Assembly (NCBI GenBank): GCA_036365515.1
Contig: CM070873.1
Location: forward strand, 193,997,104 to 194,061,103
Length of the DNA stretch: 64,000 bases
Direction of reading: 5' to 3'
Source of the DNA: Torymus aiolomorphi
Lineage: Eukaryota; Arthropoda; Insecta; Hymenoptera; Torymidae
Shown here piece by piece: positions 1 to 64,000 of this stretch. The position numbers were made by a program, and so were the translations under genes. Below the pieces are notes generated by a model. It was not told the origin of the DNA. It worked only from the letters and a program-made list of their open reading frames with translations, and searched no databases. Each line of letters starts with the position of its first letter. The first letter of the stretch is position 1.

Positions 1-861
1 CAGCGTCTCCTCTAACGCTCTTATGTGCGTCTCGTCCTCACAAGAAAGACACCAATCCAGGGTGTCCGTGCTGGTGCTCTGCTGTACGCAGTCGCTGCAA
101 TTCCGCCATGCGGCAAGGTCAACGCCACACTCGCTGCAATTACGGTAGTGCTTCCAACTTCCATATCCTTCGCTGCCGTGCGACAAGAGCATATGGTCCA
201 AAGAGAATCGTTGTAACTCAATCCAGTCGTTGGCTCCACGCAAATAAGCCCTGTTCCACTGGACTTGCGCTTCGTCGCTTGGGTTGCTGACTACGTCCCA
301 CCGGTCCTGGCGGTTCATGATCGGCCACAGTCTTCGCGCCCACACCTGGTGCCACGGTAAATGGCGCTCAGATGGCGCGAATTCCCTCTCCTCTTGACTG
401 GCCCCATCGACGTACCAGTCCCGTGCGAACTCCCATAGCGTCAGTTACACTAGTTGCGCTAACCGACATCCTCGATTGCGCAACTGAACATTCGGCGAAA
501 CAAAGCTTTCCAAAGCCAGTCTTTGGAGCGTTGGCACCTGCTGTTGCTCGTGGTTCATAATGGTCGGTCCAAATTTGGAATCCTTGGAGCACTAGTGTCG
601 TGTGAAAGCGGGCGTAAATGCTCTGGACAGCCTAATTTGTCTGGAACACACAACAAATTTGCGATAGTGCTGATGGCGATAGTGCTGATGGCGTTGGCGA
701 GCTAATGCTCTCTTTCGACGAGACCGCTCACAAGCTGGAACCATCTTTATGGAATTTGAGCGACAGGGAGAGGATGGGTTTGTGTAGTGAGGGAAAAGCT
801 GAAAGGAAAATTTTCTCTTTTTTTTTTTACTCTGCCCTACCCTCTCGACTACTTTCTCCAA
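1..861 (-). pseudogene. Cys/Trp-rich open frame running off the left edge; possible extra accessory gene of the retrovirus
   Basis: Read on the minus strand, one frame stays open from 861 to the window edge except for a TAG at 592-594 and a TAA at 445-447. An ATG lies at 556-558. After the TAA the frame runs 148 codons without a stop and looks protein-like. It is rich in Trp and near its end has three C-x2-C pairs (NCSEC, NCSDC, WCLSC) suggesting zinc binding. The part upstream of 592 is basic (SKKKKRKF, RSRRKRALARQR) and includes a 15-bp tandem duplication at 662-695. It lies downstream of the F-type envelope in the same orientation, so it could be a 3' accessory gene or part of another element. 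I do not recognise the family. Two stops suggest decay, and chance openness of GC-richer sequence is possible. Confidence 0.4.
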
Positions 862-1115
862 ACTCCCTCCATTCTATTTAAAAAGAAAAAGGTAAAATAG
901 CTAAATCTTCCAATTGCTCATGTTTGTTATTACACTGCTAACAACATCTACTTATAATTTCAATTAATTATACTACTGCAGCCGATTACTGTATCTCTAA
1001 TCTATGCTTACTTATAGTCTCAAGCTTAACAAACTACCGATTTAACGTCGCATATTTTGTTCACAAACTATTTTACGAATACCTTTTTTTTTTTTAAAAA
1101 AAAAAAAATTTATTA
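862..1115. other. AT-rich non-coding stretch after the F-type envelope gene
   Basis: Contains a T-tract then an A-tract around 1085-1110 and no credible coding sequence. The 3' LTR of the minus-strand retrovirus would be expected near here, but nothing in 1-1115 resembles the candidate LTR at 23095-24198. Confidence 0.5.
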
Positions 1116-1323
1116 TTAAACACCGGATAATGTGGTATCAATAGCAGTTAAACAAGCGACTGTTTTCGAAGGACCGGCCTCGCTATTTCTAGACGGTCCC
1201 GGTTCTGGCACGCTATCGTTACAAATTTTTATTAAAGCCGATTTCGCAGGGTTTGCCTCACAATTCTTAATCGGTACCGGCGGCGAGCGCGGCTCTTCAT
1301 AATGCGACACTCCTGTGAAATTA
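1116..1323 (-). CDS. C-terminal cytoplasmic tail of the F-type envelope, separated from its body by the BEL insertion
   Basis: This is the last 208 nt of the envelope gene whose body lies at 7881-9559. The BEL element with its 5-bp duplication sits between the two pieces. Counting codons on both sides (1679 + 208 nt = 629 codons including stop) shows they belong to one frame. The segment is hydrophilic, Pro/Ser/Glu-rich, with a few cysteines and no hydrophobic stretch, fitting an intraviral tail. The stop is at 1116-1118. Confidence 0.75.
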
Positions 1324-1328
1324 CATTT
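1324..1328 (+). repeat. Left copy of the BEL target-site duplication (CATTT)
   Basis: CATTT directly precedes the 5' LTR and recurs at 7881-7885 directly after the 3' LTR. Five bp is usual for BEL/Pao integration. Confidence 0.9.
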
Positions 1329-1867
1329 TGTTTAACTTACTAGCATCCTGCGGCTAAGAACGGCGGAGCCTCGCGAGTCGGCGACCACGTGGCTGGAAAA
1401 GATGGCGCCACCAGCGCTTTCTTGGCGATTGAGCATCCGCGGCGCGCAGGCCACTGCGCACGATTCTCCGTTGTTCCTCGGTCTCGCGCTCGGCTATAAA
1501 AGCCCGGGCCGACTGCGTCTCGCGCTCAGTCTGCCGCAGCCAGCCAGCGGAACAGGACCATCGGACGACCTCGCCCCCGGAGACAGCAACCGTGAACTCG
1601 GTGACAGCCATCACATTACTAACATTCTTTCCTTTCAGGTTATTTTTCTTTCTTGATTTTCATTTATTGTCACTGATACGCCTTTCTTTTCCGATTTAGA
1701 TTATTTTGTTATCATATATATATTCTTCTGTGCATTTTCATTTATCAATGTATTGTCTTTAATTGTCTAGCGCAAAGTTTGTATTTGACTCAATAAAAAG
1801 TGTTAAGTCAAGCCAGATTCTGTAGCACCTTTCCTCACCTGATCCGACGTCAAAGTTGAAAGAGACA
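1329..1867 (+). repeat. 5' LTR of the BEL/Pao element
   Basis: Begins TGTTTAACTT and ends AAAGAGACA. It matches 7342-7880 over the full 539 bp with five transition differences. TATAAA at 1495-1500 and AATAAA at 1792-1797 mark the likely promoter and polyadenylation signal. Antisense reading frames within the two LTRs are shadows. Confidence 0.95.
1495..1500 (+). promoter_or_regulatory. TATA box in the BEL 5' LTR
   Basis: GGCTATAAAAGCCCGGG lies in the first third of the LTR. The same motif is at 7508-7513 in the 3' LTR. Confidence 0.7.
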
Positions 1868-1868
1868 T

Positions 1869-1886
1869 TGGTCCTTCGAGCCGGAT
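1869..1886 (+). other. Primer-binding site of the BEL element, complementary to tRNA-Tyr
   Basis: TGGTCCTTCGAGCCGGAT starts two bases after the LTR. It is the complement of the 3' end of eukaryotic tRNA-Tyr, which ends CCGGCTCGAAGGA plus CCA. The tRNA assignment is from knowledge of tRNA-Tyr sequence, not a search. Confidence 0.75.
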
Positions 1887-2131
1887 AGGTTGTAAGGAGG
1901 AAACTACAGATCTGGAGTGGTGCACCGCTGACGCGAGTCCCAATAAGTGGGAGCGGTCGAGCATGTGGCGATTGACAGTGAAGAGCTCCTTCCGACGATC
2001 CGCCTGAGACGTCGCATTTGCTTTAATGAGCAATTGTGAGCGGCCAAGACTGGTCTTTGCTCGTCAATCATAAGATCGGTTTGCTTCTCTTTCTTTTCAG
2101 AAACCAAGGATAAGGTGCCCGGTTCGCTGCA

Positions 2132-3424
2132 ATGGAGGCTTGTCTGGCGGCACAAGCGGTGTTGACCTCTTACATCACCAAGTTTAAGGCGAACACTGAG
2201 AAGGCAGGACGTGCCCAATTTACCGCAGGATTCGTTCGCGGTCGACGCGAGCTTCTTTCGACCTATTGGGACAAGTTCACACTCAACCATCAGCAACTTT
2301 TGTCAGCCGAAGGCCACGAAGACAATGAGTACTTTACGAATGATCAGTACTCAGCGACCGAGCTCCAGTATACCTCCGCATTGGGATTTTTATATGATGA
2401 AGAAGCTAAACGGTCAGTCTTGCCCGACAATAGCACTACCAACGCCGCTCGTGAATCAAGAAGGGTCCACCTACCGAAGATCAGTATTCCCACCTTTTCC
2501 GGTCATCAAGAGGACTGGGAATCCTTTCGCGATCTTTTCCGCTCTCTCGTCCACTTAGACGCTGGATTATCAGGGGTCCAAAAACTCCAATATCTTAAGA
2601 CCTCCGTGCAAGGAGAAGCAAGAAGGGCGATTGATAGCCTTACGACGACGGAGGCGAATTACACAGTTGCGTGGGAGCTGCTTTTGAAACGCTACGACAA
2701 TAAACAGCTGATAGCACAGAAACACATGCTGGCTCTTGCCCGCATTCAGCCCTTGAAGCATGAGAGCAGCAGTGGGTTGCAGACCTTGGCTAATCGGGTG
2801 ATAAAGCATCGAGAGGCGCTACTCGCCCTTGAACGACCGGTAAAGCACTGGGATGAGTGGTTCGTCCTTTTTGCGGCTTTCGGGATGGATACCACCACCC
2901 GGCGAGAGTGGGAAAAGGAAATCAAATCATCTGGGATACCAGCTACTTATGACAAATTGATCTCCTTCCTTCAAGCATCCGTTGAGACCTTAAAAACCCT
3001 GGAATCCAGTCGTTCTGCTGCACGACCAGTCGAGTCGCGTTCAAAGAGCAGTCGAGATCGAGTGAGAGCTACCACAGTCCTTTCTACGGCTCAGGATCTA
3101 GAATCATGCCAAGCTTGTTGTGGAAATCATTCGTTGAGTCAGTGCAATGATTTTCGTCGAATGGACACCTCACGACGACTTCAAATCGCAACAAAGGCAC
3201 GCCTCTGCTATAATTGTCTGCGAAAGGGGCATAGTGCACGAGTCTGTTTGTCCAAAGGTCGGTGCCGACAGTGTGAACAGAGACACCACTCCCTCCTCCA
3301 TTTCGTGTCTTATGGGAAAAGGAGCAGCAATTCGCAAATTCTCGACGAGCCACCCACCAAGAAACCTCGAGGTATTGCTCCAGGGGTCTCTGACGGCTCT
3401 TCAGGCAAGGGCCCGAACGCATGA
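2132..3424 (+). CDS. gag: BEL/Pao Gag
   Basis: 430 aa structural protein forming the retrotransposon particle. The N-terminal part is the Pao-type gag region (LPKISIPTFSGHQEDWESF near residue 113 is the typical capsid start). Near the C-terminus are zinc-knuckle cysteine clusters (CQACCGNHSLSQC, CYNCLRKGHSARVC, CRQCEQRHHSLLH) for RNA binding. It begins with ATG 264 bp after the LTR. It ends in TGA at 3422-3424, after which the same frame continues straight into protease, so the stop may be readthrough or a lesion. The tail is basic and Pro-rich. Confidence 0.9.
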   Translation: MEACLAAQAVLTSYITKFKANTEKAGRAQFTAGFVRGRRELLSTYWDKFTLNHQQLLSAEGHEDNEYFTNDQYSATELQYTSALGFLYDEEAKRSVLPDNSTTNAARESRRVHLPKISIPTFSGHQEDWESFRDLFRSLVHLDAGLSGVQKLQYLKTSVQGEARRAIDSLTTTEANYTVAWELLLKRYDNKQLIAQKHMLALARIQPLKHESSSGLQTLANRVIKHREALLALERPVKHWDEWFVLFAAFGMDTTTRREWEKEIKSSGIPATYDKLISFLQASVETLKTLESSRSAARPVESRSKSSRDRVRATTVLSTAQDLESCQACCGNHSLSQCNDFRRMDTSRRLQIATKARLCYNCLRKGHSARVCLSKGRCRQCEQRHHSLLHFVSYGKRSSNSQILDEPPTKKPRGIAPGVSDGSSGKGPNA

Positions 3425-4279
3425 CTAGTGTTACTGGCATCGGCCGAGATACTTTTGGAGGACTCAGCTGGCGGAGTCCAACGCTGCCGTGCCCTTATCG
3501 ACCCTGGCTCGGAAATCAACATCGTCTCGTCAAGTCTCGCCCGGCGTTTAGGAGCCCCCCTTCGGGGCACTCAAATGTCCTTCCGGGTCATAGGAGGATC
3601 TTCATCCTGCACGGCACGCCAAACCGCTGTGCTACGTCTTCGTCCATCGGAGTCAAAGGACGATCCTTTCGATCTGGACGCTTTCCTCTTGCCGAAATTG
3701 GGGATCACCACTCCTCGTTTCATGGAAGGATCTGGAATCTGGCCACATTTGGAGGGTCTCCCACTTGCTGACCCGCATTTCATGAACTCCCTGATTGAAA
3801 TTCTTCTTGGCGCCGAGGTTTACGCTCGAATACTGCGAGACGGTTTGCGACGCGGCCCTCTCGGAACGTCCATCGCTCAAAACACATCTGTTGGATGGAT
3901 TATCTTTGGTGCCATCAGCCCACCTTCACTGGACTATTCTTGGGTACTTGCCTCATCAAGCACTTTTCCTTTGGAAGCCCTTGACCAGACGCTGAAAAGG
4001 TTTTGGGAACTGGAAGACATCGCTGCACCAAAGCCTTTATCAGCCGAAGAAAGAGATTGTGAACATTTGTTTCTCGAAGGATACCGCCGCTCGGGATCAG
4101 GACGATACATCGTCCGTCTCCCATTTAAAACACCACCCTTGCTTGATGCAAGGGGAACGCTTTTTCTAGCTAGACGATCTTTGCAACGTACCCTCGCAAG
4201 GATGCAAAGAGATGCGGAGTTTTCTGATCACTACCAAACGTTTATGAGAGATTACAATGATTTGGGTTACATGCGGTAA
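3425..4279 (+). CDS. pol: BEL/Pao protease and N-terminal part of RT region
   Basis: Same frame as gag. The retropepsin-type active site is ALIDPGSEINIVSS about 25 residues in; Pao proteases often vary the canonical DTG. The rest is the usual Pao spacer (VGWIIFGAI, FWELEDI) leading into RT (RRSLQRTLARM). It cleaves the polyprotein in the particle. It ends at an in-frame TAA (4277-4279); the next codons continue the RT domain in the same frame, so this is a break in pol rather than a natural end. Confidence 0.85.
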   Translation, partial: LVLLASAEILLEDSAGGVQRCRALIDPGSEINIVSSSLARRLGAPLRGTQMSFRVIGGSSSCTARQTAVLRLRPSESKDDPFDLDAFLLPKLGITTPRFMEGSGIWPHLEGLPLADPHFMNSLIEILLGAEVYARILRDGLRRGPLGTSIAQNTSVGWIIFGAISPPSLDYSWVLASSSTFPLEALDQTLKRFWELEDIAAPKPLSAEERDCEHLFLEGYRRSGSGRYIVRLPFKTPPLLDARGTLFLARRSLQRTLARMQRDAEFSDHYQTFMRDYNDLGYMR

Positions 4280-5197
4280 CTTCGCGGTCATCCCGACACT
4301 GTTGTCAGTCAAGCCCGATCGTATTTGCCTCACCACGGGATATGGCAATGTTCGGATCAATCTCGAAAGTTGCGGGTTGTCTTCAACGCCTCGAGTCGGA
4401 CTAAAGACGGACGATCTCTGAACGATGCCCTCCACACTGGACCCACGCTGCAGATCGACATTGTCAGCATTTTTCTGCGGTGGCGTCTCCATCGATTCGC
4501 AATGACGTCTGACATTGAAAAAATGTATCGTCAGATACAAATTGACGAGCGAGACCTCGATTTTCAGCGGATTGTCTGGCAGCCATCACCCGACGTGGAG
4601 GAAGCCCACTATCAACTCCTCACCTTGACATACGGATTGTCCTGTGCACCCTATCTCGCTTTAAGAGTCATACGACAATTAGCTGAAGACGAACACCATC
4701 GTTTTCCGAGTGCCGCTGATGTTTTAAGACAATCAACCTACGTGGATGATCTATTTTTCGGTGCTGATGACGTCAAAACCGCCCTCCAACTCCGAAATGA
4801 AGTGATTGACCTACTTCGGTGTGGAGGTTTTCCTCTTCGGAAGTGGGTGGCAAACAACCCCAGTTTGACAAGCGACCTCCCCGAAAAAGATCGACTGCGC
4901 CCACAATGGAAGGATTTCGAGAGCGATCAAACCGTGAGAACACTCGGGCTCTCGTGGGATCCCACGGAGGATGTGTACCGGTACCAGACGCCTCGTGCCA
5001 AAGGCCGAACTCCTGCCACAAAGAGATCGGCGCTCTCGATCATTGCTCGGCTATTCGACCCCATGGGGTGGTTAAGCCCAATTCTGATCAGGGCTAAGAT
5101 TCTCTTACAAAAAATGTGGCAAAGTAAGCTAGATTGGGATGATGACATGCCTTCTCCGCTTCGAGAACAGTGGCAGGACTTCATTGAGACGCTGTAA
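4280..5197 (+). CDS. pol: BEL/Pao reverse transcriptase domain
   Basis: Contains the RT fingers/palm motifs LRVVFNASSRT, FAMTSDIEKMYRQI, the PYLALRVI segment and the YVDD catalytic box at about 4739-4750, followed by connection sequence. It copies the element RNA into cDNA in the cytoplasmic particle. It shares the frame of protease upstream and RNase H downstream but is bracketed by TAA stops at 4277-4279 and 5195-5197. Whether these reflect ageing or assembly error cannot be told here; the LTRs look too similar for great age. Confidence 0.85.
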   Translation, partial: LRGHPDTVVSQARSYLPHHGIWQCSDQSRKLRVVFNASSRTKDGRSLNDALHTGPTLQIDIVSIFLRWRLHRFAMTSDIEKMYRQIQIDERDLDFQRIVWQPSPDVEEAHYQLLTLTYGLSCAPYLALRVIRQLAEDEHHRFPSAADVLRQSTYVDDLFFGADDVKTALQLRNEVIDLLRCGGFPLRKWVANNPSLTSDLPEKDRLRPQWKDFESDQTVRTLGLSWDPTEDVYRYQTPRAKGRTPATKRSALSIIARLFDPMGWLSPILIRAKILLQKMWQSKLDWDDDMPSPLREQWQDFIETL

Positions 5198-7309
5198 TCA
5201 GTAGAAGAAATCCGGATTCCACGTTGGTTGAGCACCCTATCAACTCAAGTCTTTGAACTTCACGGTTTTGCAGATGCCAGTAAAGTCGCGTACGCCGCAG
5301 TAATATATGTGATAGCTGTTGATCCCTCTGGACATCGGGGCTCAAGATTACTGATCACAAAAACTCGATCAGCTCCATTAAAAACTCAAACCATCCCTCG
5401 TCTGGAGTTGTGTGCTGCTGCGCTCCTGTCAAAACTTCTAACGAAGGTTCTTGGCGAATACGGTGAAAGAGTCGGCGCCGTCCATGCCTGGACAGATTCC
5501 AGTATTGTGCTGGCTTGGTTACGCGATGAGCCGTCTCGGTGGCCCATCTTTATTGCCAATCGAGTTGCACAGATTCATCGAGATCTGCCAACGGTTAAAT
5601 GGAGACATGTCCTGTCAGAGGAAAATCCGGCCGACTTGGTGTCTCGCGGTACGGATCCAAAAAGCCTTTGCCGTCGACGGGTTTGGTGGTCAGGACCTGA
5701 GTGGCTCACGAGGTCCATGGAATCCTGGCCACGGTATCAGCCACGTTCAGTTGAGGAACACTCCGAACTCAGAACGAACCAGACCCCAGCCGTCCTTTTC
5801 ACTCGAGAGATAAATGATGACTTTCTCCAACGTTTTTCCCATCTTGGAGATCTTCTTCGAACCATCGCCCGCTGTCTGAGGGTGACATGGCTATTACAAC
5901 CATCCAAAAGAGGCACGATGGAATCTCCCTTGTCCGCTGACGAACTTGATAACGCCTTCTTAAAGTGCCTTGGGTATGTACAGCGTCAAGTCTTCACGGT
6001 GGAGATCAACGCTTTAAGTCAAGGGCGAGCAGTTGGCAATCGTAGCCCGCTGCATACACTTCATCCATTTATCGATCCCCGTGGGCTTCTCCGTGTCGGT
6101 GGTCGACTTCATCATTCGCAGCTTCCTTATGATCAACGACACCCCGCTATTCTACCAAAAAAATGCCATCTTGGCAGATTAATTATTGAGAGAGCTCACA
6201 AGGCAGCAATGCATGGGGGTCCGGCTTTGACTTATTCCTACGCTATCAGAACGGTCTGGATCATTGGAGGTCGGGCGCAAGTCCGAGCATACGTTCGAAG
6301 TTGCGTGACTTGTGCTCGATTTCAGGCCACGCCTTCCAATCAGAGAATGGGGGATCTTCCCGCTGCTCGGATCACTCCAAATCGCCCCTTTTCACGGACA
6401 GGTCTCGATTATGCGGGACCTTTTATGCTCAAGGCCTCCAATCGTCGAGGAATTGCAAGCACCAAAGGATATCTGGCCATTTTTGTCTGTCTCTGCACCA
6501 AGGCCATACATATAGAGGTTGTGGGAGATCTCACCACGGCGTCATTCTTCGCCGCCCTTCGACGTTTCAGCTCGAGAAGAGGCACCCCCGCCGAACTTTG
6601 GTCGGACAATGCCACCACATTCCATGGCGCTGACGCAGCACTGCGGTCGATGCTAAGGGAGGCCCAGCATGATCAGACTCGAATAAGGAACGATCTTGCC
6701 GACCAGGGTGTTCGCTGGAAATTTATTCCTCCCGCGGCACCGCATTTCGGGGGCCTCTGGGACGCGGCCGTCAAATCGACGAAAACCCATCTGAAGAAAG
6801 TGGTGGGACAACGTCTACTAACATACGAAGAGATGTCGACCTTGGCAGCTCAGGTCAAACTCTGCCTAAACACACGTCCACTCACGCCATTGACCGGAGA
6901 TATTGAGGACCTGCAAGCGTTAACCCCAGGGCACCTTCTGACCGGTTTTGAACTAAACGCGATTCCCGAACCATCAACCAGTGAAAATGCAAATCTCGAT
7001 CACCTCACGCATTGGAACCTCATTCAAGGGCTAAGAAATCAGTTCTGGAAGCGATGGGCTAGAGATTATCTGCATACCTTACAGCAGAGGCACAAATGGA
7101 GTCGCTCACAAAACAACTTCAAAATCGGTGATCTCGTTGTGATTTTGGACCCTACCCTGCTGCAACGCGGCCGGCGGTGGCCTCTTGGCCGAATTGTCGG
7201 TGTCCACCCTGGTCCCGATGGACAAGTACGTGTCGCTACAATTCGAACACACTCAGGCGAATACATCCGGCCAATTGTGAAAATTTCACGTCTTCCGATT
7301 AGCACGTAG
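5198..7309 (+). CDS. pol: BEL/Pao RNase H and integrase
   Basis: RNase H motifs are LHGFADASKVAYAAV and AWTDSSIVLAWLR, with NPADLVSRG at its end. Integrase has an HHCC zinc module (H-x4-H ... CVTCAR), then LDYAGPF and WSDNATTFHG for the two catalytic aspartates, and PHFGGLWDAAVKS where the third acidic residue is Asp (codon 6761-6763) instead of the usual Glu. The C-terminal domain (GDLVVILDP, WPLGRIVGVHPGPDG) is complete and the frame ends with TAG 32 bp before the 3' LTR. Strand transfer may be impaired by the Glu-to-Asp change; this is inference. Confidence 0.9.
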   Translation, partial: SVEEIRIPRWLSTLSTQVFELHGFADASKVAYAAVIYVIAVDPSGHRGSRLLITKTRSAPLKTQTIPRLELCAAALLSKLLTKVLGEYGERVGAVHAWTDSSIVLAWLRDEPSRWPIFIANRVAQIHRDLPTVKWRHVLSEENPADLVSRGTDPKSLCRRRVWWSGPEWLTRSMESWPRYQPRSVEEHSELRTNQTPAVLFTREINDDFLQRFSHLGDLLRTIARCLRVTWLLQPSKRGTMESPLSADELDNAFLKCLGYVQRQVFTVEINALSQGRAVGNRSPLHTLHPFIDPRGLLRVGGRLHHSQLPYDQRHPAILPKKCHLGRLIIERAHKAAMHGGPALTYSYAIRTVWIIGGRAQVRAYVRSCVTCARFQATPSNQRMGDLPAARITPNRPFSRTGLDYAGPFMLKASNRRGIASTKGYLAIFVCLCTKAIHIEVVGDLTTASFFAALRRFSSRRGTPAELWSDNATTFHGADAALRSMLREAQHDQTRIRNDLADQGVRWKFIPPAAPHFGGLWDAAVKSTKTHLKKVVGQRLLTYEEMSTLAAQVKLCLNTRPLTPLTGDIEDLQALTPGHLLTGFELNAIPEPSTSENANLDHLTHWNLIQGLRNQFWKRWARDYLHTLQQRHKWSRSQNNFKIGDLVVILDPTLLQRGRRWPLGRIVGVHPGPDGQVRVATIRTHSGEYIRPIVKISRLPIST

Positions 7310-7326
7310 AGTTTCGCACTTCATGC

Positions 7327-7341
7327 GAAAAGGGAGCGGGA
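7327..7341 (+). other. Polypurine tract of the BEL element
   Basis: GAAAAGGGAGCGGGA immediately precedes the 3' LTR, the normal place for plus-strand priming. Confidence 0.7.
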
Positions 7342-7880
7342 TGTTTAACTTACTAGCATCCTGCGGCTAAGAACGGCGGAGCCTCGCGAGTCAGCGACCA
7401 TGTGGCTGGAAAAGATGGCGCCACCAGCGCTTTCTTGACGATTGAGCATCCGCGGCGCGCAGGCCACTGCGCACGATTCTCCGTTGTTCCTCGGTCTCGC
7501 GCTCGGCTATAAAAGCCCGGGCCGACTGCGTCTCGCGCTCAGTCTGCCGCAGCCAGCCAGCGGAACAGGACCATTGGACGACCTCGCCCCCGGAGACAGC
7601 AACCGTGAACTCGGTGACAGCCATCACATTACTAACATTCTTTCCTTTCAGGTTATTTTTCTTTCTTGATTTTCATTTATTGTCACTGATACGCCTTTCT
7701 TTTCCGATTTAGATTATTTTGTTATCATATATATATTCTTCTGTGCATTTTCATTTATCAATGTATTGTCTTTAATTGTCTAGCGCAAAGTTTGTATTTG
7801 ACTCAATAAAAAGTGTTAAGTCAAGCCAGATTCTGTAGCACCTTTCCTCACCTGATCCGGCGTCAAAGTTGAAAGAGACA
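7342..7880 (+). repeat. 3' LTR of the BEL/Pao element
   Basis: 539 bp, collinear with 1329-1867. Differences are G/A or C/T only. AATAAA is at 7805-7810. CATTT follows at 7881-7885. Confidence 0.95.
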
Positions 7881-7885
7881 CATTT
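7881..7885 (+). repeat. Right copy of the BEL target-site duplication (CATTT)
   Basis: Identical to 1324-1328. On the minus strand it falls in codons of the F-type envelope tail. Confidence 0.9.
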
Positions 7886-9559
7886 AAAACCGTGGTCCAA
7901 GGGGTACATTGGTACATATGAGTTTTCTGTTTCCACAGGACGACTGTCTTTATTTTTAAGTAAGCGGAAAGCAAAGTACGTGAATACACCCAAAAACGTG
8001 ACTATAATTATACTCAAAATTGCATAGAATACTATGTATAACAAATCTTTAGTAGTAATTGCCCCGCTGTTCTCGGCAATGCTACTCGCAATTTGCTTTT
8101 CTTTACTTTGTTTAAATATTAACTCTCGATGGATGTTTAACTTTAGATTAGGCACGATTATATCTTGATCATTATATCGGCCGTCAAAACCATAAACTTC
8201 GCGCTCATCGATTCTCATTTTACAATTTTTTGGCAGCTCTACAATTTGGCTCCCCGAGATAGGTATTTTGTAAATATTTCCCGAGCACATAACTTCTAGC
8301 CTATGTTCATTTATGGTTGACGCTAGCCACAAATGCTTGTTTGTCATTCTTTGAAAATACTGCTCCTTTCCTTGCGAAAACTGAATATTGCATAAAGGCA
8401 ATTCCCCATAATTTGGTTTAGATAACAACATTTTCTCACATGATATATAATTTTCAAAATAAAATTCGTTTTCACAAAGAAAAAAGGTATTTCTTTCGTC
8501 ACATTTATTCAAGTCCGACTGGTTTAGAAATAGATACCGATCACTCGAATCGCCTACAGCGATATAATCTGCTCTCGGCTTAATATGAGCTGCTAAGGTT
8601 TTATCTTCAAAATTTGCTTGGAAAACTGGAAAAGGTTGCATTTCATAAAGCAAGAAAAGATCTTTATCGGTAAATGGTATTACCCTTTCAATAAATAATT
8701 CATTATTAACAAACACAATATGCACCTTAACCAACTGTCCCAACAAAATTGAGCCGAAATTCGATATAAAAAATGGCAAAGACAATTTTCTATCATCCCT
8801 AATTTGGATTAAAAATTTATTTAATTCTGCAGAAGTAAACAATACTTTTTGGTGCCCCAATAAATCACACAAGTTCAAAATAAGCTGCTTAGATTTTCCG
8901 ATTATTTCGAGCAATTCATATAAATTTTCTAAGATAAATTGAAAGTTAACGTCGACTTTATGTTCACCCCACGGTACTTTTGTAATTTGCTTATGCAATT
9001 TTTCAAATTTCTGCTGGATGATTAAACTTTCGCGCGCGTAGTCATTTTCAATTACGCAGGTGTTCACCCTGTCTCCCGGCATTATCTCAAGTTTATCCTC
9101 GCGCAATTTACCCATAAAAAAACTAATTTCCCTATAATTTTCTAATACATAACTCGTGGGGGGAACATTAAACTCCTCTCCCCTAGGGACCACTACGAGG
9201 TCGTAAAACAACTCGCTTTTTCTCAAATTTTTTGTTACTTCGTGAAGATTACGCAATTCAACGTCCAGTATTCTAACCATATGAGTTATTGTGCCGTTCG
9301 ATTTGCGCATCTGTTGGTATGCATCGCGGATAGCCTCCAATTCTGCTCTGCCCTGCTTAGTCGCCGTCTTGATAAACTCCGTATTGACCGATGTTACGAC
9401 ACTCCACTTTTCCTTGATAAACACCACCTCTTTGGACTTAACAAACACCAGCCCTGGATTATTGTCAATGGCATGATAATAGGGCATTAAATCCTTTTGT
9501 AACGAGCTTGAAATGCTCATCAGCAATGCACAACCCTTTATTAGAAGTTTAAAGCCCAT
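7881..9559 (-). CDS. env: Baculovirus F / errantivirus-type envelope glycoprotein, body (C-terminal tail displaced to 1116-1323)
   Basis: About 559 residues precede the BEL insertion, with 69 more beyond it. ATG is at 9557-9559. A hydrophobic N-terminus (residues 4-20) suggests a signal peptide. It is followed by NNPGLVFVKSKEVVFIKEKW, the pattern typical of the Baculo_F/errantivirus Env family. A central helical region and a cysteine-rich stretch (residues about 355-460) follow. A strong membrane segment (about 506-534, YIVFYAILSIIIVTFLGVF) is followed by a Tyr-containing tail. Family members are class I-like fusion proteins in the particle membrane. I see no clear furin site. The reading frame is open across the body; the BEL insertion replaces the natural tail with LTR-encoded residues. 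Confidence 0.8.
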
Positions 9560-9811
9560 AGCTATTGTGTTTACTGCCTACCACTTTCCCTTTTGCTGAA
9601 AACCAATAATTACCAAAAATAAGATAAGGTTTTATCTACTACAAAAGAATTTCAAGAATGCAAAAAGGTATCGCTAAAGCAGTTTATTTGTGTAAAAGCA
9701 AGTTTTTTTTTTGTTGATTTTTTTTTGTTATTTGACACCTACAAAGTGCAACGTTACATTGTCTATTAATGACAAACTGTGCTGTGATCTTTTTTTTTTT
9801 TTTGCAATTTA
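9560..9811. other. Non-coding spacer between the Cys-rich ORF and the F-type envelope
   Basis: AT-rich with several T-tracts (plus strand) and no coding potential. It probably carries the splice acceptor for the F-type mRNA, but I cannot choose one site. Confidence 0.4.
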
Positions 9812-10717
9812 TCATTCCTTAATTTGTTTACATGGTAGCTCCCCTTCTAAACCGCGCCTAAACTCATTAAGTGTCATGTCTCCAAATTCTCTTTTGCCCA
9901 TTAGGTTATCAAATTCTATCTGCGTCATAGTCCAAGTAGCCTTAGTTTTATTGGTGGGCCAATAAAGGCTCTCTACACGCGGCACAAATTCCTTGCTACT
10001 ACCTGCGACCTGGGAGCTTGACCCACCTATCTTTGAGCCGCTGTGCCTACGTCCGCACGGCGCTTCTGGTTTCTTGGCCACAGCACTTACATCACGAACA
10101 ATATTAGCTTGATTACTCAAATTAAAGTCATTATTAACATTCATATTTTTAACACGATCGTCCGCTTGCGATGATTCGCCTCCTGTTACGCTTACAATGA
10201 TTGGCATCGGATTTTCCCCTATATTTACGTTTATGCCATTAGAACTATCCAAATTTGCTACTGCTGTAAAATCGGCGGCCGCAAACGCTTGAGGCTGAAT
10301 CCCCGCTGTGGGAAGCTCAGTTCTCCCGTTGTTTCGGAGGCGCCATAAGGCTATAAGATCATTAGTCAGCTTTAACAAACAGTCGTTGTACCATAGTACT
10401 GATGATGCATTCATGAGCACGTGCGCATGTATAGTTTCGATTTGCGAGATTGTGGGCGATTGTTCCAAATGTATTTCAACTAACGGGTGCCTCGTGGTTA
10501 CCTGCTTTATGTCTCTCCTAACAAATGTTACATTTGATTTGCAAATAGCACATTTGATTATTCTAATTAAGCTTAAATTCTGACTGCACGTTCTGGCCAA
10601 TTCTAACGTATACAAATTTTGCAATAAAGGATGCAATTTATTCATGAAACACATAGCGCATACGTGCTCCTCCCTGAATCCGTAGGCCACCCGCTCGTAA
10701 TTACGAATTATCGACAT
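9812..10717 (-). CDS. Accessory ORF of the retrovirus: N-terminal Cys-rich domain with low-complexity tail
   Basis: 301 aa from ATG at 10715-10717. Residues about 20-60 contain C-x2-C (VCAMC), an isolated Cys (ARTC) and a second C-x2-C (KCAICKS), a plausible zinc-binding fold. The middle is helical (LLKLTNDLIALWRL). The rest is Asn/Ser/Gly-rich with a basic patch (CGRRHSGSK), then a folded-looking C-terminus (TMTQIEFDNLMGKREFGDMTLNEF). The LxLxRxxxCxxC arrangement resembles the neighbour at 10747-11103, suggesting duplication. It lies between the Gag-like ORF and the F-type envelope and is uninterrupted, so it was probably maintained by the element. Function unknown. Regulatory (zinc finger) or Gag-like nucleic-acid binding roles are both possible. 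Confidence 0.65.
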   Translation of the reverse strand: MSIIRNYERVAYGFREEHVCAMCFMNKLHPLLQNLYTLELARTCSQNLSLIRIIKCAICKSNVTFVRRDIKQVTTRHPLVEIHLEQSPTISQIETIHAHVLMNASSVLWYNDCLLKLTNDLIALWRLRNNGRTELPTAGIQPQAFAAADFTAVANLDSSNGINVNIGENPMPIIVSVTGGESSQADDRVKNMNVNNDFNLSNQANIVRDVSAVAKKPEAPCGRRHSGSKIGGSSSQVAGSSKEFVPRVESLYWPTNKTKATWTMTQIEFDNLMGKREFGDMTLNEFRRGLEGELPCKQIKE

Positions 10718-10746
10718 GTTACTCTAATTCAAAGTGATTTTAGGAG

Positions 10747-11103
10747 TCAATACAAAACCTCGGCTATTAGATAAGATAGCAATTCCTCACCTACTAACAT
10801 GTAAACCCGGATACACCTTTCACAAGATTCACCTGTTCGCAAAAACAGTAATTGTCGGTGGCAAACTTTATAACACGTTGGTACAGCAACACTAGAGTGC
10901 ACGAGTATGTGATAATCAATACAGGGTTCAAGTAATCGAAACGGGTCTTCTACACGCGTGGAGTAACAATTTTTACAAAAGAAGTTATAAGATTCTTCGT
11001 CTACATACACTATTTTGTCTCCTTCTCGCACGCTCCAGCAGGGATGTTTTCGCAGGCGTTCTAACGCTTGCGCGAAGCCAGACCTTACACTCTGCTCTAA
11101 TGG
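10747..11103 (-). CDS. Accessory Cys-rich ORF without an ATG, opening directly after a splice-acceptor-like site
   Basis: The frame is open for 118 codons from CCA at 11103 to the stop at 10747. There is no ATG at its start. Immediately upstream (minus strand) is ATCTTTTTTAG, a strong 3' splice-site pattern with AG at 11104-11105, so this is likely a downstream exon of a spliced transcript. The protein has FFCKNC, an isolated Cys, TCYKVC and SCERC, probably zinc-coordinating, and a helical C-terminus. It is similar in spacing to the first part of the 9812-10717 ORF. Function unknown. Confidence 0.55.
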   Translation of the reverse strand, partial: PLEQSVRSGFAQALERLRKHPCWSVREGDKIVYVDEESYNFFCKNCYSTRVEDPFRLLEPCIDYHILVHSSVAVPTCYKVCHRQLLFLRTGESCERCIRVYMLVGEELLSYLIAEVLY

Positions 11104-11142
11104 CTAAAAAAGATAATTTGTAAACTACTTTAAATTTCAGAA

Positions 11143-11523
11143 TTAAATTAAATCATTATGATTACAAACTACTGTTCGCATGTTTGCCAAATCATCAAGG
11201 TGGTAAGCGATTTGCTCGGCATGACGTCGCGCTTGCGCAAAATTATTATAAAATTCCGGCTTACACATATAACGCTTAATGCTAAGTTGCAACCCCGAGA
11301 CATAGCAAAAGATCGCCAATCTTTCTCGCTCCAATTCAGATTCAGTAACTTCAATCATCCCTTTATTCGCAATTCTGCCCGCATGAGCATAGACTTCATA
11401 AGTACGCTGCATTCGCGTGCTATATGCGAGCAATCGCTCGTTTCGGTTCTGAGCCGCCCATACTAAACGACTCCTAAGCGTGATTAAATCGTCAAGCAAT
11501 GATTTCTTCTGACTAGGTCTCAT
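11143..11523 (-). CDS. Free-standing Gag capsid-like accessory ORF
   Basis: 126 aa, ATG at 11521-11523. By eye it aligns with the C-terminal capsid region of the element's own Gag (21267-22955). NERLLAYSTRMQR matches ENIITFANRVRR. LSIKRYM matches WEIKRCM after FxVxG/YVSG. FAQARRHAEQI matches FQEAVEKAIEI. It lacks the zinc knuckles and the N-terminal half of Gag. It sits just downstream of the G-like glycoprotein. Possible roles include a Gag-interfering protein, as Ty1 p22 (a Gag fragment) limits assembly, or a minor structural protein; both are inference. Intact and without stops. Confidence 0.6.
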   Translation of the reverse strand: MRPSQKKSLLDDLITLRSRLVWAAQNRNERLLAYSTRMQRTYEVYAHAGRIANKGMIEVTESELERERLAIFCYVSGLQLSIKRYMCKPEFYNNFAQARRHAEQIAYHLDDLANMRTVVCNHNDLI

Positions 11524-11589
11524 TTTAATGGTTTGAGTGAATAGATACTGTTTTTTATTATTAATTACAAGTAAAAGTTAAAAGTTAAT

Positions 11590-13620
11590 TCAAACTATAT
11601 TTCGCGGCGGTAAAAATGGTTTATTTTGTTCGTTTAGTATGGGGTATAGCTTATTTTCGATTACTTCTGGATTATTTTTTGAATTATTTTCTGACCATTG
11701 GCACTCCAACTGATATTTCTGTGTAGTACAGGTAAACGGAGCTTCGGCGGCAGACGGAGCAGACGGCCCTTTAACAGGCTCACCTTCCTTCGATTTTTCC
11801 GGTTCGTGGTCTTTCCCCAAATGTAAAAGCAGGTGCGTAAGCGAATTCCAGAGAGCTCCTAAAATGTGCACCGACCAACCATAAAGGCTGTATAAAACAT
11901 ATCCGTGAATAATGGTGTCAAGTATAAATTTAATTAAACGGAAAATCATAAGAAGAGATATAAACGCTGCGCTTACTGACCGAAAGGTAATTAACCGCGA
12001 CCAAACACGGCCCCATGCAGAGTCGGCAATGCGTGAAAGCGCTTCCTCATCGAGGAGACCCGAAATCGATCCGGACCCAGTCATTCTGCCTTTGCCCGAA
12101 TAACCGTACGCCAAATCGTTTAAAATCGCGCCCCTCTCGTTCGGAAACATAATAAAATTTTTTAAGCTTTCAATGTCCCCGTAGGAATAAATTCCGCTAT
12201 TAGCTAAATCTGTTGGATTATTATAAGTCCATGATTGCTGAATTTGTGGCTTTAAAATTGACGGCGTGTCTTGTATGTTAATCTGTGACAACATTTTAAA
12301 CCATCGCTCTCCTATCAAAAACATAACCGGAATCATAGTATCGCATTTCGCTTTTGTGCCAAATTCACGTAAAATGTGAGTCCGTGGTGCTAAAAATAGC
12401 AATTTATCCTCCCATGATACAGGCAATTCCTGATAGCAATCTTCCGTCGGCCTAACCTTCATTTCGACCTGTACACACTTCAATATATGCACCACCTCGC
12501 CGGCCAATAGGCTTATATAGCCCGGTCCCTTCATGATTTGATACGCTAATAAATCGGGCGAGATAGTAGCTATACTAAGTGAATTAGCGAGTACCTTACG
12601 TTCTAATTCGCACTGTTTTTCTAGTATATCCCGGTACAATCGTGTCATTTGCCCCTTAATGTGCGCGTCTACATACACAAATTTCGAATTTACGTATGCA
12701 AAAATATCAGTGTTGCTAATACTAACCCCTTTTTGGACTATTAATCTCTCATGCTCCGGATCAAGCAAGATAAATAATTTCAGGTGCTCCGTGCGAATTA
12801 ATTGATAAGAGCAAACGTTTACTAGACCGATGTCTTTAAACGCGAAAGGCAATCCTTCCGCTTCCAAAACATACAACGGCCGGCGCTCATTATCCTTCTC
12901 AATAACCTTCATTACTGGCCCGGTATACAAGGAAGTATATTTACGAGCCTCGCACGGGCCCGTAGATATCATATCCCAAAACGCGTAACCGAATTGCATA
13001 TCTATGCAATGATCATCAGTAAATGAGCACTGCGTGCCCGATTCTAATCTGATTTTGTTATTATTCAAGTTAACCGCGTTAAAACGTTCTTCCAATTTTA
13101 TGGTCGCATACCCGTGCACAACTACGTCATAAAATTCTCCGTACGGGTCAGAATAGTGACCTGTGTTGGCACACGAGCCGTCCGCTTTAATAGCTCCTGC
13201 GAACGTGATTGGAAACGTAACCGAGTCATTTATCCTCAATCCTCCGAGAGCGTTCTCCGCGATAGTAATTGACTTATGCACGTGCATTTTAACACACTCG
13301 TCTCTGGTTACTTCACGTAAGAAATTCACTTTTCCGTTTTTAACGTGAGAGATATGCGACCACATACCGCAATGCGCAACCGTTCTTTTAATTTCCACTT
13401 TACAATATCTAACTAGCGTATCAGCGTACTAGTTTATTTGTAAAAGGCTAATTTCCGTTTTAGTAACGTTAACGATCGGTTCCGGCAGGTCGCACTCTTC
13501 CACATTAACCAAAGAAAACGTAGTAAAATTAGTGAATTTTTGTCCACAATCAAATCCGATCAGCCCGAAAGTTATCTTAATTTTCAAAGTTGTTGCGAGA
13601 ATGAACATCAAAGTCCTCAT
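11590..13620 (-). pseudogene. Second envelope gene: chuvirus-G-like glycoprotein with one in-frame stop
   Basis: The frame starts at ATG 13618-13620 with a hydrophobic leader (residues about 3-22) followed by FDCGQ and the TFSLVNVEECD pattern that I associate with glycoproteins of chuviruses (order Jingchuvirales). Only a TAG at 13429-13431 (codon 64) interrupts it; after it the same frame runs to 11590. The large ectodomain has many cysteines and CKVEIKRTVAHCGMWSHI. Several hydrophobic segments occur near the C-terminus (SAAFISLLMIFRLIKFIL, YGWSVHILGALW), then a Pro/Glu/Lys-rich tail ending in PPRNIV. It would act in the membrane as an attachment/fusion protein. It is unrelated by eye to the F-type envelope of the same element. 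The viral family assignment is by recollection of motifs and needs a search. Confidence 0.6.
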
Positions 13621-13646
13621 CTGTAATCATGAATAAAAATGTTAAC
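13621..13646 (-). promoter_or_regulatory. Splice-acceptor-like site abutting the ATG of the G-like gene
   Basis: On the minus strand ACATTTTTATTCATGATTACAG is followed at once by ATG. Envelope genes of retroviruses are normally made from spliced RNA, so this is a good acceptor candidate. A donor-like AAAGTAAGTAA lies in the LTR/leader near 23324-23334. Confidence 0.4.
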
Positions 13647-13678
13647 TTTCTAACTTACGCTAAGCTTACTTTTTATTT

Positions 13679-16600
13679 TTACAAGCTTTCGGAGTCTGCG
13701 TGAGGTTTAACATGCGACAAGCGTAAACGATTACTATGCACAACTTTGGTCTTACTTTCATTAGTTTGAATTTTTACATTGCCATTTTCCCAGATTTCAA
13801 TTATTAAGTAAGGGCCAGAATATTGATTTTCAAATTTATGCGGCTTTGGCCCGCTCTGCAACCACATAAAATCGCCTATTTTGAAATTCTTATGATTTGA
13901 CTTTTTATCATAATATCTTTTACTTTTTTGTTTAGCGGATAATAGATTTTCTTGTGCGGTTCTTTGAAGAAAATTCAATCTTTCGACCAAAGTTGTCATG
14001 TACCCCGCGTAAGTAGGCAATAAATCTTCCGGCTCTAAGGGGTCGCTCGAGGGCACTCTCGCCAGGCGTCCGAACACTAACTCGAACGGAGTATGCTGGG
14101 TTCCTTCATGTTTGCCCGTGTTGAAATTAAACATTGCTAACTCAACCCACTCGTCCCAATCTAAATGTTTCGTGGCAAACATTTTCAAAAATTCACTAAG
14201 TGGCGAGTGCGAGCGCTCTAAAGAGCCGTTAAATTGAGGGTGAAAAGCGGTAGTTTTTACTTGCTTAATTTTAAATCGTTTTGCAACGCGCTTAACTAAT
14301 TTACTAAGAAAATTGGTGCCTTGATCGGTAAGCATAGCTTGCGGCGCGCCAAAAGTGCAAATAAAGCGTTTGATAAAAGCATCTGCTACAGTAATGGCAG
14401 TCTGGTCTTTTAAAGGGACTCCCACCGAGAATTTTGTAAATTGATCCTGCATAGTTAAAATGTACTCGGATTCGTCTTTAGTTCTCGGTAACGGTCCTAC
14501 GATGTCCAAACTAACCGTGAAAAATGGAATACAAGGGTGGTCCATTATAATCATTTTCTGTTTTGTTTTGACCCGCACTAATTTTTTAAGCTGGCAAGGA
14601 ACGCATTTTTGAATGAAGGCTTGTATGTCCTCCTTTAAATGCTCCCACTGATATTTATATTTTATTCTATTCAAAGTTTTAGTTACTCCTTTGTGTCCAT
14701 CCGCCGCCGAACAATGAGCTTCGTGAATTATATCCGCTCTTTTACTCGGCTCCAGGTGCTGTATGAGTCCACGGCAAATAATTATTTTAACACTATTATT
14801 ACCTAATTCACGTCTTAAAGAGGCCAAAATATCTTTAAACTCAACATTTTCGATATTACTGCTCCTAGCCATACTAAAAGAAGCAATTTGATTAATATCT
14901 AAAAATTTTGCTAACTTCCTAAGTAACTGGGCCAAAATTTCTAAGGTATCCGATAAACTATTTTTACCTTTGCCCCTAAGTGGTAATACAAAATGCATTT
15001 TTTTATTGGCCTTAATGATTTTAGGCTCTCCCGTTACTAAATTCTCAAAATGCGGAAGCTTCCCTAAATCCTTTAATTGCCTAGACCCCTCATCGAGCGG
15101 TTCTCCGTCCGTGCTCACAAAATAAAGGTAACTATCCTTCCTCATAAACAATTTCTCTCTACAATAGATTATATTGTCTTGAGGACCGACCGCTTTCAGC
15201 GCGACACTTTTTTCATTGACCGCGTCCTCGTCCCCGAAAGTCATGTCGGAGAAGGGACCTTTAAACACCGAGATGTTGTCGCGCCCGGATGCTTCCCGGC
15301 ACGCGAGCTCTCCTGACATAACCGTTTGCTCACTTTCCTCGGGCGCGAACGCAGAGACAGATGGCGAGATTGGTCTGTGCAGCGTTTCTTTTTTATTGCT
15401 ATCCGCAGCTTGCGGTACGAGAGACGCAGACGTCTCCTTATCTTCGACAAAGGACGCGCATTCCTGAACCTCTTCGACCGCGGGGGCTTTCTTTCTTTTA
15501 CGCGGCGCGAGAGCTTTAATGGCTTGCTTATACTTTTCAGTGGCTTGGCGGCCCGCACGCTTACGCGTGGCCATTGGATGCAAGGTGGGCACGCCGTCCC
15601 CCTGCTGGGTTTGCCGTTCCTGGGGCGGCTCTACTGTCTGTTCGCCAGCGACAGCATGGCGCCCCTCTCCCCCTATGCTGACTTGTGTAGCTACGCATAC
15701 TTCTTCTATAATCGGGTTGCGCGACAGTGCGTCCGCGTTCAGATTTAATTCACCTTTCTTATAGAGTACATCGAATTGATAGTCTAAAAGTTTTAAACGC
15801 CAACGCGTGACTCTAGATCCTGGATCATTATGATTGTTCAACCAAACTAGCGGCCTGTGATCAGTAATTAAAGTGAATTTATTCGCGTATAAGTAAGGTC
15901 TGAATTGCGTAATAGCGTACACGATTGCTAATGCTTCTTTTGAAAACGTACAATAATTCTTTTCTGCTTGATTCATCGCGCGCGACACAAAGGCTATGGG
16001 ACGATCTTTTCCAATTTCTCCTTGCGATAAAACTGCCCCGATTGCATACCCGCTAGCGTCGGTAGTTACTAAAAACTTTTCTTCGAAATGCGGATGCGCT
16101 AAAACCGGTGGTTCGCATAATTTATCACGGAGAGTCTCAAATGCCGTTTGCGCGTTCTCATCCCAAACAAAAAGTTGTTCTTTTCTAAGAAGGTCAGTTA
16201 AAGGCTTGGCTATTCGTGCAAAGCCATTAATAAATCGCCTATAATAACCAGCTAGTCCTAAAAATTGTTTAATATTTTTCTGATTTCTAGGCACTGGAAA
16301 TTCTTCAACTGCTTTTAGTTTTTCCGGGTCCGGGCGTAAACCGTCACCGTTAATTATATGTCCCAAATAATTAATTTCCGGTTTAAGAAATTCGCATTTT
16401 TCCGGTTGCAAAACTAAATTAGCATGGCGCAGTTTTTCAAACAACTTCTCGATTGTTTCTATGTGCTCGTTAAAAGTTTTAGAGTAGACGCAAATGTCAT
16501 CAAAAAAATGAACCACGTTTTTCATACCAGCAATTACTTTAAGAACGAGTGACAAAAATACCGGAGCGCTTGTCTTTAATCCAAAAGGCGATCTAACAAA

Positions 16601-17758
16601 ATGAAATAAACCGAGCTCACAAGAAAAAGCTGTTTTTTCTCTGTCCTCAGCTTTAATTTTAATTTGATGATAACCCGCGTATAAATCGAAAACTGAGAAA
16701 AATTTGGCATCACCAAGCTGATCCAAAATATCCGCTATGTTCGGAACCGGATGATTGTAATCGGGTATAATGGCGTTCAACTTTCTAAAGTCTACTACTA
16801 CCCGAAATTTTTTCTTGCCGTCGGGTCCCGGTTTTTTGTCAACACAGAACACGGGCGCCGAGTAGGCACTTGTTGAAGGTTCGACGATGCCTTTCTCTAA
16901 CATTTCTTTTACCTGCCTATTGATCTCTTCTTTTAGAATAGGTGGGTGTCTAAATTGTTTAATTCTAATTGGAATATTCGTTGTTGTGAGTATTTCGTGT
17001 TCAATTACATTTGTCGCGGGCATAATATCTCCCGCTAAATAAAATCGATCCGAAAATTTCACAAGGAGTGACTCAATTTCGGCTAATTGATTAGGTGACA
17101 AATGCTTAAGACGTAAAAGCTCTCTTAATTTAGCCACCCTCTCATTTCCTAAAAGGAAAACCGTGTCTGACATGCACATAATTTGATGGTCGCGTGGCTC
17201 CGCTATTTTATGGCTCCGCCTTTCTACCCTAATTTGGCTACTTAAGTGCGGAGGGTGCGGCCTATGCTCCCATACTGACCAGACTACTCCATTTATATTT
17301 CTTTTAATTTGATGTAGCATCTGGCGTAAAGTGCATAACATGTCAGAGGTCACCTCGCCCTCCGACATGCGATACTCTCTCATTTTCTTAAAAATAGGAA
17401 TGGCGGTGAAACACGTAACATTTAAAGCGCAAGAGTATAAGCGTAATAATGAACTACTTTTCCATGCTTGCAGAAAGGTTAACTTCTTTAGCTTGACACG
17501 CAACCCCTCAAAAAGGTGCGCCAGCTGAAAGTCTTCTCGAACTAAAGCATAAGACAATGCGCTGGTTAATTTATTACTTCCGCCCTTCTCAATATTGCCG
17601 GACAACGATAACTTTTGCTTCCTCAATAATTTACTAATTTTGCTAAAACTATTCCTTTTAATTTTAGTTTTTTTATGAGTTTCATGCTTGTATTTAATAC
17701 ACGTAAAATTCCTTATTTTATTACAAACAAAATTTACTTTTCTCCTACTTTTATTCAA
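13679..17758 (-). CDS. pol: Retroviral pol: reverse transcriptase, RNase H and integrase (upstream part split off by jockey-like insertion)
   Basis: About 1359 codons, intact. RT motifs are VVVDFRKLNAIIPDYNHPVP, FSVFDLYAGYHQI, SPFGLKTSAPVF and the catalytic FFDDICVYS. RNase H has TTDASGYAIGAVL, SKEALAIVYA and ITDHRPLVWL. A long linker with basic patches (ATRKRAGRQ, PRKRKKAP) follows. Integrase has an HHCC module (H-x8-GHKGVTKTL ... CVPCQ), LDIVGPL, LTDQGTNF and FNGSLERSH for DDE, and a C-terminal domain (KIGDFMWLQSGP). Domain order is Ty3/gypsy. The frame joins the protease region at 19902-21246 exactly across the duplicated target site. The stop lies 58 bp before the G-like gene. Confidence 0.92.
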   Translation of the reverse strand: MNKSRRKVNFVCNKIRNFTCIKYKHETHKKTKIKRNSFSKISKLLRKQKLSLSGNIEKGGSNKLTSALSYALVREDFQLAHLFEGLRVKLKKLTFLQAWKSSSLLRLYSCALNVTCFTAIPIFKKMREYRMSEGEVTSDMLCTLRQMLHQIKRNINGVVWSVWEHRPHPPHLSSQIRVERRSHKIAEPRDHQIMCMSDTVFLLGNERVAKLRELLRLKHLSPNQLAEIESLLVKFSDRFYLAGDIMPATNVIEHEILTTTNIPIRIKQFRHPPILKEEINRQVKEMLEKGIVEPSTSAYSAPVFCVDKKPGPDGKKKFRVVVDFRKLNAIIPDYNHPVPNIADILDQLGDAKFFSVFDLYAGYHQIKIKAEDREKTAFSCELGLFHFVRSPFGLKTSAPVFLSLVLKVIAGMKNVVHFFDDICVYSKTFNEHIETIEKLFEKLRHANLVLQPEKCEFLKPEINYLGHIINGDGLRPDPEKLKAVEEFPVPRNQKNIKQFLGLAGYYRRFINGFARIAKPLTDLLRKEQLFVWDENAQTAFETLRDKLCEPPVLAHPHFEEKFLVTTDASGYAIGAVLSQGEIGKDRPIAFVSRAMNQAEKNYCTFSKEALAIVYAITQFRPYLYANKFTLITDHRPLVWLNNHNDPGSRVTRWRLKLLDYQFDVLYKKGELNLNADALSRNPIIEEVCVATQVSIGGEGRHAVAGEQTVEPPQERQTQQGDGVPTLHPMATRKRAGRQATEKYKQAIKALAPRKRKKAPAVEEVQECASFVEDKETSASLVPQAADSNKKETLHRPISPSVSAFAPEESEQTVMSGELACREASGRDNISVFKGPFSDMTFGDEDAVNEKSVALKAVGPQDNIIYCREKLFMRKDSYLYFVSTDGEPLDEGSRQLKDLGKLPHFENLVTGEPKIIKANKKMHFVLPLRGKGKNSLSDTLEILAQLLRKLAKFLDINQIASFSMARSSNIENVEFKDILASLRRELGNNSVKIIICRGLIQHLEPSKRADIIHEAHCSAADGHKGVTKTLNRIKYKYQWEHLKEDIQAFIQKCVPCQLKKLVRVKTKQKMIIMDHPCIPFFTVSLDIVGPLPRTKDESEYILTMQDQFTKFSVGVPLKDQTAITVADAFIKRFICTFGAPQAMLTDQGTNFLSKLVKRVAKRFKIKQVKTTAFHPQFNGSLERSHSPLSEFLKMFATKHLDWDEWVELAMFNFNTGKHEGTQHTPFELVFGRLARVPSSDPLEPEDLLPTYAGYMTTLVERLNFLQRTAQENLLSAKQKSKRYYDKKSNHKNFKIGDFMWLQSGPKPHKFENQYSGPYLIIEIWENGNVKIQTNESKTKVVHSNRLRLSHVKPHADSESL

Positions 17759-17759
17759 T
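17752..17759 (-). repeat. 3' copy of the target-site duplication of the jockey-like insertion
   Basis: Minus-strand ATTGAATA, repeated at 19902-19909. Confidence 0.7.
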
Positions 17760-17763
17760 ACCG

Positions 17764-17766
17764 TTT

Positions 17767-17813
<47 letters not shown>

Positions 17814-17816
17814 TTT
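17764..17816 (+). repeat. (TTTA)n tail of the jockey-like insertion
   Basis: Thirteen or so tetranucleotide units on the plus strand. On the element's own strand this is the (TAAA)n 3' terminus used in target-primed reverse transcription. Confidence 0.85.
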
Positions 17817-18125
17817 CCAGAAAATATTTACATTACATTATTATATACGAAATATACATAAGTAAGTAAATCCTACTGAGGCAAATATTATTGCCTGTGT
17901 GTAGATCTGGTACACAGAAATCTTACAAACTAAAAAAAATATTACAAACTAAAAAATTCTTAAAAAACTATATAATGGTATGTGCGTAGTGTTTGTTAAC
18001 ATCGATAAAATCCATTGTAGTACATAAATAACAGTTAAATAATTTGTTAGATATATTGGTTAAGATTTAATTATTATTTTGAAATTATATTGCATCTTTT
18101 ACTATAAACATTTTTAATTTTTTCT

Positions 18126-19898
18126 TCATAATTGTCTACTTAAATTCATAACTTTGAGATCCTTAGATAGCCCATTAAAGACCCTTATAGCTTCATTGTA
18201 GCTATTTTTATCACTAATTCTTTTATCACATTTAGGTAATTGAATTGTTTTGTTTCTGGTCTTGCTCGCACTGTTTATATATTTATTTCTTAATGTAGAA
18301 TAATGTAAGGATATTGACTCTAACTGGAATAATTTTTTTATTTCAAGAGGTGGATTAGTTTGAGAGAATTTATTTTTATTTATGATTTTCAATATTTTGT
18401 TTTGTGTTGATTGTATTAGTTTCATATTATTATCGTACGCACCACCCCAGGCAATTACCCCATAATTGATTAGACTATGAAAGAAAGCATAATATATTAT
18501 CATTAATGTTTTTGTATCCATCATATTTTTTATCTTGGCAAAGACAAAAATTAGGTATTTGTTTTTTTTAATGATATATCTTATATGCTTATCCCATTTC
18601 ATATTGTAGTCGAAATACAGTCCTAAGTATTTATGACTTTCAACTCTTTTTATTAATTGCGTTCCTATTTTGATGTTTAGTGTGCCAGGTACACTATCAC
18701 AGTAGTTTCCGAGAGTCATATAGACCGTTTTATCTATATTTAGCGACAGTTTATTTTGTGCAAGCCACTTGGCCACATGATTAAGGTAAGCACACATTTT
18801 TTCCTGAGCTGAGGACTACATGTTATCACTTGATATGATAACCGTGTCATCAGCATAGGACATGATTGTGTCATTTTGCATACTTCCTAGTAAGTCATTG
18901 ACATAAAGTATAAAAAGTAATGGTCCTAATATAGTTCCTTGGGGAACACCCGTAGTAAATTCTTTATATTCACTTTTACAGTCTTGAATTTTTACTCTTT
19001 GCCGCCTATCTGTGAGATAGCTAGTCATCAGTTTTAAGGCACTACCCCTTACTCCATATCGTTCAAGCTTATCTAAAAGAACTCTATGATTAACAGTGTC
19101 AAATGCTTTGGCTAAGTCTAGAAAAGCAACAATTATTGGTTTACTTTTATCTAAGTTTTCGTATATGATATTTGATATATAATTTAATGCGTCAGTAGTT
19201 CCCCTATTTTTAACGAAGCCGTATTGTTTTTCTGATATTATGTTATGTTTTTCAAAAAAGTGGTATAATCTATTATAAATTATTTTTTCAAAAATTTTTG
19301 CAATATTCGATATTAAAGAGATTGGTCTGTAATTATTGATATTAGATTTTTCACCAGCCTTGTAGATAGGGACTACCTCAGCATTTTTGAGCGCGTCAGG
19401 CCAGATAGATTTCACAATACATAAATTGAAGATATATTCTAAGGGCACACATATATATTCAGAGAGAATTTTCAATGATTTAGCGTTAATATTGTCTACA
19501 CCTCCAGATTTATTTTTCAATGTATTGATTATTTTGTATATCTCAGCAAAATCTGTCGGACGAAAGAAAATAGATTCCGGATTCCTATCTGGAAGTTTCA
19601 GGTTATTATTATTTATATTAGCAAATTGAGCACTCAAATTTGGTCCTATTTTACAAAAATAGGTGTTCATAGCATTTGCTATATCAGTTTTATTTTCAAT
19701 TTTTTGATTGCTATCGTATATATATTTTATTGGATTATCATGCACACTATTTCTCCCTAATTTAGTTTTAATTATGTTCCATAATTCCCTAGAGTTTCCG
19801 CTATTTCGTTTTACCATTTCCTTTTCATATTTAAATTTTGCTTCTTTAATAACTTTGTTCAATATCTTAGTGTAATTTGTATTTTGGTCTATAATTTT
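18126..19898 (-). pseudogene. Reverse transcriptase of the jockey-like element, one in-frame stop
   Basis: RT domain motifs are LKNKSGGVDNINAKSLK, NYRPISLISNIAKIFEKI, AFLDLAKAFDTVNH, GVPQGTILGPLLFILYVNDL and the catalytic MSYADDTVI, followed by a thumb and C-terminal region (HKYLGLYFDYNMKWDKHI, LINYGVIAWGG). A TAG at 18816-18818 falls just after the active site; reading resumes in the same frame to 18126. No endonuclease domain remains. Inactive copy. Confidence 0.85.
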
Positions 19899-19901
19899 TT
19901 A

Positions 19902-19909
19902 TATTCAAT
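19902..19909 (-). repeat. 5' copy of the target-site duplication of the jockey-like insertion
   Basis: Minus-strand ATTGAATA, matching 17752-17759. Excising the insertion plus one copy keeps pol in frame. Confidence 0.7.
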
Positions 19910-21246
19910 CCAACATTTTCCCCTTGAGTGCTAACACTCATACTATTTTTACAAGCTAAAATTTCCGAATTTTTCTTATTTTCTACTACAATACATTTAT
20001 TAACTTTACTTTGAAATTTAGCCCAATTTTTTACAAGAAGATCTTCACTAACTCTATTTTTCCAATTTTTATTTAACAAGTCCAAATACTGTTGAGATAC
20101 GCTATTTTTTAACGTTTGCTCTCTAAATAAATTATTTCCGAATATAATCCTGTTCACTTTTTCTTTCAAACTTTTATTTTTACAAAACTTAGTTCTCAAA
20201 TTTTGCTTTTTAGCTATTTTAACTAACCGGTTTTTAGTTTCACAATGCTTAACTTTCAAATCTTTATTTTTATCAATTTTTAAGTTTAAGCTTTTATTTT
20301 TACAAATTTCATTTTTCAATTTTCTAGTTTTTTCAAATTTCAAATTCAAATTTTTGTTTTTACAAATTTTATTTTTCAAATGACTAGCTTCTTCAAAGTT
20401 CAAATTCAAGTTTTTGCTTTTATCAATTTTATTTTCCGAATCGCTAGCTTTTTCAAAGTTCAAATTCAAAATTTTGCTTTTACAATTTTTACTTTCCAAA
20501 TTACTAATTTTTTCAAATTTCAAATTCAAATTTTTATTTTCATCAATTCCATTTTTTAAATCAATTTTTTCCAAAACGTGCACGGTACAAATTTCAAATG
20601 GGGCGATACTTTCAAGCGAAGAAAGACAAATATGTGAAATAATTTTCTCATGCGAAGCAGGTAAATCGCTATAAACGTTCTGAGTGCTACACTCGCCTAA
20701 AACAACACTGGATTTGTGCGACCGAGCAGTTGCAACGGGATTTTTCGCGTATCCGCGTCCGGAATTGCGCTCATCCCCCCACATCGTACCCTGCGTTACT
20801 TCCTTATGTCGTTCGGCTCGTGCCAAACTTACACTCTCTTTGTTTATTGGCCGCGCGATATCTACACTACTCGTGCACCGTAAACTGATTACGTGAGAAG
20901 CTATTTCCAAAAAATTTTCTTCATAATTAATTTTTGCCCCGTATTTTCTTAACATTTCGCTGCCGATTAACCCGTCCTCTTCAATAGGGAAATCGTCAGG
21001 AACCAAATGAAAATACAATGTTAAATCGCGGAAAATCAAGGGTATTTTCCCGCGCGAGTTAATTGATTCCTTAGTAATACCTTTAAGTTCAAGAATTTCG
21101 TTTTCAAAAACAATGGCCTTACTAGGTTTTTTACTAATTTTAAGCAACGACGGGCCTGCCCCCGTATCTAACATTAATTTGAGCGATACCTGATAATTTT
21201 CAAATGGCAATTCTATTACAGGTGACTTACTATTAATACTCAACAA
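19902..21246 (-). CDS. pol: Retroviral protease and Lys/Asn-rich repeat region (5' part of pol)
   Basis: The frame overlaps the end of gag in the -1 frame; no ATG is needed. The aspartic protease motif is LKLMLDTGAGPSLLKI and the flap/C-terminal DGLIGSEMLRKYGAKI is present, fitting a retropepsin of about 110 aa that processes Gag-Pol. After it come about 90 variable residues, then five near-identical 20-residue units rich in Lys, Asn, Leu and Glu (NLNLKFEK core). A further basic region follows until the frame reaches the jockey-like insertion at 19901. The repeat block is unusual between protease and RT. Confidence 0.85.
20250..20560 (-). repeat. 60-bp tandem repeat within the pol coding sequence
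   Basis: Units start near 20281, 20341, 20401, 20461 and 20521 with an exact 60-bp period (plus-strand core CAAATTCAAATTTTTG). Because the period is a multiple of three, it encodes 20-residue units without breaking the frame. Confidence 0.85.
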
Positions 21247-21266
21247 AATGGACTTTCGTGCAAATT

Positions 21267-22955
21267 TTAATTCTGATTTGTGTTTGATTGGTGTGGGCGC
21301 GTGCTTTCTGATTGCCCCCAGGTCGCGCCCTGTGCCGTGGGGCTGTTCGCGTTTCCCGCTTCACGTTGCAATTTTTCTCTACTTTTTCTTTCCAATATTT
21401 GGCATTCATTCTTCCAGTGTCCCTCTTTTTTACAATAATTGCAAATTTTAACAAAATTATTGATTTGATTCGATTGTGCCACTGCGGGACTGTGCGATCG
21501 CGGTCTATATTGATTTTGTGAGACTTTGGGCGTGGCTGGCCGCGCGCTAGCCAATGGGTTCGCGGCTGGTGCCGAGACGCGCGCTTGCGTAGCTACGGGC
21601 TTCGCCCATGTAGTCGGCTGTGTCGCGGGTTGCTGTGTACCCGGGGGTAACAATGATTTTAAAGTCCAACAGTTTTTCGCGATGTGATTTCTTTTGCCAC
21701 AATATTGACAAATTTCTGTCGGTTTATTTTGAACAATTTTAACTTCAGCTAATTCGGCCTTCAATTTATTATTTTCTTGATTTAATTTACTTTTACACGT
21801 TGGTTCGGTTTTCTCTAAATCTGTAACCTCACGCTCTATTTCTATTGCTTTTTCTACGGCTTCCTGAAAAGTTGCGGCCACCCCCATGCACCTCTTAATT
21901 TCCCAATCCATACCGCGTACAAAAAATTTTAATTTATCGGCTTCTACATTTTGTATGAACCCCGCATCATCCCTTTTTTCTCTTTTTGCGGCCTCTTTTA
22001 ATTCTATTGCGATACGCCTAACTCTGTTTGCAAATGTTATAATGTTTTCTTTTTCTCTTTGTCTGGCCGCGGCTAATTCCCCCATCAAGGTGTGATGTGT
22101 TTTATACGATCCGAAATTTGCCTCAAAATATTTAACTAGATCCGTCATGTTAAAAAAAACTATTTCCTCCATTGACTTTGCTGCTTCACCCGTTAGCCGT
22201 CGTCTAATTAATTTTACCAAGTCGGCTTCGTTTGCTGCCGGAATCATGCTAATGGCTTCTCTTAAACCGAATAAAAAGGTACTAAGTGGAATATTGCTAC
22301 CGTCAAATTTTGGTATGCAGTCTAGTGCATCTTTAATCGACAAATTTTTTAACGGAGTTAAAGTTGCATTTGGACGAAAAGAATTCATTGTTGTTGGCAG
22401 TGTTGTTCTAACATTCGTAACTAAAGGCGTACTGAGCCCCCTTCCCCCTACTACGTGTGGAGTATAATTTGCCGAATTTAATAAGTTTGTATCAAAATTC
22501 ACTTTATTTTGTGTATTATCCCCGTCTATTGTGTTTATTACCGTTTTATACTGCGTAACTTCACCGTCTTCAGTTAATTCTTGGTCGGATTTGACTAGAG
22601 CTGGAAGTTTTTCAGTAATCAAATGTTTATACACGCTCGAGATTGCTTCCATAATTTCAATAACACTAATATTGTGATGCATAAATTCACGTAAAATGTC
22701 TATCATAATTTCGTCTTGACAAATTTTTTCAACTAATGCCCTATCCACGGTTTCTGCGAGAGACAACTGCAACTTCTTAACATCCCGAATTCTTTCCGGC
22801 TTTATTTCCGATGCCGATTGATATCTAGCCCTTTGCACTGCTACTAACTCGTTGAGCGTAGCCGTTATTAATGTAGGTTCCTCTACACTAAGGTATTTCC
22901 GTAAAATCTCAGTTGCTTCTGAATTCCTAGCGACCGCACCGTTTGAAGCTGCCAT
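21267..22955 (-). CDS. gag: Retroviral Gag
   Basis: 562 aa from ATG at 22953-22955. The N-terminal half is helical. The capsid region includes IPKFDGSNIPLSTFLFGLRE and ENIITFANRVRRIAIELKEA. Two CCHC zinc knuckles lie at about residues 416-429 (CQYCGKRNHIAKNC) and 505-518 (CNYCKKEGHWKNEC), separated by a Pro/Ala/Gln-rich linker. It forms the capsid and binds genomic RNA. The leader to the LTR is about 120 bp. The stop overlaps the protease frame, which lies at -1. The frame is intact. Confidence 0.88.
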   Translation of the reverse strand: MAASNGAVARNSEATEILRKYLSVEEPTLITATLNELVAVQRARYQSASEIKPERIRDVKKLQLSLAETVDRALVEKICQDEIMIDILREFMHHNISVIEIMEAISSVYKHLITEKLPALVKSDQELTEDGEVTQYKTVINTIDGDNTQNKVNFDTNLLNSANYTPHVVGGRGLSTPLVTNVRTTLPTTMNSFRPNATLTPLKNLSIKDALDCIPKFDGSNIPLSTFLFGLREAISMIPAANEADLVKLIRRRLTGEAAKSMEEIVFFNMTDLVKYFEANFGSYKTHHTLMGELAAARQREKENIITFANRVRRIAIELKEAAKREKRDDAGFIQNVEADKLKFFVRGMDWEIKRCMGVAATFQEAVEKAIEIEREVTDLEKTEPTCKSKLNQENNKLKAELAEVKIVQNKPTEICQYCGKRNHIAKNCWTLKSLLPPGTQQPATQPTTWAKPVATQARVSAPAANPLASARPATPKVSQNQYRPRSHSPAVAQSNQINNFVKICNYCKKEGHWKNECQILERKSREKLQREAGNANSPTAQGATWGQSESTRPHQSNTNQN

Positions 22956-23074
22956 TTTAATAATTTATTTATATTTTACTTTTGAACGTAAGAAACGAAG
23001 AGAAAAAGAAAATTTTTATAACTGTGGTATGTATGTATATATAAAAAAAAAATTTTCATTATTTTCACTTTTAT

Positions 23075-23092
23075 CCCGGAGGTGGGCCCCCA
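23075..23092 (-). other. Primer-binding site of the retrovirus
   Basis: TGGGGGCCCACCTCCGGG starts two bases after the LTR end GTTACA. Its ends resemble the tRNA-Pro complement (TGGGGGC ... CCGGG) but the middle does not, so the tRNA is uncertain. Confidence 0.5.
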
Positions 23093-23094
23093 AT

Positions 23095-24198
23095 TGTAAC
23101 GTCCGTGTTACAATGTCGCGAAAACGATAAAGTTAACGCGATAAATGTTCCAGATTCGGTTTACGCCTACACGTAATAACCACGGGAGTAGGAACGCGTG
23201 AAAATAGTTAATCGGACAGGTAAATTAAACAATGATAATTCGCGATACTAATTAAGCGGCAAGCGACAGCGTTAGCGAACAATTAGAGTGACAGAGAAAG
23301 AGAAAGGATAGCGATCTTCAGAGTTACTTACTTTGGGGCGGTTGCGGTTGGCTCGTTCTCTCAGTTAGCCCTCGTCAGTCTCAGGACCCAAACGCAGCGG
23401 GCGATTCAAATGGCAGAAGGAGAGGATCGTAGAAATAAAGTAACACTCCAAAAATGCAATTATGTGATGTTTATTAATTGCATAAAGTTACGTTATAAAC
23501 TGTTACAAACTGATTGTAGTCGAGATATAATATCAACAACTATTCGCGAGACTACAATCAGAGAAGCTTGACAAATATTTTAAGTTAATTCCACACGAAA
23601 ATATTCTAAGTCAATTATACTCGAAATTATTCTAAGTAAATTCTACTCGAAATTATTCTAAGTAAATTCTGCTCGAAAATATTCTAAGTAAATTCTGCTC
23701 GAAAATATTCTAAGTCAGAATACAGAATGTCGGAAATTATTCTAAGTCCAATTGTTACAATTAAATAGTCGTCGGTCAAGGGCTTCGCCCTTCGAAACAA
23801 AAAGAACAAAAGCTTCTGCCTCGAGTGGAGGCGCGTCGCGACTTTTATACCCGCACATGTATCTAGGGCAGATGCAAAGGTAAGGGAGTGTAGGGTATCT
23901 CATCTTTTGCATGGGGTGGCAAGGACGCGGGTGGGGAACTCGGGTTCGAATGTGGCGCTGCCAAGGACAAGGGTTGGATCGATAGGCGGGACGAATACGG
24001 GTAAGGTAGGATTCGTTATCATGCGAACTGTGGCTGTCGCAGGTAACCCAGTTGCTACTAGGTGGCGTTACTGACAGGAAATAGGACTCATGGTAACATG
24101 AAGGAAAAGAGGTTGTAGGGTGGTAAGGATAGATGGTAGCATGAGTGTCCAAAGTAGCGGTCAGTCGTGCTCGACGTGACAGCGACGACTAACAGACA
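23095..24198 (-). repeat. Candidate 5' LTR of the retrovirus (outer boundary uncertain)
   Basis: The inner end (…GTTACA at 23095) is fixed by the adjoining primer-binding site. TATAAAAG at 23841-23848 (minus) and AATAAA at 23470-23475 (minus) give a U3-R-U5 layout of about 350, 365 and 355 bp if U3 starts TGTCTGTTAG near 24198. An alternative start is TGTAAC at 23759, but it would leave the TATA box outside. No partner LTR is visible to confirm. Confidence 0.5.
23590..23745 (+). repeat. 26-bp tandem repeats in the LTR
   Basis: About six units of the type GAAATTATTCTAAGTAAATT plus CTACTC or CTGCTC, between the presumed cap site and poly(A) signal. Confidence 0.75.
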
Positions 24199-24505
24199 AG
24201 TACAAACATGAAAATTTGTGGTTAGAACTTTGCTATCATGGACTATCTTGGAATGATGGTGATTATGACTATACTGAAATTGGGACAATTCTTCAAGATT
24301 CATTAAATGCTAAAACAATTTTCGTGATTGGTGAAATAAAAAAGTTGTGGTTAGAACGTTTTAATTTTAATGTTACTGATATCAACGAAATGAACTATCC
24401 ATCTTTCGATTATCCAAGATCAGTGGCTATGTACTAACCATAATGGAGCGTGCAAAACTATTTGTGTAGGTGTGGAATCCTCTGATTCCAGAACACCCAC
24501 AGCTT
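24199..24505 (+). other. Coding-like remnant between the retrovirus LTR and the copia element
   Basis: The plus frame at 24216-24437 reads YDYTEIGTILQDSLNAKTI, then GEIKKLWLERFNFNVTDI and MNYPSFDYP, which has the composition of a real protein fragment. I recall similar fragments in hypothetical insect transposon proteins but cannot name the family. No start or flanking context remains. Confidence 0.3.
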
Positions 24506-25749
24506 ATCTATTTGTGTGCCGCGCGAGATGTGTGTGTGACTCGCGCTTACGATGATGGGTGCGTGTTCATAGCTGGCGCGGTGTCGCGTTATAGCTTCTT
24601 ATGTGATAGCACGCGAGGCTGAGAGAAGGTGTGATATCGGTGAGTTTTGTAGTTCTTTCCACACGCTAAAACGTAAGTGCGTATATGCGTTCTGTCCGGA
24701 TTTATACAGCATGTATAATATAGCGTTCTCAAAGAATGTCTGATGTGACAGTCGCGCGGCTTAATAAATACGGCGAGTGTGTATAGGTGAGGGAATTATG
24801 TTAACCGCCGACCCGTGCGGTCTCGCTGGTCTGTATGTACGCGTAGCTCGCTACGCGCATGCGCGGATACTTGTGCCTTGCCGATCCTGACACAGTCTAT
24901 TTGAATTGGCACGGATTAAAGCTGTTTTAGTCACGTACACACATACACGCTAATTTTACATTAAAATCAAATTTGATGAAAAGATGCCTATGGTGAGAAA
25001 AATAAAATGCTAGGAAGATGCGTACAATGAGAAAAATTAAATGAGATCGATCTTGGCGAGTTTGGAATTTTGAAAAATAAAATCAATTGATTGAACTAAA
25101 CTAAGGCTTAAACATTTCAGCGAGCGGTGTGCTGCTGGATTTATGAGCGTATCTGACGCATACTTTCAAGCTAGATGAAATACATGCTGATAATGATGTT
25201 ACCTCAGAAGTCAATTAAGGGTCGCTGACTCTTACACCATTCTCAGGAAATGTCTATGAGAGTGGTAAGTTTCTTAAGATGAGTTTCGACGAGTTAAGGA
25301 GAGAATTTGATTATTCTGACTAAAGAATAAGATATGCATGCATGCTACAAAATGTGCAAATGTCATCATAGGCGGTATATAATTACATATTTGAAAATTT
25401 GCATTTAAGTTTTACTTATTTTAAATGCATCCTATAGATTCCGCGTTGAGTTGGGAGTGAGTGCTTGTGTTCGGTATCTCATAACCGGCTCTCCTAGGGT
25501 AGGCATGGAAGAGGTCTTGTGTTCAGATCATTGTGTGCCTACTCGTCTTGAATTCAGCCATACTTGTGTTCGGTCAACTGATTTCTTGACACCTTATTTT
25601 TGATGTACGGCTAAATGTATATATTTATAAATGATAAGCCTGGATTACATAATTTTTGTGTATTATACAGGAAAAAGGATGCTTAACCTAAGTCAGTGGG
25701 ATGGCCTGTTGAACAGGTGAGAAGAGGAAACGCTATCGTATAAACCACT

Positions 25750-27525
25750 AAATATGCCAAAAATAAGACTGGAATCTCTTACCTTAACTATCGAGGACGA
25801 GATAACAGATGACGGACAATTTGGCAAAGTTGAGTAGTCAAAACGGAGAGTTGACAGATGAGAAGGCTGGTGAGAAAGATGAGGAAGCAACAGGCTGTGA
25901 GAATAACAGAGATGAGAAAAACGATGAGGGAAGAGTAAACATTCCTGACAGTTTACTCCGGAAGTTTGAAACTGCTCATAAAGCACGTAAGTAGGTGAAC
26001 CTTTGCCAAATATTATAAGCAACAAAGTAAGTCAAGGTGGGTGATTTGATTAGTACTGTGAACGAATTCTGCCTTGTCTCAACCAATACTATAGAGTATT
26101 TTAATAACACAATGAAGAAAGACAATAATAAATTCGAATTTAACACGAGAGGAAGAGAGAGGGGGAGAGAGAGAGAGGAGAGAATCAGAATAAACAATTC
26201 GTCAATCAAATGACAACGATCCGAGAGGATTGTGCCCTCCAAATCACTTAAGTCAGTAAAAGGGTAAATGACCTGACTACCATCCAGAATAATATGGATT
26301 ATGCGGGCATGGATGATGATGAGGATGACAAAGATGAGGAAAATGAAACTGAGAACGGTGAGGTAAGCAGTCAGAATTAAAATTAATAATTAATTAATTC
26401 TTAATTTAATAATAATGGGAAGGATGATAAAGATGAGGAAAATGAAACTGAGAACGGTGAGGTGACCAATCATCAGACGTTGATAAATTGTCTAGCGATT
26501 TAAATTACGGTGAGATGATTCGGCTTTAAATCAGGATAATGGACGGAATTGTTTGTCTAAAATCGTAAATGATTTAATTAAATTAGATATCGTAAATAAA
26601 GGGATGAATGTTAAATGGGATTACAAATTAAATAAGAATACAACATTTGAACACTTCTATGATTATCTTCCTTCAGAGCTGAGATCCACTGGACTGCTGC
26701 ATGTTGTTGATAAGAAAGTAACCTCTAATGTGACAGAAGAGAAACTATTAGAGGAGCAGAGATTTAAAGTACGCATAATTTCGATGAATCATTTGGATTC
26801 GCACTAGCATTCTAAAGAGATGCATTTGCAAAATTCCGACGAGATTTTAGAAAAATTAAAACAGCTAAAAGGGTCCGAAATGAATGGAACCTTATACGCC
26901 GTACGAAAGAATTATATAACATGCAGTATATGATTGGAATAATGAGCGCTATGGAATTCTGCGAAAATTTGTAGATATCATTAGAGACTATGAAAACTCT
27001 TCTGGCGCGGTGTATGCCTGAAGACGAAAAAAGAGACGCGTTTTATAACGCAGTTATGGTATCGGTGCCTAGCGTTACGATTGACTTCATATAGGTATAA
27101 AAGAACTTTCTATTTAAAAGGTAATAGAATATCTTATGATGAGTTAAAACCCTATTGCTATACAAGATGAGACAGAAAGAAAGCAGGTGAGAGGAAGACC
27201 TAGTACATCAGGTGAGTAGCCACAGGCGAGATCGGAAAATTATGCAAAGATTGAAAATGTCAGATGATATAAATGGCAGAGCCAACTGCACATTGGCATT
27301 AATTGTTCAAATAAGGGCAAAGTTGTTAAGTGCTATAGTTGCACCCGAGTTGGGAAGCACAAGGCGTGCAAGTGTCCCCATCCACTGGCGAGACGTAATG
27401 ACAACAGATAAGGAAGTCGATCACGAGGAAATGCCAGGTACACCAATTCAAATAATATTCGAGGATTTACTCAAAATGGTCGCGGGCGAGGTTAAAGAGC
27501 AAATCTGAGTAGAAGGACTCAGATA
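25750..27525 (+). pseudogene. Copia gag remnant (copy 1)
   Basis: Broken Gag. An acidic N-terminal segment (25809-25994, with VNIPDSLLR) is followed by a capsid-like stretch (26553-26960, with FEHFYDYLPSEL and EILEKLKQLKGSEMNGTLY) and a CCHC knuckle near 27300-27380 readable as CYSCTRVGKHKACKC in one frame. These are typical copia Gag features. At least four frame changes separate them. The first segment is also present in copy 2 (61687-61947). Confidence 0.7.
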
Positions 27526-27722
27526 ATGAGAAAAGAGGTCAGTATGGAGGCGGAGTTCGAAGAGGCCTTTACAACAGAAAAACTATGAGAATACCGATGG
27601 AGAACAGTCTCATAGGTAAGCTAATAAATCTGTCGAGAAAAATGCCAACAAAGGTGAGTTTGATTCTCACATTTCAATAATTACGAACTATACACTAGAC
27701 GTCTGTATGTCTCTGATGAAAG

Positions 27723-30700
27723 CCCATTAAATCCTGAGCCGAATCTCGGCTAAATAGCATCAAACGAACTATTGGATTGGTGGCATAGCCGAAAAAATAC
27801 CCCTGTTTTTTCTTTCATCATTTGCAATTGTTTATAAAAAATTATTTCAACAAATAGATAAAAAAATTGTAATTTTGAAAAACTAAAAGCGGTAATCAAT
27901 TCTACGGAAAAAATCATGAAGAAAACCTTAGTGACGTTTTTCTGTCAGACTTCAAATTATTAGCGTGAAAATGGTATAAAGAAATACAAATTGAGGAAAT
28001 CTAAATTTGAACAGTGTTATAGTTGGAAGATTCAAAACCGGGCATAGTGTATTTATGTATACCGTATGTAAATATACTATATCTATATTTATACCGTATA
28101 AATAATTATATTATATCTATATATAAATATCCATAAGGCAATCTTCCGGGATTTTCGGTGATTTTCTTAGGGTCTACCTACAATGGAAGCTGTGCCATAT
28201 ATTGAGAAAACATTATAAACATTGTAGAATGAGCCTGACTAAAGAAATAATGACCCTCAGGTTATTGACTTTCGCAGGTGGCCTGCGGCGCCCGCTTTTG
28301 CGGAAGAAAATTACGGAAAAACTACTAAAGAAATCAAATTCATATTGTGTGACAGTTAGCTTTAGTGAGCCTGGAAGCTTGCCTTACGGATAGAAGTTTT
28401 CTGGGACGTCCCAGATAAATGCGAAAATCCCAGAAGCATTCATTACGTGTATGGATCCGTCCCAGATACTTGCCTTCCAGATAAATATATACCGTATAAA
28501 TAGATACACTATATCTATCTTTATTTTACGTATAGATATACTAATCAATTAGTATTGATGGTTATATTTGTTTTCATTTATTCTACTTATTCAAAATGTC
28601 TTGATTTTCAGAAATTATTCTGTACATCTAAAATCAATATAGCACTTTTATTCGAAAAAACTATACAGCAATAGAATTTTTATATATTTTTTTTCGATTT
28701 ACATATTAGCATCATCCCGTGTCTCTGCTCTTTTGAGGCACCCCGGTAAAAAATTTTAAGGCGAAGAGTTGCCGATTTACTCGTTTTAGTTGACGATGAT
28801 GATGTTGATTGCGATCAATACATTGATATAGCACTCTTACCTTCTGACGACGATAGTTCTGATGGAGACTCTCTTCACGATCCAGATGAAGATATCCTAT
28901 CTTGTGAACTTCCTGCGGATTCTTACGAACATGTAAGGAGTTCTTACACAAGTACGCAAACATTATTAGAGCCTAATATGTTTATGATTGGCAGAATTAT
29001 GCTTACAATGCTAGCTCTGTTGAAAGTACTGACGATTATACTAGTTGCTTCAATAATAGTTCCATTTTATCATTTTATAATAAAAACTCATTAGAATTAT
29101 TTGAATTATTTTTTTCAAGTGCGTTAAAAAACCATATTATTGAAGCAACTTCAGAAAATAATTTCGAACTTAGTATGATTGATTTTGAAAGATTTCTTGT
29201 CATTATTATGATTACTATTTTCAACTCCAGAAAAAGTCAGCGTGATTATTGGTGAAATAATCGGCTTCTACAATGCTCTGTGATCAAAGAACTCTTAACA
29301 AGAGATAAATTTAGAAATAAAAAAATACATAAGACTTTACAAGTTGCAAGACAAAGATAAAAATGATAAGGTATGGAAAATTAGGTGTTTGTATGACTTA
29401 TTCCGATCAAATTGTATGCAATTCAGGTTTTTTGATTACACTTTATCTATTGATGAAATAATGGTGAAATATTTTGGAAGGTTTAGTATAAAACAGTGTA
29501 TCAGAAACAAACCGATCAGATTTGGAATAAATTTGTGGGCACTATGTTCTTCTAATGGATATTTATATGATCTTGACATCTAGACAGGCAAATCTGGTAC
29601 TGATGCGCGTAATCCATCAGTTTCTGTATGTTTAAGATGAAGAGTGGTAATCGAACTACTCAAAAAGAAGAGCTCAGCAAATACCATGTATATTTTGATA
29701 ATTTCTTTTCTTCTTCCGATTTGATGATGCATTTAAAAAAAAATGGGCTATCAACAACTGGAACAATTCGACAGAATCGTGTAAAACTAAAAATCGATAT
29801 GCCAAAAAAATCAGAACGAGGAACTACCATTTCCGTTCATGAAACTAATTCTAATTTGAATTAATTTTTTTGATTAATTAATTAATTTGAATGAATACAT
29901 AACTGTCATGGACTCTAAGTCAGTGTCAGTCCTATCAACATATAGAGATGAACCAAAAGTTGAAATGCAGAGATGGCATGAAAAGTCTAAAAAATCCATT
30001 CTTTTTCCATATGCATTTTCTATGTATAATAAAAATATGGGAGAAGTCGATCTTCATGATCAAGATTGTAATGCTTTGATGCCTTCAATTCGAAGTAAAA
30101 AGTGTCACATGGTGACTTTTTTACGACTAATTCAAGCATCTTTAGCTAATGCTACAATCATTTATAATAAACTTCATACTGATGATAAAAAAGGTTCTAA
30201 AGATGTCGTACAAGAGGTATGTGAATATTATACTGAAAATTTCTCCAATATAGAGCGATCTAGACGACAACACACGACTTCTTCATTACCGGATGAACAT
30301 GAGATGAAGATAGGGCTACGTAGAAGATGTAACATACCGATGTATTTTGTGAGGACTCATAAATTTTGCTCTAAATGTAAAAAATATCTGCGCAAAAGTC
30401 ACGAAAATGGTCACTCATAATTTCACCTATGCCTCTGATAATGAATTTGTTTACCATTTTTACACTAACAATTTGAAGTCTGACAAAAAAACGTCACTAA
30501 GATTTTCTTCATGATTTTTCCCGTAGAATCGATTGCCGCATTTAGTTTTTCAAAATTACAAATTTTGTATCTATTTGTTTAAATAATTTTTTATAAACAA
30601 TTGCAAATAATAACAGAAATGACAAGGGTACTTTTTTGTTCAGCTATGCCACCAATCCAATAGTTAGTTTGATACTATCTAGCCTAGATTCGGCTCAGGA

Positions 30701-30994
30701 TTTGACGAAGTCAGCTGTGCCTATGAGGATGCATTTGTTTATACCATTTTTACACTAACAATTTGAAGTCTGATAAAAAACCTCAGTAAGGTTTCCGTTA
30801 TGATTTTTCCCGTAGAATCGATTGCCGCTTTTAGTTTTTCAAAATTACAAATTTTTTATCTATTTGTTTAAATAATTTTTTATAAACAATTGCAAATGAT
30901 AAAAGAAAAAACACGGGTACTTTTCCGGCTATGCCACCAATCCAACAGTTAGTTTGATGCTATCTAGCCTAGATTCGGCTCATGATTTAATGGG
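27723..30994 (+). mobile_element. Degenerate piggyBac-type DNA transposon nested in copia copy 1
   Basis: Long terminal inverted repeats begin CCCATTAAATC on the left and end GATTTAATGGG on the right, followed by TTAA (30995-30998), the piggyBac arrangement. The inverted repeat extends roughly 260 bp inward. The left TTAA is not preserved (AAAG). The right end is duplicated: 30447-30712 and 30744-30990 are near copies. A broken transposase lies between. Confidence 0.8.
28760..30420 (+). pseudogene. piggyBac transposase pseudogene
   Basis: An acidic N-terminus (PSDDDSSDGDSLHDPDED) is followed by the DDE_Tnp_1_7 core: SIDEIMVKYFGR (first Asp), KPIRFGINLWALCSSNGY with YDLDI (second Asp), and MGEVDLHDQ (third Asp). 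A basic Cys-containing C-terminus follows (CSKCKKYLR). Several stops and frameshifts break it, e.g. TAG at 29581 just after the second Asp and a frame change near 29640. It would have catalysed cut-and-paste at TTAA; now inactive. Confidence 0.88.
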
Positions 30995-31019
30995 TTAATA
31001 TCCAGAAATAATAAATGCT

Positions 31020-33250
31020 AATTCAGGGAGTATAAAGACGAGAATAAATTTGTAGCTAAATTTTTAGCTGATTCAGGTGCGACAGAGCATATTACAAATT
31101 CAAAGATTATGTTTGATACGTTCCATGAATCTGATTACGAAGTGATTGAAATGTGCTAATAAAAGCAGTTCAGTAGTTTTGAAAACGGAGGGAGCTAGAC
31201 CGCGAAAATTAAATTGCAAACTGGAAATTTATTTAAAATTGACAGAGTTATTGTGCCATTAGCACTTAAAGAAAATTTGCTCTAATTAAGAAAATTCGCG
31301 GACATAGGTTTGTGTATTGGACAACAAAAAGATTGATATTTTTGATCCCCGTTTTAAAGAAATATTTGTCAGGCGTGCATAGTTGTCCATATTGGTTAAT
31401 TGAATTTCAAACAGGTAAAGATGATGAGTACAACCATAACATGACAAACTTAATCAATAAATACATATTAGCTAACTTAGCTTCTGAAAATACGGGCGAG
31501 GTAAAATATGTAACATGTAGTGCCACTGGTAAAAGTAAATTGCTTAATGATGAGATAATGCATGATAATGCAAAAAAAAAGGACCCCGAATCTGGAACTG
31601 AGACTCGAGAAATTTCAATTGAGACAGATAAGAATAAATCAGACGAGAATTCAAATGAGAAAGAGAACTTTCCACAAAAGGAGTCTAAAAGTGAAAATTC
31701 TGGCAATAAAACTGTAAATAAAAGGATTAAAAATGTACCTTGACGCCACTATCTGTCATCGCGAAATTCACGAATTTGATGAAATGCCCTAACTGATTTA
31801 ACAGATGAGTAAGTACCTCTTTTAAGGGTCAATAATAAATTCAGTAAATATAACCAGGTAATGTTGTGGCACGTAAGATTCGGTCATGCATCCATCGCAT
31901 ATCTTAAAGCGTTGCGAGTGAAACTCTTCGATAATAAAGATTTAAATAAAGCAGTGTTTGACAATCTTAAAGATTTCGAAGTTTGTATCATTCAAATCTA
32001 ACACAGTGCACTTTTCTCTCCACACACAAGAGCCAGGACTTTTTAGAAAATATTACACTCTGATGTAATGGGTCCCATTTCTCCATCATCTCATCCGAAA
32101 GATTACAGATTTATATCTGTATTATAGACGACTTTTCCAGACTAGCGTTGGTATATCCTATGAAGTCCAAAGGTGAGACAGGATGAGATGTTTGTGAGAA
32201 GTGCTAGAAATATACCAGGCTGTGACGTTAAAGTATGTTATCTATGTACAGATCAGTGTTGCGAGTTTACAAGCGGGTACACTGTAAAGGTTTTAAAAAG
32301 CGTGCGTACAGAATTACAGTTGTCTTGTTCTGATACACTCGAGCATAATGATGTTTCAATCAATCAAACTATCCAGAGAAAGATGAGATCATGTATATAC
32401 GATGCGAAACTCTTGAAATTATGTAATATTTAGCTGTGTCAGTTGCTGCGTATGTTTATAATCGGACACCCCACATATCAAATAACATGATCACTCCATT
32501 AGAAAAGTTTGCACCTTTAAACAGTTTTAATTTTGAACTTATTAAAAAGTTTGGATGCGTTGTCAACATTGAAGTTGAAAGAAAAACATGTCCAAGGTTA
32601 AGGTTTGAAGGAAGACTACCCGTTTCTTAAGCCTGTAGAAGGAAAATACGAAAGTAGAAATGTGAGATTTAACGAAAAACTAGTGTATGGTGATTTGATA
32701 AACTTTTCTAATATGGAGGAAAAATAAGATGAGAATGAGTGGTTTATAGTATTTAATAAATACGTTGATAAAAATTTGGAAAGATTAGCTTTCACTGAAT
32801 CACACCCTCAGAGAACACCCGTGGTAATTATTCATGTGTCTTATCGGGAGAGAAAATCAAGAGAATGTGACTGAGAATGTAAGAATGAATTGTTAGACAA
32901 GACCAAAACGATAGAAAACGCTCCTTATCGAGAAGCTGTGGGCAGCTTGCTGTACTTAGCCTGTGTGATTAGACAGGATAATTCTTATGCTGTGAATATC
33001 CTTAGTAGATATCAGGATATTAGGTGATTCCCACTGAAAATGATTGAGTCATAGTAAAAAAAAAAAAATTGGTATTTTAAGTGCATTGAAAGGATGTGTT
33101 TGAGATATACTGGTGAGACAGAGAGCTTGAAAACATTTTTGGATGCAAGCTTTGCTAAGTGCAACATTTCTCTGACTACGTGTGGCTATGGAATAAAGAT
33201 ATTCCAAGACTCAATGTGCTGGTGCATTCACGAATAATCATATGTGGCAC
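31020..33250 (+). pseudogene. Copia pol remnant (copy 1): protease, integrase and RNase H pieces
   Basis: The protease active site reads FLADSGATEHITNSK at about 31063. The GAG-pre-integrase HHCC module reads MLWHVRFGHASIAYLKAL at about 31861. Integrase core pieces are SDVMGPISPSSHPKDYRFIS (32060) and EFTSGYTVKVL (32260) with VYNRTPHISNNMITPLEKF (32450). A C-terminal piece reads PYREAVGSLLYLACVIRQD (32920), belonging to the RT/RNase H end. Most of the RT palm is missing between about 32710 and 32880. Multiple frame disruptions. Confidence 0.8.
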
Positions 33251-33726
33251 TATCTACTTGTTGGGCTCAGTACGTCACGGTGAGTGAAGCAAGTCAAAAG
33301 TAGTCTCAATTCATAACTCCATGAAATAGATGTTAAATATTTCCTTTTCCCTAGTACTTTATGGTGTGATAAGAAAGCTGCTAGTGCGTGTGCAGAAGTA
33401 AATGGGAGAGAACAAATGAAAACACATGTTTGAAATAAAAGTCTCCATATAAAGGAAGGTGCAAATAGAAAAATTATAAAAGTCCAATGGGTTTTCTCTA
33501 GGGAACCAATTGCCGACATTTTACCTAACCACTGACCTACGGAATCCATAGATATTTAACTAATAAAATAATAAATATTATATAACTTTATATATATGTG
33601 CTTTGATGTCTATTCACAGGTAATAACTGATAAGATACGAACAGATTGACAGATCCGACTAATTTCAGGAGAGTGAGAGGCGACTGCGATAAGAAGTTAT
33701 ACACATGAGAAGCATTCGGAAGGGAG

Positions 33727-33934
33727 TGTTAGAATATAACGAATGCTCTCTGGTATATCGCTATAGTAAGCAGCGCCCCCATAGCAGATCTGTCAGGCGA
33801 GAGCGCGGAGCGCAGTCAGTCCGAGAGCCCCTCTCGTGTAGTTCAGACGCGTCGTAGTTGAATAAACGTTACTTAAGTTACTCTGATATCTTTATTTCTT
33901 TATTTCTGCGCAACCTTAATCCAATATCCCAATA
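33727..33934 (+). repeat. 3' LTR of copia copy 1
   Basis: Starts TGTTAGAATATAACGAATGC after a purine-rich tract and ends ATATCCCAATA. It matches 57198-57521 except that the latter has about 113 extra bp. Confidence 0.8.
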
Positions 33935-34503
33935 ATAAAATTATTATTACATTAAAGGGGGTGGGGGAGAGGGTAGATGCGACCGATCTTACCGGCCAGA
34001 TACCAATAATTTGATGTAACTTGAATATTAATACAATTAACGACTTTTGCAAATTAGCTTGGCTGCGTATTGAAATTTTACATCTGTGGCTTCCCTGAAA
34101 AATTAATTAAGTGACGTGTTATATGAAATACGGTTTGTGCCCTATTTCTTATCTTCCAACAGTCCTTTATCACGTAATCGTGATAGAAATTACAAAAGTG
34201 CACTCGTTGTCTTGAATCAACACAAGGAAAAACACTATAATTCCATTATTTCAACATGTTTCGGGAATTACCGTGTATCTCCATTTTTTTTAAATAACTC
34301 CTGGAGAAAACACATAATCACACATTTTGTTTAGAATAATACCTGGAAAAACCAATTAACTCCGCTTTTTTACATCCAATATCCTGGAACAACGATACAA
34401 CTCCACTTTTCCAATAAGAGAGACAGGCGTTTCTTATTGTTATAAGTGTACCCATAGCAAGGAAGCTGTATTAGAAAGAAAAATATAGAAAAATACATAT
34501 TTT
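33935..34503. other. AT-rich intergenic sequence
   Basis: Apart from a G-run at 33957-33975, nothing recognisable. Confidence 0.5.
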
Positions 34504-34860
34504 ACCTTACTGAAAAATCTCACGCCAAAATCCCATCTGAAATTCTGGTCCGTGAGCTACCCTTTGATGATAAAAAAATCAGTTTCTGGGAATTCGAAGT
34601 CGCCTATTAGGTTACGCCACCCTCCAGATAAGTTCAAAATCTATGTTTTGAAACGTTTTAGCCATTTTTTACATTTTTAGAAATTTCACGTGAGAAATTT
34701 GAAACATGAGATTCCACGTGAGATCTCACATGTAAACTTTCTAAAAATGTAAAAAATGGCTAAAACGCTTTAAAACATAGATTTTTGAACTTATCTGAGA
34801 GGTGCCGTTATCTAATTGGCGACTCCTAATTCCCAGAAACTGATTTTTTATCATTAAAGG
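34504..34860. repeat. Foldback element (300-bp inverted repeat) preceded by a CCTTACTGAAAAATCTCA motif
   Basis: 34561-34684 and 34737-34860 are imperfect reverse complements (e.g. GATAAAAAAATCAGTTTCTGGG opposite its complement). The loop has CACGTGAGAAATT and GTGAGATCTCAC. The motif at 34504 recurs at 54553-54832 and, inverted, at about 56905-56930. Confidence 0.75.
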
Positions 34861-34924
34861 GATTATAAGCAGTTAAATTAAATTAAATTAAATTAAATTA
34901 TATTAATTTTAAATCCTCAAAAGC

Positions 34925-35345
34925 GAAATAATAGTCGGGTGAGACAAGATACAAAGAATAGTTAAATAAAATACATGACCTAAAACCTAAGTAGTTGGGG
35001 GACGCTATAAATAAATGCGTATACATATAAATGTATGCAAACGGACAGGTGGAGAATATTAAAAAAAAAATTTAAGACCTACAACCAAAGTAGCCTGGGA
35101 AACCAAGATTCGCATAGAAGCATATCTGCACGCAATCGGTAAGGCGAAGCATATTGAAGAAAAAAAAACAATAATAAAAGACCTATACCAATGTAGCCGG
35201 GGAAACCGACATTTGTGCAAAAGAATATCTGCACACAGGCAAGCAGGCGAAGAAGATTCTAAGAAATGGGACCTATAACCAAAGTAGCAGGGGAAAGCCA
35301 AATTCGCGCACAAGAATACCTGCACGAAAGCTGGCAGGTGGTGCA
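34925..35345. repeat. Degenerate satellite-like repeat of about 100-bp units, locus 1
   Basis: Units near 34970, 35073, 35190 and 35270 share GACCTAYAACCAAAGTAGC, GGGGAAA and AAGAATATCTGCACGC. The same units occur at 53945-54400. Confidence 0.65.
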
Positions 35346-36007
<662 letters not shown>

Positions 36008-36519
36008 GTAAGTGTAGACGTGCTTTACCTTTGCTCCTGTATTTTTGGCTTTGTCAAACGCCACTTTACTCTGCGGAGTCGATTTTTACTAGGAAAAGGG
36101 GACCCAGAAGGCTGTCAAGCTACCAGCCTAAGGACTGGAGACATTGTGCTCTACTTTTACGAGCCAGGGACTTTTTCCTTGATCAAGAATTTCCCTAACC
36201 TCAAATCGCCACTGCCTTTGCATTGGGAATCAAGCGTCTGGCATCTACCATCGTCTGCTGATTTCTTCTGTTTTGTTTCGCGCAGATCGAGCAAAGCGCC
36301 TGCACCGTCGTTGTACCGCACCGCGTACGCCCCCGGTCTATTGCCTGCGATCCGCATTACCAGGTGTGCGTGCCAAGTCAGCTCTAGGATCTGACCGCCT
36401 GCGAGATCGCCTGCATAGCCAGTGCTGGCTCTGAGCGTAAGCGCAACTATGCGCTGTTCGTGCTACCTAGCTTGACGTGACGACAGAGTAGTTAGGAGTA
36501 TGTGCGTTCGAGTACTCGT

Positions 36520-36648
36520 ATGGCATCTAGGCAATGTCCAGTCTGCAGTAAACGGATAGCGCACAATGACTCGGACCTCGCCGCCTGTGTGGCCTGCCAG
36601 CGTTACTTCCACTCTACGTGCCTGCCTGCGACCGTCCAGTTGCACTAG
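36520..36648 (+). pseudogene. ORF1 fragment with PHD-like zinc finger (element 1)
   Basis: 43 codons from ATG reading CPVCSKRI, then AACVACQRYFHSTCLP, a Cys4-His-Cys pattern resembling the PHD-type finger in ORF1 of many insect CR1-like elements. Stops at 36646-36648, so truncated relative to a full ORF1. Confidence 0.6.
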
Positions 36649-37397
36649 TCGCTAAATTTTCTACAAATTTATCACATGTTTGCAAAAAGTGTGATAGTTG
36701 TTTTGTGCCTTCTTCGTATATGAGGATCGCGTCGCGCCATATAGTTAGTCTTAGTTTAAATTATACTAATGTAACTTCGTTTGCCATTTTTATTTTTTTT
36801 TATACTTTCACTTAAAATCAACCATGTTTAAGGATGGGGCTAGGTGGGATATGAGGAATTTCAAAGACTTACTTTTCTTCGTGTCTTGATGATTCCAGGT
36901 GAATCTTTGCGTAAAGGTGGACTCCGAACTTGGCGCAGTAGGCTCCGCGGTAATGGGTTGGAACCGTAGCTGTTTCCTCTTCAATGATTTCCGTCAGAAA
37001 GTCGAAGGAGAATCTCGATTCTACAGCTTCGCAGATCCTATCCGCAGCGCCAGTTATATTGTATGTCCAAAGACGACCAGAGGATTTGGTGTTCACTCAC
37101 ACAGGTAACACACTCAGTCAAATAAGGTAAGTACAAATTAAGATAAAGTGATTTATTAATGAACGTCTTTACAGTTTGGAACCTCGACAGAGACTAACTC
37201 GTTGCCGGTGCGAGAGTTCGATTATTCGTATATACATTCATTGTTCTATTGTCTTCTTGTAAAATCGATATGCTGTTGCCACAAATTCCTGTAAGTTCAT
37301 AACATCGTCAGGTGAGAAGATGATCGATCGATAGCGGCTATATAACTCGCACGCCTCGGGCGCAGGCGCCGACCTCACCCGCTTCCGTTCACTTCGC

Positions 37398-38790
37398 GTG
37401 CAAACTTCCAACGCCTTGGACAACGCCAAAAATAGGTACGTTGCCTCTCGCGTCGCCGACGCTCCGTCCATTGAGGCGAAGTGGCGTGAGCTCCGACGCC
37501 TGCACGTTACTAGTCCTAACCTGCTATCACCGCTCGTCAAGTTTGTTGCCGATGACCTCAACGCCTTCTATGCCACCACCGCGAGCCGCCACCCACCTAT
37601 CACTGAAGATAATTTCGAGGTAACAGCCGAACAGCCCGTCAGTCCGGCCCTCAGTTGCCTTTTTTGGCTCCGCACTTTCTTGGACCGGGAAGAGGCCCTT
37701 TCAGCGATTCTCCTCTAAGGCTGTGGGTCAGAATGACATCCTCCAGGCCATTGATGAGCACATGCTAACCTTTCTCATTCTGTTTGATTTCTCTAAGGCT
37801 TTTGATTCAATACCCCACACCACCCTTCTCGCCAAACTCAGAGCGATAAACTTCTCCACCCACGCTCTGCGATGGTTCTTTACGTACATGGCCGATAGAC
37901 TCCAGGCAGTCATCGATTCAGTTGGCAAAATCTCAGATTGGCCTCGGGCTGCGCCTGAAGTTCCGCAAGGAAGCGTTCGTGGCCAACTACGCTTTACCAT
38001 TTATATTAATGACCTCCCGGCTGTGATCCATTTCTCCAAGGTCATAATCTACGTCGACGAACGCAGCTTTACCATAATTTTTTCCCATTGAATTTCCACC
38101 TTGCACTCGATCGTACTATCCAAGATGCCCAAGCGGCCGCAGACTGGGCCCGGACTAACGGCTGAACTCACTCTGAACTCCGGCAAAACCAAGGTCATGA
38201 TCCTTGGCAGTGATGCCTATACTCGCGAGTTCGACCTTGAAACCCTGTTGTCATTGACGGTACCAGCCTCTCTTACGTGAGGGAAGCGCGAAGTCTTAGA
38301 GTGATCTTTTCCAACACCCATAACTGGCAAGCTCATACTAAACTGGTCTTACGCAAAGTTATCGGCTCGCTCTACACCCTGCGATTTTTGTGTCATGCGT
38401 TATCGAGTCATCAGCAAGCACCTCACCGAAACGCTCATCTTCCCGCAGCTCGAATATGCCGCCCCTGTCTACAACCACCTCGACAATGAGCGTGAAAAAG
38501 AGCTTGAGAAAGCTCTGAAAGCCTGCGTGTGGTTTGTGGTCGGCAATATACCGCGCCGTGATCACATCACGCTCTACAGACTCGCTCTTGGCTGGTTGTC
38601 CACCCTTCGAAGATGCCAATATTCTATCGGCCTTCAGACCTTCAAACTAGTGGCCAACGCGCACCCTTTGAACCTCGTGGATGGGTTTAACCACAGGCTA
38701 AACCTGAATTTTGACCTACGCCGTTCAGATCGCCTCCCACCACAACCTTTTGAACCACCCCCCGCAACCAACCGTGGCATATAAGCACTC
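37398..38790 (+). pseudogene. Reverse transcriptase pseudogene (element 1)
   Basis: Frame pieces show RWRELRRLHV-type fingers, then LILFDFSKAFDSIPHTTLL, PQGSVRGQLRFTIYINDLP and the active-site strand VIIYVDERS, where the usual YADD is degraded to YVDE. C-terminal pieces read LIFPQLEYAAPVYNHL and RRDHITLYRLALGWL. Several frameshifts. Non-functional. Confidence 0.85.
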
Positions 38791-39360
38791 GTTCGCTCTC
38801 GAAGCTATGAACCTGCTTAACTTGGTCCACGTCACCGACTTTTCCCCTGCCTTTCGTTCAAGCGAAACTTACGCGATGCCCTCTTTCGCCGTGACGTCGC
38901 ACACTGGAACTTGTGCGTCCCCATCGAAGGCCTACCTACATGTCTGCTCTACCACCTGCCCCCACCCGCAGCTGCTCCACGTGCTCGCCTGCAGAGCCTG
39001 CGTTTTCTGCGTGCGTCGCACTATCCGCATCACCCATCTCATTTTGTAAATTTACCCTCATTATTCCATCCCTACATTTTCTTTTTTTTTTGTTATCGTC
39101 AGTTTTATTTTATTTTTATCATTGTCTAACTGCGCCAGATTTATATTCATTCTTTTTTTGTTAATTGCGTTTTTACTTGTTATCTTTGTTAACGGCTCTC
39201 TTCATGCATGTACTATCGCTCTATAATTATGTTTATATCGTTATCCTTATTATCTTCTTATATATTTTCTTATTTTTTATTTTGTTATTCATTTTGAATT
39301 TTTTTCTTAAAGCACCAGACGGTATCTCATCCCATGGTGTCAATAAAGACCTATCTAATC

Positions 39361-39363
<3 letters not shown>

Positions 39364-39424
<61 letters not shown>

Positions 39425-39448
39425 CTATCTCTCTCTCTCTCTCTCTCC
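39364..39448 (+). repeat. (TC)n tract flanking the 3' end of element 1
   Basis: TC with one CGCTCTA interruption. Confidence 0.95.
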
Positions 39449-42310
39449 CGTGCCATTTTGAGTACGATATTTTTATCGACAAATTCCGGCTTGAATATCT
39501 TAGAAACTCTTTTTGCCTCTGCGTTGCGTACCTGTGGAACGGTATCCCACATGAAATTCGACGCATTTCACCCGCCCGTGCTTCAAGGCATTGTTGTACT
39601 AACACCTCTTAGCGATCGGAGTAGCGTTGTAATTAGCGTTATAATTAGAGTTGTAATTAGCGTTATAATTAGAGTTGTAATTAGCGTTATAATTAGAGTT
39701 GTAATTAGCGTTATAAGTAGCGTAGGTCCGTTATGCGTGTTTTTTGCTAGGTGTTTCTTTTTATTATTATTATTAATTGTAATGCTATTTTTATTATTGA
39801 TTTTTATCTTCTTTTCTTCTTTGTTTTTCTATATATCTGTTTTTATTGTTTCATATTATCAAGTTCCTTTATATCGAATTGTATATATACCTGTAATGGG
39901 GACTCACCCCACAAAAAGAAAGCTGTGATCCACGCTGTATGACGATGTAACAATGTCACTGGCTAATAAGGACCATGAATTCTTAGCAAATCAATAAACA
40001 TTCTCTCTCTCTCTCTCACACCAGTGTGAGCTTTGCGTAGACCATTTAAAGAACTTGGCCGAATGGTCCAATCATGTGATTCAACTACCGGCGACTGTGA
40101 TATTCGCACACTGTAAACTTTGAACATATAGTCTGTGATATTCTTCTTTCTTCTTGTTTAGTAGTTTTTATTATTTTATACAATTAATTTGTGATAAGTG
40201 AAATATTTGTCTATTAGGGGAAGGTGATACTACACGGTCATCCAACTTTTATTCAAGATTATATAAAAGATCTATGGATTTCAATTCTAAAAAAAATTGT
40301 AATAAATAGTCAATACCATTAGGAAACTGAGTCAATCAATCAAAAACCGATGCCAATTCATTGGCACGTAGCTTTCTCAAACTTAATTTACTGATTCCTT
40401 TAATTAATTTTTAATTCCAATATTTAAAATTTAATACTTTACTAGCAAGGTTCACCCTTCCCGGCGTGTTCCCAGCATGACAGCGGCTGCTTGTAGTACG
40501 CGGTGTCTTCGTGGAGGGTATCCCTCTCGTCGTGTTCCTCGGTTAGCGGTGACTCGTGGGAGATAACAAGGCAGCGGGGTCGGCGGAGATGAAGCAGATT
40601 CGGTAAGCTCTTTCTCGTTCCTAACCTCTCTGATATGGGTCTGATGGTACGTTTTTCTTGTTGCAGGGACCTGGGGCAGCGAGAGAAGTAAACACTTGCG
40701 ATCATCACAGTTGCAGATTTTTCTTTTGTGTAGTGATGGTTTTAAACAGTAGCTGCCTTCAAACTAATAGTGGTTCAAACTACAGCAATGATGGTCTCAC
40801 TTGGCCTTTTCACCACCAGCAGATAATGTGGTTACTGCAACAGTGAAGAGAAGAAATCTTCAAGTACTGTGCTATTACTGGTAAGTTTCAGAATATCTTC
40901 AAGTATCAAGATAAATTGTTGGAATACTTCAACTTTTTTTATAGAAGTGTGTGAATCGACAAGATTTATTGCATAAGTTTTGGGCTGAATATTGGTCCCT
41001 TCGCTTTATGACATCTACAATTCAGTTGCTCGTTGATAGATTTAAAACTTGAGGTGTCTTTAGCGTAGAAAATATTTGGACTCAATTAACTAAATAATAT
41101 TGTAGATATCTTACACGAGAGGATCAACATCAACTTTAATTGTGTGTAAATTGCAGCTATAGACTGTACGTGTAAGTATACAATATTTACAACTTTCATT
41201 ATTCGATAACTCACTTATGGGCTGGGTTACTTTATCGCAGGAAATATTGAAACCGCATGAACAAAATGACTAATTGATCCATATTTGATATTATATTCCT
41301 TCTGACTATAATAGTTATGGCATGTACGTATTACTTTTCCAAATAAAATTTATACTTAACATAACAATTTTAAAATAACATACATTTTCTTTGATTTTTT
41401 ACAATAATTTGTTTTCAAACACATACTTAACCATTATAGTCACAAAGAATCATATCACATATAAAGTCATTTGATCCATCGGGTCCAAATATATCCAGTG
41501 GTAAAGTCACCCAGCATATATTAAGTACTTATAAATGGGGATTTTTACGTTACCTTGCGACTTACGTTATCGAGACCTGGTTCCACTACCTTATACGGTT
41601 ACAACTCAGGTATCAGTAGGAAAGAGCACTAGAAATTTTATATAACATTAAAACTGAATCTGTCGCGGCTACCCTTTCTTTGCTTCACTTATGTTTAAAA
41701 TACAATATGCAAGCTAGTCATATAAGAATTTACTTATTTGGCCTAGTAAGCTTAATTAGAATGAATTATAACTTAGCATATATAAATTATAAATAAATGA
41801 GAAATAATATTTAAAGACAATACAAAATTTTCTGTGATTTAATGTACCACAATTGTAAACTTAGTAATCAATTTTTACTGATACCCATACTTATAAAAAT
41901 GCAGTACTGTCAGTTTCAGTAGTGAAGCGATATACTTATAGCTTTTAGAAATGCTCTTTCGTACTAGCTATCATCCGAAGCTTATACATATGTGACTCGA
42001 GTACAGTCCAGAATGCTCCTTATTTTCTAGTAATTAAATCAATGGGATTTTTGGACTTATTTTTCTAAGATAGATGATTATAATAAAGAGATTGATTTTA
42101 AAGGAAAAGGATAAATATAAGTTCTCATTACAAGAAAATTAAAAGCAGACATAACTTATGTCAATTCGCACACTTTTATAGAATATCTTTCAGCATAATA
42201 TAAGTATTGTGTGTTAAATAATAAAAACTATTATTTTAAAGAATTTCATGTATAAAAAGAATGTGAGAATGTATAATTTTTCAAACATATTATAATTATC
42301 ATTAAGTAAG
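39449..42310. other. Unassigned AT-rich region
   Basis: Holds a 24-bp tandem repeat at 39609-39722, a short (TC)n at 40003-40018 and a GC-richer patch at 40440-40680 with a pyrimidine-tract/AG at about 40667. The rest is AT-rich. I see no gene or transposon core. Confidence 0.5.
39609..39722 (+). repeat. 24-bp tandem repeat
   Basis: About four units of GTTGTAATTAGCGTTATAAT followed by TAGA. Confidence 0.9.
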
Positions 42311-42478
42311 TTACTTTTTTTTGTCACTCCTTAGCAATTTTGTAAGAGGATTGGGATTTTTTGGTTGGATTCGAGGTTCTGTCTGAAATTTCACAAGATT
42401 CTCAGTACTTTCAACAGGGTCATCATCGCCAAGATATCGCCTTGACGAACTGTCGCCGTCGTTGTTGCAACTGTTCTC
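42311..42478 (-). CDS. Candidate terminal exon of an unknown gene
   Basis: The minus strand reads 55 residues (with SSRRYLGDDDPVESTENLV and then FQTEPRIQPKNPNPLTKLLR) to a TAA at 42311-42313. The frame is closed upstream by TAG at 42479-42481, which with TTTTAGCAGCTAG forms a splice-acceptor-like boundary exactly where the open frame begins. Composition looks protein-like (acidic then Pro/Lys-rich). I do not recognise it. It could be the last exon of a host gene, a fragment of a transposon ORF, or chance. Confidence 0.3.
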   Translation of the reverse strand, partial: ENSCNNDGDSSSRRYLGDDDPVESTENLVKFQTEPRIQPKNPNPLTKLLRSDKKK

Positions 42479-42481
42479 CTA

Positions 42482-43280
42482 GCTGCTAAAATCGAGTACA
42501 CGTGGGCGCGCTCGGCGCCGGCTTCGTGTGAATTTGCTATCACGGGTCGGCGTCGAGAGCGCGAGCACGAGGATCGTTGAACATCGTTTCTTCTTTTTCT
42601 ACATTAAGCAAACTATCATCAATGATCTAATTCTAATTTTGCAAGTATGTTACATGTCTCTATTATTTACTTACACTTGTATCGGAACATTATAATTGTT
42701 ACTTATAAAAATAAAGTTATCTATCTTCAATTAAATTGATCATTTTTAAAAATGTAATACTTTCAAATAATTATAATTATTATATAAATTCTATATATTA
42801 TCGCACAAATGTTTCTTTAGACTGTTATTTTTTATTTATAAGCAGTGTTAAACTGCTAAATAATAAATAAATTAAGATATAAATTATAGATGTTTTCTTT
42901 TATAAACTAAATATGTAAATTTCCCATTACTGATATTACAACAGCTTACAATATTTAAATGTTTATTTTATTTTTAGCATACCTTGGCATATAGTATTGT
43001 GTTTATTCTTTGCCATGAAATCAGGGATTAAACACAAAAAATTTTCCGCTGGCTATACGAAGAATTTGCATATTGCACTCAGAAGTGATGAGGGCTATTG
43101 GCGAGTGGCTTCCCTCGTTGCCCTCGGGCAGCAAGTGTCCCTCGCGGGAGACAATAATGTCCTACTTTTCTCGCTAGGGGCATAGTATAATATTCTTTTT
43201 CTGAAAAAAATAATAATAATATACATAAAATTCACCTATTAATGCAATAATACCATCTAAATAAAAATTATGATTTTTAG
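42482..43280. other. Intergenic, mostly AT-rich
   Basis: A GC-rich patch at 42500-42580 and a 62-codon plus frame at 42997-43185 with no recognisable domain. Nothing else. Confidence 0.4.
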
Positions 43281-44095
43281 GTGAAAATCAATTGATCTTT
43301 TTCAGTAGGGTCGAGCACTTGTTGAAGCGCATCAAAGAGGCCGGGTTGACGATCAACCGTGAGAAGAGTGTGTTTGGTAAGACTGAGGTCAAATACCTCG
43401 GGGTGCTCGTCAACCGGCATGGATTCCGGCCGGATCCTGATAAGATTGAGCCAATGATAAACTTTCCGGTACCAAAGAACTTGAAGCATCTGCGCCGCTT
43501 CATGGGAATGGCTTCTTGGTACCGAAAGTTCTTAAAAGACTTTGCTACGATAGCCGAGCCGCTCACGGCGCTAACGAAGAAGGATCGGCGATATGAATGG
43601 GGCGATGCGCAACAAGAGGCTTTTGAGAAAATAAAAGTCCTAGTATCCTCGGCCCCCGTCCTCGCCCGGCTCTCTTTCGATGCTCAGTTTGTCGTGCAGA
43701 CGGACGCGAGCGACACTGGTATCGGCGCGGTGCTGCTACAGATAATCGACGGACAGGAGCGAGTATTAGAATTCGCCAGCCGAACACTGTCGCCAGCTGA
43801 ACGAAACTACAGTGACACGGAGCGCGAATGTCTAGCAGTGATCTGGGCAATCAAGAAGTTTCGCCCGTACATTGAGGGGTATCAATTCTTGGTCGTGACA
43901 GAACATAGCAGTTTGCGATGGCTGCACAGCTTGCATAGCCCGACGGGAAGACTAGCGAGGTGGGCCCTCGTATTACAGGGATATTCTTTGGATATGGAGC
44001 ATCGAAAAGGCGCGCTGAACCACGTGCCCGACGCACTCTCGCGCATGTACGAGGAGCACGATGACCTCGAAGTGTGCGCGAGCAAAGAAGTGTGA
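43281..44095 (+). pseudogene. Ty3/gypsy pol fragment: RT thumb and RNase H
   Basis: 267 uninterrupted codons beginning after TTGATCTTTTTCAG. Motifs are LTINREKSVFGKTEVKYLGV, FRPDPDKIEPMINFPVPKN, the connection WYRKFLKDFATIAEPLTAL, and RNase H (QTDASDTGIGAVLLQ, TERECLAVIWAIKKFRPYI, VTEHSSLRWLHSLHSPTGRL, HVPDALSRM). RT catalytic palm and integrase are absent, so it is a truncated copy, distinct in sequence from the retrovirus pol. The stop TGA is at 44093-44095. Confidence 0.9.
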
Positions 44096-44118
44096 AAGAC
44101 CAAACAATGCTCAAAAGT

Positions 44119-44774
44119 CTTGATTTAATCGAATTCTACATGGAAAAAAAATCTGACCCGGTAAAATTCTTCTTCTTGCAACTCTTTTTGAGAAATTTTT
44201 CCCCCCGAAGGTTTAAATGTATTTATAAAAATGTTACCGATACCATTTTACCATGCTGTCGCGAATTCGATATCTTTAGCGTTTGGTTTTGGACGGAAAT
44301 GATCAAGAATAATTTATATTGCTAATTATTTTAGGAACCAAAGAAATTATATTTTTGCTTCAAAATTACGTGAATGCATTCTTGAGTCATTCACGATTAT
44401 CCATAAATTTTTTGGTAATTCTATAATTGATAATTTCAGAAATATAGTTGTTAAAAAATGAGTATGGACCAAATTGACCCAGCATGTGCTCCACGATCGA
44501 AAAAATAAGTGTGGCCTCAAAGGGTTAAGGGCCGAAAATACTAAATATTACAAAAATAATAATATAATTAGCAATATAAATTATTCTTGATCATTTCCGT
44601 CCAAAACCAAACGCTAAAGATATCGAATTCGCGACAGCATGGTAAAATGGTATCGGTAACATTTTTATAAATACATTTAAACCTTCGGGGGGAAAAATTT
44701 CTCAAAAAGTGGTGCAAAAAGAAGAATTTTACCGGGTCGGATTTTTTTTCCATGCAGAATTCGATTAAATCAAG
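44119..44774. mobile_element. Foldback/MITE element with about 215-bp terminal inverted repeats
   Basis: 44119-44333 is an almost perfect reverse complement of 44560-44774 (ends CTTGATTTAATCGAATTCT). The unique centre holds GTGTGGCCTCAAAGGGTTAA at 44509-44528, which looks like a piggyBac-type end plus TTAA. Identical 'proteins' read from both arms are mirror artefacts. Confidence 0.85.
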
Positions 44775-44861
44775 AGTAACGTTTAAAAGTCAGAACGTTT
44801 AAAACAATTATTTCTTAGAAGTACTCCTGAAAGTAAATATTTTAGACAACATGTAAGACAA

Positions 44862-46260
44862 TATATAATAATGCACTTCCTTTCGCCAGTTTAGGAGCAA
44901 AATTTGATGCTTTATTTGGTAGAGGACCTTAGGTTATTCATATATGTTGACAAGTTTACCATAATGTTTATTCTTTACATCCTAACGAAAATGATGCTAG
45001 AAAATATGGCCAATATTCGTGATAATGAAATGGCGATTGTATAATAACATTTCATGTACGTTAAATCTATTAAACAATTGCACAATTATTTTCGAAATAT
45101 TAACATTTAGGCGATTTCTTATGAAATGATACGTGAAGTAGAAAAAGAAGAACAAAATCGCTTGCGACATAATGAAACCGCAATTGATTCTAGATCAGAA
45201 TGTTTATAACTCGCAATTTACATCTTAACAAACATGTTTACAATGAATCTGGATGCAATGAAGTGACTGCTGTTTTTGTTGGTTAAGAAGGCCAACCTCC
45301 AGAAGATCGAGATATATGCACATAGTCAAAATATAACAAAACAACAAGTATGCCTTATATTAGTAAACATGTAGATCCTATAACATATCCACTTATATTT
45401 CCAAATGGAAAATAACTTATTGTTGATGCTTTGGTTAAAGTTGAAGATCAAGATTACATTATTTAAGAAAACATTAACATTCCTTAAGAACAAATTTGTA
45501 AAAAGGTGTTGTGGACTATATAAAAAAAATACGAAAATGAAGATACGAGAATTGGAAAAATGGTTATTTTACCATCCTCGTTTTATGGAAGTCCTAGATC
45601 ATTAAAGCAACATGTTTTAGATGCAATGATAATAGTCCAGAAATATAGTAAACCGGAATTTTTCATTACAATGACATGTAATCCAAAGTGGGAGGAAATT
45701 GCTCAAAATTTAAAAGATTTTGATCAAAAAGTTAAAATTTTTTTAGAAGATGTGAATAAAAAAGGAATTTTCGGAAAGTGTATTGCCTATACGTATGTTA
45801 TTGAGTTTCAAAAAAGGCGTCTGCCTCACATGCACTTATTATTATTCATTGATAAAGATAATAAAGTTAGTAATGTAGATTACGTTGATACTATTATTAG
45901 CACTGAAATACCTGATCAAGTGAGATATCAAAGATTATATAATATAGTTAAACAATTTATGATACATGGACCATGTATAGTAAATACAATATGAATTTAC
46001 CTTGTATGGATAGTAAGACAAATAAAATGTACTAAAAATTTTCCTAAAGCATTTAATAAACAAACTAATTTTAATAGCAATGGTTATCCAAATTATCGAC
46101 AAAGCAATGATAGAAAACAAATTTCGTTTAGTAAAAAAAAAGCTGACAACAGAATTGTAGTTCTATATAATCCTTAACTATTACTAAAATTTAATTGCCA
46201 TATTAATGTAGAAGTTTGTTCAACAGTTCAATGCCTTCAAGGCGACCAAGACCTCTATAT
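44862..46260 (+). pseudogene. Helitron Rep (HUH) region, decayed
   Basis: Upstream pieces read FASLGAKFDALFGRGP and PEDRDICT. The best piece (45560-45994) has YGSPRSLKQHVLDAMIIVQKY, FFITMTCNPKWEEIAQNL and the HUH-type FQKRRLPHMHLLLF, matching Helitron_like_N/Rep. Then SKAFNKQTNFNSNGYPNYR and DNRIVVLYNP lead to CHINVEV. Several stops and frameshifts. It would nick and join DNA in rolling-circle transposition. The helicase half is separated (see 47391-47512). Confidence 0.88.
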
Positions 46261-46783
46261 TGCAATTTAAATGAGAAATATTGGCAAGGAAGGCATTGTA
46301 TGACTTCAAACAAGGTAATGTGAATTTAACAATAGTATTTTTGTGAAAAATTATAATATATTTTACAATACAAAACCATAACTTAAGTGATAATAATGTC
46401 TGAATGCTTATTTACAGGTATAAATGCAAGGTTCGATTACCAAATAAGCAATTTAAAGGTTTTTATGTCATCAAATAAGGTAATTTAAAATAATTAAGGA
46501 TACTTTCATTACAGATTTTTATACATTTTACCATGTGATACCATAATCAAGCAAGTAATCATGTTTGTATGCTTGTTTATAGGTATTAGAGGAAGGTTCA
46601 CCCGCCAAAACTGTAATTTTAGTGGAAAATACCATTCAATATTGAAATAATTCAAGGGCTTGTATCTCAGAATCCTCAAAGCGTTAGGGTCTAGTATCGC
46701 ACAGGCTTTCATTTTTAGGTAAAAGAAGAAATATCCTGCGAGCTGGTGTGGATCCATGACCCGGATCTGAGATACACTCCTTG

Positions 46784-47005
46784 TTAGTAAAGGAAGTTTG
46801 CTCCAGCTCGCCGCCTAGCGGATAGCGGCAGAGATCGCCGACGTAAACAGTCCCGAGTCCCGAGAAAGGTGAAAAGCCGCGGCGTGTGCCATGCACCGAG
46901 CGGAGCCGTCTTTTCGGCTGCTTCTCCCACTCTACTGAGTTAGGGCACTGGCAATCTCTGCGGCTATCCGCTAAGCGGCGAGCTGGAGCAAACTCCCGTT
47001 ACTAA
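46784..47005. mobile_element. MITE with about 55-bp inverted repeats inside the Helitron remnant
   Basis: Left TTAGTAAAGGAAGTTTGCTC and right GAGCAAACTCCCGTTACTAA are inverted copies; the pairing continues through CAGCTCGCCGCCTAGCGGAT for about 55 bp. GC-rich interior, no ORF. Superfamily unclear. Confidence 0.75.
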
Positions 47006-47089
47006 GTAAGTAACGCCAAGGGTAGATAAGGAAGACAAATGGCATCGTCCGGACACTTTTCCAATGTCATTGGAATATCGAACTACGAG

Positions 47090-47390
47090 GCGTGCCTCGT
47101 TTTTGGAATGTCTTTACATATCTGGCATTCCAGGTGGAATATTCAGCTAGATATCCACCTGGAATTCCAGCTAGCAAGCAACCTACTCGGAGTTCGTAAA
47201 AAAAAAGCTGTAACAATATAGTATATTGGTACCAGCCGAAATTTCATCTGGATACATACCTGGAATTCCAGCTAGTAATCCACTTGGAGTTTGTCCAAAA
47301 AAGGAGGTACAGCTGGAATTCCAGCTGGGATTCCAGCTGGATATCCACCTTAAATTCCAGCTAGTATTCTAGGTGGATATTTTCAACGGG
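47090..47390. repeat. Cluster of short palindromes (CCAGCTGGAATTCCAGCTGG type)
   Basis: GGTGGATATCCAGCTGGAAT-like words recur at least seven times in both orientations. The block ends TGGATATTTTCAACGGG exactly where Helitron helicase coding resumes, so it is probably an inserted DNA element. Confidence 0.6.
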
Positions 47391-47512
47391 GACAGATTAT
47401 TTAGAGACTTGTGTAAAAATAATATTATTTTGGAGGTAAACTAATGACTGTTTCTGGAGATTTTCGACAAACATTACCTATAGTTACACACGGTAATAGG
47501 ACAAAACCTCCA
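47391..47512 (+). pseudogene. Helitron helicase (Pif1-like) fragment
   Basis: Reads DRLFRDLCKNNI then MTVSGDFRQTLPIVTHGNR, matching the Pif1-type GGDFRQTLPVV motif of Helitron helicases. Only about 35 residues remain. Confidence 0.75.
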
Positions 47513-48472
47513 GGTCGCCGAGACATCGTCTAGGAGGAAGGACACCAACTACTCTATGAAGATGATGTCTAGGTATCAGGGGTACCTATAGACATGAAGT
47601 TATTGGATGGCTGACATCACATCATAGACGGCACACGGCCCACGGCATACGGCACACGGCACACGGCATACGTAAAGCTGCTTAATATAATAGTAAATTT
47701 TGTATGATGGGATTATGTTAAATGGTTTGTGACATTTTATTATTACTCCTTCTATTTGTTACCATTAAAAAGCAATTATTACTATACAATATTATATTTT
47801 TCCATGAGTTAAATACGTGATTAAAATTTTAAATCGATAAATCAAGTATTCTCTGAGAAAACGCGATTCGACAATTTAAAAAAAAAATCTTTAATCTCAA
47901 ATATCTTTGGTCGTAATTCACCGATTTTTTTAGGCAACGAACTCGATGTGAAGATATATAAAAGCTATATCAGTGCCAAATTTCAGGACGATTCAATAAT
48001 TTTTACTCTCGTTATCGTGCGAAATCGCAAAATTTTTCTAAAATAATTTTTTTTTTTAAACAAATGAAGATAATCTCTTGAAATTTGAACCAAATATAGT
48101 TTGGTGTAATAAGTAGTGAAAAATTCAAGTCAATAAATAAAATATTTTTTGAGAAATTAATTTATGAAATATAAAAACGTTTTCCTTAATAAAAAATGAC
48201 AGAGTGAAGATAATTTAAATAGTAAAAAAAAAAAATATATGTAATTTAAATAACTTTCAAGAAAAGTTCATTATATTATGTAATAATGGCTGTAAGATAT
48301 AAAAAAAAGACAAAAAAATTCAAAACTCAAAATCGTTTTTTGGCTATAAAAAAAAGAAAATCAGAAAAAACTCAAATCCATCAGGGTAATGAGTTTTCTT
48401 CGCGAGACGAAGAGAATAGTCTTTGTCCGACGAAAATAGGTCGATTCGTTTCCGAGATATAAAGAGATTACG
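47513..48472. other. AT-rich intergenic sequence
   Basis: A short tandem CACGGCATACGG-type repeat at 47626-47672. Otherwise no gene. Confidence 0.5.
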
Positions 48473-48508
48473 CACACACACGCATACACACATACACACA
48501 CATACGCA

Positions 48509-48586
<78 letters not shown>
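48473..48586 (+). repeat. (AC)n/(ACGC)n microsatellite
   Basis: CA repeats with interspersed CGCA units. Confidence 0.97.
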
Positions 48587-48587
<1 letters not shown>

Positions 48588-48717
48588 TCCACTGCTATAA
48601 AATTATTACTGTGATGTCTGAAATTTTTAAAGTATGATATTGTATCTCGATTAAGTAGTATTTTATTTTCTATTTTTATTTTATTTTTTCGCTGGAAATC
48701 GTTTGATTACTTTATTT

Positions 48718-48963
<246 letters not shown>

Positions 48964-49606
48964 AAGTGCACGCACACTATTCTCGTACTCTGATGTTTCT
49001 TGTTGTTTTACTCACCGAATTTCACTCCGAGGAGTGTTTCCTTTCATAAAAGTGGTCCCGCCGGCTCTTAAGCTCTCTGCGTAGGAATTGCACACACTAA
49101 TTTGATACAATCTCATGAGCCTGGAACTATTTTCCTCCTACACTACAACAACATAACCTCAAGCAGCAACACTTGGGGGCTGTACGAGAGCATTTCGGTC
49201 GCTTCGCACCTGCCTGCTACTACAGTGACAACTTCTTCAGTGTGACCTTGCAGTACTATATCTATTGCATCTAATCAAAATATACCATCAGAAAATATTC
49301 CTGTTTCTAATGAATCCGCGAACCAAAATTGTAAAAAAGGTCTGCACTCTGAACCACACCGTGAGCTCGTAATTTCCGGTGCTGTTGATTGTAATGATAT
49401 TGGATCACAGAAGACGGATTTTGCCCTCGCCGTGCTAAACAGAGTGCAGCCTTCTATAGATTGTTCGGATATTATCAATGTTCAATAGTTGTTTAACAAC
49501 AATAACAAGTCAAAAGGCATTTTAGCCAGTGAGTTCAGAGACAGTTCAGGTGGTGCTTCTTCTCTGCTAGCCAAGCTGACGGAGTCGTAACCTGGCTAGT
49601 CAAACT

Positions 49607-50065
49607 ATGAGAAACAAGCATAATATTACCGACTTTAATACTAGTCACATCGTCACTACGCATCTTGGTAGGAACATCCCATTGCTCGTCGCCTCTATTT
49701 TTATTAATGAGTATTTGGATAGCCAAATTTATAAGGAATTTAAAAAACTGAAGTCCCCAGCCAAGAAGCTAGGGTTTAAATATGTATGGCTCAGACAGGG
49801 GCGATTCCTTATCAAGATGCGAGATGGCGAACAAGCCTTCACGTTCAACTCGCCTACTGATCTCCATGTAATTGCAGGGACTTATAAGACCGACGATGTT
49901 GAGACAGCAAACGATCAGACAGTCGTGTCAAGCGACGTCAATGTTATTCTTAGTACTAGTAATTTAGCCACAACTGCAAAAAACAATAATAATGAGGATA
50001 AAACCACCAAAAAAAGTAGCACGACCAAATCTAGAAAAGGTTCCAAAAAGAAAGAGGTTAAGTGA
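49607..50065 (+). pseudogene. ORF1 C-terminal part (Baculo_FP-like) of element 2
   Basis: 152 codons containing NEYLDSQIYKEFKKLKSPAK and LGFKYVWLRQGRFLIKMRD, the FP25K-like fold common in ORF1 of insect CR1/jockey-type elements, then a Lys/Ser-rich basic tail. The upstream part (49100-49600) is coding-like but broken by stops (e.g. at 49486). ORF1 binds element RNA as a chaperone. Confidence 0.7.
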
Positions 50066-50099
50066 CTAGACCAGGTTCCATCCGGAAGGTACGAAGGGA

Positions 50100-52846
50100 G
50101 AAAGAGTGGACTCCAAGCGGGTTTCATCAATGTGAACTCTCTTCGGGCTTACATTGACCAAGTCTGTCACTTTCTTCTTTAATTCTTCCTATGAACTATT
50201 CGGCTTTGCTGAGACTTGATTGAACTCAGCTGTTTCTGATGACGTCATTCAAATCCCCGGCTTTAAAGTAGACTGGCAAGACCGTAACGCGAATGGAAGA
50301 GGGGTAGCTTTGTTTGTATAGTAAGAGCACCATCGCTGCGAGATTTTAGCGAGGTCAAATACGGAAGGAATCGGAAAACTAGGTCTTCCCGAGTTCATTT
50401 TCTGTTCTAGCAGTGACACCAAGAACCTGCTTGTACTTGTCGCGGTAATATATCGACCACCAATAATTGCCTTTTTAAAAAATGCAGATCTAATTACCAA
50501 TTTAAGAACCCTATCAGGCAATTACAGTCATAAAATTGTAATGGGGGATTTGAATGCCGATCTTCTCAGTGGCGGTCATGATGCCACGTTTGTTCGTAAC
50601 CTTGCAGCTGAACTGTCGCTGCAGCTGGTTCAACACGGCACCACCCACATAAAGCCTGCATCTCGCACCTGGACTGACGTGATTCTCGTTGACGAAAATG
50701 ACAATATCATCGACGACCGAAACATCTCAGCTAACTTTCACAACAGCCACAACATTATTGACGTTACCATCGGTTTCAACTCTGAGGTGCCAAGAACACA
50801 AACTTTTCTGTACAGAGATTATAGAAATATCAATGCTCAAGATCTTGGAGCGCTATTGCCCTGCTGTGACTGGATACCCTTCGATGCTGACGTCCTTGAT
50901 ACAGAGCAAGCTCTGGACTACCTCTGCACCAATCTATCGGCAGCCACAGATTCCTTGGCACCACAAAAAACTTTTGTTGACACCCTCTACAAACGCTATA
51001 AACGTACTGGACAGCAAGACTTTTACGTAGAATTTGTCACGCTACGTAAAAAAATCGACGAGAAGACTGACCTAGCGAAGACGTCTTATCTACATGCCAG
51101 ACTAACGGATGCTCTGACAGATGGTAGTATCTGGAAAGAGTTACGTGACCTGAGACTCTTACCCAAGCATACCGAGGACTTAAATGGGTTTACTCCAGAT
51201 GAGATTAACCGTCATTTTGCTGGAGTGTCCATCTCTCCACAGGATGACAATGAGAAACATCGCAGAATTATATTGGAGAGTAGTGATGAAGGTTTCTCCA
51301 TCAAACCCATAACTTTTAATGATGTTGTTATCGCGATATCTCATTTTTCATCGCAGGCACGTGGAGTGGACGGGATTTCCCAATGCGTCATTGTCAAAGC
51401 ATTGCCTGTCATCGGCAACCTACTAGTTAAACTCTTTAACTCCTCCCTGACGACTAATATTTTTCCATCCCTCTGGAAGAAAGTAAACATCATTCCTCAA
51501 AGAAAACAAAGGCACCTACATCTCCCTCAGAATGTCGACCGATTGCTTTGCTTTTCTTTCTTTCGAAGGTGCTTGAGAAAATTGCACACGCGCAGCTGAT
51601 ACAGCATCTAGAGACCATGAAAATCCTCAACCCAAATCAGACAGATTTACGAACTTTTAATTTCACGCAAACAGCACTAATTAGACTGACAGGTAACATC
51701 AGATCTGGCATGGACAAGAAACTGGTGACCATTCTTCTTCTATTTGATTTTAGTAAGGCATTCGACACTTTCTCGACTTCTCGAAAAGCTAGGATTACTG
51801 GAGTTTTCTAGGGCTGCCCTCTCTGGATCAACTCCTACTTCGATGGCAGGATGCAGAAAGTATACTCTAACTTCTCTGGCGAGTCATCGTGGCTCGGTAC
51901 AAACTTAGGAGTCCCACAGGGGTCAGTTCTGGGACCTCTGTTGTTCTGCCTCTATATCAATAATCTGCGGTAGGTTCTCGACCCTTTGGGTGTCGAACAT
52001 ATATTATATACAGATGATCTGCAAGTTTGTTATCAGGTATCGCGTGATATGTTCGGTGAGGGGGTGGTATTGACTCAACAAGCTGCAAAAACAGTCTCAG
52101 AATGGGCAACCGGCGCCGGGTTCAAACTCAATGCAAGTAAGGCGAAAGCGATTGTTTTCGATAGTAATAGTTTTGTCAATAGTTTAAAGGATGATTCCTC
52201 GCTCTGCTTTGTTTTGGGTGATGGCGTAAGGGTGCCCTTTTTCGATTCTGTCGAGAGTCTCGGAGTAGTCCTTGATTCTAAAATGCCTTGAAAGAATCAC
52301 GTTGACATCCTAACTAAAAAATTCAGTAGAACGTTGTACCATCTTAGATTCTTTAGGAATTATATCTCCGAGTCTCTCCGGAAACGGCTAGCGGAAGCAC
52401 TGCTTTTCCCTCATCTAGACTATTGTTCAGTTGTGATGTTGGACGCATCTCAGAAGTTGCGTAACCGTCTGCAGGTCCTGCAGAATTCCTGTATGCGATG
52501 TGATGGGTCTTAGGAGGGACGATCACATCACGCCTTACAGAACCGCTTTGGGTTGGCTACGTATAGATTCGAGGAGACACTATTTCATGTACTAATGTAC
52601 AAAATCGTGCGTATAAATGTCCCGGACTGTCTACTAGGTCTCTTTACTAAACATGTACCCAAAGGTGCTATTAAGGGAGTCATACAAGAACTTGCATTCC
52701 TCCTGATGCGCAAAACGTACGGGGTTAGATATTTCAAAGTACAGGGAGCGTATTTATGGAACTCCCTACCCTCTAAGATTCGGAATTTACTGTCTCTCAG
52801 TAGGTTCACGACGGCAGTGAAGAGACACCTATCTGACCTCGATTAG
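50100..52846 (+). pseudogene. Endonuclease-reverse transcriptase ORF of element 2, frameshifted
   Basis: The APE-type endonuclease starts near FINVNSLRAYIDQV with stops at about 50180-50320, then IYRPP, the intact MGDLNADL and TWTDVI (conserved EN motifs). The RT has SSQARGVDGISQCVIV, LLFDFSKAFDTFS, PQGSVLGPLLF and the catalytic YTDDLQVC at about 52000. The C-terminus reads VRYFKVQGAYLWNSLPSKIR. At least four frame changes (about 51545, 51800, 51975, 52290). Confidence 0.85.
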
Positions 52847-53303
52847 GTGTCTTTTATCTATATGTGTCCTGTTTCGTCCCATATACATGATCTTAAAGTA
52901 TGAATGTATTTAAGGGATTAATGGGAGAGAGTGCCTGTGCGTTCAGAGAGTATGTATTACTGTGTCATTTTTTAATCGTTTATTGTATTATGTGCGTTTT
53001 CTTGTATTTTTAAACTGTATTTGATAGATGTTACAAGTATTTTATGTAGGATATTATTCGTATTATTATTCGTATTATTTTTCAGTATTCTCATCTGTGA
53101 TATCGCTCTGCGTGATTTGACTTACTGTGATATATAGTATTACCTAGTTTTTAAGTTTGACTGTGATATCACGTGCAATATTTTTCCCTTTTCATTTTTT
53201 TAATTTCTTTTTAATGTTAATTTAAGCACAATTTTGTGTTATATTTGAAAATTATTTTGTATAATTTATACGAATAAACATCTATCTATCTATCTATCTA
53301 TCT

Positions 53304-53944
53304 ACCTCTTGCTCGCTCTCTCTCTCTCTTTCTCAAACTCATTCTCATTTTTTATCTTCACATACACTATTTCTTTCTCACTCATTATCTCTGTCTTTCT
53401 GTTCCTCTATTGCTCTCTCAGTCACTCTTTTACTATTACTTTAGTTTACTTTTTCATGGATATCTTGTTTAACGATAAATTGGTGAAATAATTTTAAATA
53501 TTAACATTAAAAATTAATTATAGATATAAGTAGATTAACTTTAATGAAGTCACGTGCCAATTAATTGTAACCGGGTTTTTTCATTAACAAAAACACTTTT
53601 ATTTTTAATCATATTTTCTTTTTTATAGTTTTTCTTTCAAGATTCAAACGTTTTTAATCATTAGTATACGTATATACCGAGCGAGCGTCAGCGAGCTTGG
53701 ATTTATTGCTAGTAACTAATTATTTAAGATATAAAATTAATTTTTTATTTATGGGTTAATGGTTCTGTCAAGAATAAAATCCTTTGATGAACAACAAAAA
53801 ATTAAAAAATCAAGAATCAAATAAAATTTAAAGATGCGATATTGTTTTAAATACAATTGCAGAGAACATTTTAGAATATAAGATCACATAACTAATAATT
53901 AGTGTTTTAAGTATAAACTAACTTTTCATGCCCATTGTGTAGCC
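53304..53944. other. TC-rich then AT-rich sequence
   Basis: Imperfect TC-rich run to about 53430, then AT-rich. No gene. Confidence 0.5.
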
Positions 53945-54400
53945 AATTGAACCTTAAAGAAAAAAAAGACCTACAATCAAAATAGCCAGAAGAAGCGAGA
54001 TTCTGGCACACGAATGTCTAAACGCAGGCAGACACGCAGAGAATATTAAAAAAAATTCAAAACTCGTGAATCAAAGCACCGCGTGATACAAAAATAAAGT
54101 TGTCGGGGAAAGCGAAATTCACGCACAAGAATATCTGCACGCAAGCTGGCAGGCAGATAGCAAGGTATGCAGACGTGTGACAGTAGCCAATTCGATTATA
54201 AAAAAGGGCTTAACCCTTTTTTATAATCGAATTGGCTACTGTCCCAAATTTGCCCAAAATTGCTGGGGGACACAAGGGCCACGAAGAAGGCACGCAATCG
54301 CGCAACAGTTAGCGATTCTGTTATTAAAAAAAAAAATTTAAACCTAAATAGTCGGGGTATGCGAGATCCAAGTATAAGTCAATGTGCTATCTAATAAATA
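53945..54400. repeat. Satellite-like repeat of about 100-bp units, locus 2
   Basis: Shares GACCTACAATCAAA, GGGGAAAGCGAAATTC and AAGAATATCTGCACGCAAGC with 34925-35345. It contains a 65-bp palindrome at 54179-54243. Confidence 0.6.
54179..54243. repeat. Perfect palindrome, 30-bp arms, 5-base centre
   Basis: GACAGTAGCCAATTCGATTA continues to AAAAAAGGG, then CTTAA, then the exact reverse complement ending CGAATTGGCTACTGTC. Confidence 0.95.
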
Positions 54401-54552
54401 CCAAGAATTGATAAAATAAGAAGCATAATTTATTGTTGTCTTAATTAATTATAAAGATTGGTAAAGATTAATAATTCAATAAAATAGAAATCCCGAAACT
54501 CTGAAAAAAAGGGACTCAATATGCAAAGATTTAGAGTAAAAGAAGTTTTTAA

Positions 54553-56930
54553 TCCCTACTAAAAACTCTCAGGCGATTTTTAAGGTGAGATCTCACCTGA
54601 GAACTCACCTGATTTCTCATGGCAAAATCTCATGTGAACTATCTTAAAAAAGAATTTACATGAGAATTTATGTGAGAAATCAGCTGAGTTCTAAAAAAAA
54701 ATTTTTAAGTTAATAAAGATGAAACCAAATGACCTGTCTTAGAAAAATAATTTACATGAGAACCCAGATGAGAAATCAGCTGAGTTCTCACGAAATTTTT
54801 TTTAAGTTAATACCTTACTGAAAAATCTCAGGTAAGATGACTATATTAAAGATGATTATATAAAACTTTTGTAAAGAAATGGTTCCATATAAACTATATA
54901 AAAGTTCTATAAATCTTGACGAGCGGAAAAAATATTTTTTTTTGCGCATAGAACTGTACTTATGTAGAGACTCACATTTTTGCCGTTGACTATATAATCG
55001 GAGCGATGATAGGCGGAGACAGAAGATAACTTAAGCCGTGTTGACATGAGGCATTGAAGTCTGTAAGGGTGCTGGAAACAAAGAGTGTAGTTTTTAAAAT
55101 CTTTCAAAGAATCTTTGACGTCGCCGCGGTTGCCATCGTCGCTGTATCATAAATAACTGTCTCTGAATTAAATAGTTGAGGACGATCTTTGGAGGCAAAA
55201 TGAAATGATCTTAGTTCTTTATGGCAACGTTCCGTTGGCTTAGTAAGGCAACCTCATGAGGCCGAAATTATAAACGTATATATCATACGTCGATCAGATG
55301 TTATTCTCGACTGTTGTACGGTTTTTATTTAATTAAATAAATTCTGATCATTTTTTCGAAAAACACGTTTGTTAAGCCCTCCGTATATGTAAATACTACA
55401 TTCAGATTTTTTTTGGATGATACTACTCGTATTTTCGTGAAATGTACTCGTTTGAAAAATAACATTGGTACTCACATCCCCTTAAAATAAACTGCTAGTC
55501 GAGAATAACATCTGATCGACGTATGATATATACGTTTATAATTTCGGCCTGATGAGGTTGGCGTACTAAGCCAACGAAACGTTGCCATAAAGAACTAAGA
55601 TCATTTCATTTTGCCTCCAAAGATCGTCCTCAACTATTTAATACAAAAATGGATGGCGTTATACCTTCAACATTAACTGTCTCTGATATCTGTAAAAATA
55701 AATATCCACAAAGAATTTTGTTTTTATTATAAGGAAATGATTAATTTTAAAATGGTTTTACATCTGATAATGTTTCTGGGAACGGTTTCTCACGAATTTT
55801 CCCCAAAAGAAATTCCTAACCAAGAGATATCGCAAAATCTATCGTAAAGTCTTTGTTTTCAATATATAAGTATATTTATTAACAGTGTCGAAAATAAACT
55901 GTATAATAGTAACAACTTCAGGTTGTTTCGACTTCAATCGATAGTTTTGTTTCATAATATGTTTTGATTAGACATTTTTGTGGGTGAAAATTCGAGTGGA
56001 ACCGCTTTTATAAATATCATCAGATACGTAAAGTTTTCTAGAATTAATATTTTCTTATATCAAGAACAAAATATTTTGTGGATATTTACTTTTACAGATG
56101 AAATGGAGTATAATAAGGATTACGACAACGAAGACACCAACAGCAGCGACGGCGAAGTTTTCGCTGTAGGACTTTAAAAACTGCAAAAATTCTCTGTATT
56201 TAGCTATATTACCGGATTCGATACTTCATCTTGCCTTAGCGAAGGTTATCTCATCTGTCCATCTAACGCCGCTGGAATTATACAGACAACGTTAAAAATA
56301 TAAGTCTGCACATAGGTAAATTCAGTTCCATGCGTAAAAAAAAGTATTTTTTTCGCCAATCAAAATTTTAGTAACTTTTGTATGGTTTATGCAGAACCAT
56401 TTCTTTATAAAAGTTTTATATAATGAAGTTTTATATAATTTATAAAAAATTTATAAAATTTTATCTAATAATAGAAAATCAGATTCTTAGTATTAGATAC
56501 CTTTAGCAGAATGAATTTACTTCTCAAATATATTAAAAAAAAAAAAGTAATAATTTATAAAACTCAAGTGAAGACTCAGATGAGATTCATTTGATGTTGA
56601 TTCATCAAAGGTCACATGAAAAATTGAGACAAGATCTCACCTGAGATTTTTCAGTATCAGATTTCATCTTTTTTGACTTAAAAAAATTTTCTGAGAAAGC
56701 AGTTGATTTCTCACCTGAGTTCTCATGTAGATTATATTTCTAAGACAGGTCATCTGATTTCATCCCTATTGACTTGGAAAATGTTTTTGAGAACTCAGCT
56801 GATTTCTCACCTGAGTTCTCAGGTGAACTATTTTTTGAAGACAGTTCACATGAGATTTTGGCATGAGAAATCAGCTGAATTCCCAGATGAGATCTCACCT
56901 AAGAAATCACCTGAGATTTTTCAGTAGGGA
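54553..56930. repeat. Large inverted-repeat structure with TCCCTACTGAAAAATCTCA-type ends
   Basis: 54553-54860 and 56570-56930 are mutually inverted, built from TGAGAAATCAGCTGAGTTCT and AGATCTCACCTGAGA words. The outermost bases are CCCTACT on the left and AGTAGGGA on the right. They could be ends of one 2.4-kb foldback element or two MITEs in opposite orientation. Confidence 0.6.
55167..55673. mobile_element. Foldback element flanked by 13-bp direct repeats
   Basis: About 150-bp perfect inverted arms (from GAATTAAATAGTTGAGGACG, 55165 onward, to its complement ending near 55645). TAACTGTCTCTGA occurs at 55154-55166 and 55674-55686 and may be a target duplication. The right arm has about 27 extra bases. 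Confidence 0.75.
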
Positions 56931-57197
56931 AGTAATCACAAAGTTGTTCCCAAGTTTTTGGAAAGATTATTTTGTAAAAAATATTTTAAAAAATATTTAT
57001 AATAAATCAAAATAATATGAATAATAAGTAATAACAAAACTATTTACGTAAAGATTTGTTTGTGAAGTGATAATACTATATGACGGGATATTTGTGATCG
57101 GAATAAAATATCATAAAATATTGTTTATGATTACTTTAATGAAAAAAAATTCATAAAATAGCCTTCAACAGTCCACCAAAAAATATTTAAAGTAAAC
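56931..57197. other. AT-rich spacer
   Basis: No gene seen. Confidence 0.5.
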
Positions 57198-57521
57198 TGT
57201 TAGAGTATAACGAATACTCTATGGTATATCGCTATAGTATGTAGCGCCTCCATAACAGAACTGTAAGGCGGGAGCGCGGAGCGCAGTCAGTCCGAGAGCG
57301 CCTCTCGATTAGTAAAGACGTGTCGATGTGGTTGAATAAAAATTATTTAAAACGTCGTCAATCAATAAAGTAATTTTGATAGCATCGCCCGTAGTTTCAT
57401 TTTGGTGTTTTACAGTACTTTAGCTATCAGTTGACTCAACAAAACTTTTTAAACATTATTTAAATTACTCTGATATCTTTGTTCTTTATTTCTGCGCAAA
57501 CTTATATCCAATATCCCAACA
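57198..57521 (+). repeat. 5' LTR of copia copy 2
   Basis: Begins TGTTAGAGTATAACGAATAC and ends ATATCCCAACA, followed by GGTTATGGTCCC, reminiscent of the GGTTATGGGCCC primer-binding site of copia-type elements. It contains 113 bp not present in the LTR at 33727-33934. Confidence 0.8.
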
Positions 57522-59449
57522 GGTTATGGTCCCTATATTGCTTCCACGGCCCAGGATTAAAGATATCTACCTTATTCGGAAATTTCCAGTTTGTTCGGGC
57601 GAGAGTTCATGTGTCCGATGCGATAGCGGGAGAGCTTTTGTCTGTGTCTGGTGTAATTTCGGAAGAGTGTGTGTGTTGCGGCTGTATCAAAGAGTTGGTG
57701 GCCAGGGGACGAGCTACGCAAAGACGAGCATCCAAAAAGACGAGAGATGGATGGCCAGGACGAGAAGCTGCGTGCAGGCAGTAGGCATGTATGGAGACAT
57801 GTGGGTCTTATGGAGTATGACAGTAAGTACACGTACTTCAATCAGTATGATGTTCACGTGAAAGCATAGATAAATGGCAAGTTCTGTTGGATACGTTGAA
57901 ATTCGAATAGAAGAAAAAGGAAATTCTATAGAATTTCGGGAAGTTAACGGTGCGTGTGCATTTTGTAAAAACGGAAATTGGCGTGTGTGTTGCGTGTAAG
58001 AATAATGGCGTTGAAAACCGCTGCAAAATTCGTGGAGATTCAGTGCGCGTGAATTCGGGATGTGTGTCTTTCAACAGGAATAACCGCTTGGCAACCGAGA
58101 GGATTTTGCTCTTCCCAGAATCGGCGAGCGCGTACCAGCCGGGTGCGCTCGCACGTGCGGCAGGAGGAGCAGACAGGCGAGGCAGAAGAGTGACAGAGAA
58201 AAGACAATCGGCGGACAGGAGATGCCAGTCTCCTTGCGCGCTGGCGCTCGGGAACTCTTCCACTATCGGTCCGTGTCGAGCTGCCATCCCGTTCGGCTCA
58301 GCGCTCATTTTCGTGTATGTGTGCTGCGCGAGATGTGTGCGTAGCTCGCGCTTACGCTAACGAGCGCGTCTTCATAGCTGGTGCGGTGTCGAGCTATAAC
58401 TTCTTATGCGATAGCACGCAGGCCTGAGAGAAGGTGTGTGTCACACGCACACCGGTGGTAGTTTCTCTCCACGCGCTAAAACGTAAATGCGTATATGCGT
58501 TCTGTTCAGATTTATACAGCATGTATAATATCGCGTTCTCAAGGAATGCCTGATGTAACAGTCGCGCGGTTTAACAAATACGGCGAGTACGCATAGATGA
58601 GGGAATTATGTTAGGCGCCAGCCCGTGCGGTCTTGCGTGTCTGTGTGTACGCGTACCTCGTGGTGCGCTGCGCGGGTAATTGGGCCTTGCCGATCCTGAC
58701 GCAGTCTATTTGAATTTGCACGGATTAAAGCTGTTTTGGTCACGTACATACATACACGTTAATTTTACATTAAAATCAAATTTGATTAAAAAATACGTAT
58801 GGTGAGAAAAATAAAATGCTAGAAAGATGCGTACGGTGAGAAAAATTAAATGAGATCTATCTTGGCGAGTTAGGAATTTTGAAAAATAAAATCAATTGAT
58901 TCAACTAAGCTAAGACTTAGACATTTCAGCGACCGATGTGCAGCTGGATTTATGAGAGTACTTGACGCGTACTTTCAAGCTAAATGAAATACACGCTGAT
59001 AATGACGTTACGTCAGAGGTCAATTAAGAGTCGCTGACTCTTATACTATTGTCAGGAAATGTCTATGAGAGTGCTGAGTCTCTTAAGATGAGTTATGATG
59101 CGTTAAGAAGAGAATTTGATTATTTTGAGTAAAGAATAAAATACGCATGCATGCAACAAAATGTGCAAGTGTACTATAGGCCGGCATATAATCATACAAT
59201 TGCTAATTTACATCTAAGTTACATTAATTATAAATGCATCCTATAGATTCCGGGTTGAGTTGGGAGTGAATGCTTGTGTTTAGTATCTCGTAACCGACTC
59301 TCCTAGGGTAGGCATGGAAGAGGTCTAGTGTTGGAATCCTTGTGTGTCTACTCGTCTTGAATTCAGCAGTACTTGTGTTGGGTCAACTGATTTCTTGACA
59401 CCTTATTTTTGGTATATTGTTACACACACACACATATATATACATATAT

Positions 59450-59659
59450 TGTTATGAGTTTGTCTACCATCATCGAACATAAGAACAAAAGCGTTGCCAA
59501 GCGACTAGTTTGTTGTTCTCGATTCGAGTTAGTTGATTCGAGACGTTGTTGTTGATAACATGTTTTATTGTGTGTGCTTATGATCTTAAATAAAGTTATA
59601 TGTTATTCTTTTGTAATTATGGTTATTATTAATTATTGTATATGTATGTGAGTGTAACA
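59450..59659 (+). repeat. 5' LTR of the deleted gypsy element
   Basis: TGTTATGAGTTTGTCTACC ... GAGTGTAACA, with AATAAAG near 59588. Confidence 0.9.
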
Positions 59660-60264
59660 TTTTGGGGTTCGTCCGGGATTTTGAAGATGAAATAGGCGGA
59701 TTTGTAAAATCAGAAAAAAAAACGACGCATACACCGCTGTGTGTACCCTTCCGATCGAAGACCAGAGCACGGGCTGCTGCCGAAGTTTCTGCTGCCGAAA
59801 CTGCTGCGGCTAATACTACCGACACCGATTGATGCATTCGCTTGGTGGCTGGTAGCGCACGCTTGGGGACTGATACACGTATGATGACCGATGACTCATC
59901 GACATTGACATCTCACCGACGGTCGGTGTACTCCAGCCTACTCTTCTTCATGAAACGCTCTTGGAGCTTTAAAATTAAACCAGATGAGTACAACCCTACA
60001 TTCTAATACACAAACAACACCAACAACCTCCGTAGTCTACACGAGTAACAAGAACACACAGCGTATTAGGTCAGATGATAATTCATTTGGAAACACGAGA
60101 TCACTTGTTGAAAATTCGGTAACACCAATCGATTTAAAGTTAGGTTATAACGTAAAATCTGATATTTATGATAATCAACTGATAGTACGTCGCCTTTGTA
60201 TGAGTATTTAAATCAGTTCAATTTAATTGCAATTGTGTATACGTATATATGCTTTCTCTTTAAG

Positions 60265-60703
60265 TTCACACCGATCAGGGTCGTAACTTTGACTCTAAAC
60301 TAGTTAAAAAATTGTCCAACCTGCTAGGAATTCGAAAAACTAGGGCCACACCATTACACATATAACCGAATGATCAGGTAGAAAGACAATAAGACGATAC
60401 TCGAATACTTATCTAAATATATATCAGATAACCAAGAAGATTGGGATCGTTTGATTTCCTTGTGTATTTTTAGTTTACAGATCATCAGTACACTCAACAA
60501 TTGAGACCACTCCAGCGGAGATGTACACCGGGACTGATTTGAGACTTCCTCTGGATTTTATTCGAGGATATCCTCCCGAAGGAGAAGAATATTCAAATTA
60601 TGGAAGCTATGTTCGGAAACTGTCGGTTAAGGAGATCAATGATGTCGGTTTCTGCATCCAGAAGACACCAAAACACAAAAAGATCATTCATTTTGATCAA
60701 TGA
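60265..60703 (+). pseudogene. Integrase remnant of the deleted gypsy element
   Basis: Pieces read HTDQGRNFDSKLVKKLSNLL, NDQVER (near the third catalytic residue) and TTPAEMYTGTDLRLPLDF, which are integrase-core and downstream Ty3/gypsy motifs. There is an in-frame TAA at about 60362 and frame changes. Protease, RT and RNase H are missing. Confidence 0.85.
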
Positions 60704-61288
60704 CGACTTACCACGATAGGTAATTTCTTCTGCTCTGCTCACGGTTATTTTGAGCCGTGGTTTTTCCCGTCAGACACAGGGCAAATGCCAGCAGAGGTGA
60801 GGTACCACGGCATGCCAACTCACCACTTGTGTCCAAGAATTACCAACAAGATTCTACCCACCGATAATGACATGAAGATACCCGGATGAGCTAAGGATTA
60901 ACCCGCTTAAAATTAGACAATTTCAAAAAGATTTCAAGATGATTTCAAGATGTTTTCAAGAATTCAAGATGGACCAATTCAAGAGACAGGCCATTTGGCC
61001 GTGTGCGAAGGATCAGCCTGCTTGAAGAAGACGTCTTCTCTTTCGTTTTATCTTAAGATTTTCGGGACGACAATCTAAAAGGATGGAGAATAATGACACG
61101 ATGATGCCCAAAAATGACGATTCTATTTTTTTAAGAGACGGGTCCTCTGACCAGATAAGTCAAGTATCAACTCGCTTAAAAATAGATGATTTCAAGATGA
61201 TTTCAAGATGATTTCAAAATGATTTAAAGAATTCAAGATGGACCAATTCTGATTGTCGGGACGACAATCTGAAAGAAGGGGGAATAAT

Positions 61289-61501
61289 GTTATGTGTTCG
61301 TCTACCATCGTCGAACATAAGAACAAAAGCGTTGCCAAGCGACTAGTTTGTTGTTCTCGATTCGAGTTAGTTAGTTGATTCGAGACGTTGTTGTTGATAA
61401 CATGTTTTATTGTATGTGCTTATGATCTTAAATAAAGTTATATATTATTCTTTTGTAATTATGGTTATTATTAATTATTGTATGTGTGTGTGAGTGTAAC
61501 A
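61289..61501 (+). repeat. 3' LTR of the deleted gypsy element
   Basis: TGTTATGTGTTCGTCTACC ... GAGTGTAACA, followed by ATAT. Confidence 0.9.
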
Positions 61502-61686
61502 ATATTTATAAATGGTAAGCCTGGACTACATAATTTTGTTGTATTATACACCGAAAAGGATGCTTACCCCAAGTCAGGAAGGCCCGTTGAACAGGTGAAA
61601 AGAGAAAACGCTAGCGTATAAACCACTAAATATGCCAAAAATAAGACTGGAATCTCTTACCTTAACTCTTGCGGGCAAGATAACAG

Positions 61687-63062
61687 ATGACGGACAATTT
61701 GGCAAAGTTGAGTAGTCAAAACGGAGAGTTGACAGATGAGAAGGCTGATGAGAAAGATGAGGAGGCGACAGGCGATGAGAATAACAGGAATGAGAAAAAC
61801 GATGAGGAAAGAGTAAACATTCCTGACAGTTTACTCCGGGTAACTACTCATAAAATAAACAAATCAGGTGAACCTTTGCCAAATATAATAAGAAACAAAA
61901 GAGTATCTAAAAATGTTAAAAATTTAAGAGACACTAATCGAAATTGAAACCAAATCCTCTACTGTAAATAATGAAAATAATCTAACGTCCGATGTTACAG
62001 TTCTGGCGATACTAGAAAAGCAGAAAGCCGAGGTGGGACAGAGCATATTACAAATTCAAAGATTATGTTGGATATATTCCATGAATCTGATTACGACGTG
62101 ATTTGAATGTGCTAATAAAGACAGTTCAGCGGTCGTGAAAATGGAGGAAGCTAGATTGCATAAATTAAATTGCAAAATGGAAATTTATTTAAAATTGACA
62201 GTTATTCTGCCATTAGCACTTAAAGAAAATTTTCTCTAATTAAGAAAATTTGCGGACATCGGTTTGTGTATTGGGCAGCAAAAAGGTTGATATTTTTTAT
62301 GCCCGCTTAAAAGAAATATTTTTGTCAGGCGTGCACAGTTGTCCATATTGGTTAATTGTATTTGAAACAAGTAAAGATGATGAGTATAAACATAACATGC
62401 CAAACTTAGTCCATAAATACATATTAGCTAATTTAGCTTCTGAAAATATCAACGAGGTAAAATATGTAACACGTAGTGTTACTGCTAAAAGGAGATTGCT
62501 TAATAATGAGGTAATGAATGATAATGCAAAGGATCCCGAATCTGGAACTGAGACTCGAGAAATTACAATTGAGACAAATAAGAATAAATCAGATGAGAAT
62601 TCAGACAAGAAAGATAAATTTCCACAAAAGGAGTCTAAAAGTGAAAATTCTGGCGAGAAAACTGTAAATAAAAAGACTAAAAATGTGCTTTAACGACACT
62701 ATCTGTGATCGCGAAATTCAAGAAGTGGATGAAATGCCCTAACTGATTTAATAGATGAGAAGGTACCCCTTTTAAGGTCAATAATAAATTCAGTAACTAT
62801 AATCAGGCAATGTTGTGGCACGTAAGATTCGGGCATGCATCCGAGGCATCTCTTAAAGCACATTACAAGTGAAACTCTCCGATAATAAAGATTTAAATAA
62901 AGCAGTATTTGACAATGTTGTTAAAAATTGTGAAGTTTGTGCTATTCCAAATGTAACACATTGCCCTTTTCTCTTAACACGCAAAAGAGCCAGGTATCTT
63001 CTGAAAATAATACCCTCTGACATAATGGGTCACATTTCTCTATCATCTCATCCAAAAGGCTA
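61687..63062 (+). pseudogene. Copia gag/pol remnants (copy 2)
   Basis: 61687-61947 repeats the acidic Gag N-terminus seen in copy 1. GTEHITNSKIMLDIFHESDY (62035) is the protease remainder. 62330-62693 has the variable Glu/Lys/Ser-rich linker. The pre-integrase HHCC region (LWHVRFGHAS, 62815) and VCAIPNVTHCPFL give the zinc module, and MGHISLSSHPKG starts the integrase. Frame-broken throughout. Confidence 0.75.
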
Positions 63063-63085
63063 AAGATTTATATCTGTATTAGCAG

Positions 63086-63560
63086 GTGAGCTATATAACT
63101 TCTGGCTCACTTACAATCGGAGTTGGCGCTCGGTAAGGTAGAGCGGTACCTTGCTGGCGGCCAGTAATTGCAGGGAGGATGATAAACCAACCTTACCAGC
63201 AGTCGATAACCCAAATCAGCTTACCAACAGGGCAGAATACTATGTAGATTGATAACCCAACCGTCAATCGGTAGAGCGCTGTCGGCAGGGTGGTCCAAAT
63301 CTACCTTATCGATAGTCGATAATCCTACCTTACCAGAGGAGTAGTCTACATTATCCCCAAATCTACCGGCAGAGCAGATAACCCAATCTTACCGGTAGAG
63401 CAGTCTACCTTACGTACAGAGTAGATAACACAACTATATATTATCATATAACCAAACTCTACCTTACCGACAGAGCAGTTTACCTTAGCGACAGAGCTGG
63501 TAACCTCCATCGATAATATGCTACTATCTCCGAATGCATTTCTCCGCTGTCACCCATCCA
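63086..63560. repeat. Degenerate minisatellite of ACCTTACCGGTAGAGCAG-type units
   Basis: Words TCTACCTTACC, GGTAGAGCAG and GATAACCCAA alternate about every 35-45 bp through at least ten imperfect units. Confidence 0.7.
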
Positions 63561-64000
63561 AATGCTGCTTAAAGGTAGAGTACAGTTGAAAACAAAAATT
63601 TTCACTCTAAATAAAATATAAATTGTAATACACTAACATATTTTACACAAAAAAATCTAATTTTCTGCCAATTTTGAAGGACTTTCATCGATTACATTTG
63701 GATTTATCCTGTGAAGTTCGGAAATAAGTGGAAATAAATAGTAATTGGTTTTATGTATGATTATTATATAAAATACAATAATTTATTTACCAATACAATC
63801 TGCTGGCTTCTGGTAGATCGATGCGTTGTAATTTTACTTACAATTCTTTTTCTATAATTGTTCTTTACGTTGAGAATTTACACTTGCTTTTATAAATTTA
63901 CTATAAGTAACTTATAAGATCTGCTTACTAGAAGAGTAAGGCTTACGATTACAATTTCAATAATTTATAAGATCTGCTTGCTAGATGAGTAAGGCTTACG
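63561..64000. other. AT-rich end of window with the start of a tandem repeat
   Basis: TTATAAGATCTGCTTACTAG to GAGTAAGGCTTACG at 63911-63950 recurs at 63964-64000 (about 51-bp period) and runs off the window. No gene. Confidence 0.6.

What the first reader, a model, noticed from the sequence alone, without database searches (positions are those of the whole stretch)
7881..13620. One retrovirus-like element carrying two unrelated envelope glycoprotein genes
Downstream of a Ty3/gypsy-type pol there are two membrane glycoprotein genes in the same orientation. The first (11590-13620) has chuvirus-G-like motifs; the second (7881-9559 plus tail at 1116-1323) has the baculovirus F/errantivirus pattern. 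Capture of either type by LTR retroelements is established. Both together, with three or more accessory ORFs between or after them, is not something I know to be described. It may represent a complex insect retrovirus that acquired a second entry protein.
Basis: partly seen in the sequence, partly recalled or inferred. Interest (0 to 1): 0.87.

Follow-up and report, generated by a model that had tools for sequence, protein, structure and literature searches.

The report
Insect retrovirus-like element, two envelope genes
A dead, retrovirus-like element in what is probably an insect genome carries two unrelated virus-type surface proteins plus extra genes in one continuous gene row; one of the two looks altered where such proteins are normally cut and activated, so it may have been sidelined by the other.

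Summary
On the minus strand lie a Ty3/gypsy-type gag and pol, then a chuvirus-type G gene (Pfam Monjiviricetes_fusion, 585 bits), accessory ORFs (one clearly conserved), then a baculovirus-F/errantivirus-type env (Baculo_F, 56 bits, cut-off 24). This copy is dead: a LINE lies in pol, G has one stop codon, and a young BEL/Pao element (LTRs 99% identical, 5-bp target duplication) splits F. No LTR-sized repeat lies between pol, G, the accessory ORFs and F, and the pol-G (58 bp) and G-ORF126 (66 bp) gaps are too short to hide one. The simplest reading is one provirus with two unrelated glycoproteins. F lacks a full furin consensus in its ectodomain, here and in the relatives seen, and its middle third does not match the Baculo_F profile; but a conserved hydrophobic stretch (259-277), with a minimal RXXR before it in 3 of 5 sequences, may be a displaced fusion site. 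My bolder reading, G as working fusogen beside a demoted F as in group I alphabaculoviruses, is therefore only moderately supported. Not settled: the 3' LTR is outside the window, the host genome could not be searched (24 attempts unanswered), and no second copy with both genes was seen.

The parts
23095..24198 (-). putative 5' LTR: TATA-like box 23849-23842, 26-bp tandem repeats about 23573-23741, AATAAA 23475-23470, end ...GTTACA at 23095; 5' start uncertain
   Evidence: read from the sequence; repeats; no second LTR in the window, so boundaries are inferred
23073..23092 (-). primer-binding-site-like stretch, 2 nt after the LTR end; tRNA not assigned
   Evidence: sequence reading only
21267..22955 (-). 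gag, 562 aa, two CCHC knuckles
   Evidence: Pfam zf-CCHC 1.9e-5, two stretches; Ty3_capsid 0.01 is below its cut-off
19867..21300 (-). pol, first part: protease (ORF 21246-19867), then Lys/Asn-rich repeats
   Evidence: Pfam RVP 4.6e-4; 60-bp tandem repeat array 20170-20582
17766..19900 (-). 5'-truncated LINE inserted in pol (not part of the element); 5' junction approximate
   Evidence: RVT_1 1.2e-32 on 19862-18816; YADD-type motif and TAAA tract read by eye; no clear target duplication found
13679..17758 (-). pol, second part: RT, RNase H, integrase (Ty3/gypsy type)
   Evidence: Pfam RVT_1 8.8e-27, RT_RNaseH 4.8e-36, Integrase_H2C2 4.2e-15, rve 3.5e-10
11590..13620 (-). G: chuvirus-type (Jingchuvirales) fusion glycoprotein; one in-frame stop at 13431-13429; PSAP and YPxL motifs in the tail
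13621..13640 (-). splice-acceptor-like site abutting the G start codon
   Evidence: rank 4 of 199 YAG sites in the scanned stretches by a simple score; site first picked by eye
11143..11523 (-). ORF126: resembles the capsid C-terminal part of the element's own Gag
   Evidence: Smith-Waterman 54 against shuffle mean 32.7, 1 of 500 shuffles as good; nothing significant by BLASTP or Pfam
10747..11103 (-). Cys-rich open frame (118 codons) without an early ATG, preceded by an acceptor-like site; possible exon
   Evidence: acceptor rank 6 of 199
9812..10717 (-). ORF301: accessory protein; conserved N-terminus with spaced Cys residues, poorly conserved tail
   Evidence: 4 relatives, best 44% over 97%, E 4.9e-68; length beyond chance
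7881..9559 (-). F: baculovirus-F/errantivirus-type env, from start codon to cytoplasmic tail; no RX[KR]R; minimal RXXR at residue 254 before a hydrophobic stretch 259-277
   Evidence: Baculo_F 4e-15
1116..1323 (-). F: rest of the cytoplasmic tail
   Evidence: matches P0003 C-terminus, E 2e-10
1329..7880 (+). BEL/Pao element inserted in F (not part of the element)
   Evidence: LTRs 1329-1867 and 7342-7880, 99.07%; DUF1759, Peptidase_A17, Integrase_H2C2
1324..1328 (.). left copy of the 5-bp target duplication of the BEL/Pao element (right copy 7881-7885)

Best explanation
One gypsy-type endogenous retrovirus of an insect, probably hymenopteran, carried gag, pol, a chuvirus-type G, an accessory region and an F-type env in one provirus. 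SHOWN: the gene array, its shared strand, the absence of LTR-sized internal repeats other than the BEL/Pao intruder's, the identity of both glycoproteins, and the later damage (LINE in pol, one stop in G, BEL/Pao in F). INFERRED: the array was one RNA genome; G was made from a spliced RNA (acceptor-like site abutting its ATG) and was the main fusogen, with late-domain motifs in its tail helping budding; F, altered in the region where cleavage site and fusion peptide usually lie, was kept in a lesser role (attachment, incorporation or accessory), like F in group I alphabaculoviruses after GP64 took over. My probabilities: one provirus with both genes about 0.8; G as main fusogen with a demoted F, given that, about 0.5 (lowered from 0.6 after one search showed a possible displaced fusion site in F).
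For: Pfam hits of G, F, gag and pol. Gaps of 58 bp (pol-G), 66 bp (G-ORF126), 425 bp (ORF126-ORF301) and 252 bp (ORF301-F); no LTR-sized repeat in the array apart from the BEL/Pao pair. Similar preservation: gag, the pol pieces, ORF126, ORF301 and F are open apart from insertions, G has one stop. ORF301 has 4 relatives. All 4 F relatives, all 4 ORF301 relatives and both G relatives at 75% or more are from source class 'ena', against 19 of the 120 listed G rows (my count): a weak sign of one family. F: the profile matches residues 275-457 strongly; residues 100-300 as a piece match nothing at E 10; no RX[KR]R in window F, P0001, P0002 or P0004. G tail motifs: YPxL in 6 of 11 and P[TS]AP in 4 of 11 tails, shuffles give 0.39 and 0.05. 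Loss of F fusion beside GP64: PMC4864199 (passages).
Against: No 3' LTR in the window, so the outer limits are unproven. No second copy with both genes; no contig length is shared between F, ORF301 and listed G relatives (120 of 159 G hits shown), and the 9,320-bp contig with F relative P0001 matches no listed G row. ORF126 resembles Gag, which could mark a recombination join. F's acceptor-like site is unremarkable (rank 53 of 199), ORF301's too (rank 82). Against demotion of F: a hydrophobic stretch at 259-277 (mean hydropathy 1.52) is conserved in 5 of 5 F sequences (1.40-1.67), with a minimal RXXR within 12 residues before it in 3 of 5 (window, P0002, P0004), so cleavage and fusion at a displaced site are possible; P0004 also has RXXR at 144, and P0003 has RDRR at 310, after the anchor. 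The N-terminal profile match (18-112, E 0.0099) appears for a 130-aa piece but not a 240-aa piece, and P0001 and P0003 gave no Baculo_F hit. Models of F and ORF301 were poor (pLDDT 42 and 32). No named F was aligned as a control; where the furin site normally lies is recalled.
Confidence: 0.6

Rival explanations
1. Composite locus: two elements side by side or recombined. A gypsy-type element with G was joined, by nested insertion or template switching, to a pol-less remnant of another element that supplied the Gag-like ORF126, ORF301 and F; the two glycoproteins never served one virus.
For: ORF126 resembles a Gag capsid end, as might be expected at the start of a second element's remains. No second copy or matched LTR pair was found. 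P0001's 9,320-bp contig carries F and matches no listed G row.
Against: ORF126 starts 66 bp after the G stop, too little for an LTR and leader; no LTR-sized repeat marks a join; the parts are about equally intact; ORF126 is a capsid end only, with no protease or RT between it and F. If template switching joined them before insertion, this is the origin of the best explanation rather than a rival.
Confidence: 0.2
2. Two active fusogens: G and F both mediated entry, for example into different cells or by different triggers, F being cleaved at a displaced site.
For: F is intact up to the recent insertion, has a signal-peptide-like start (read by eye) and a membrane anchor, and its relatives are 56-74% identical. 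A conserved hydrophobic stretch (259-277; 5 of 5 sequences) follows a minimal RXXR in 3 of 5.
Against: No RX[KR]R in the F ectodomain, whereas furin site and fusion peptide are among the most conserved motifs in 17 Drosophila errantiviral Env proteins (PMC12992720, passages). P0001 and P0003 lack the RXXR before the stretch. The stretch adjoins the conserved core of the profile, so it may simply be part of the fold.
Confidence: 0.2
3. Host-domesticated region: the array is no longer a provirus but host-kept envelope genes (solo glycoprotein defence, as proposed for mosquito chuvirus glycoproteins).
For: Solo chuvirus glycoproteins were proposed to be domesticated in mosquitoes (PMC7642597, passages).
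Against: gag and pol lie beside them; G has a stop codon and F a recent insertion, so neither is kept intact here.
Confidence: 0.03

Closest known systems
Errantiviruses / insect endogenous retroviruses with env-F (Metaviridae, Ty3/gypsy)
   Same: gypsy-type gag-pol with an F-type env downstream
   Different: a G gene sits directly after pol; F comes after accessory ORFs and lacks RX[KR]R in its ectodomain; Gag has two CCHC knuckles
Anakin (BEL/Pao element with chuvirus-type glycoprotein, mosquitoes; Dezordi 2020, PMC7642597, passages)
   Same: chuvirus-type G captured by an LTR retroelement
   Different: here the carrier is gypsy-type, and a second, F-type env follows
Jingchuvirales glycoprotein EVEs beside Gypsy fragments in Hymenoptera (Dezordi 2023, PMC10084718, Results and Discussion)
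   Same: G relatives in ant genomes; gypsy association
   Different: that paper found no clear evidence of capture by Gypsy; here G lies 58 bp after a gypsy pol with no boundary seen
Group I alphabaculoviruses (GP64 plus non-fusogenic F; PMC4864199, passages)
   Same: an F without a furin consensus beside an unrelated fusogen gene
   Different: DNA virus; GP64 is not a chuvirus G; an analogy in function only, and F's loss of fusion is not shown here
Gypsy elements with type III fusion glycoproteins (PMC13172572, passages; Chary and Hayashi, eLife 2025, not held)
   Same: gypsy carriers of a class III-type env
   Different: the passages seen do not mention two env genes in one element; the eLife paper could not be read

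Membership tests
Ty3/gypsy (Metaviridae) LTR retroelement | pol order protease, RT, RNase H, integrase | tested here: met
   pol is split by a LINE
Ty3/gypsy (Metaviridae) LTR retroelement | flanking LTR pair with target duplication | tested here: inconclusive
   5' LTR-like region only; no matching 3' LTR in the window
Errantivirus (env-F gypsy) | F-type env homologous to baculovirus F | tested here: met
   Baculo_F 55.9 bits, cut-off 24.1
Errantivirus (env-F gypsy) | furin cleavage site and fusion peptide in Env | tested here: inconclusive
   no RX[KR]R and no profile match for residues 100-300, but a minimal RXXR at 254 before a conserved hydrophobic stretch 259-277
Errantivirus (env-F gypsy) | pol within the errantivirus clade | not tested
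   no named reference pol sequences were held; no tree was made
Jingchuvirales-type G | Monjiviricetes fusion glycoprotein domain over most of its length | tested here: met
   profile positions 78-619 of 653, 585 bits
Anakin | BEL/Pao carrier | tested here: not met
   carrier pol is gypsy-type; the BEL/Pao element present is a later intruder with no env domain among the four ORFs scanned
Group I alphabaculovirus-like GP64/F pair (analogy) | unrelated working fusogen beside a furin-less, non-fusogenic F | tested here: inconclusive
   no full furin consensus in the F ectodomain but a possible displaced site; function not testable here
Complex retrovirus (works like) | accessory genes expressed from spliced RNAs | tested here: inconclusive
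   ORF301 conserved; acceptor-like sites stand out for G and the 10747-11103 frame, not for ORF301 or F; no RNA data

The most novel reading that the evidence does not exclude
A complex insect retrovirus caught in the middle of swapping its fusogen: a class III-type G from a negative-strand RNA virus took over entry, while the class I-type F lost its usual cleavage and fusion parts but was kept, together with conserved accessory genes (a Cys-bearing protein and a second, Gag-derived capsid-end protein). It would be the retroid counterpart of the GP64-for-F replacement in group I alphabaculoviruses.
Probability: 0.36. Interest if true: 0.8.

Novelty: new variant of a known kind. Interest (0 to 1): 0.62.

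Why it matters
LTR elements become retroviruses by capturing an envelope gene, and lineages swap envelopes, but the step between is rarely seen. A provirus with two unrelated glycoproteins, one possibly disarmed, would show that step and make it testable whether a new fusogen relaxes selection on the old one's cleavage site and fusion peptide, independently of the baculovirus case. If F proves active instead, it would be a retroelement with two entry routes. Either way it is a gypsy-type carrier of chuvirus-type G, for which the 2023 survey (PMC10084718) found no clear evidence.

Tried and rejected
Rejected: that RT ORF 19862-18126 is a second LTR element's pol; it ends in a TAAA tract and reads as a LINE. 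Rejected: that the 2132-7309 ORFs belong to the element; they are a BEL/Pao intruder. Not supported: that the frame at 10747-11103 is a paralogue of ORF301 (no profile similarity; shuffle score no better than chance). Structure models of F and ORF301 were too poor to search, so no fold comparison was made. Solved-structure sequence searches with F and G gave only chance-level rows. PHROGs gave only weak rows.

Led nowhere: scans of viral contigs (F, G, ORF301 alignment, G alignment, gag) and of prokaryote contigs (F alignment, G alignment). Contig lengths do not link the F, ORF301 and G relatives. Paper searches: no paper on two env genes in one element stood out in the titles and abstract openings listed by nine of my ten searches (one search found no paper at all; the tenth was on baculovirus F). 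This does not cover subscription papers or the eLife 2025 paper, which is not held.
Full report
WHAT IS THERE. The element lies on the minus strand from about 24.2 kb down to at least 1.1 kb. In order: a 5' LTR-like region with a TATA-like box and a polyadenylation signal; gag, 562 aa with two CCHC knuckles; pol with protease, then a LINE insertion, then RT, RNase H and integrase of Ty3/gypsy type; G; ORF126; a Cys-rich open frame; ORF301; and F. G scores 585 bits against Pfam's Monjiviricetes_fusion (E 1.7e-175) and F 55.9 bits against Baculo_F (E 4e-15, cut-off 24.1). The two share no significant BLASTP similarity.

WHAT BROKE IT. Three lesions: a 5'-truncated LINE in pol (RT ORFs 19862-18126, TAAA tract 17766-17815); one stop codon in the G frame at 13431-13429; and a BEL/Pao element in F (1329-7880, LTRs 99.07% identical over 539 bp, 5-bp target duplication). 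The BEL/Pao insertion is recent, judging from its LTRs. Apart from these, gag, the pol pieces, ORF126, ORF301 and F are open, so the parts are about equally preserved.

ONE ELEMENT OR TWO. The gaps are 58 bp from pol to G, 66 bp from G to ORF126, 425 bp from ORF126 to ORF301 (mostly filled by an open frame) and 252 bp from ORF301 to F. Repeat searches found no LTR-sized repeat pair within the array other than that of the BEL/Pao element; a 60-bp tandem array in pol and short repeats of 24-65 nt occur. A nested insertion between G and ORF126 is therefore very unlikely. What is missing is the outer proof: nothing in positions 1-1115 matches the 5' LTR-like region, so the 3' LTR lies beyond the window or behind another insertion. 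The host genome tool did not complete (24 attempts, listed under Tried and rejected). Scans of viral and prokaryote collections found no relatives.

RELATIVES. F has 4 relatives in the protein database (identity 56% over 82% of the query, and 70-74% over 57-60%). G has 159 with E up to 0.001 among the candidates scored, of which 120 were listed; the best are 81% over 98% and 75% over 64%; below these stand two at 53-55% and the rest at 45% or less. Of the 120 listed, 14 carry a species name: ants and Orussus, all Hymenoptera (taxonomy recalled). ORF301 has 4 relatives (best 44% over 97%). All 4 F relatives, all 4 ORF301 relatives and both G relatives at 75% or more are from the source class 'ena', against 19 of 120 listed G rows (my count). 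This hints at one family in one data set but proves nothing, and no contig length is shared among the three groups. The host is probably hymenopteran, by inference from G only.

THE F PROTEIN. The Baculo_F profile matches residues 275-457 (profile 289-475). A weak N-terminal match (residues 18-112 to profile 15-114, E 0.0099) appears for a 130-aa piece but not for a 240-aa piece, and residues 100-300 as a piece match nothing at E 10; of the relatives, P0002 and P0004 match Baculo_F, P0001 and P0003 do not. There is no RX[KR]R in window F, P0001, P0002 or P0004; P0003 has one at 310, after the anchor. Hydropathy between residues 90 and 240 peaks at 1.03, against 2.6 in the anchor. Against this, a hydrophobic stretch with glycine at 259-277 (1.52) is conserved in 5 of 5 sequences (1.40-1.67), and in 3 of 5 (window, P0002, P0004) a minimal RXXR stands within 12 residues before it. 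It adjoins the conserved core, so it may be ordinary fold or a displaced fusion site; I cannot tell. In 17 Drosophila errantiviral Env proteins furin site and fusion peptide are among the most conserved motifs (PMC12992720, passages). In group I alphabaculoviruses F lacks the furin site and lost fusion, with GP64 doing the work (PMC4864199, passages). No named F protein was aligned here as a control, and where the furin site normally lies is recalled.

THE G PROTEIN. G keeps the fusion domain over most of its length (profile 78-619 of 653, scored downstream of the stop). Chuvirus-type glycoproteins are called type III fusion glycoproteins in PMC13172572 (passages). Its cytoplasmic tail holds PSAP and YPxL. 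Among 11 G tails (an alignment of the window plus 12 relatives that I chose from the 120 listed, two truncated rows dropped), YPxL occurs in 6 and P[TS]AP in 4, while shuffled tails give 0.39 and 0.05. These are the classic ESCRT-recruiting late-domain motifs (recalled). The CAG directly before the G start codon ranks 4th of 199 acceptor-like sites in the scanned stretches by a simple score; the site before the 11103 frame ranks 6th; those before F and ORF301 rank 53rd and 82nd. The sites had been picked by eye first. So splicing is suggested for G and the Cys-rich frame, not for F.

ACCESSORY ORFS. ORF301 is far longer than chance (303 codons; simulated maximum 185 in 1000) and conserved, with spaced Cys residues in its N-terminus. 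ORF126 aligns with the capsid end of the element's own Gag (1 of 500 shuffles as good), though BLASTP and Pfam do not see it. It may be a second, Gag-derived protein or a scar of recombination.

READING. Best supported: one gypsy-type provirus with two unrelated glycoproteins (about 0.8). Mechanism that I commit to: G was the main fusogen and F a retained, lesser envelope protein (about 0.5 given the first; lowered). Rivals are a composite of two elements (0.2) and two active fusogens (0.2).

NOVELTY. Capture of either type by LTR elements is known: env-F in errantiviruses (PMC12992720, passages), chuvirus-type G in BEL/Pao Anakin (PMC7642597, passages). The 2023 survey found Gypsy fragments beside G in Hymenoptera but no clear capture by Gypsy (PMC10084718, Results and Discussion read). 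In nine of my ten paper searches no title or abstract opening pointed to two env genes in one element. The most relevant paper (Chary and Hayashi, eLife 2025) is not held, so an earlier description there cannot be excluded. I call it a new variant of a known kind.

Noticed in passing
window 1-444 (minus), runs off the window: Open frame of at least 148 codons, Trp- and Cys-bearing, no Pfam match above cut-off; with a short Arg-rich ORF within 592-873. Possibly another insertion, but a further gene of the element is not excluded.
   Followed up: partly
window 20170-20582: 60-bp tandem repeat array in pol between protease and RT, coding a Lys/Asn-rich 20-aa unit that stays in frame.
   Followed up: no
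window 23573-23741: 26-bp tandem repeats inside the putative 5' LTR, downstream of the TATA-like box.
   Followed up: no
window 11590-11900 (minus): Late-domain motifs (PSAP, YPxL) in the tail of the chuvirus-type G, also in several of the relatives looked at. In a glycoprotein tail rather than in Gag this seems unusual (recalled).
   Followed up: partly
window 43310-44092 (plus): Fragment of another gypsy-type RT-RNase H, 41% identical to the element's pol.
   Followed up: no
window 24513-26026 and 31075-32124 against 58318-59411, 61502-61899 and 62031-63081: Repeated blocks, 86-88% identical, in the same order: probably two copies of an unidentified repeat.
   Followed up: no
window 29887-30420 and 49607-50065 (plus): Transposase remnant (DDE_Tnp_1_7) and an ORF with a Baculo_FP_2nd domain match.
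   Followed up: no
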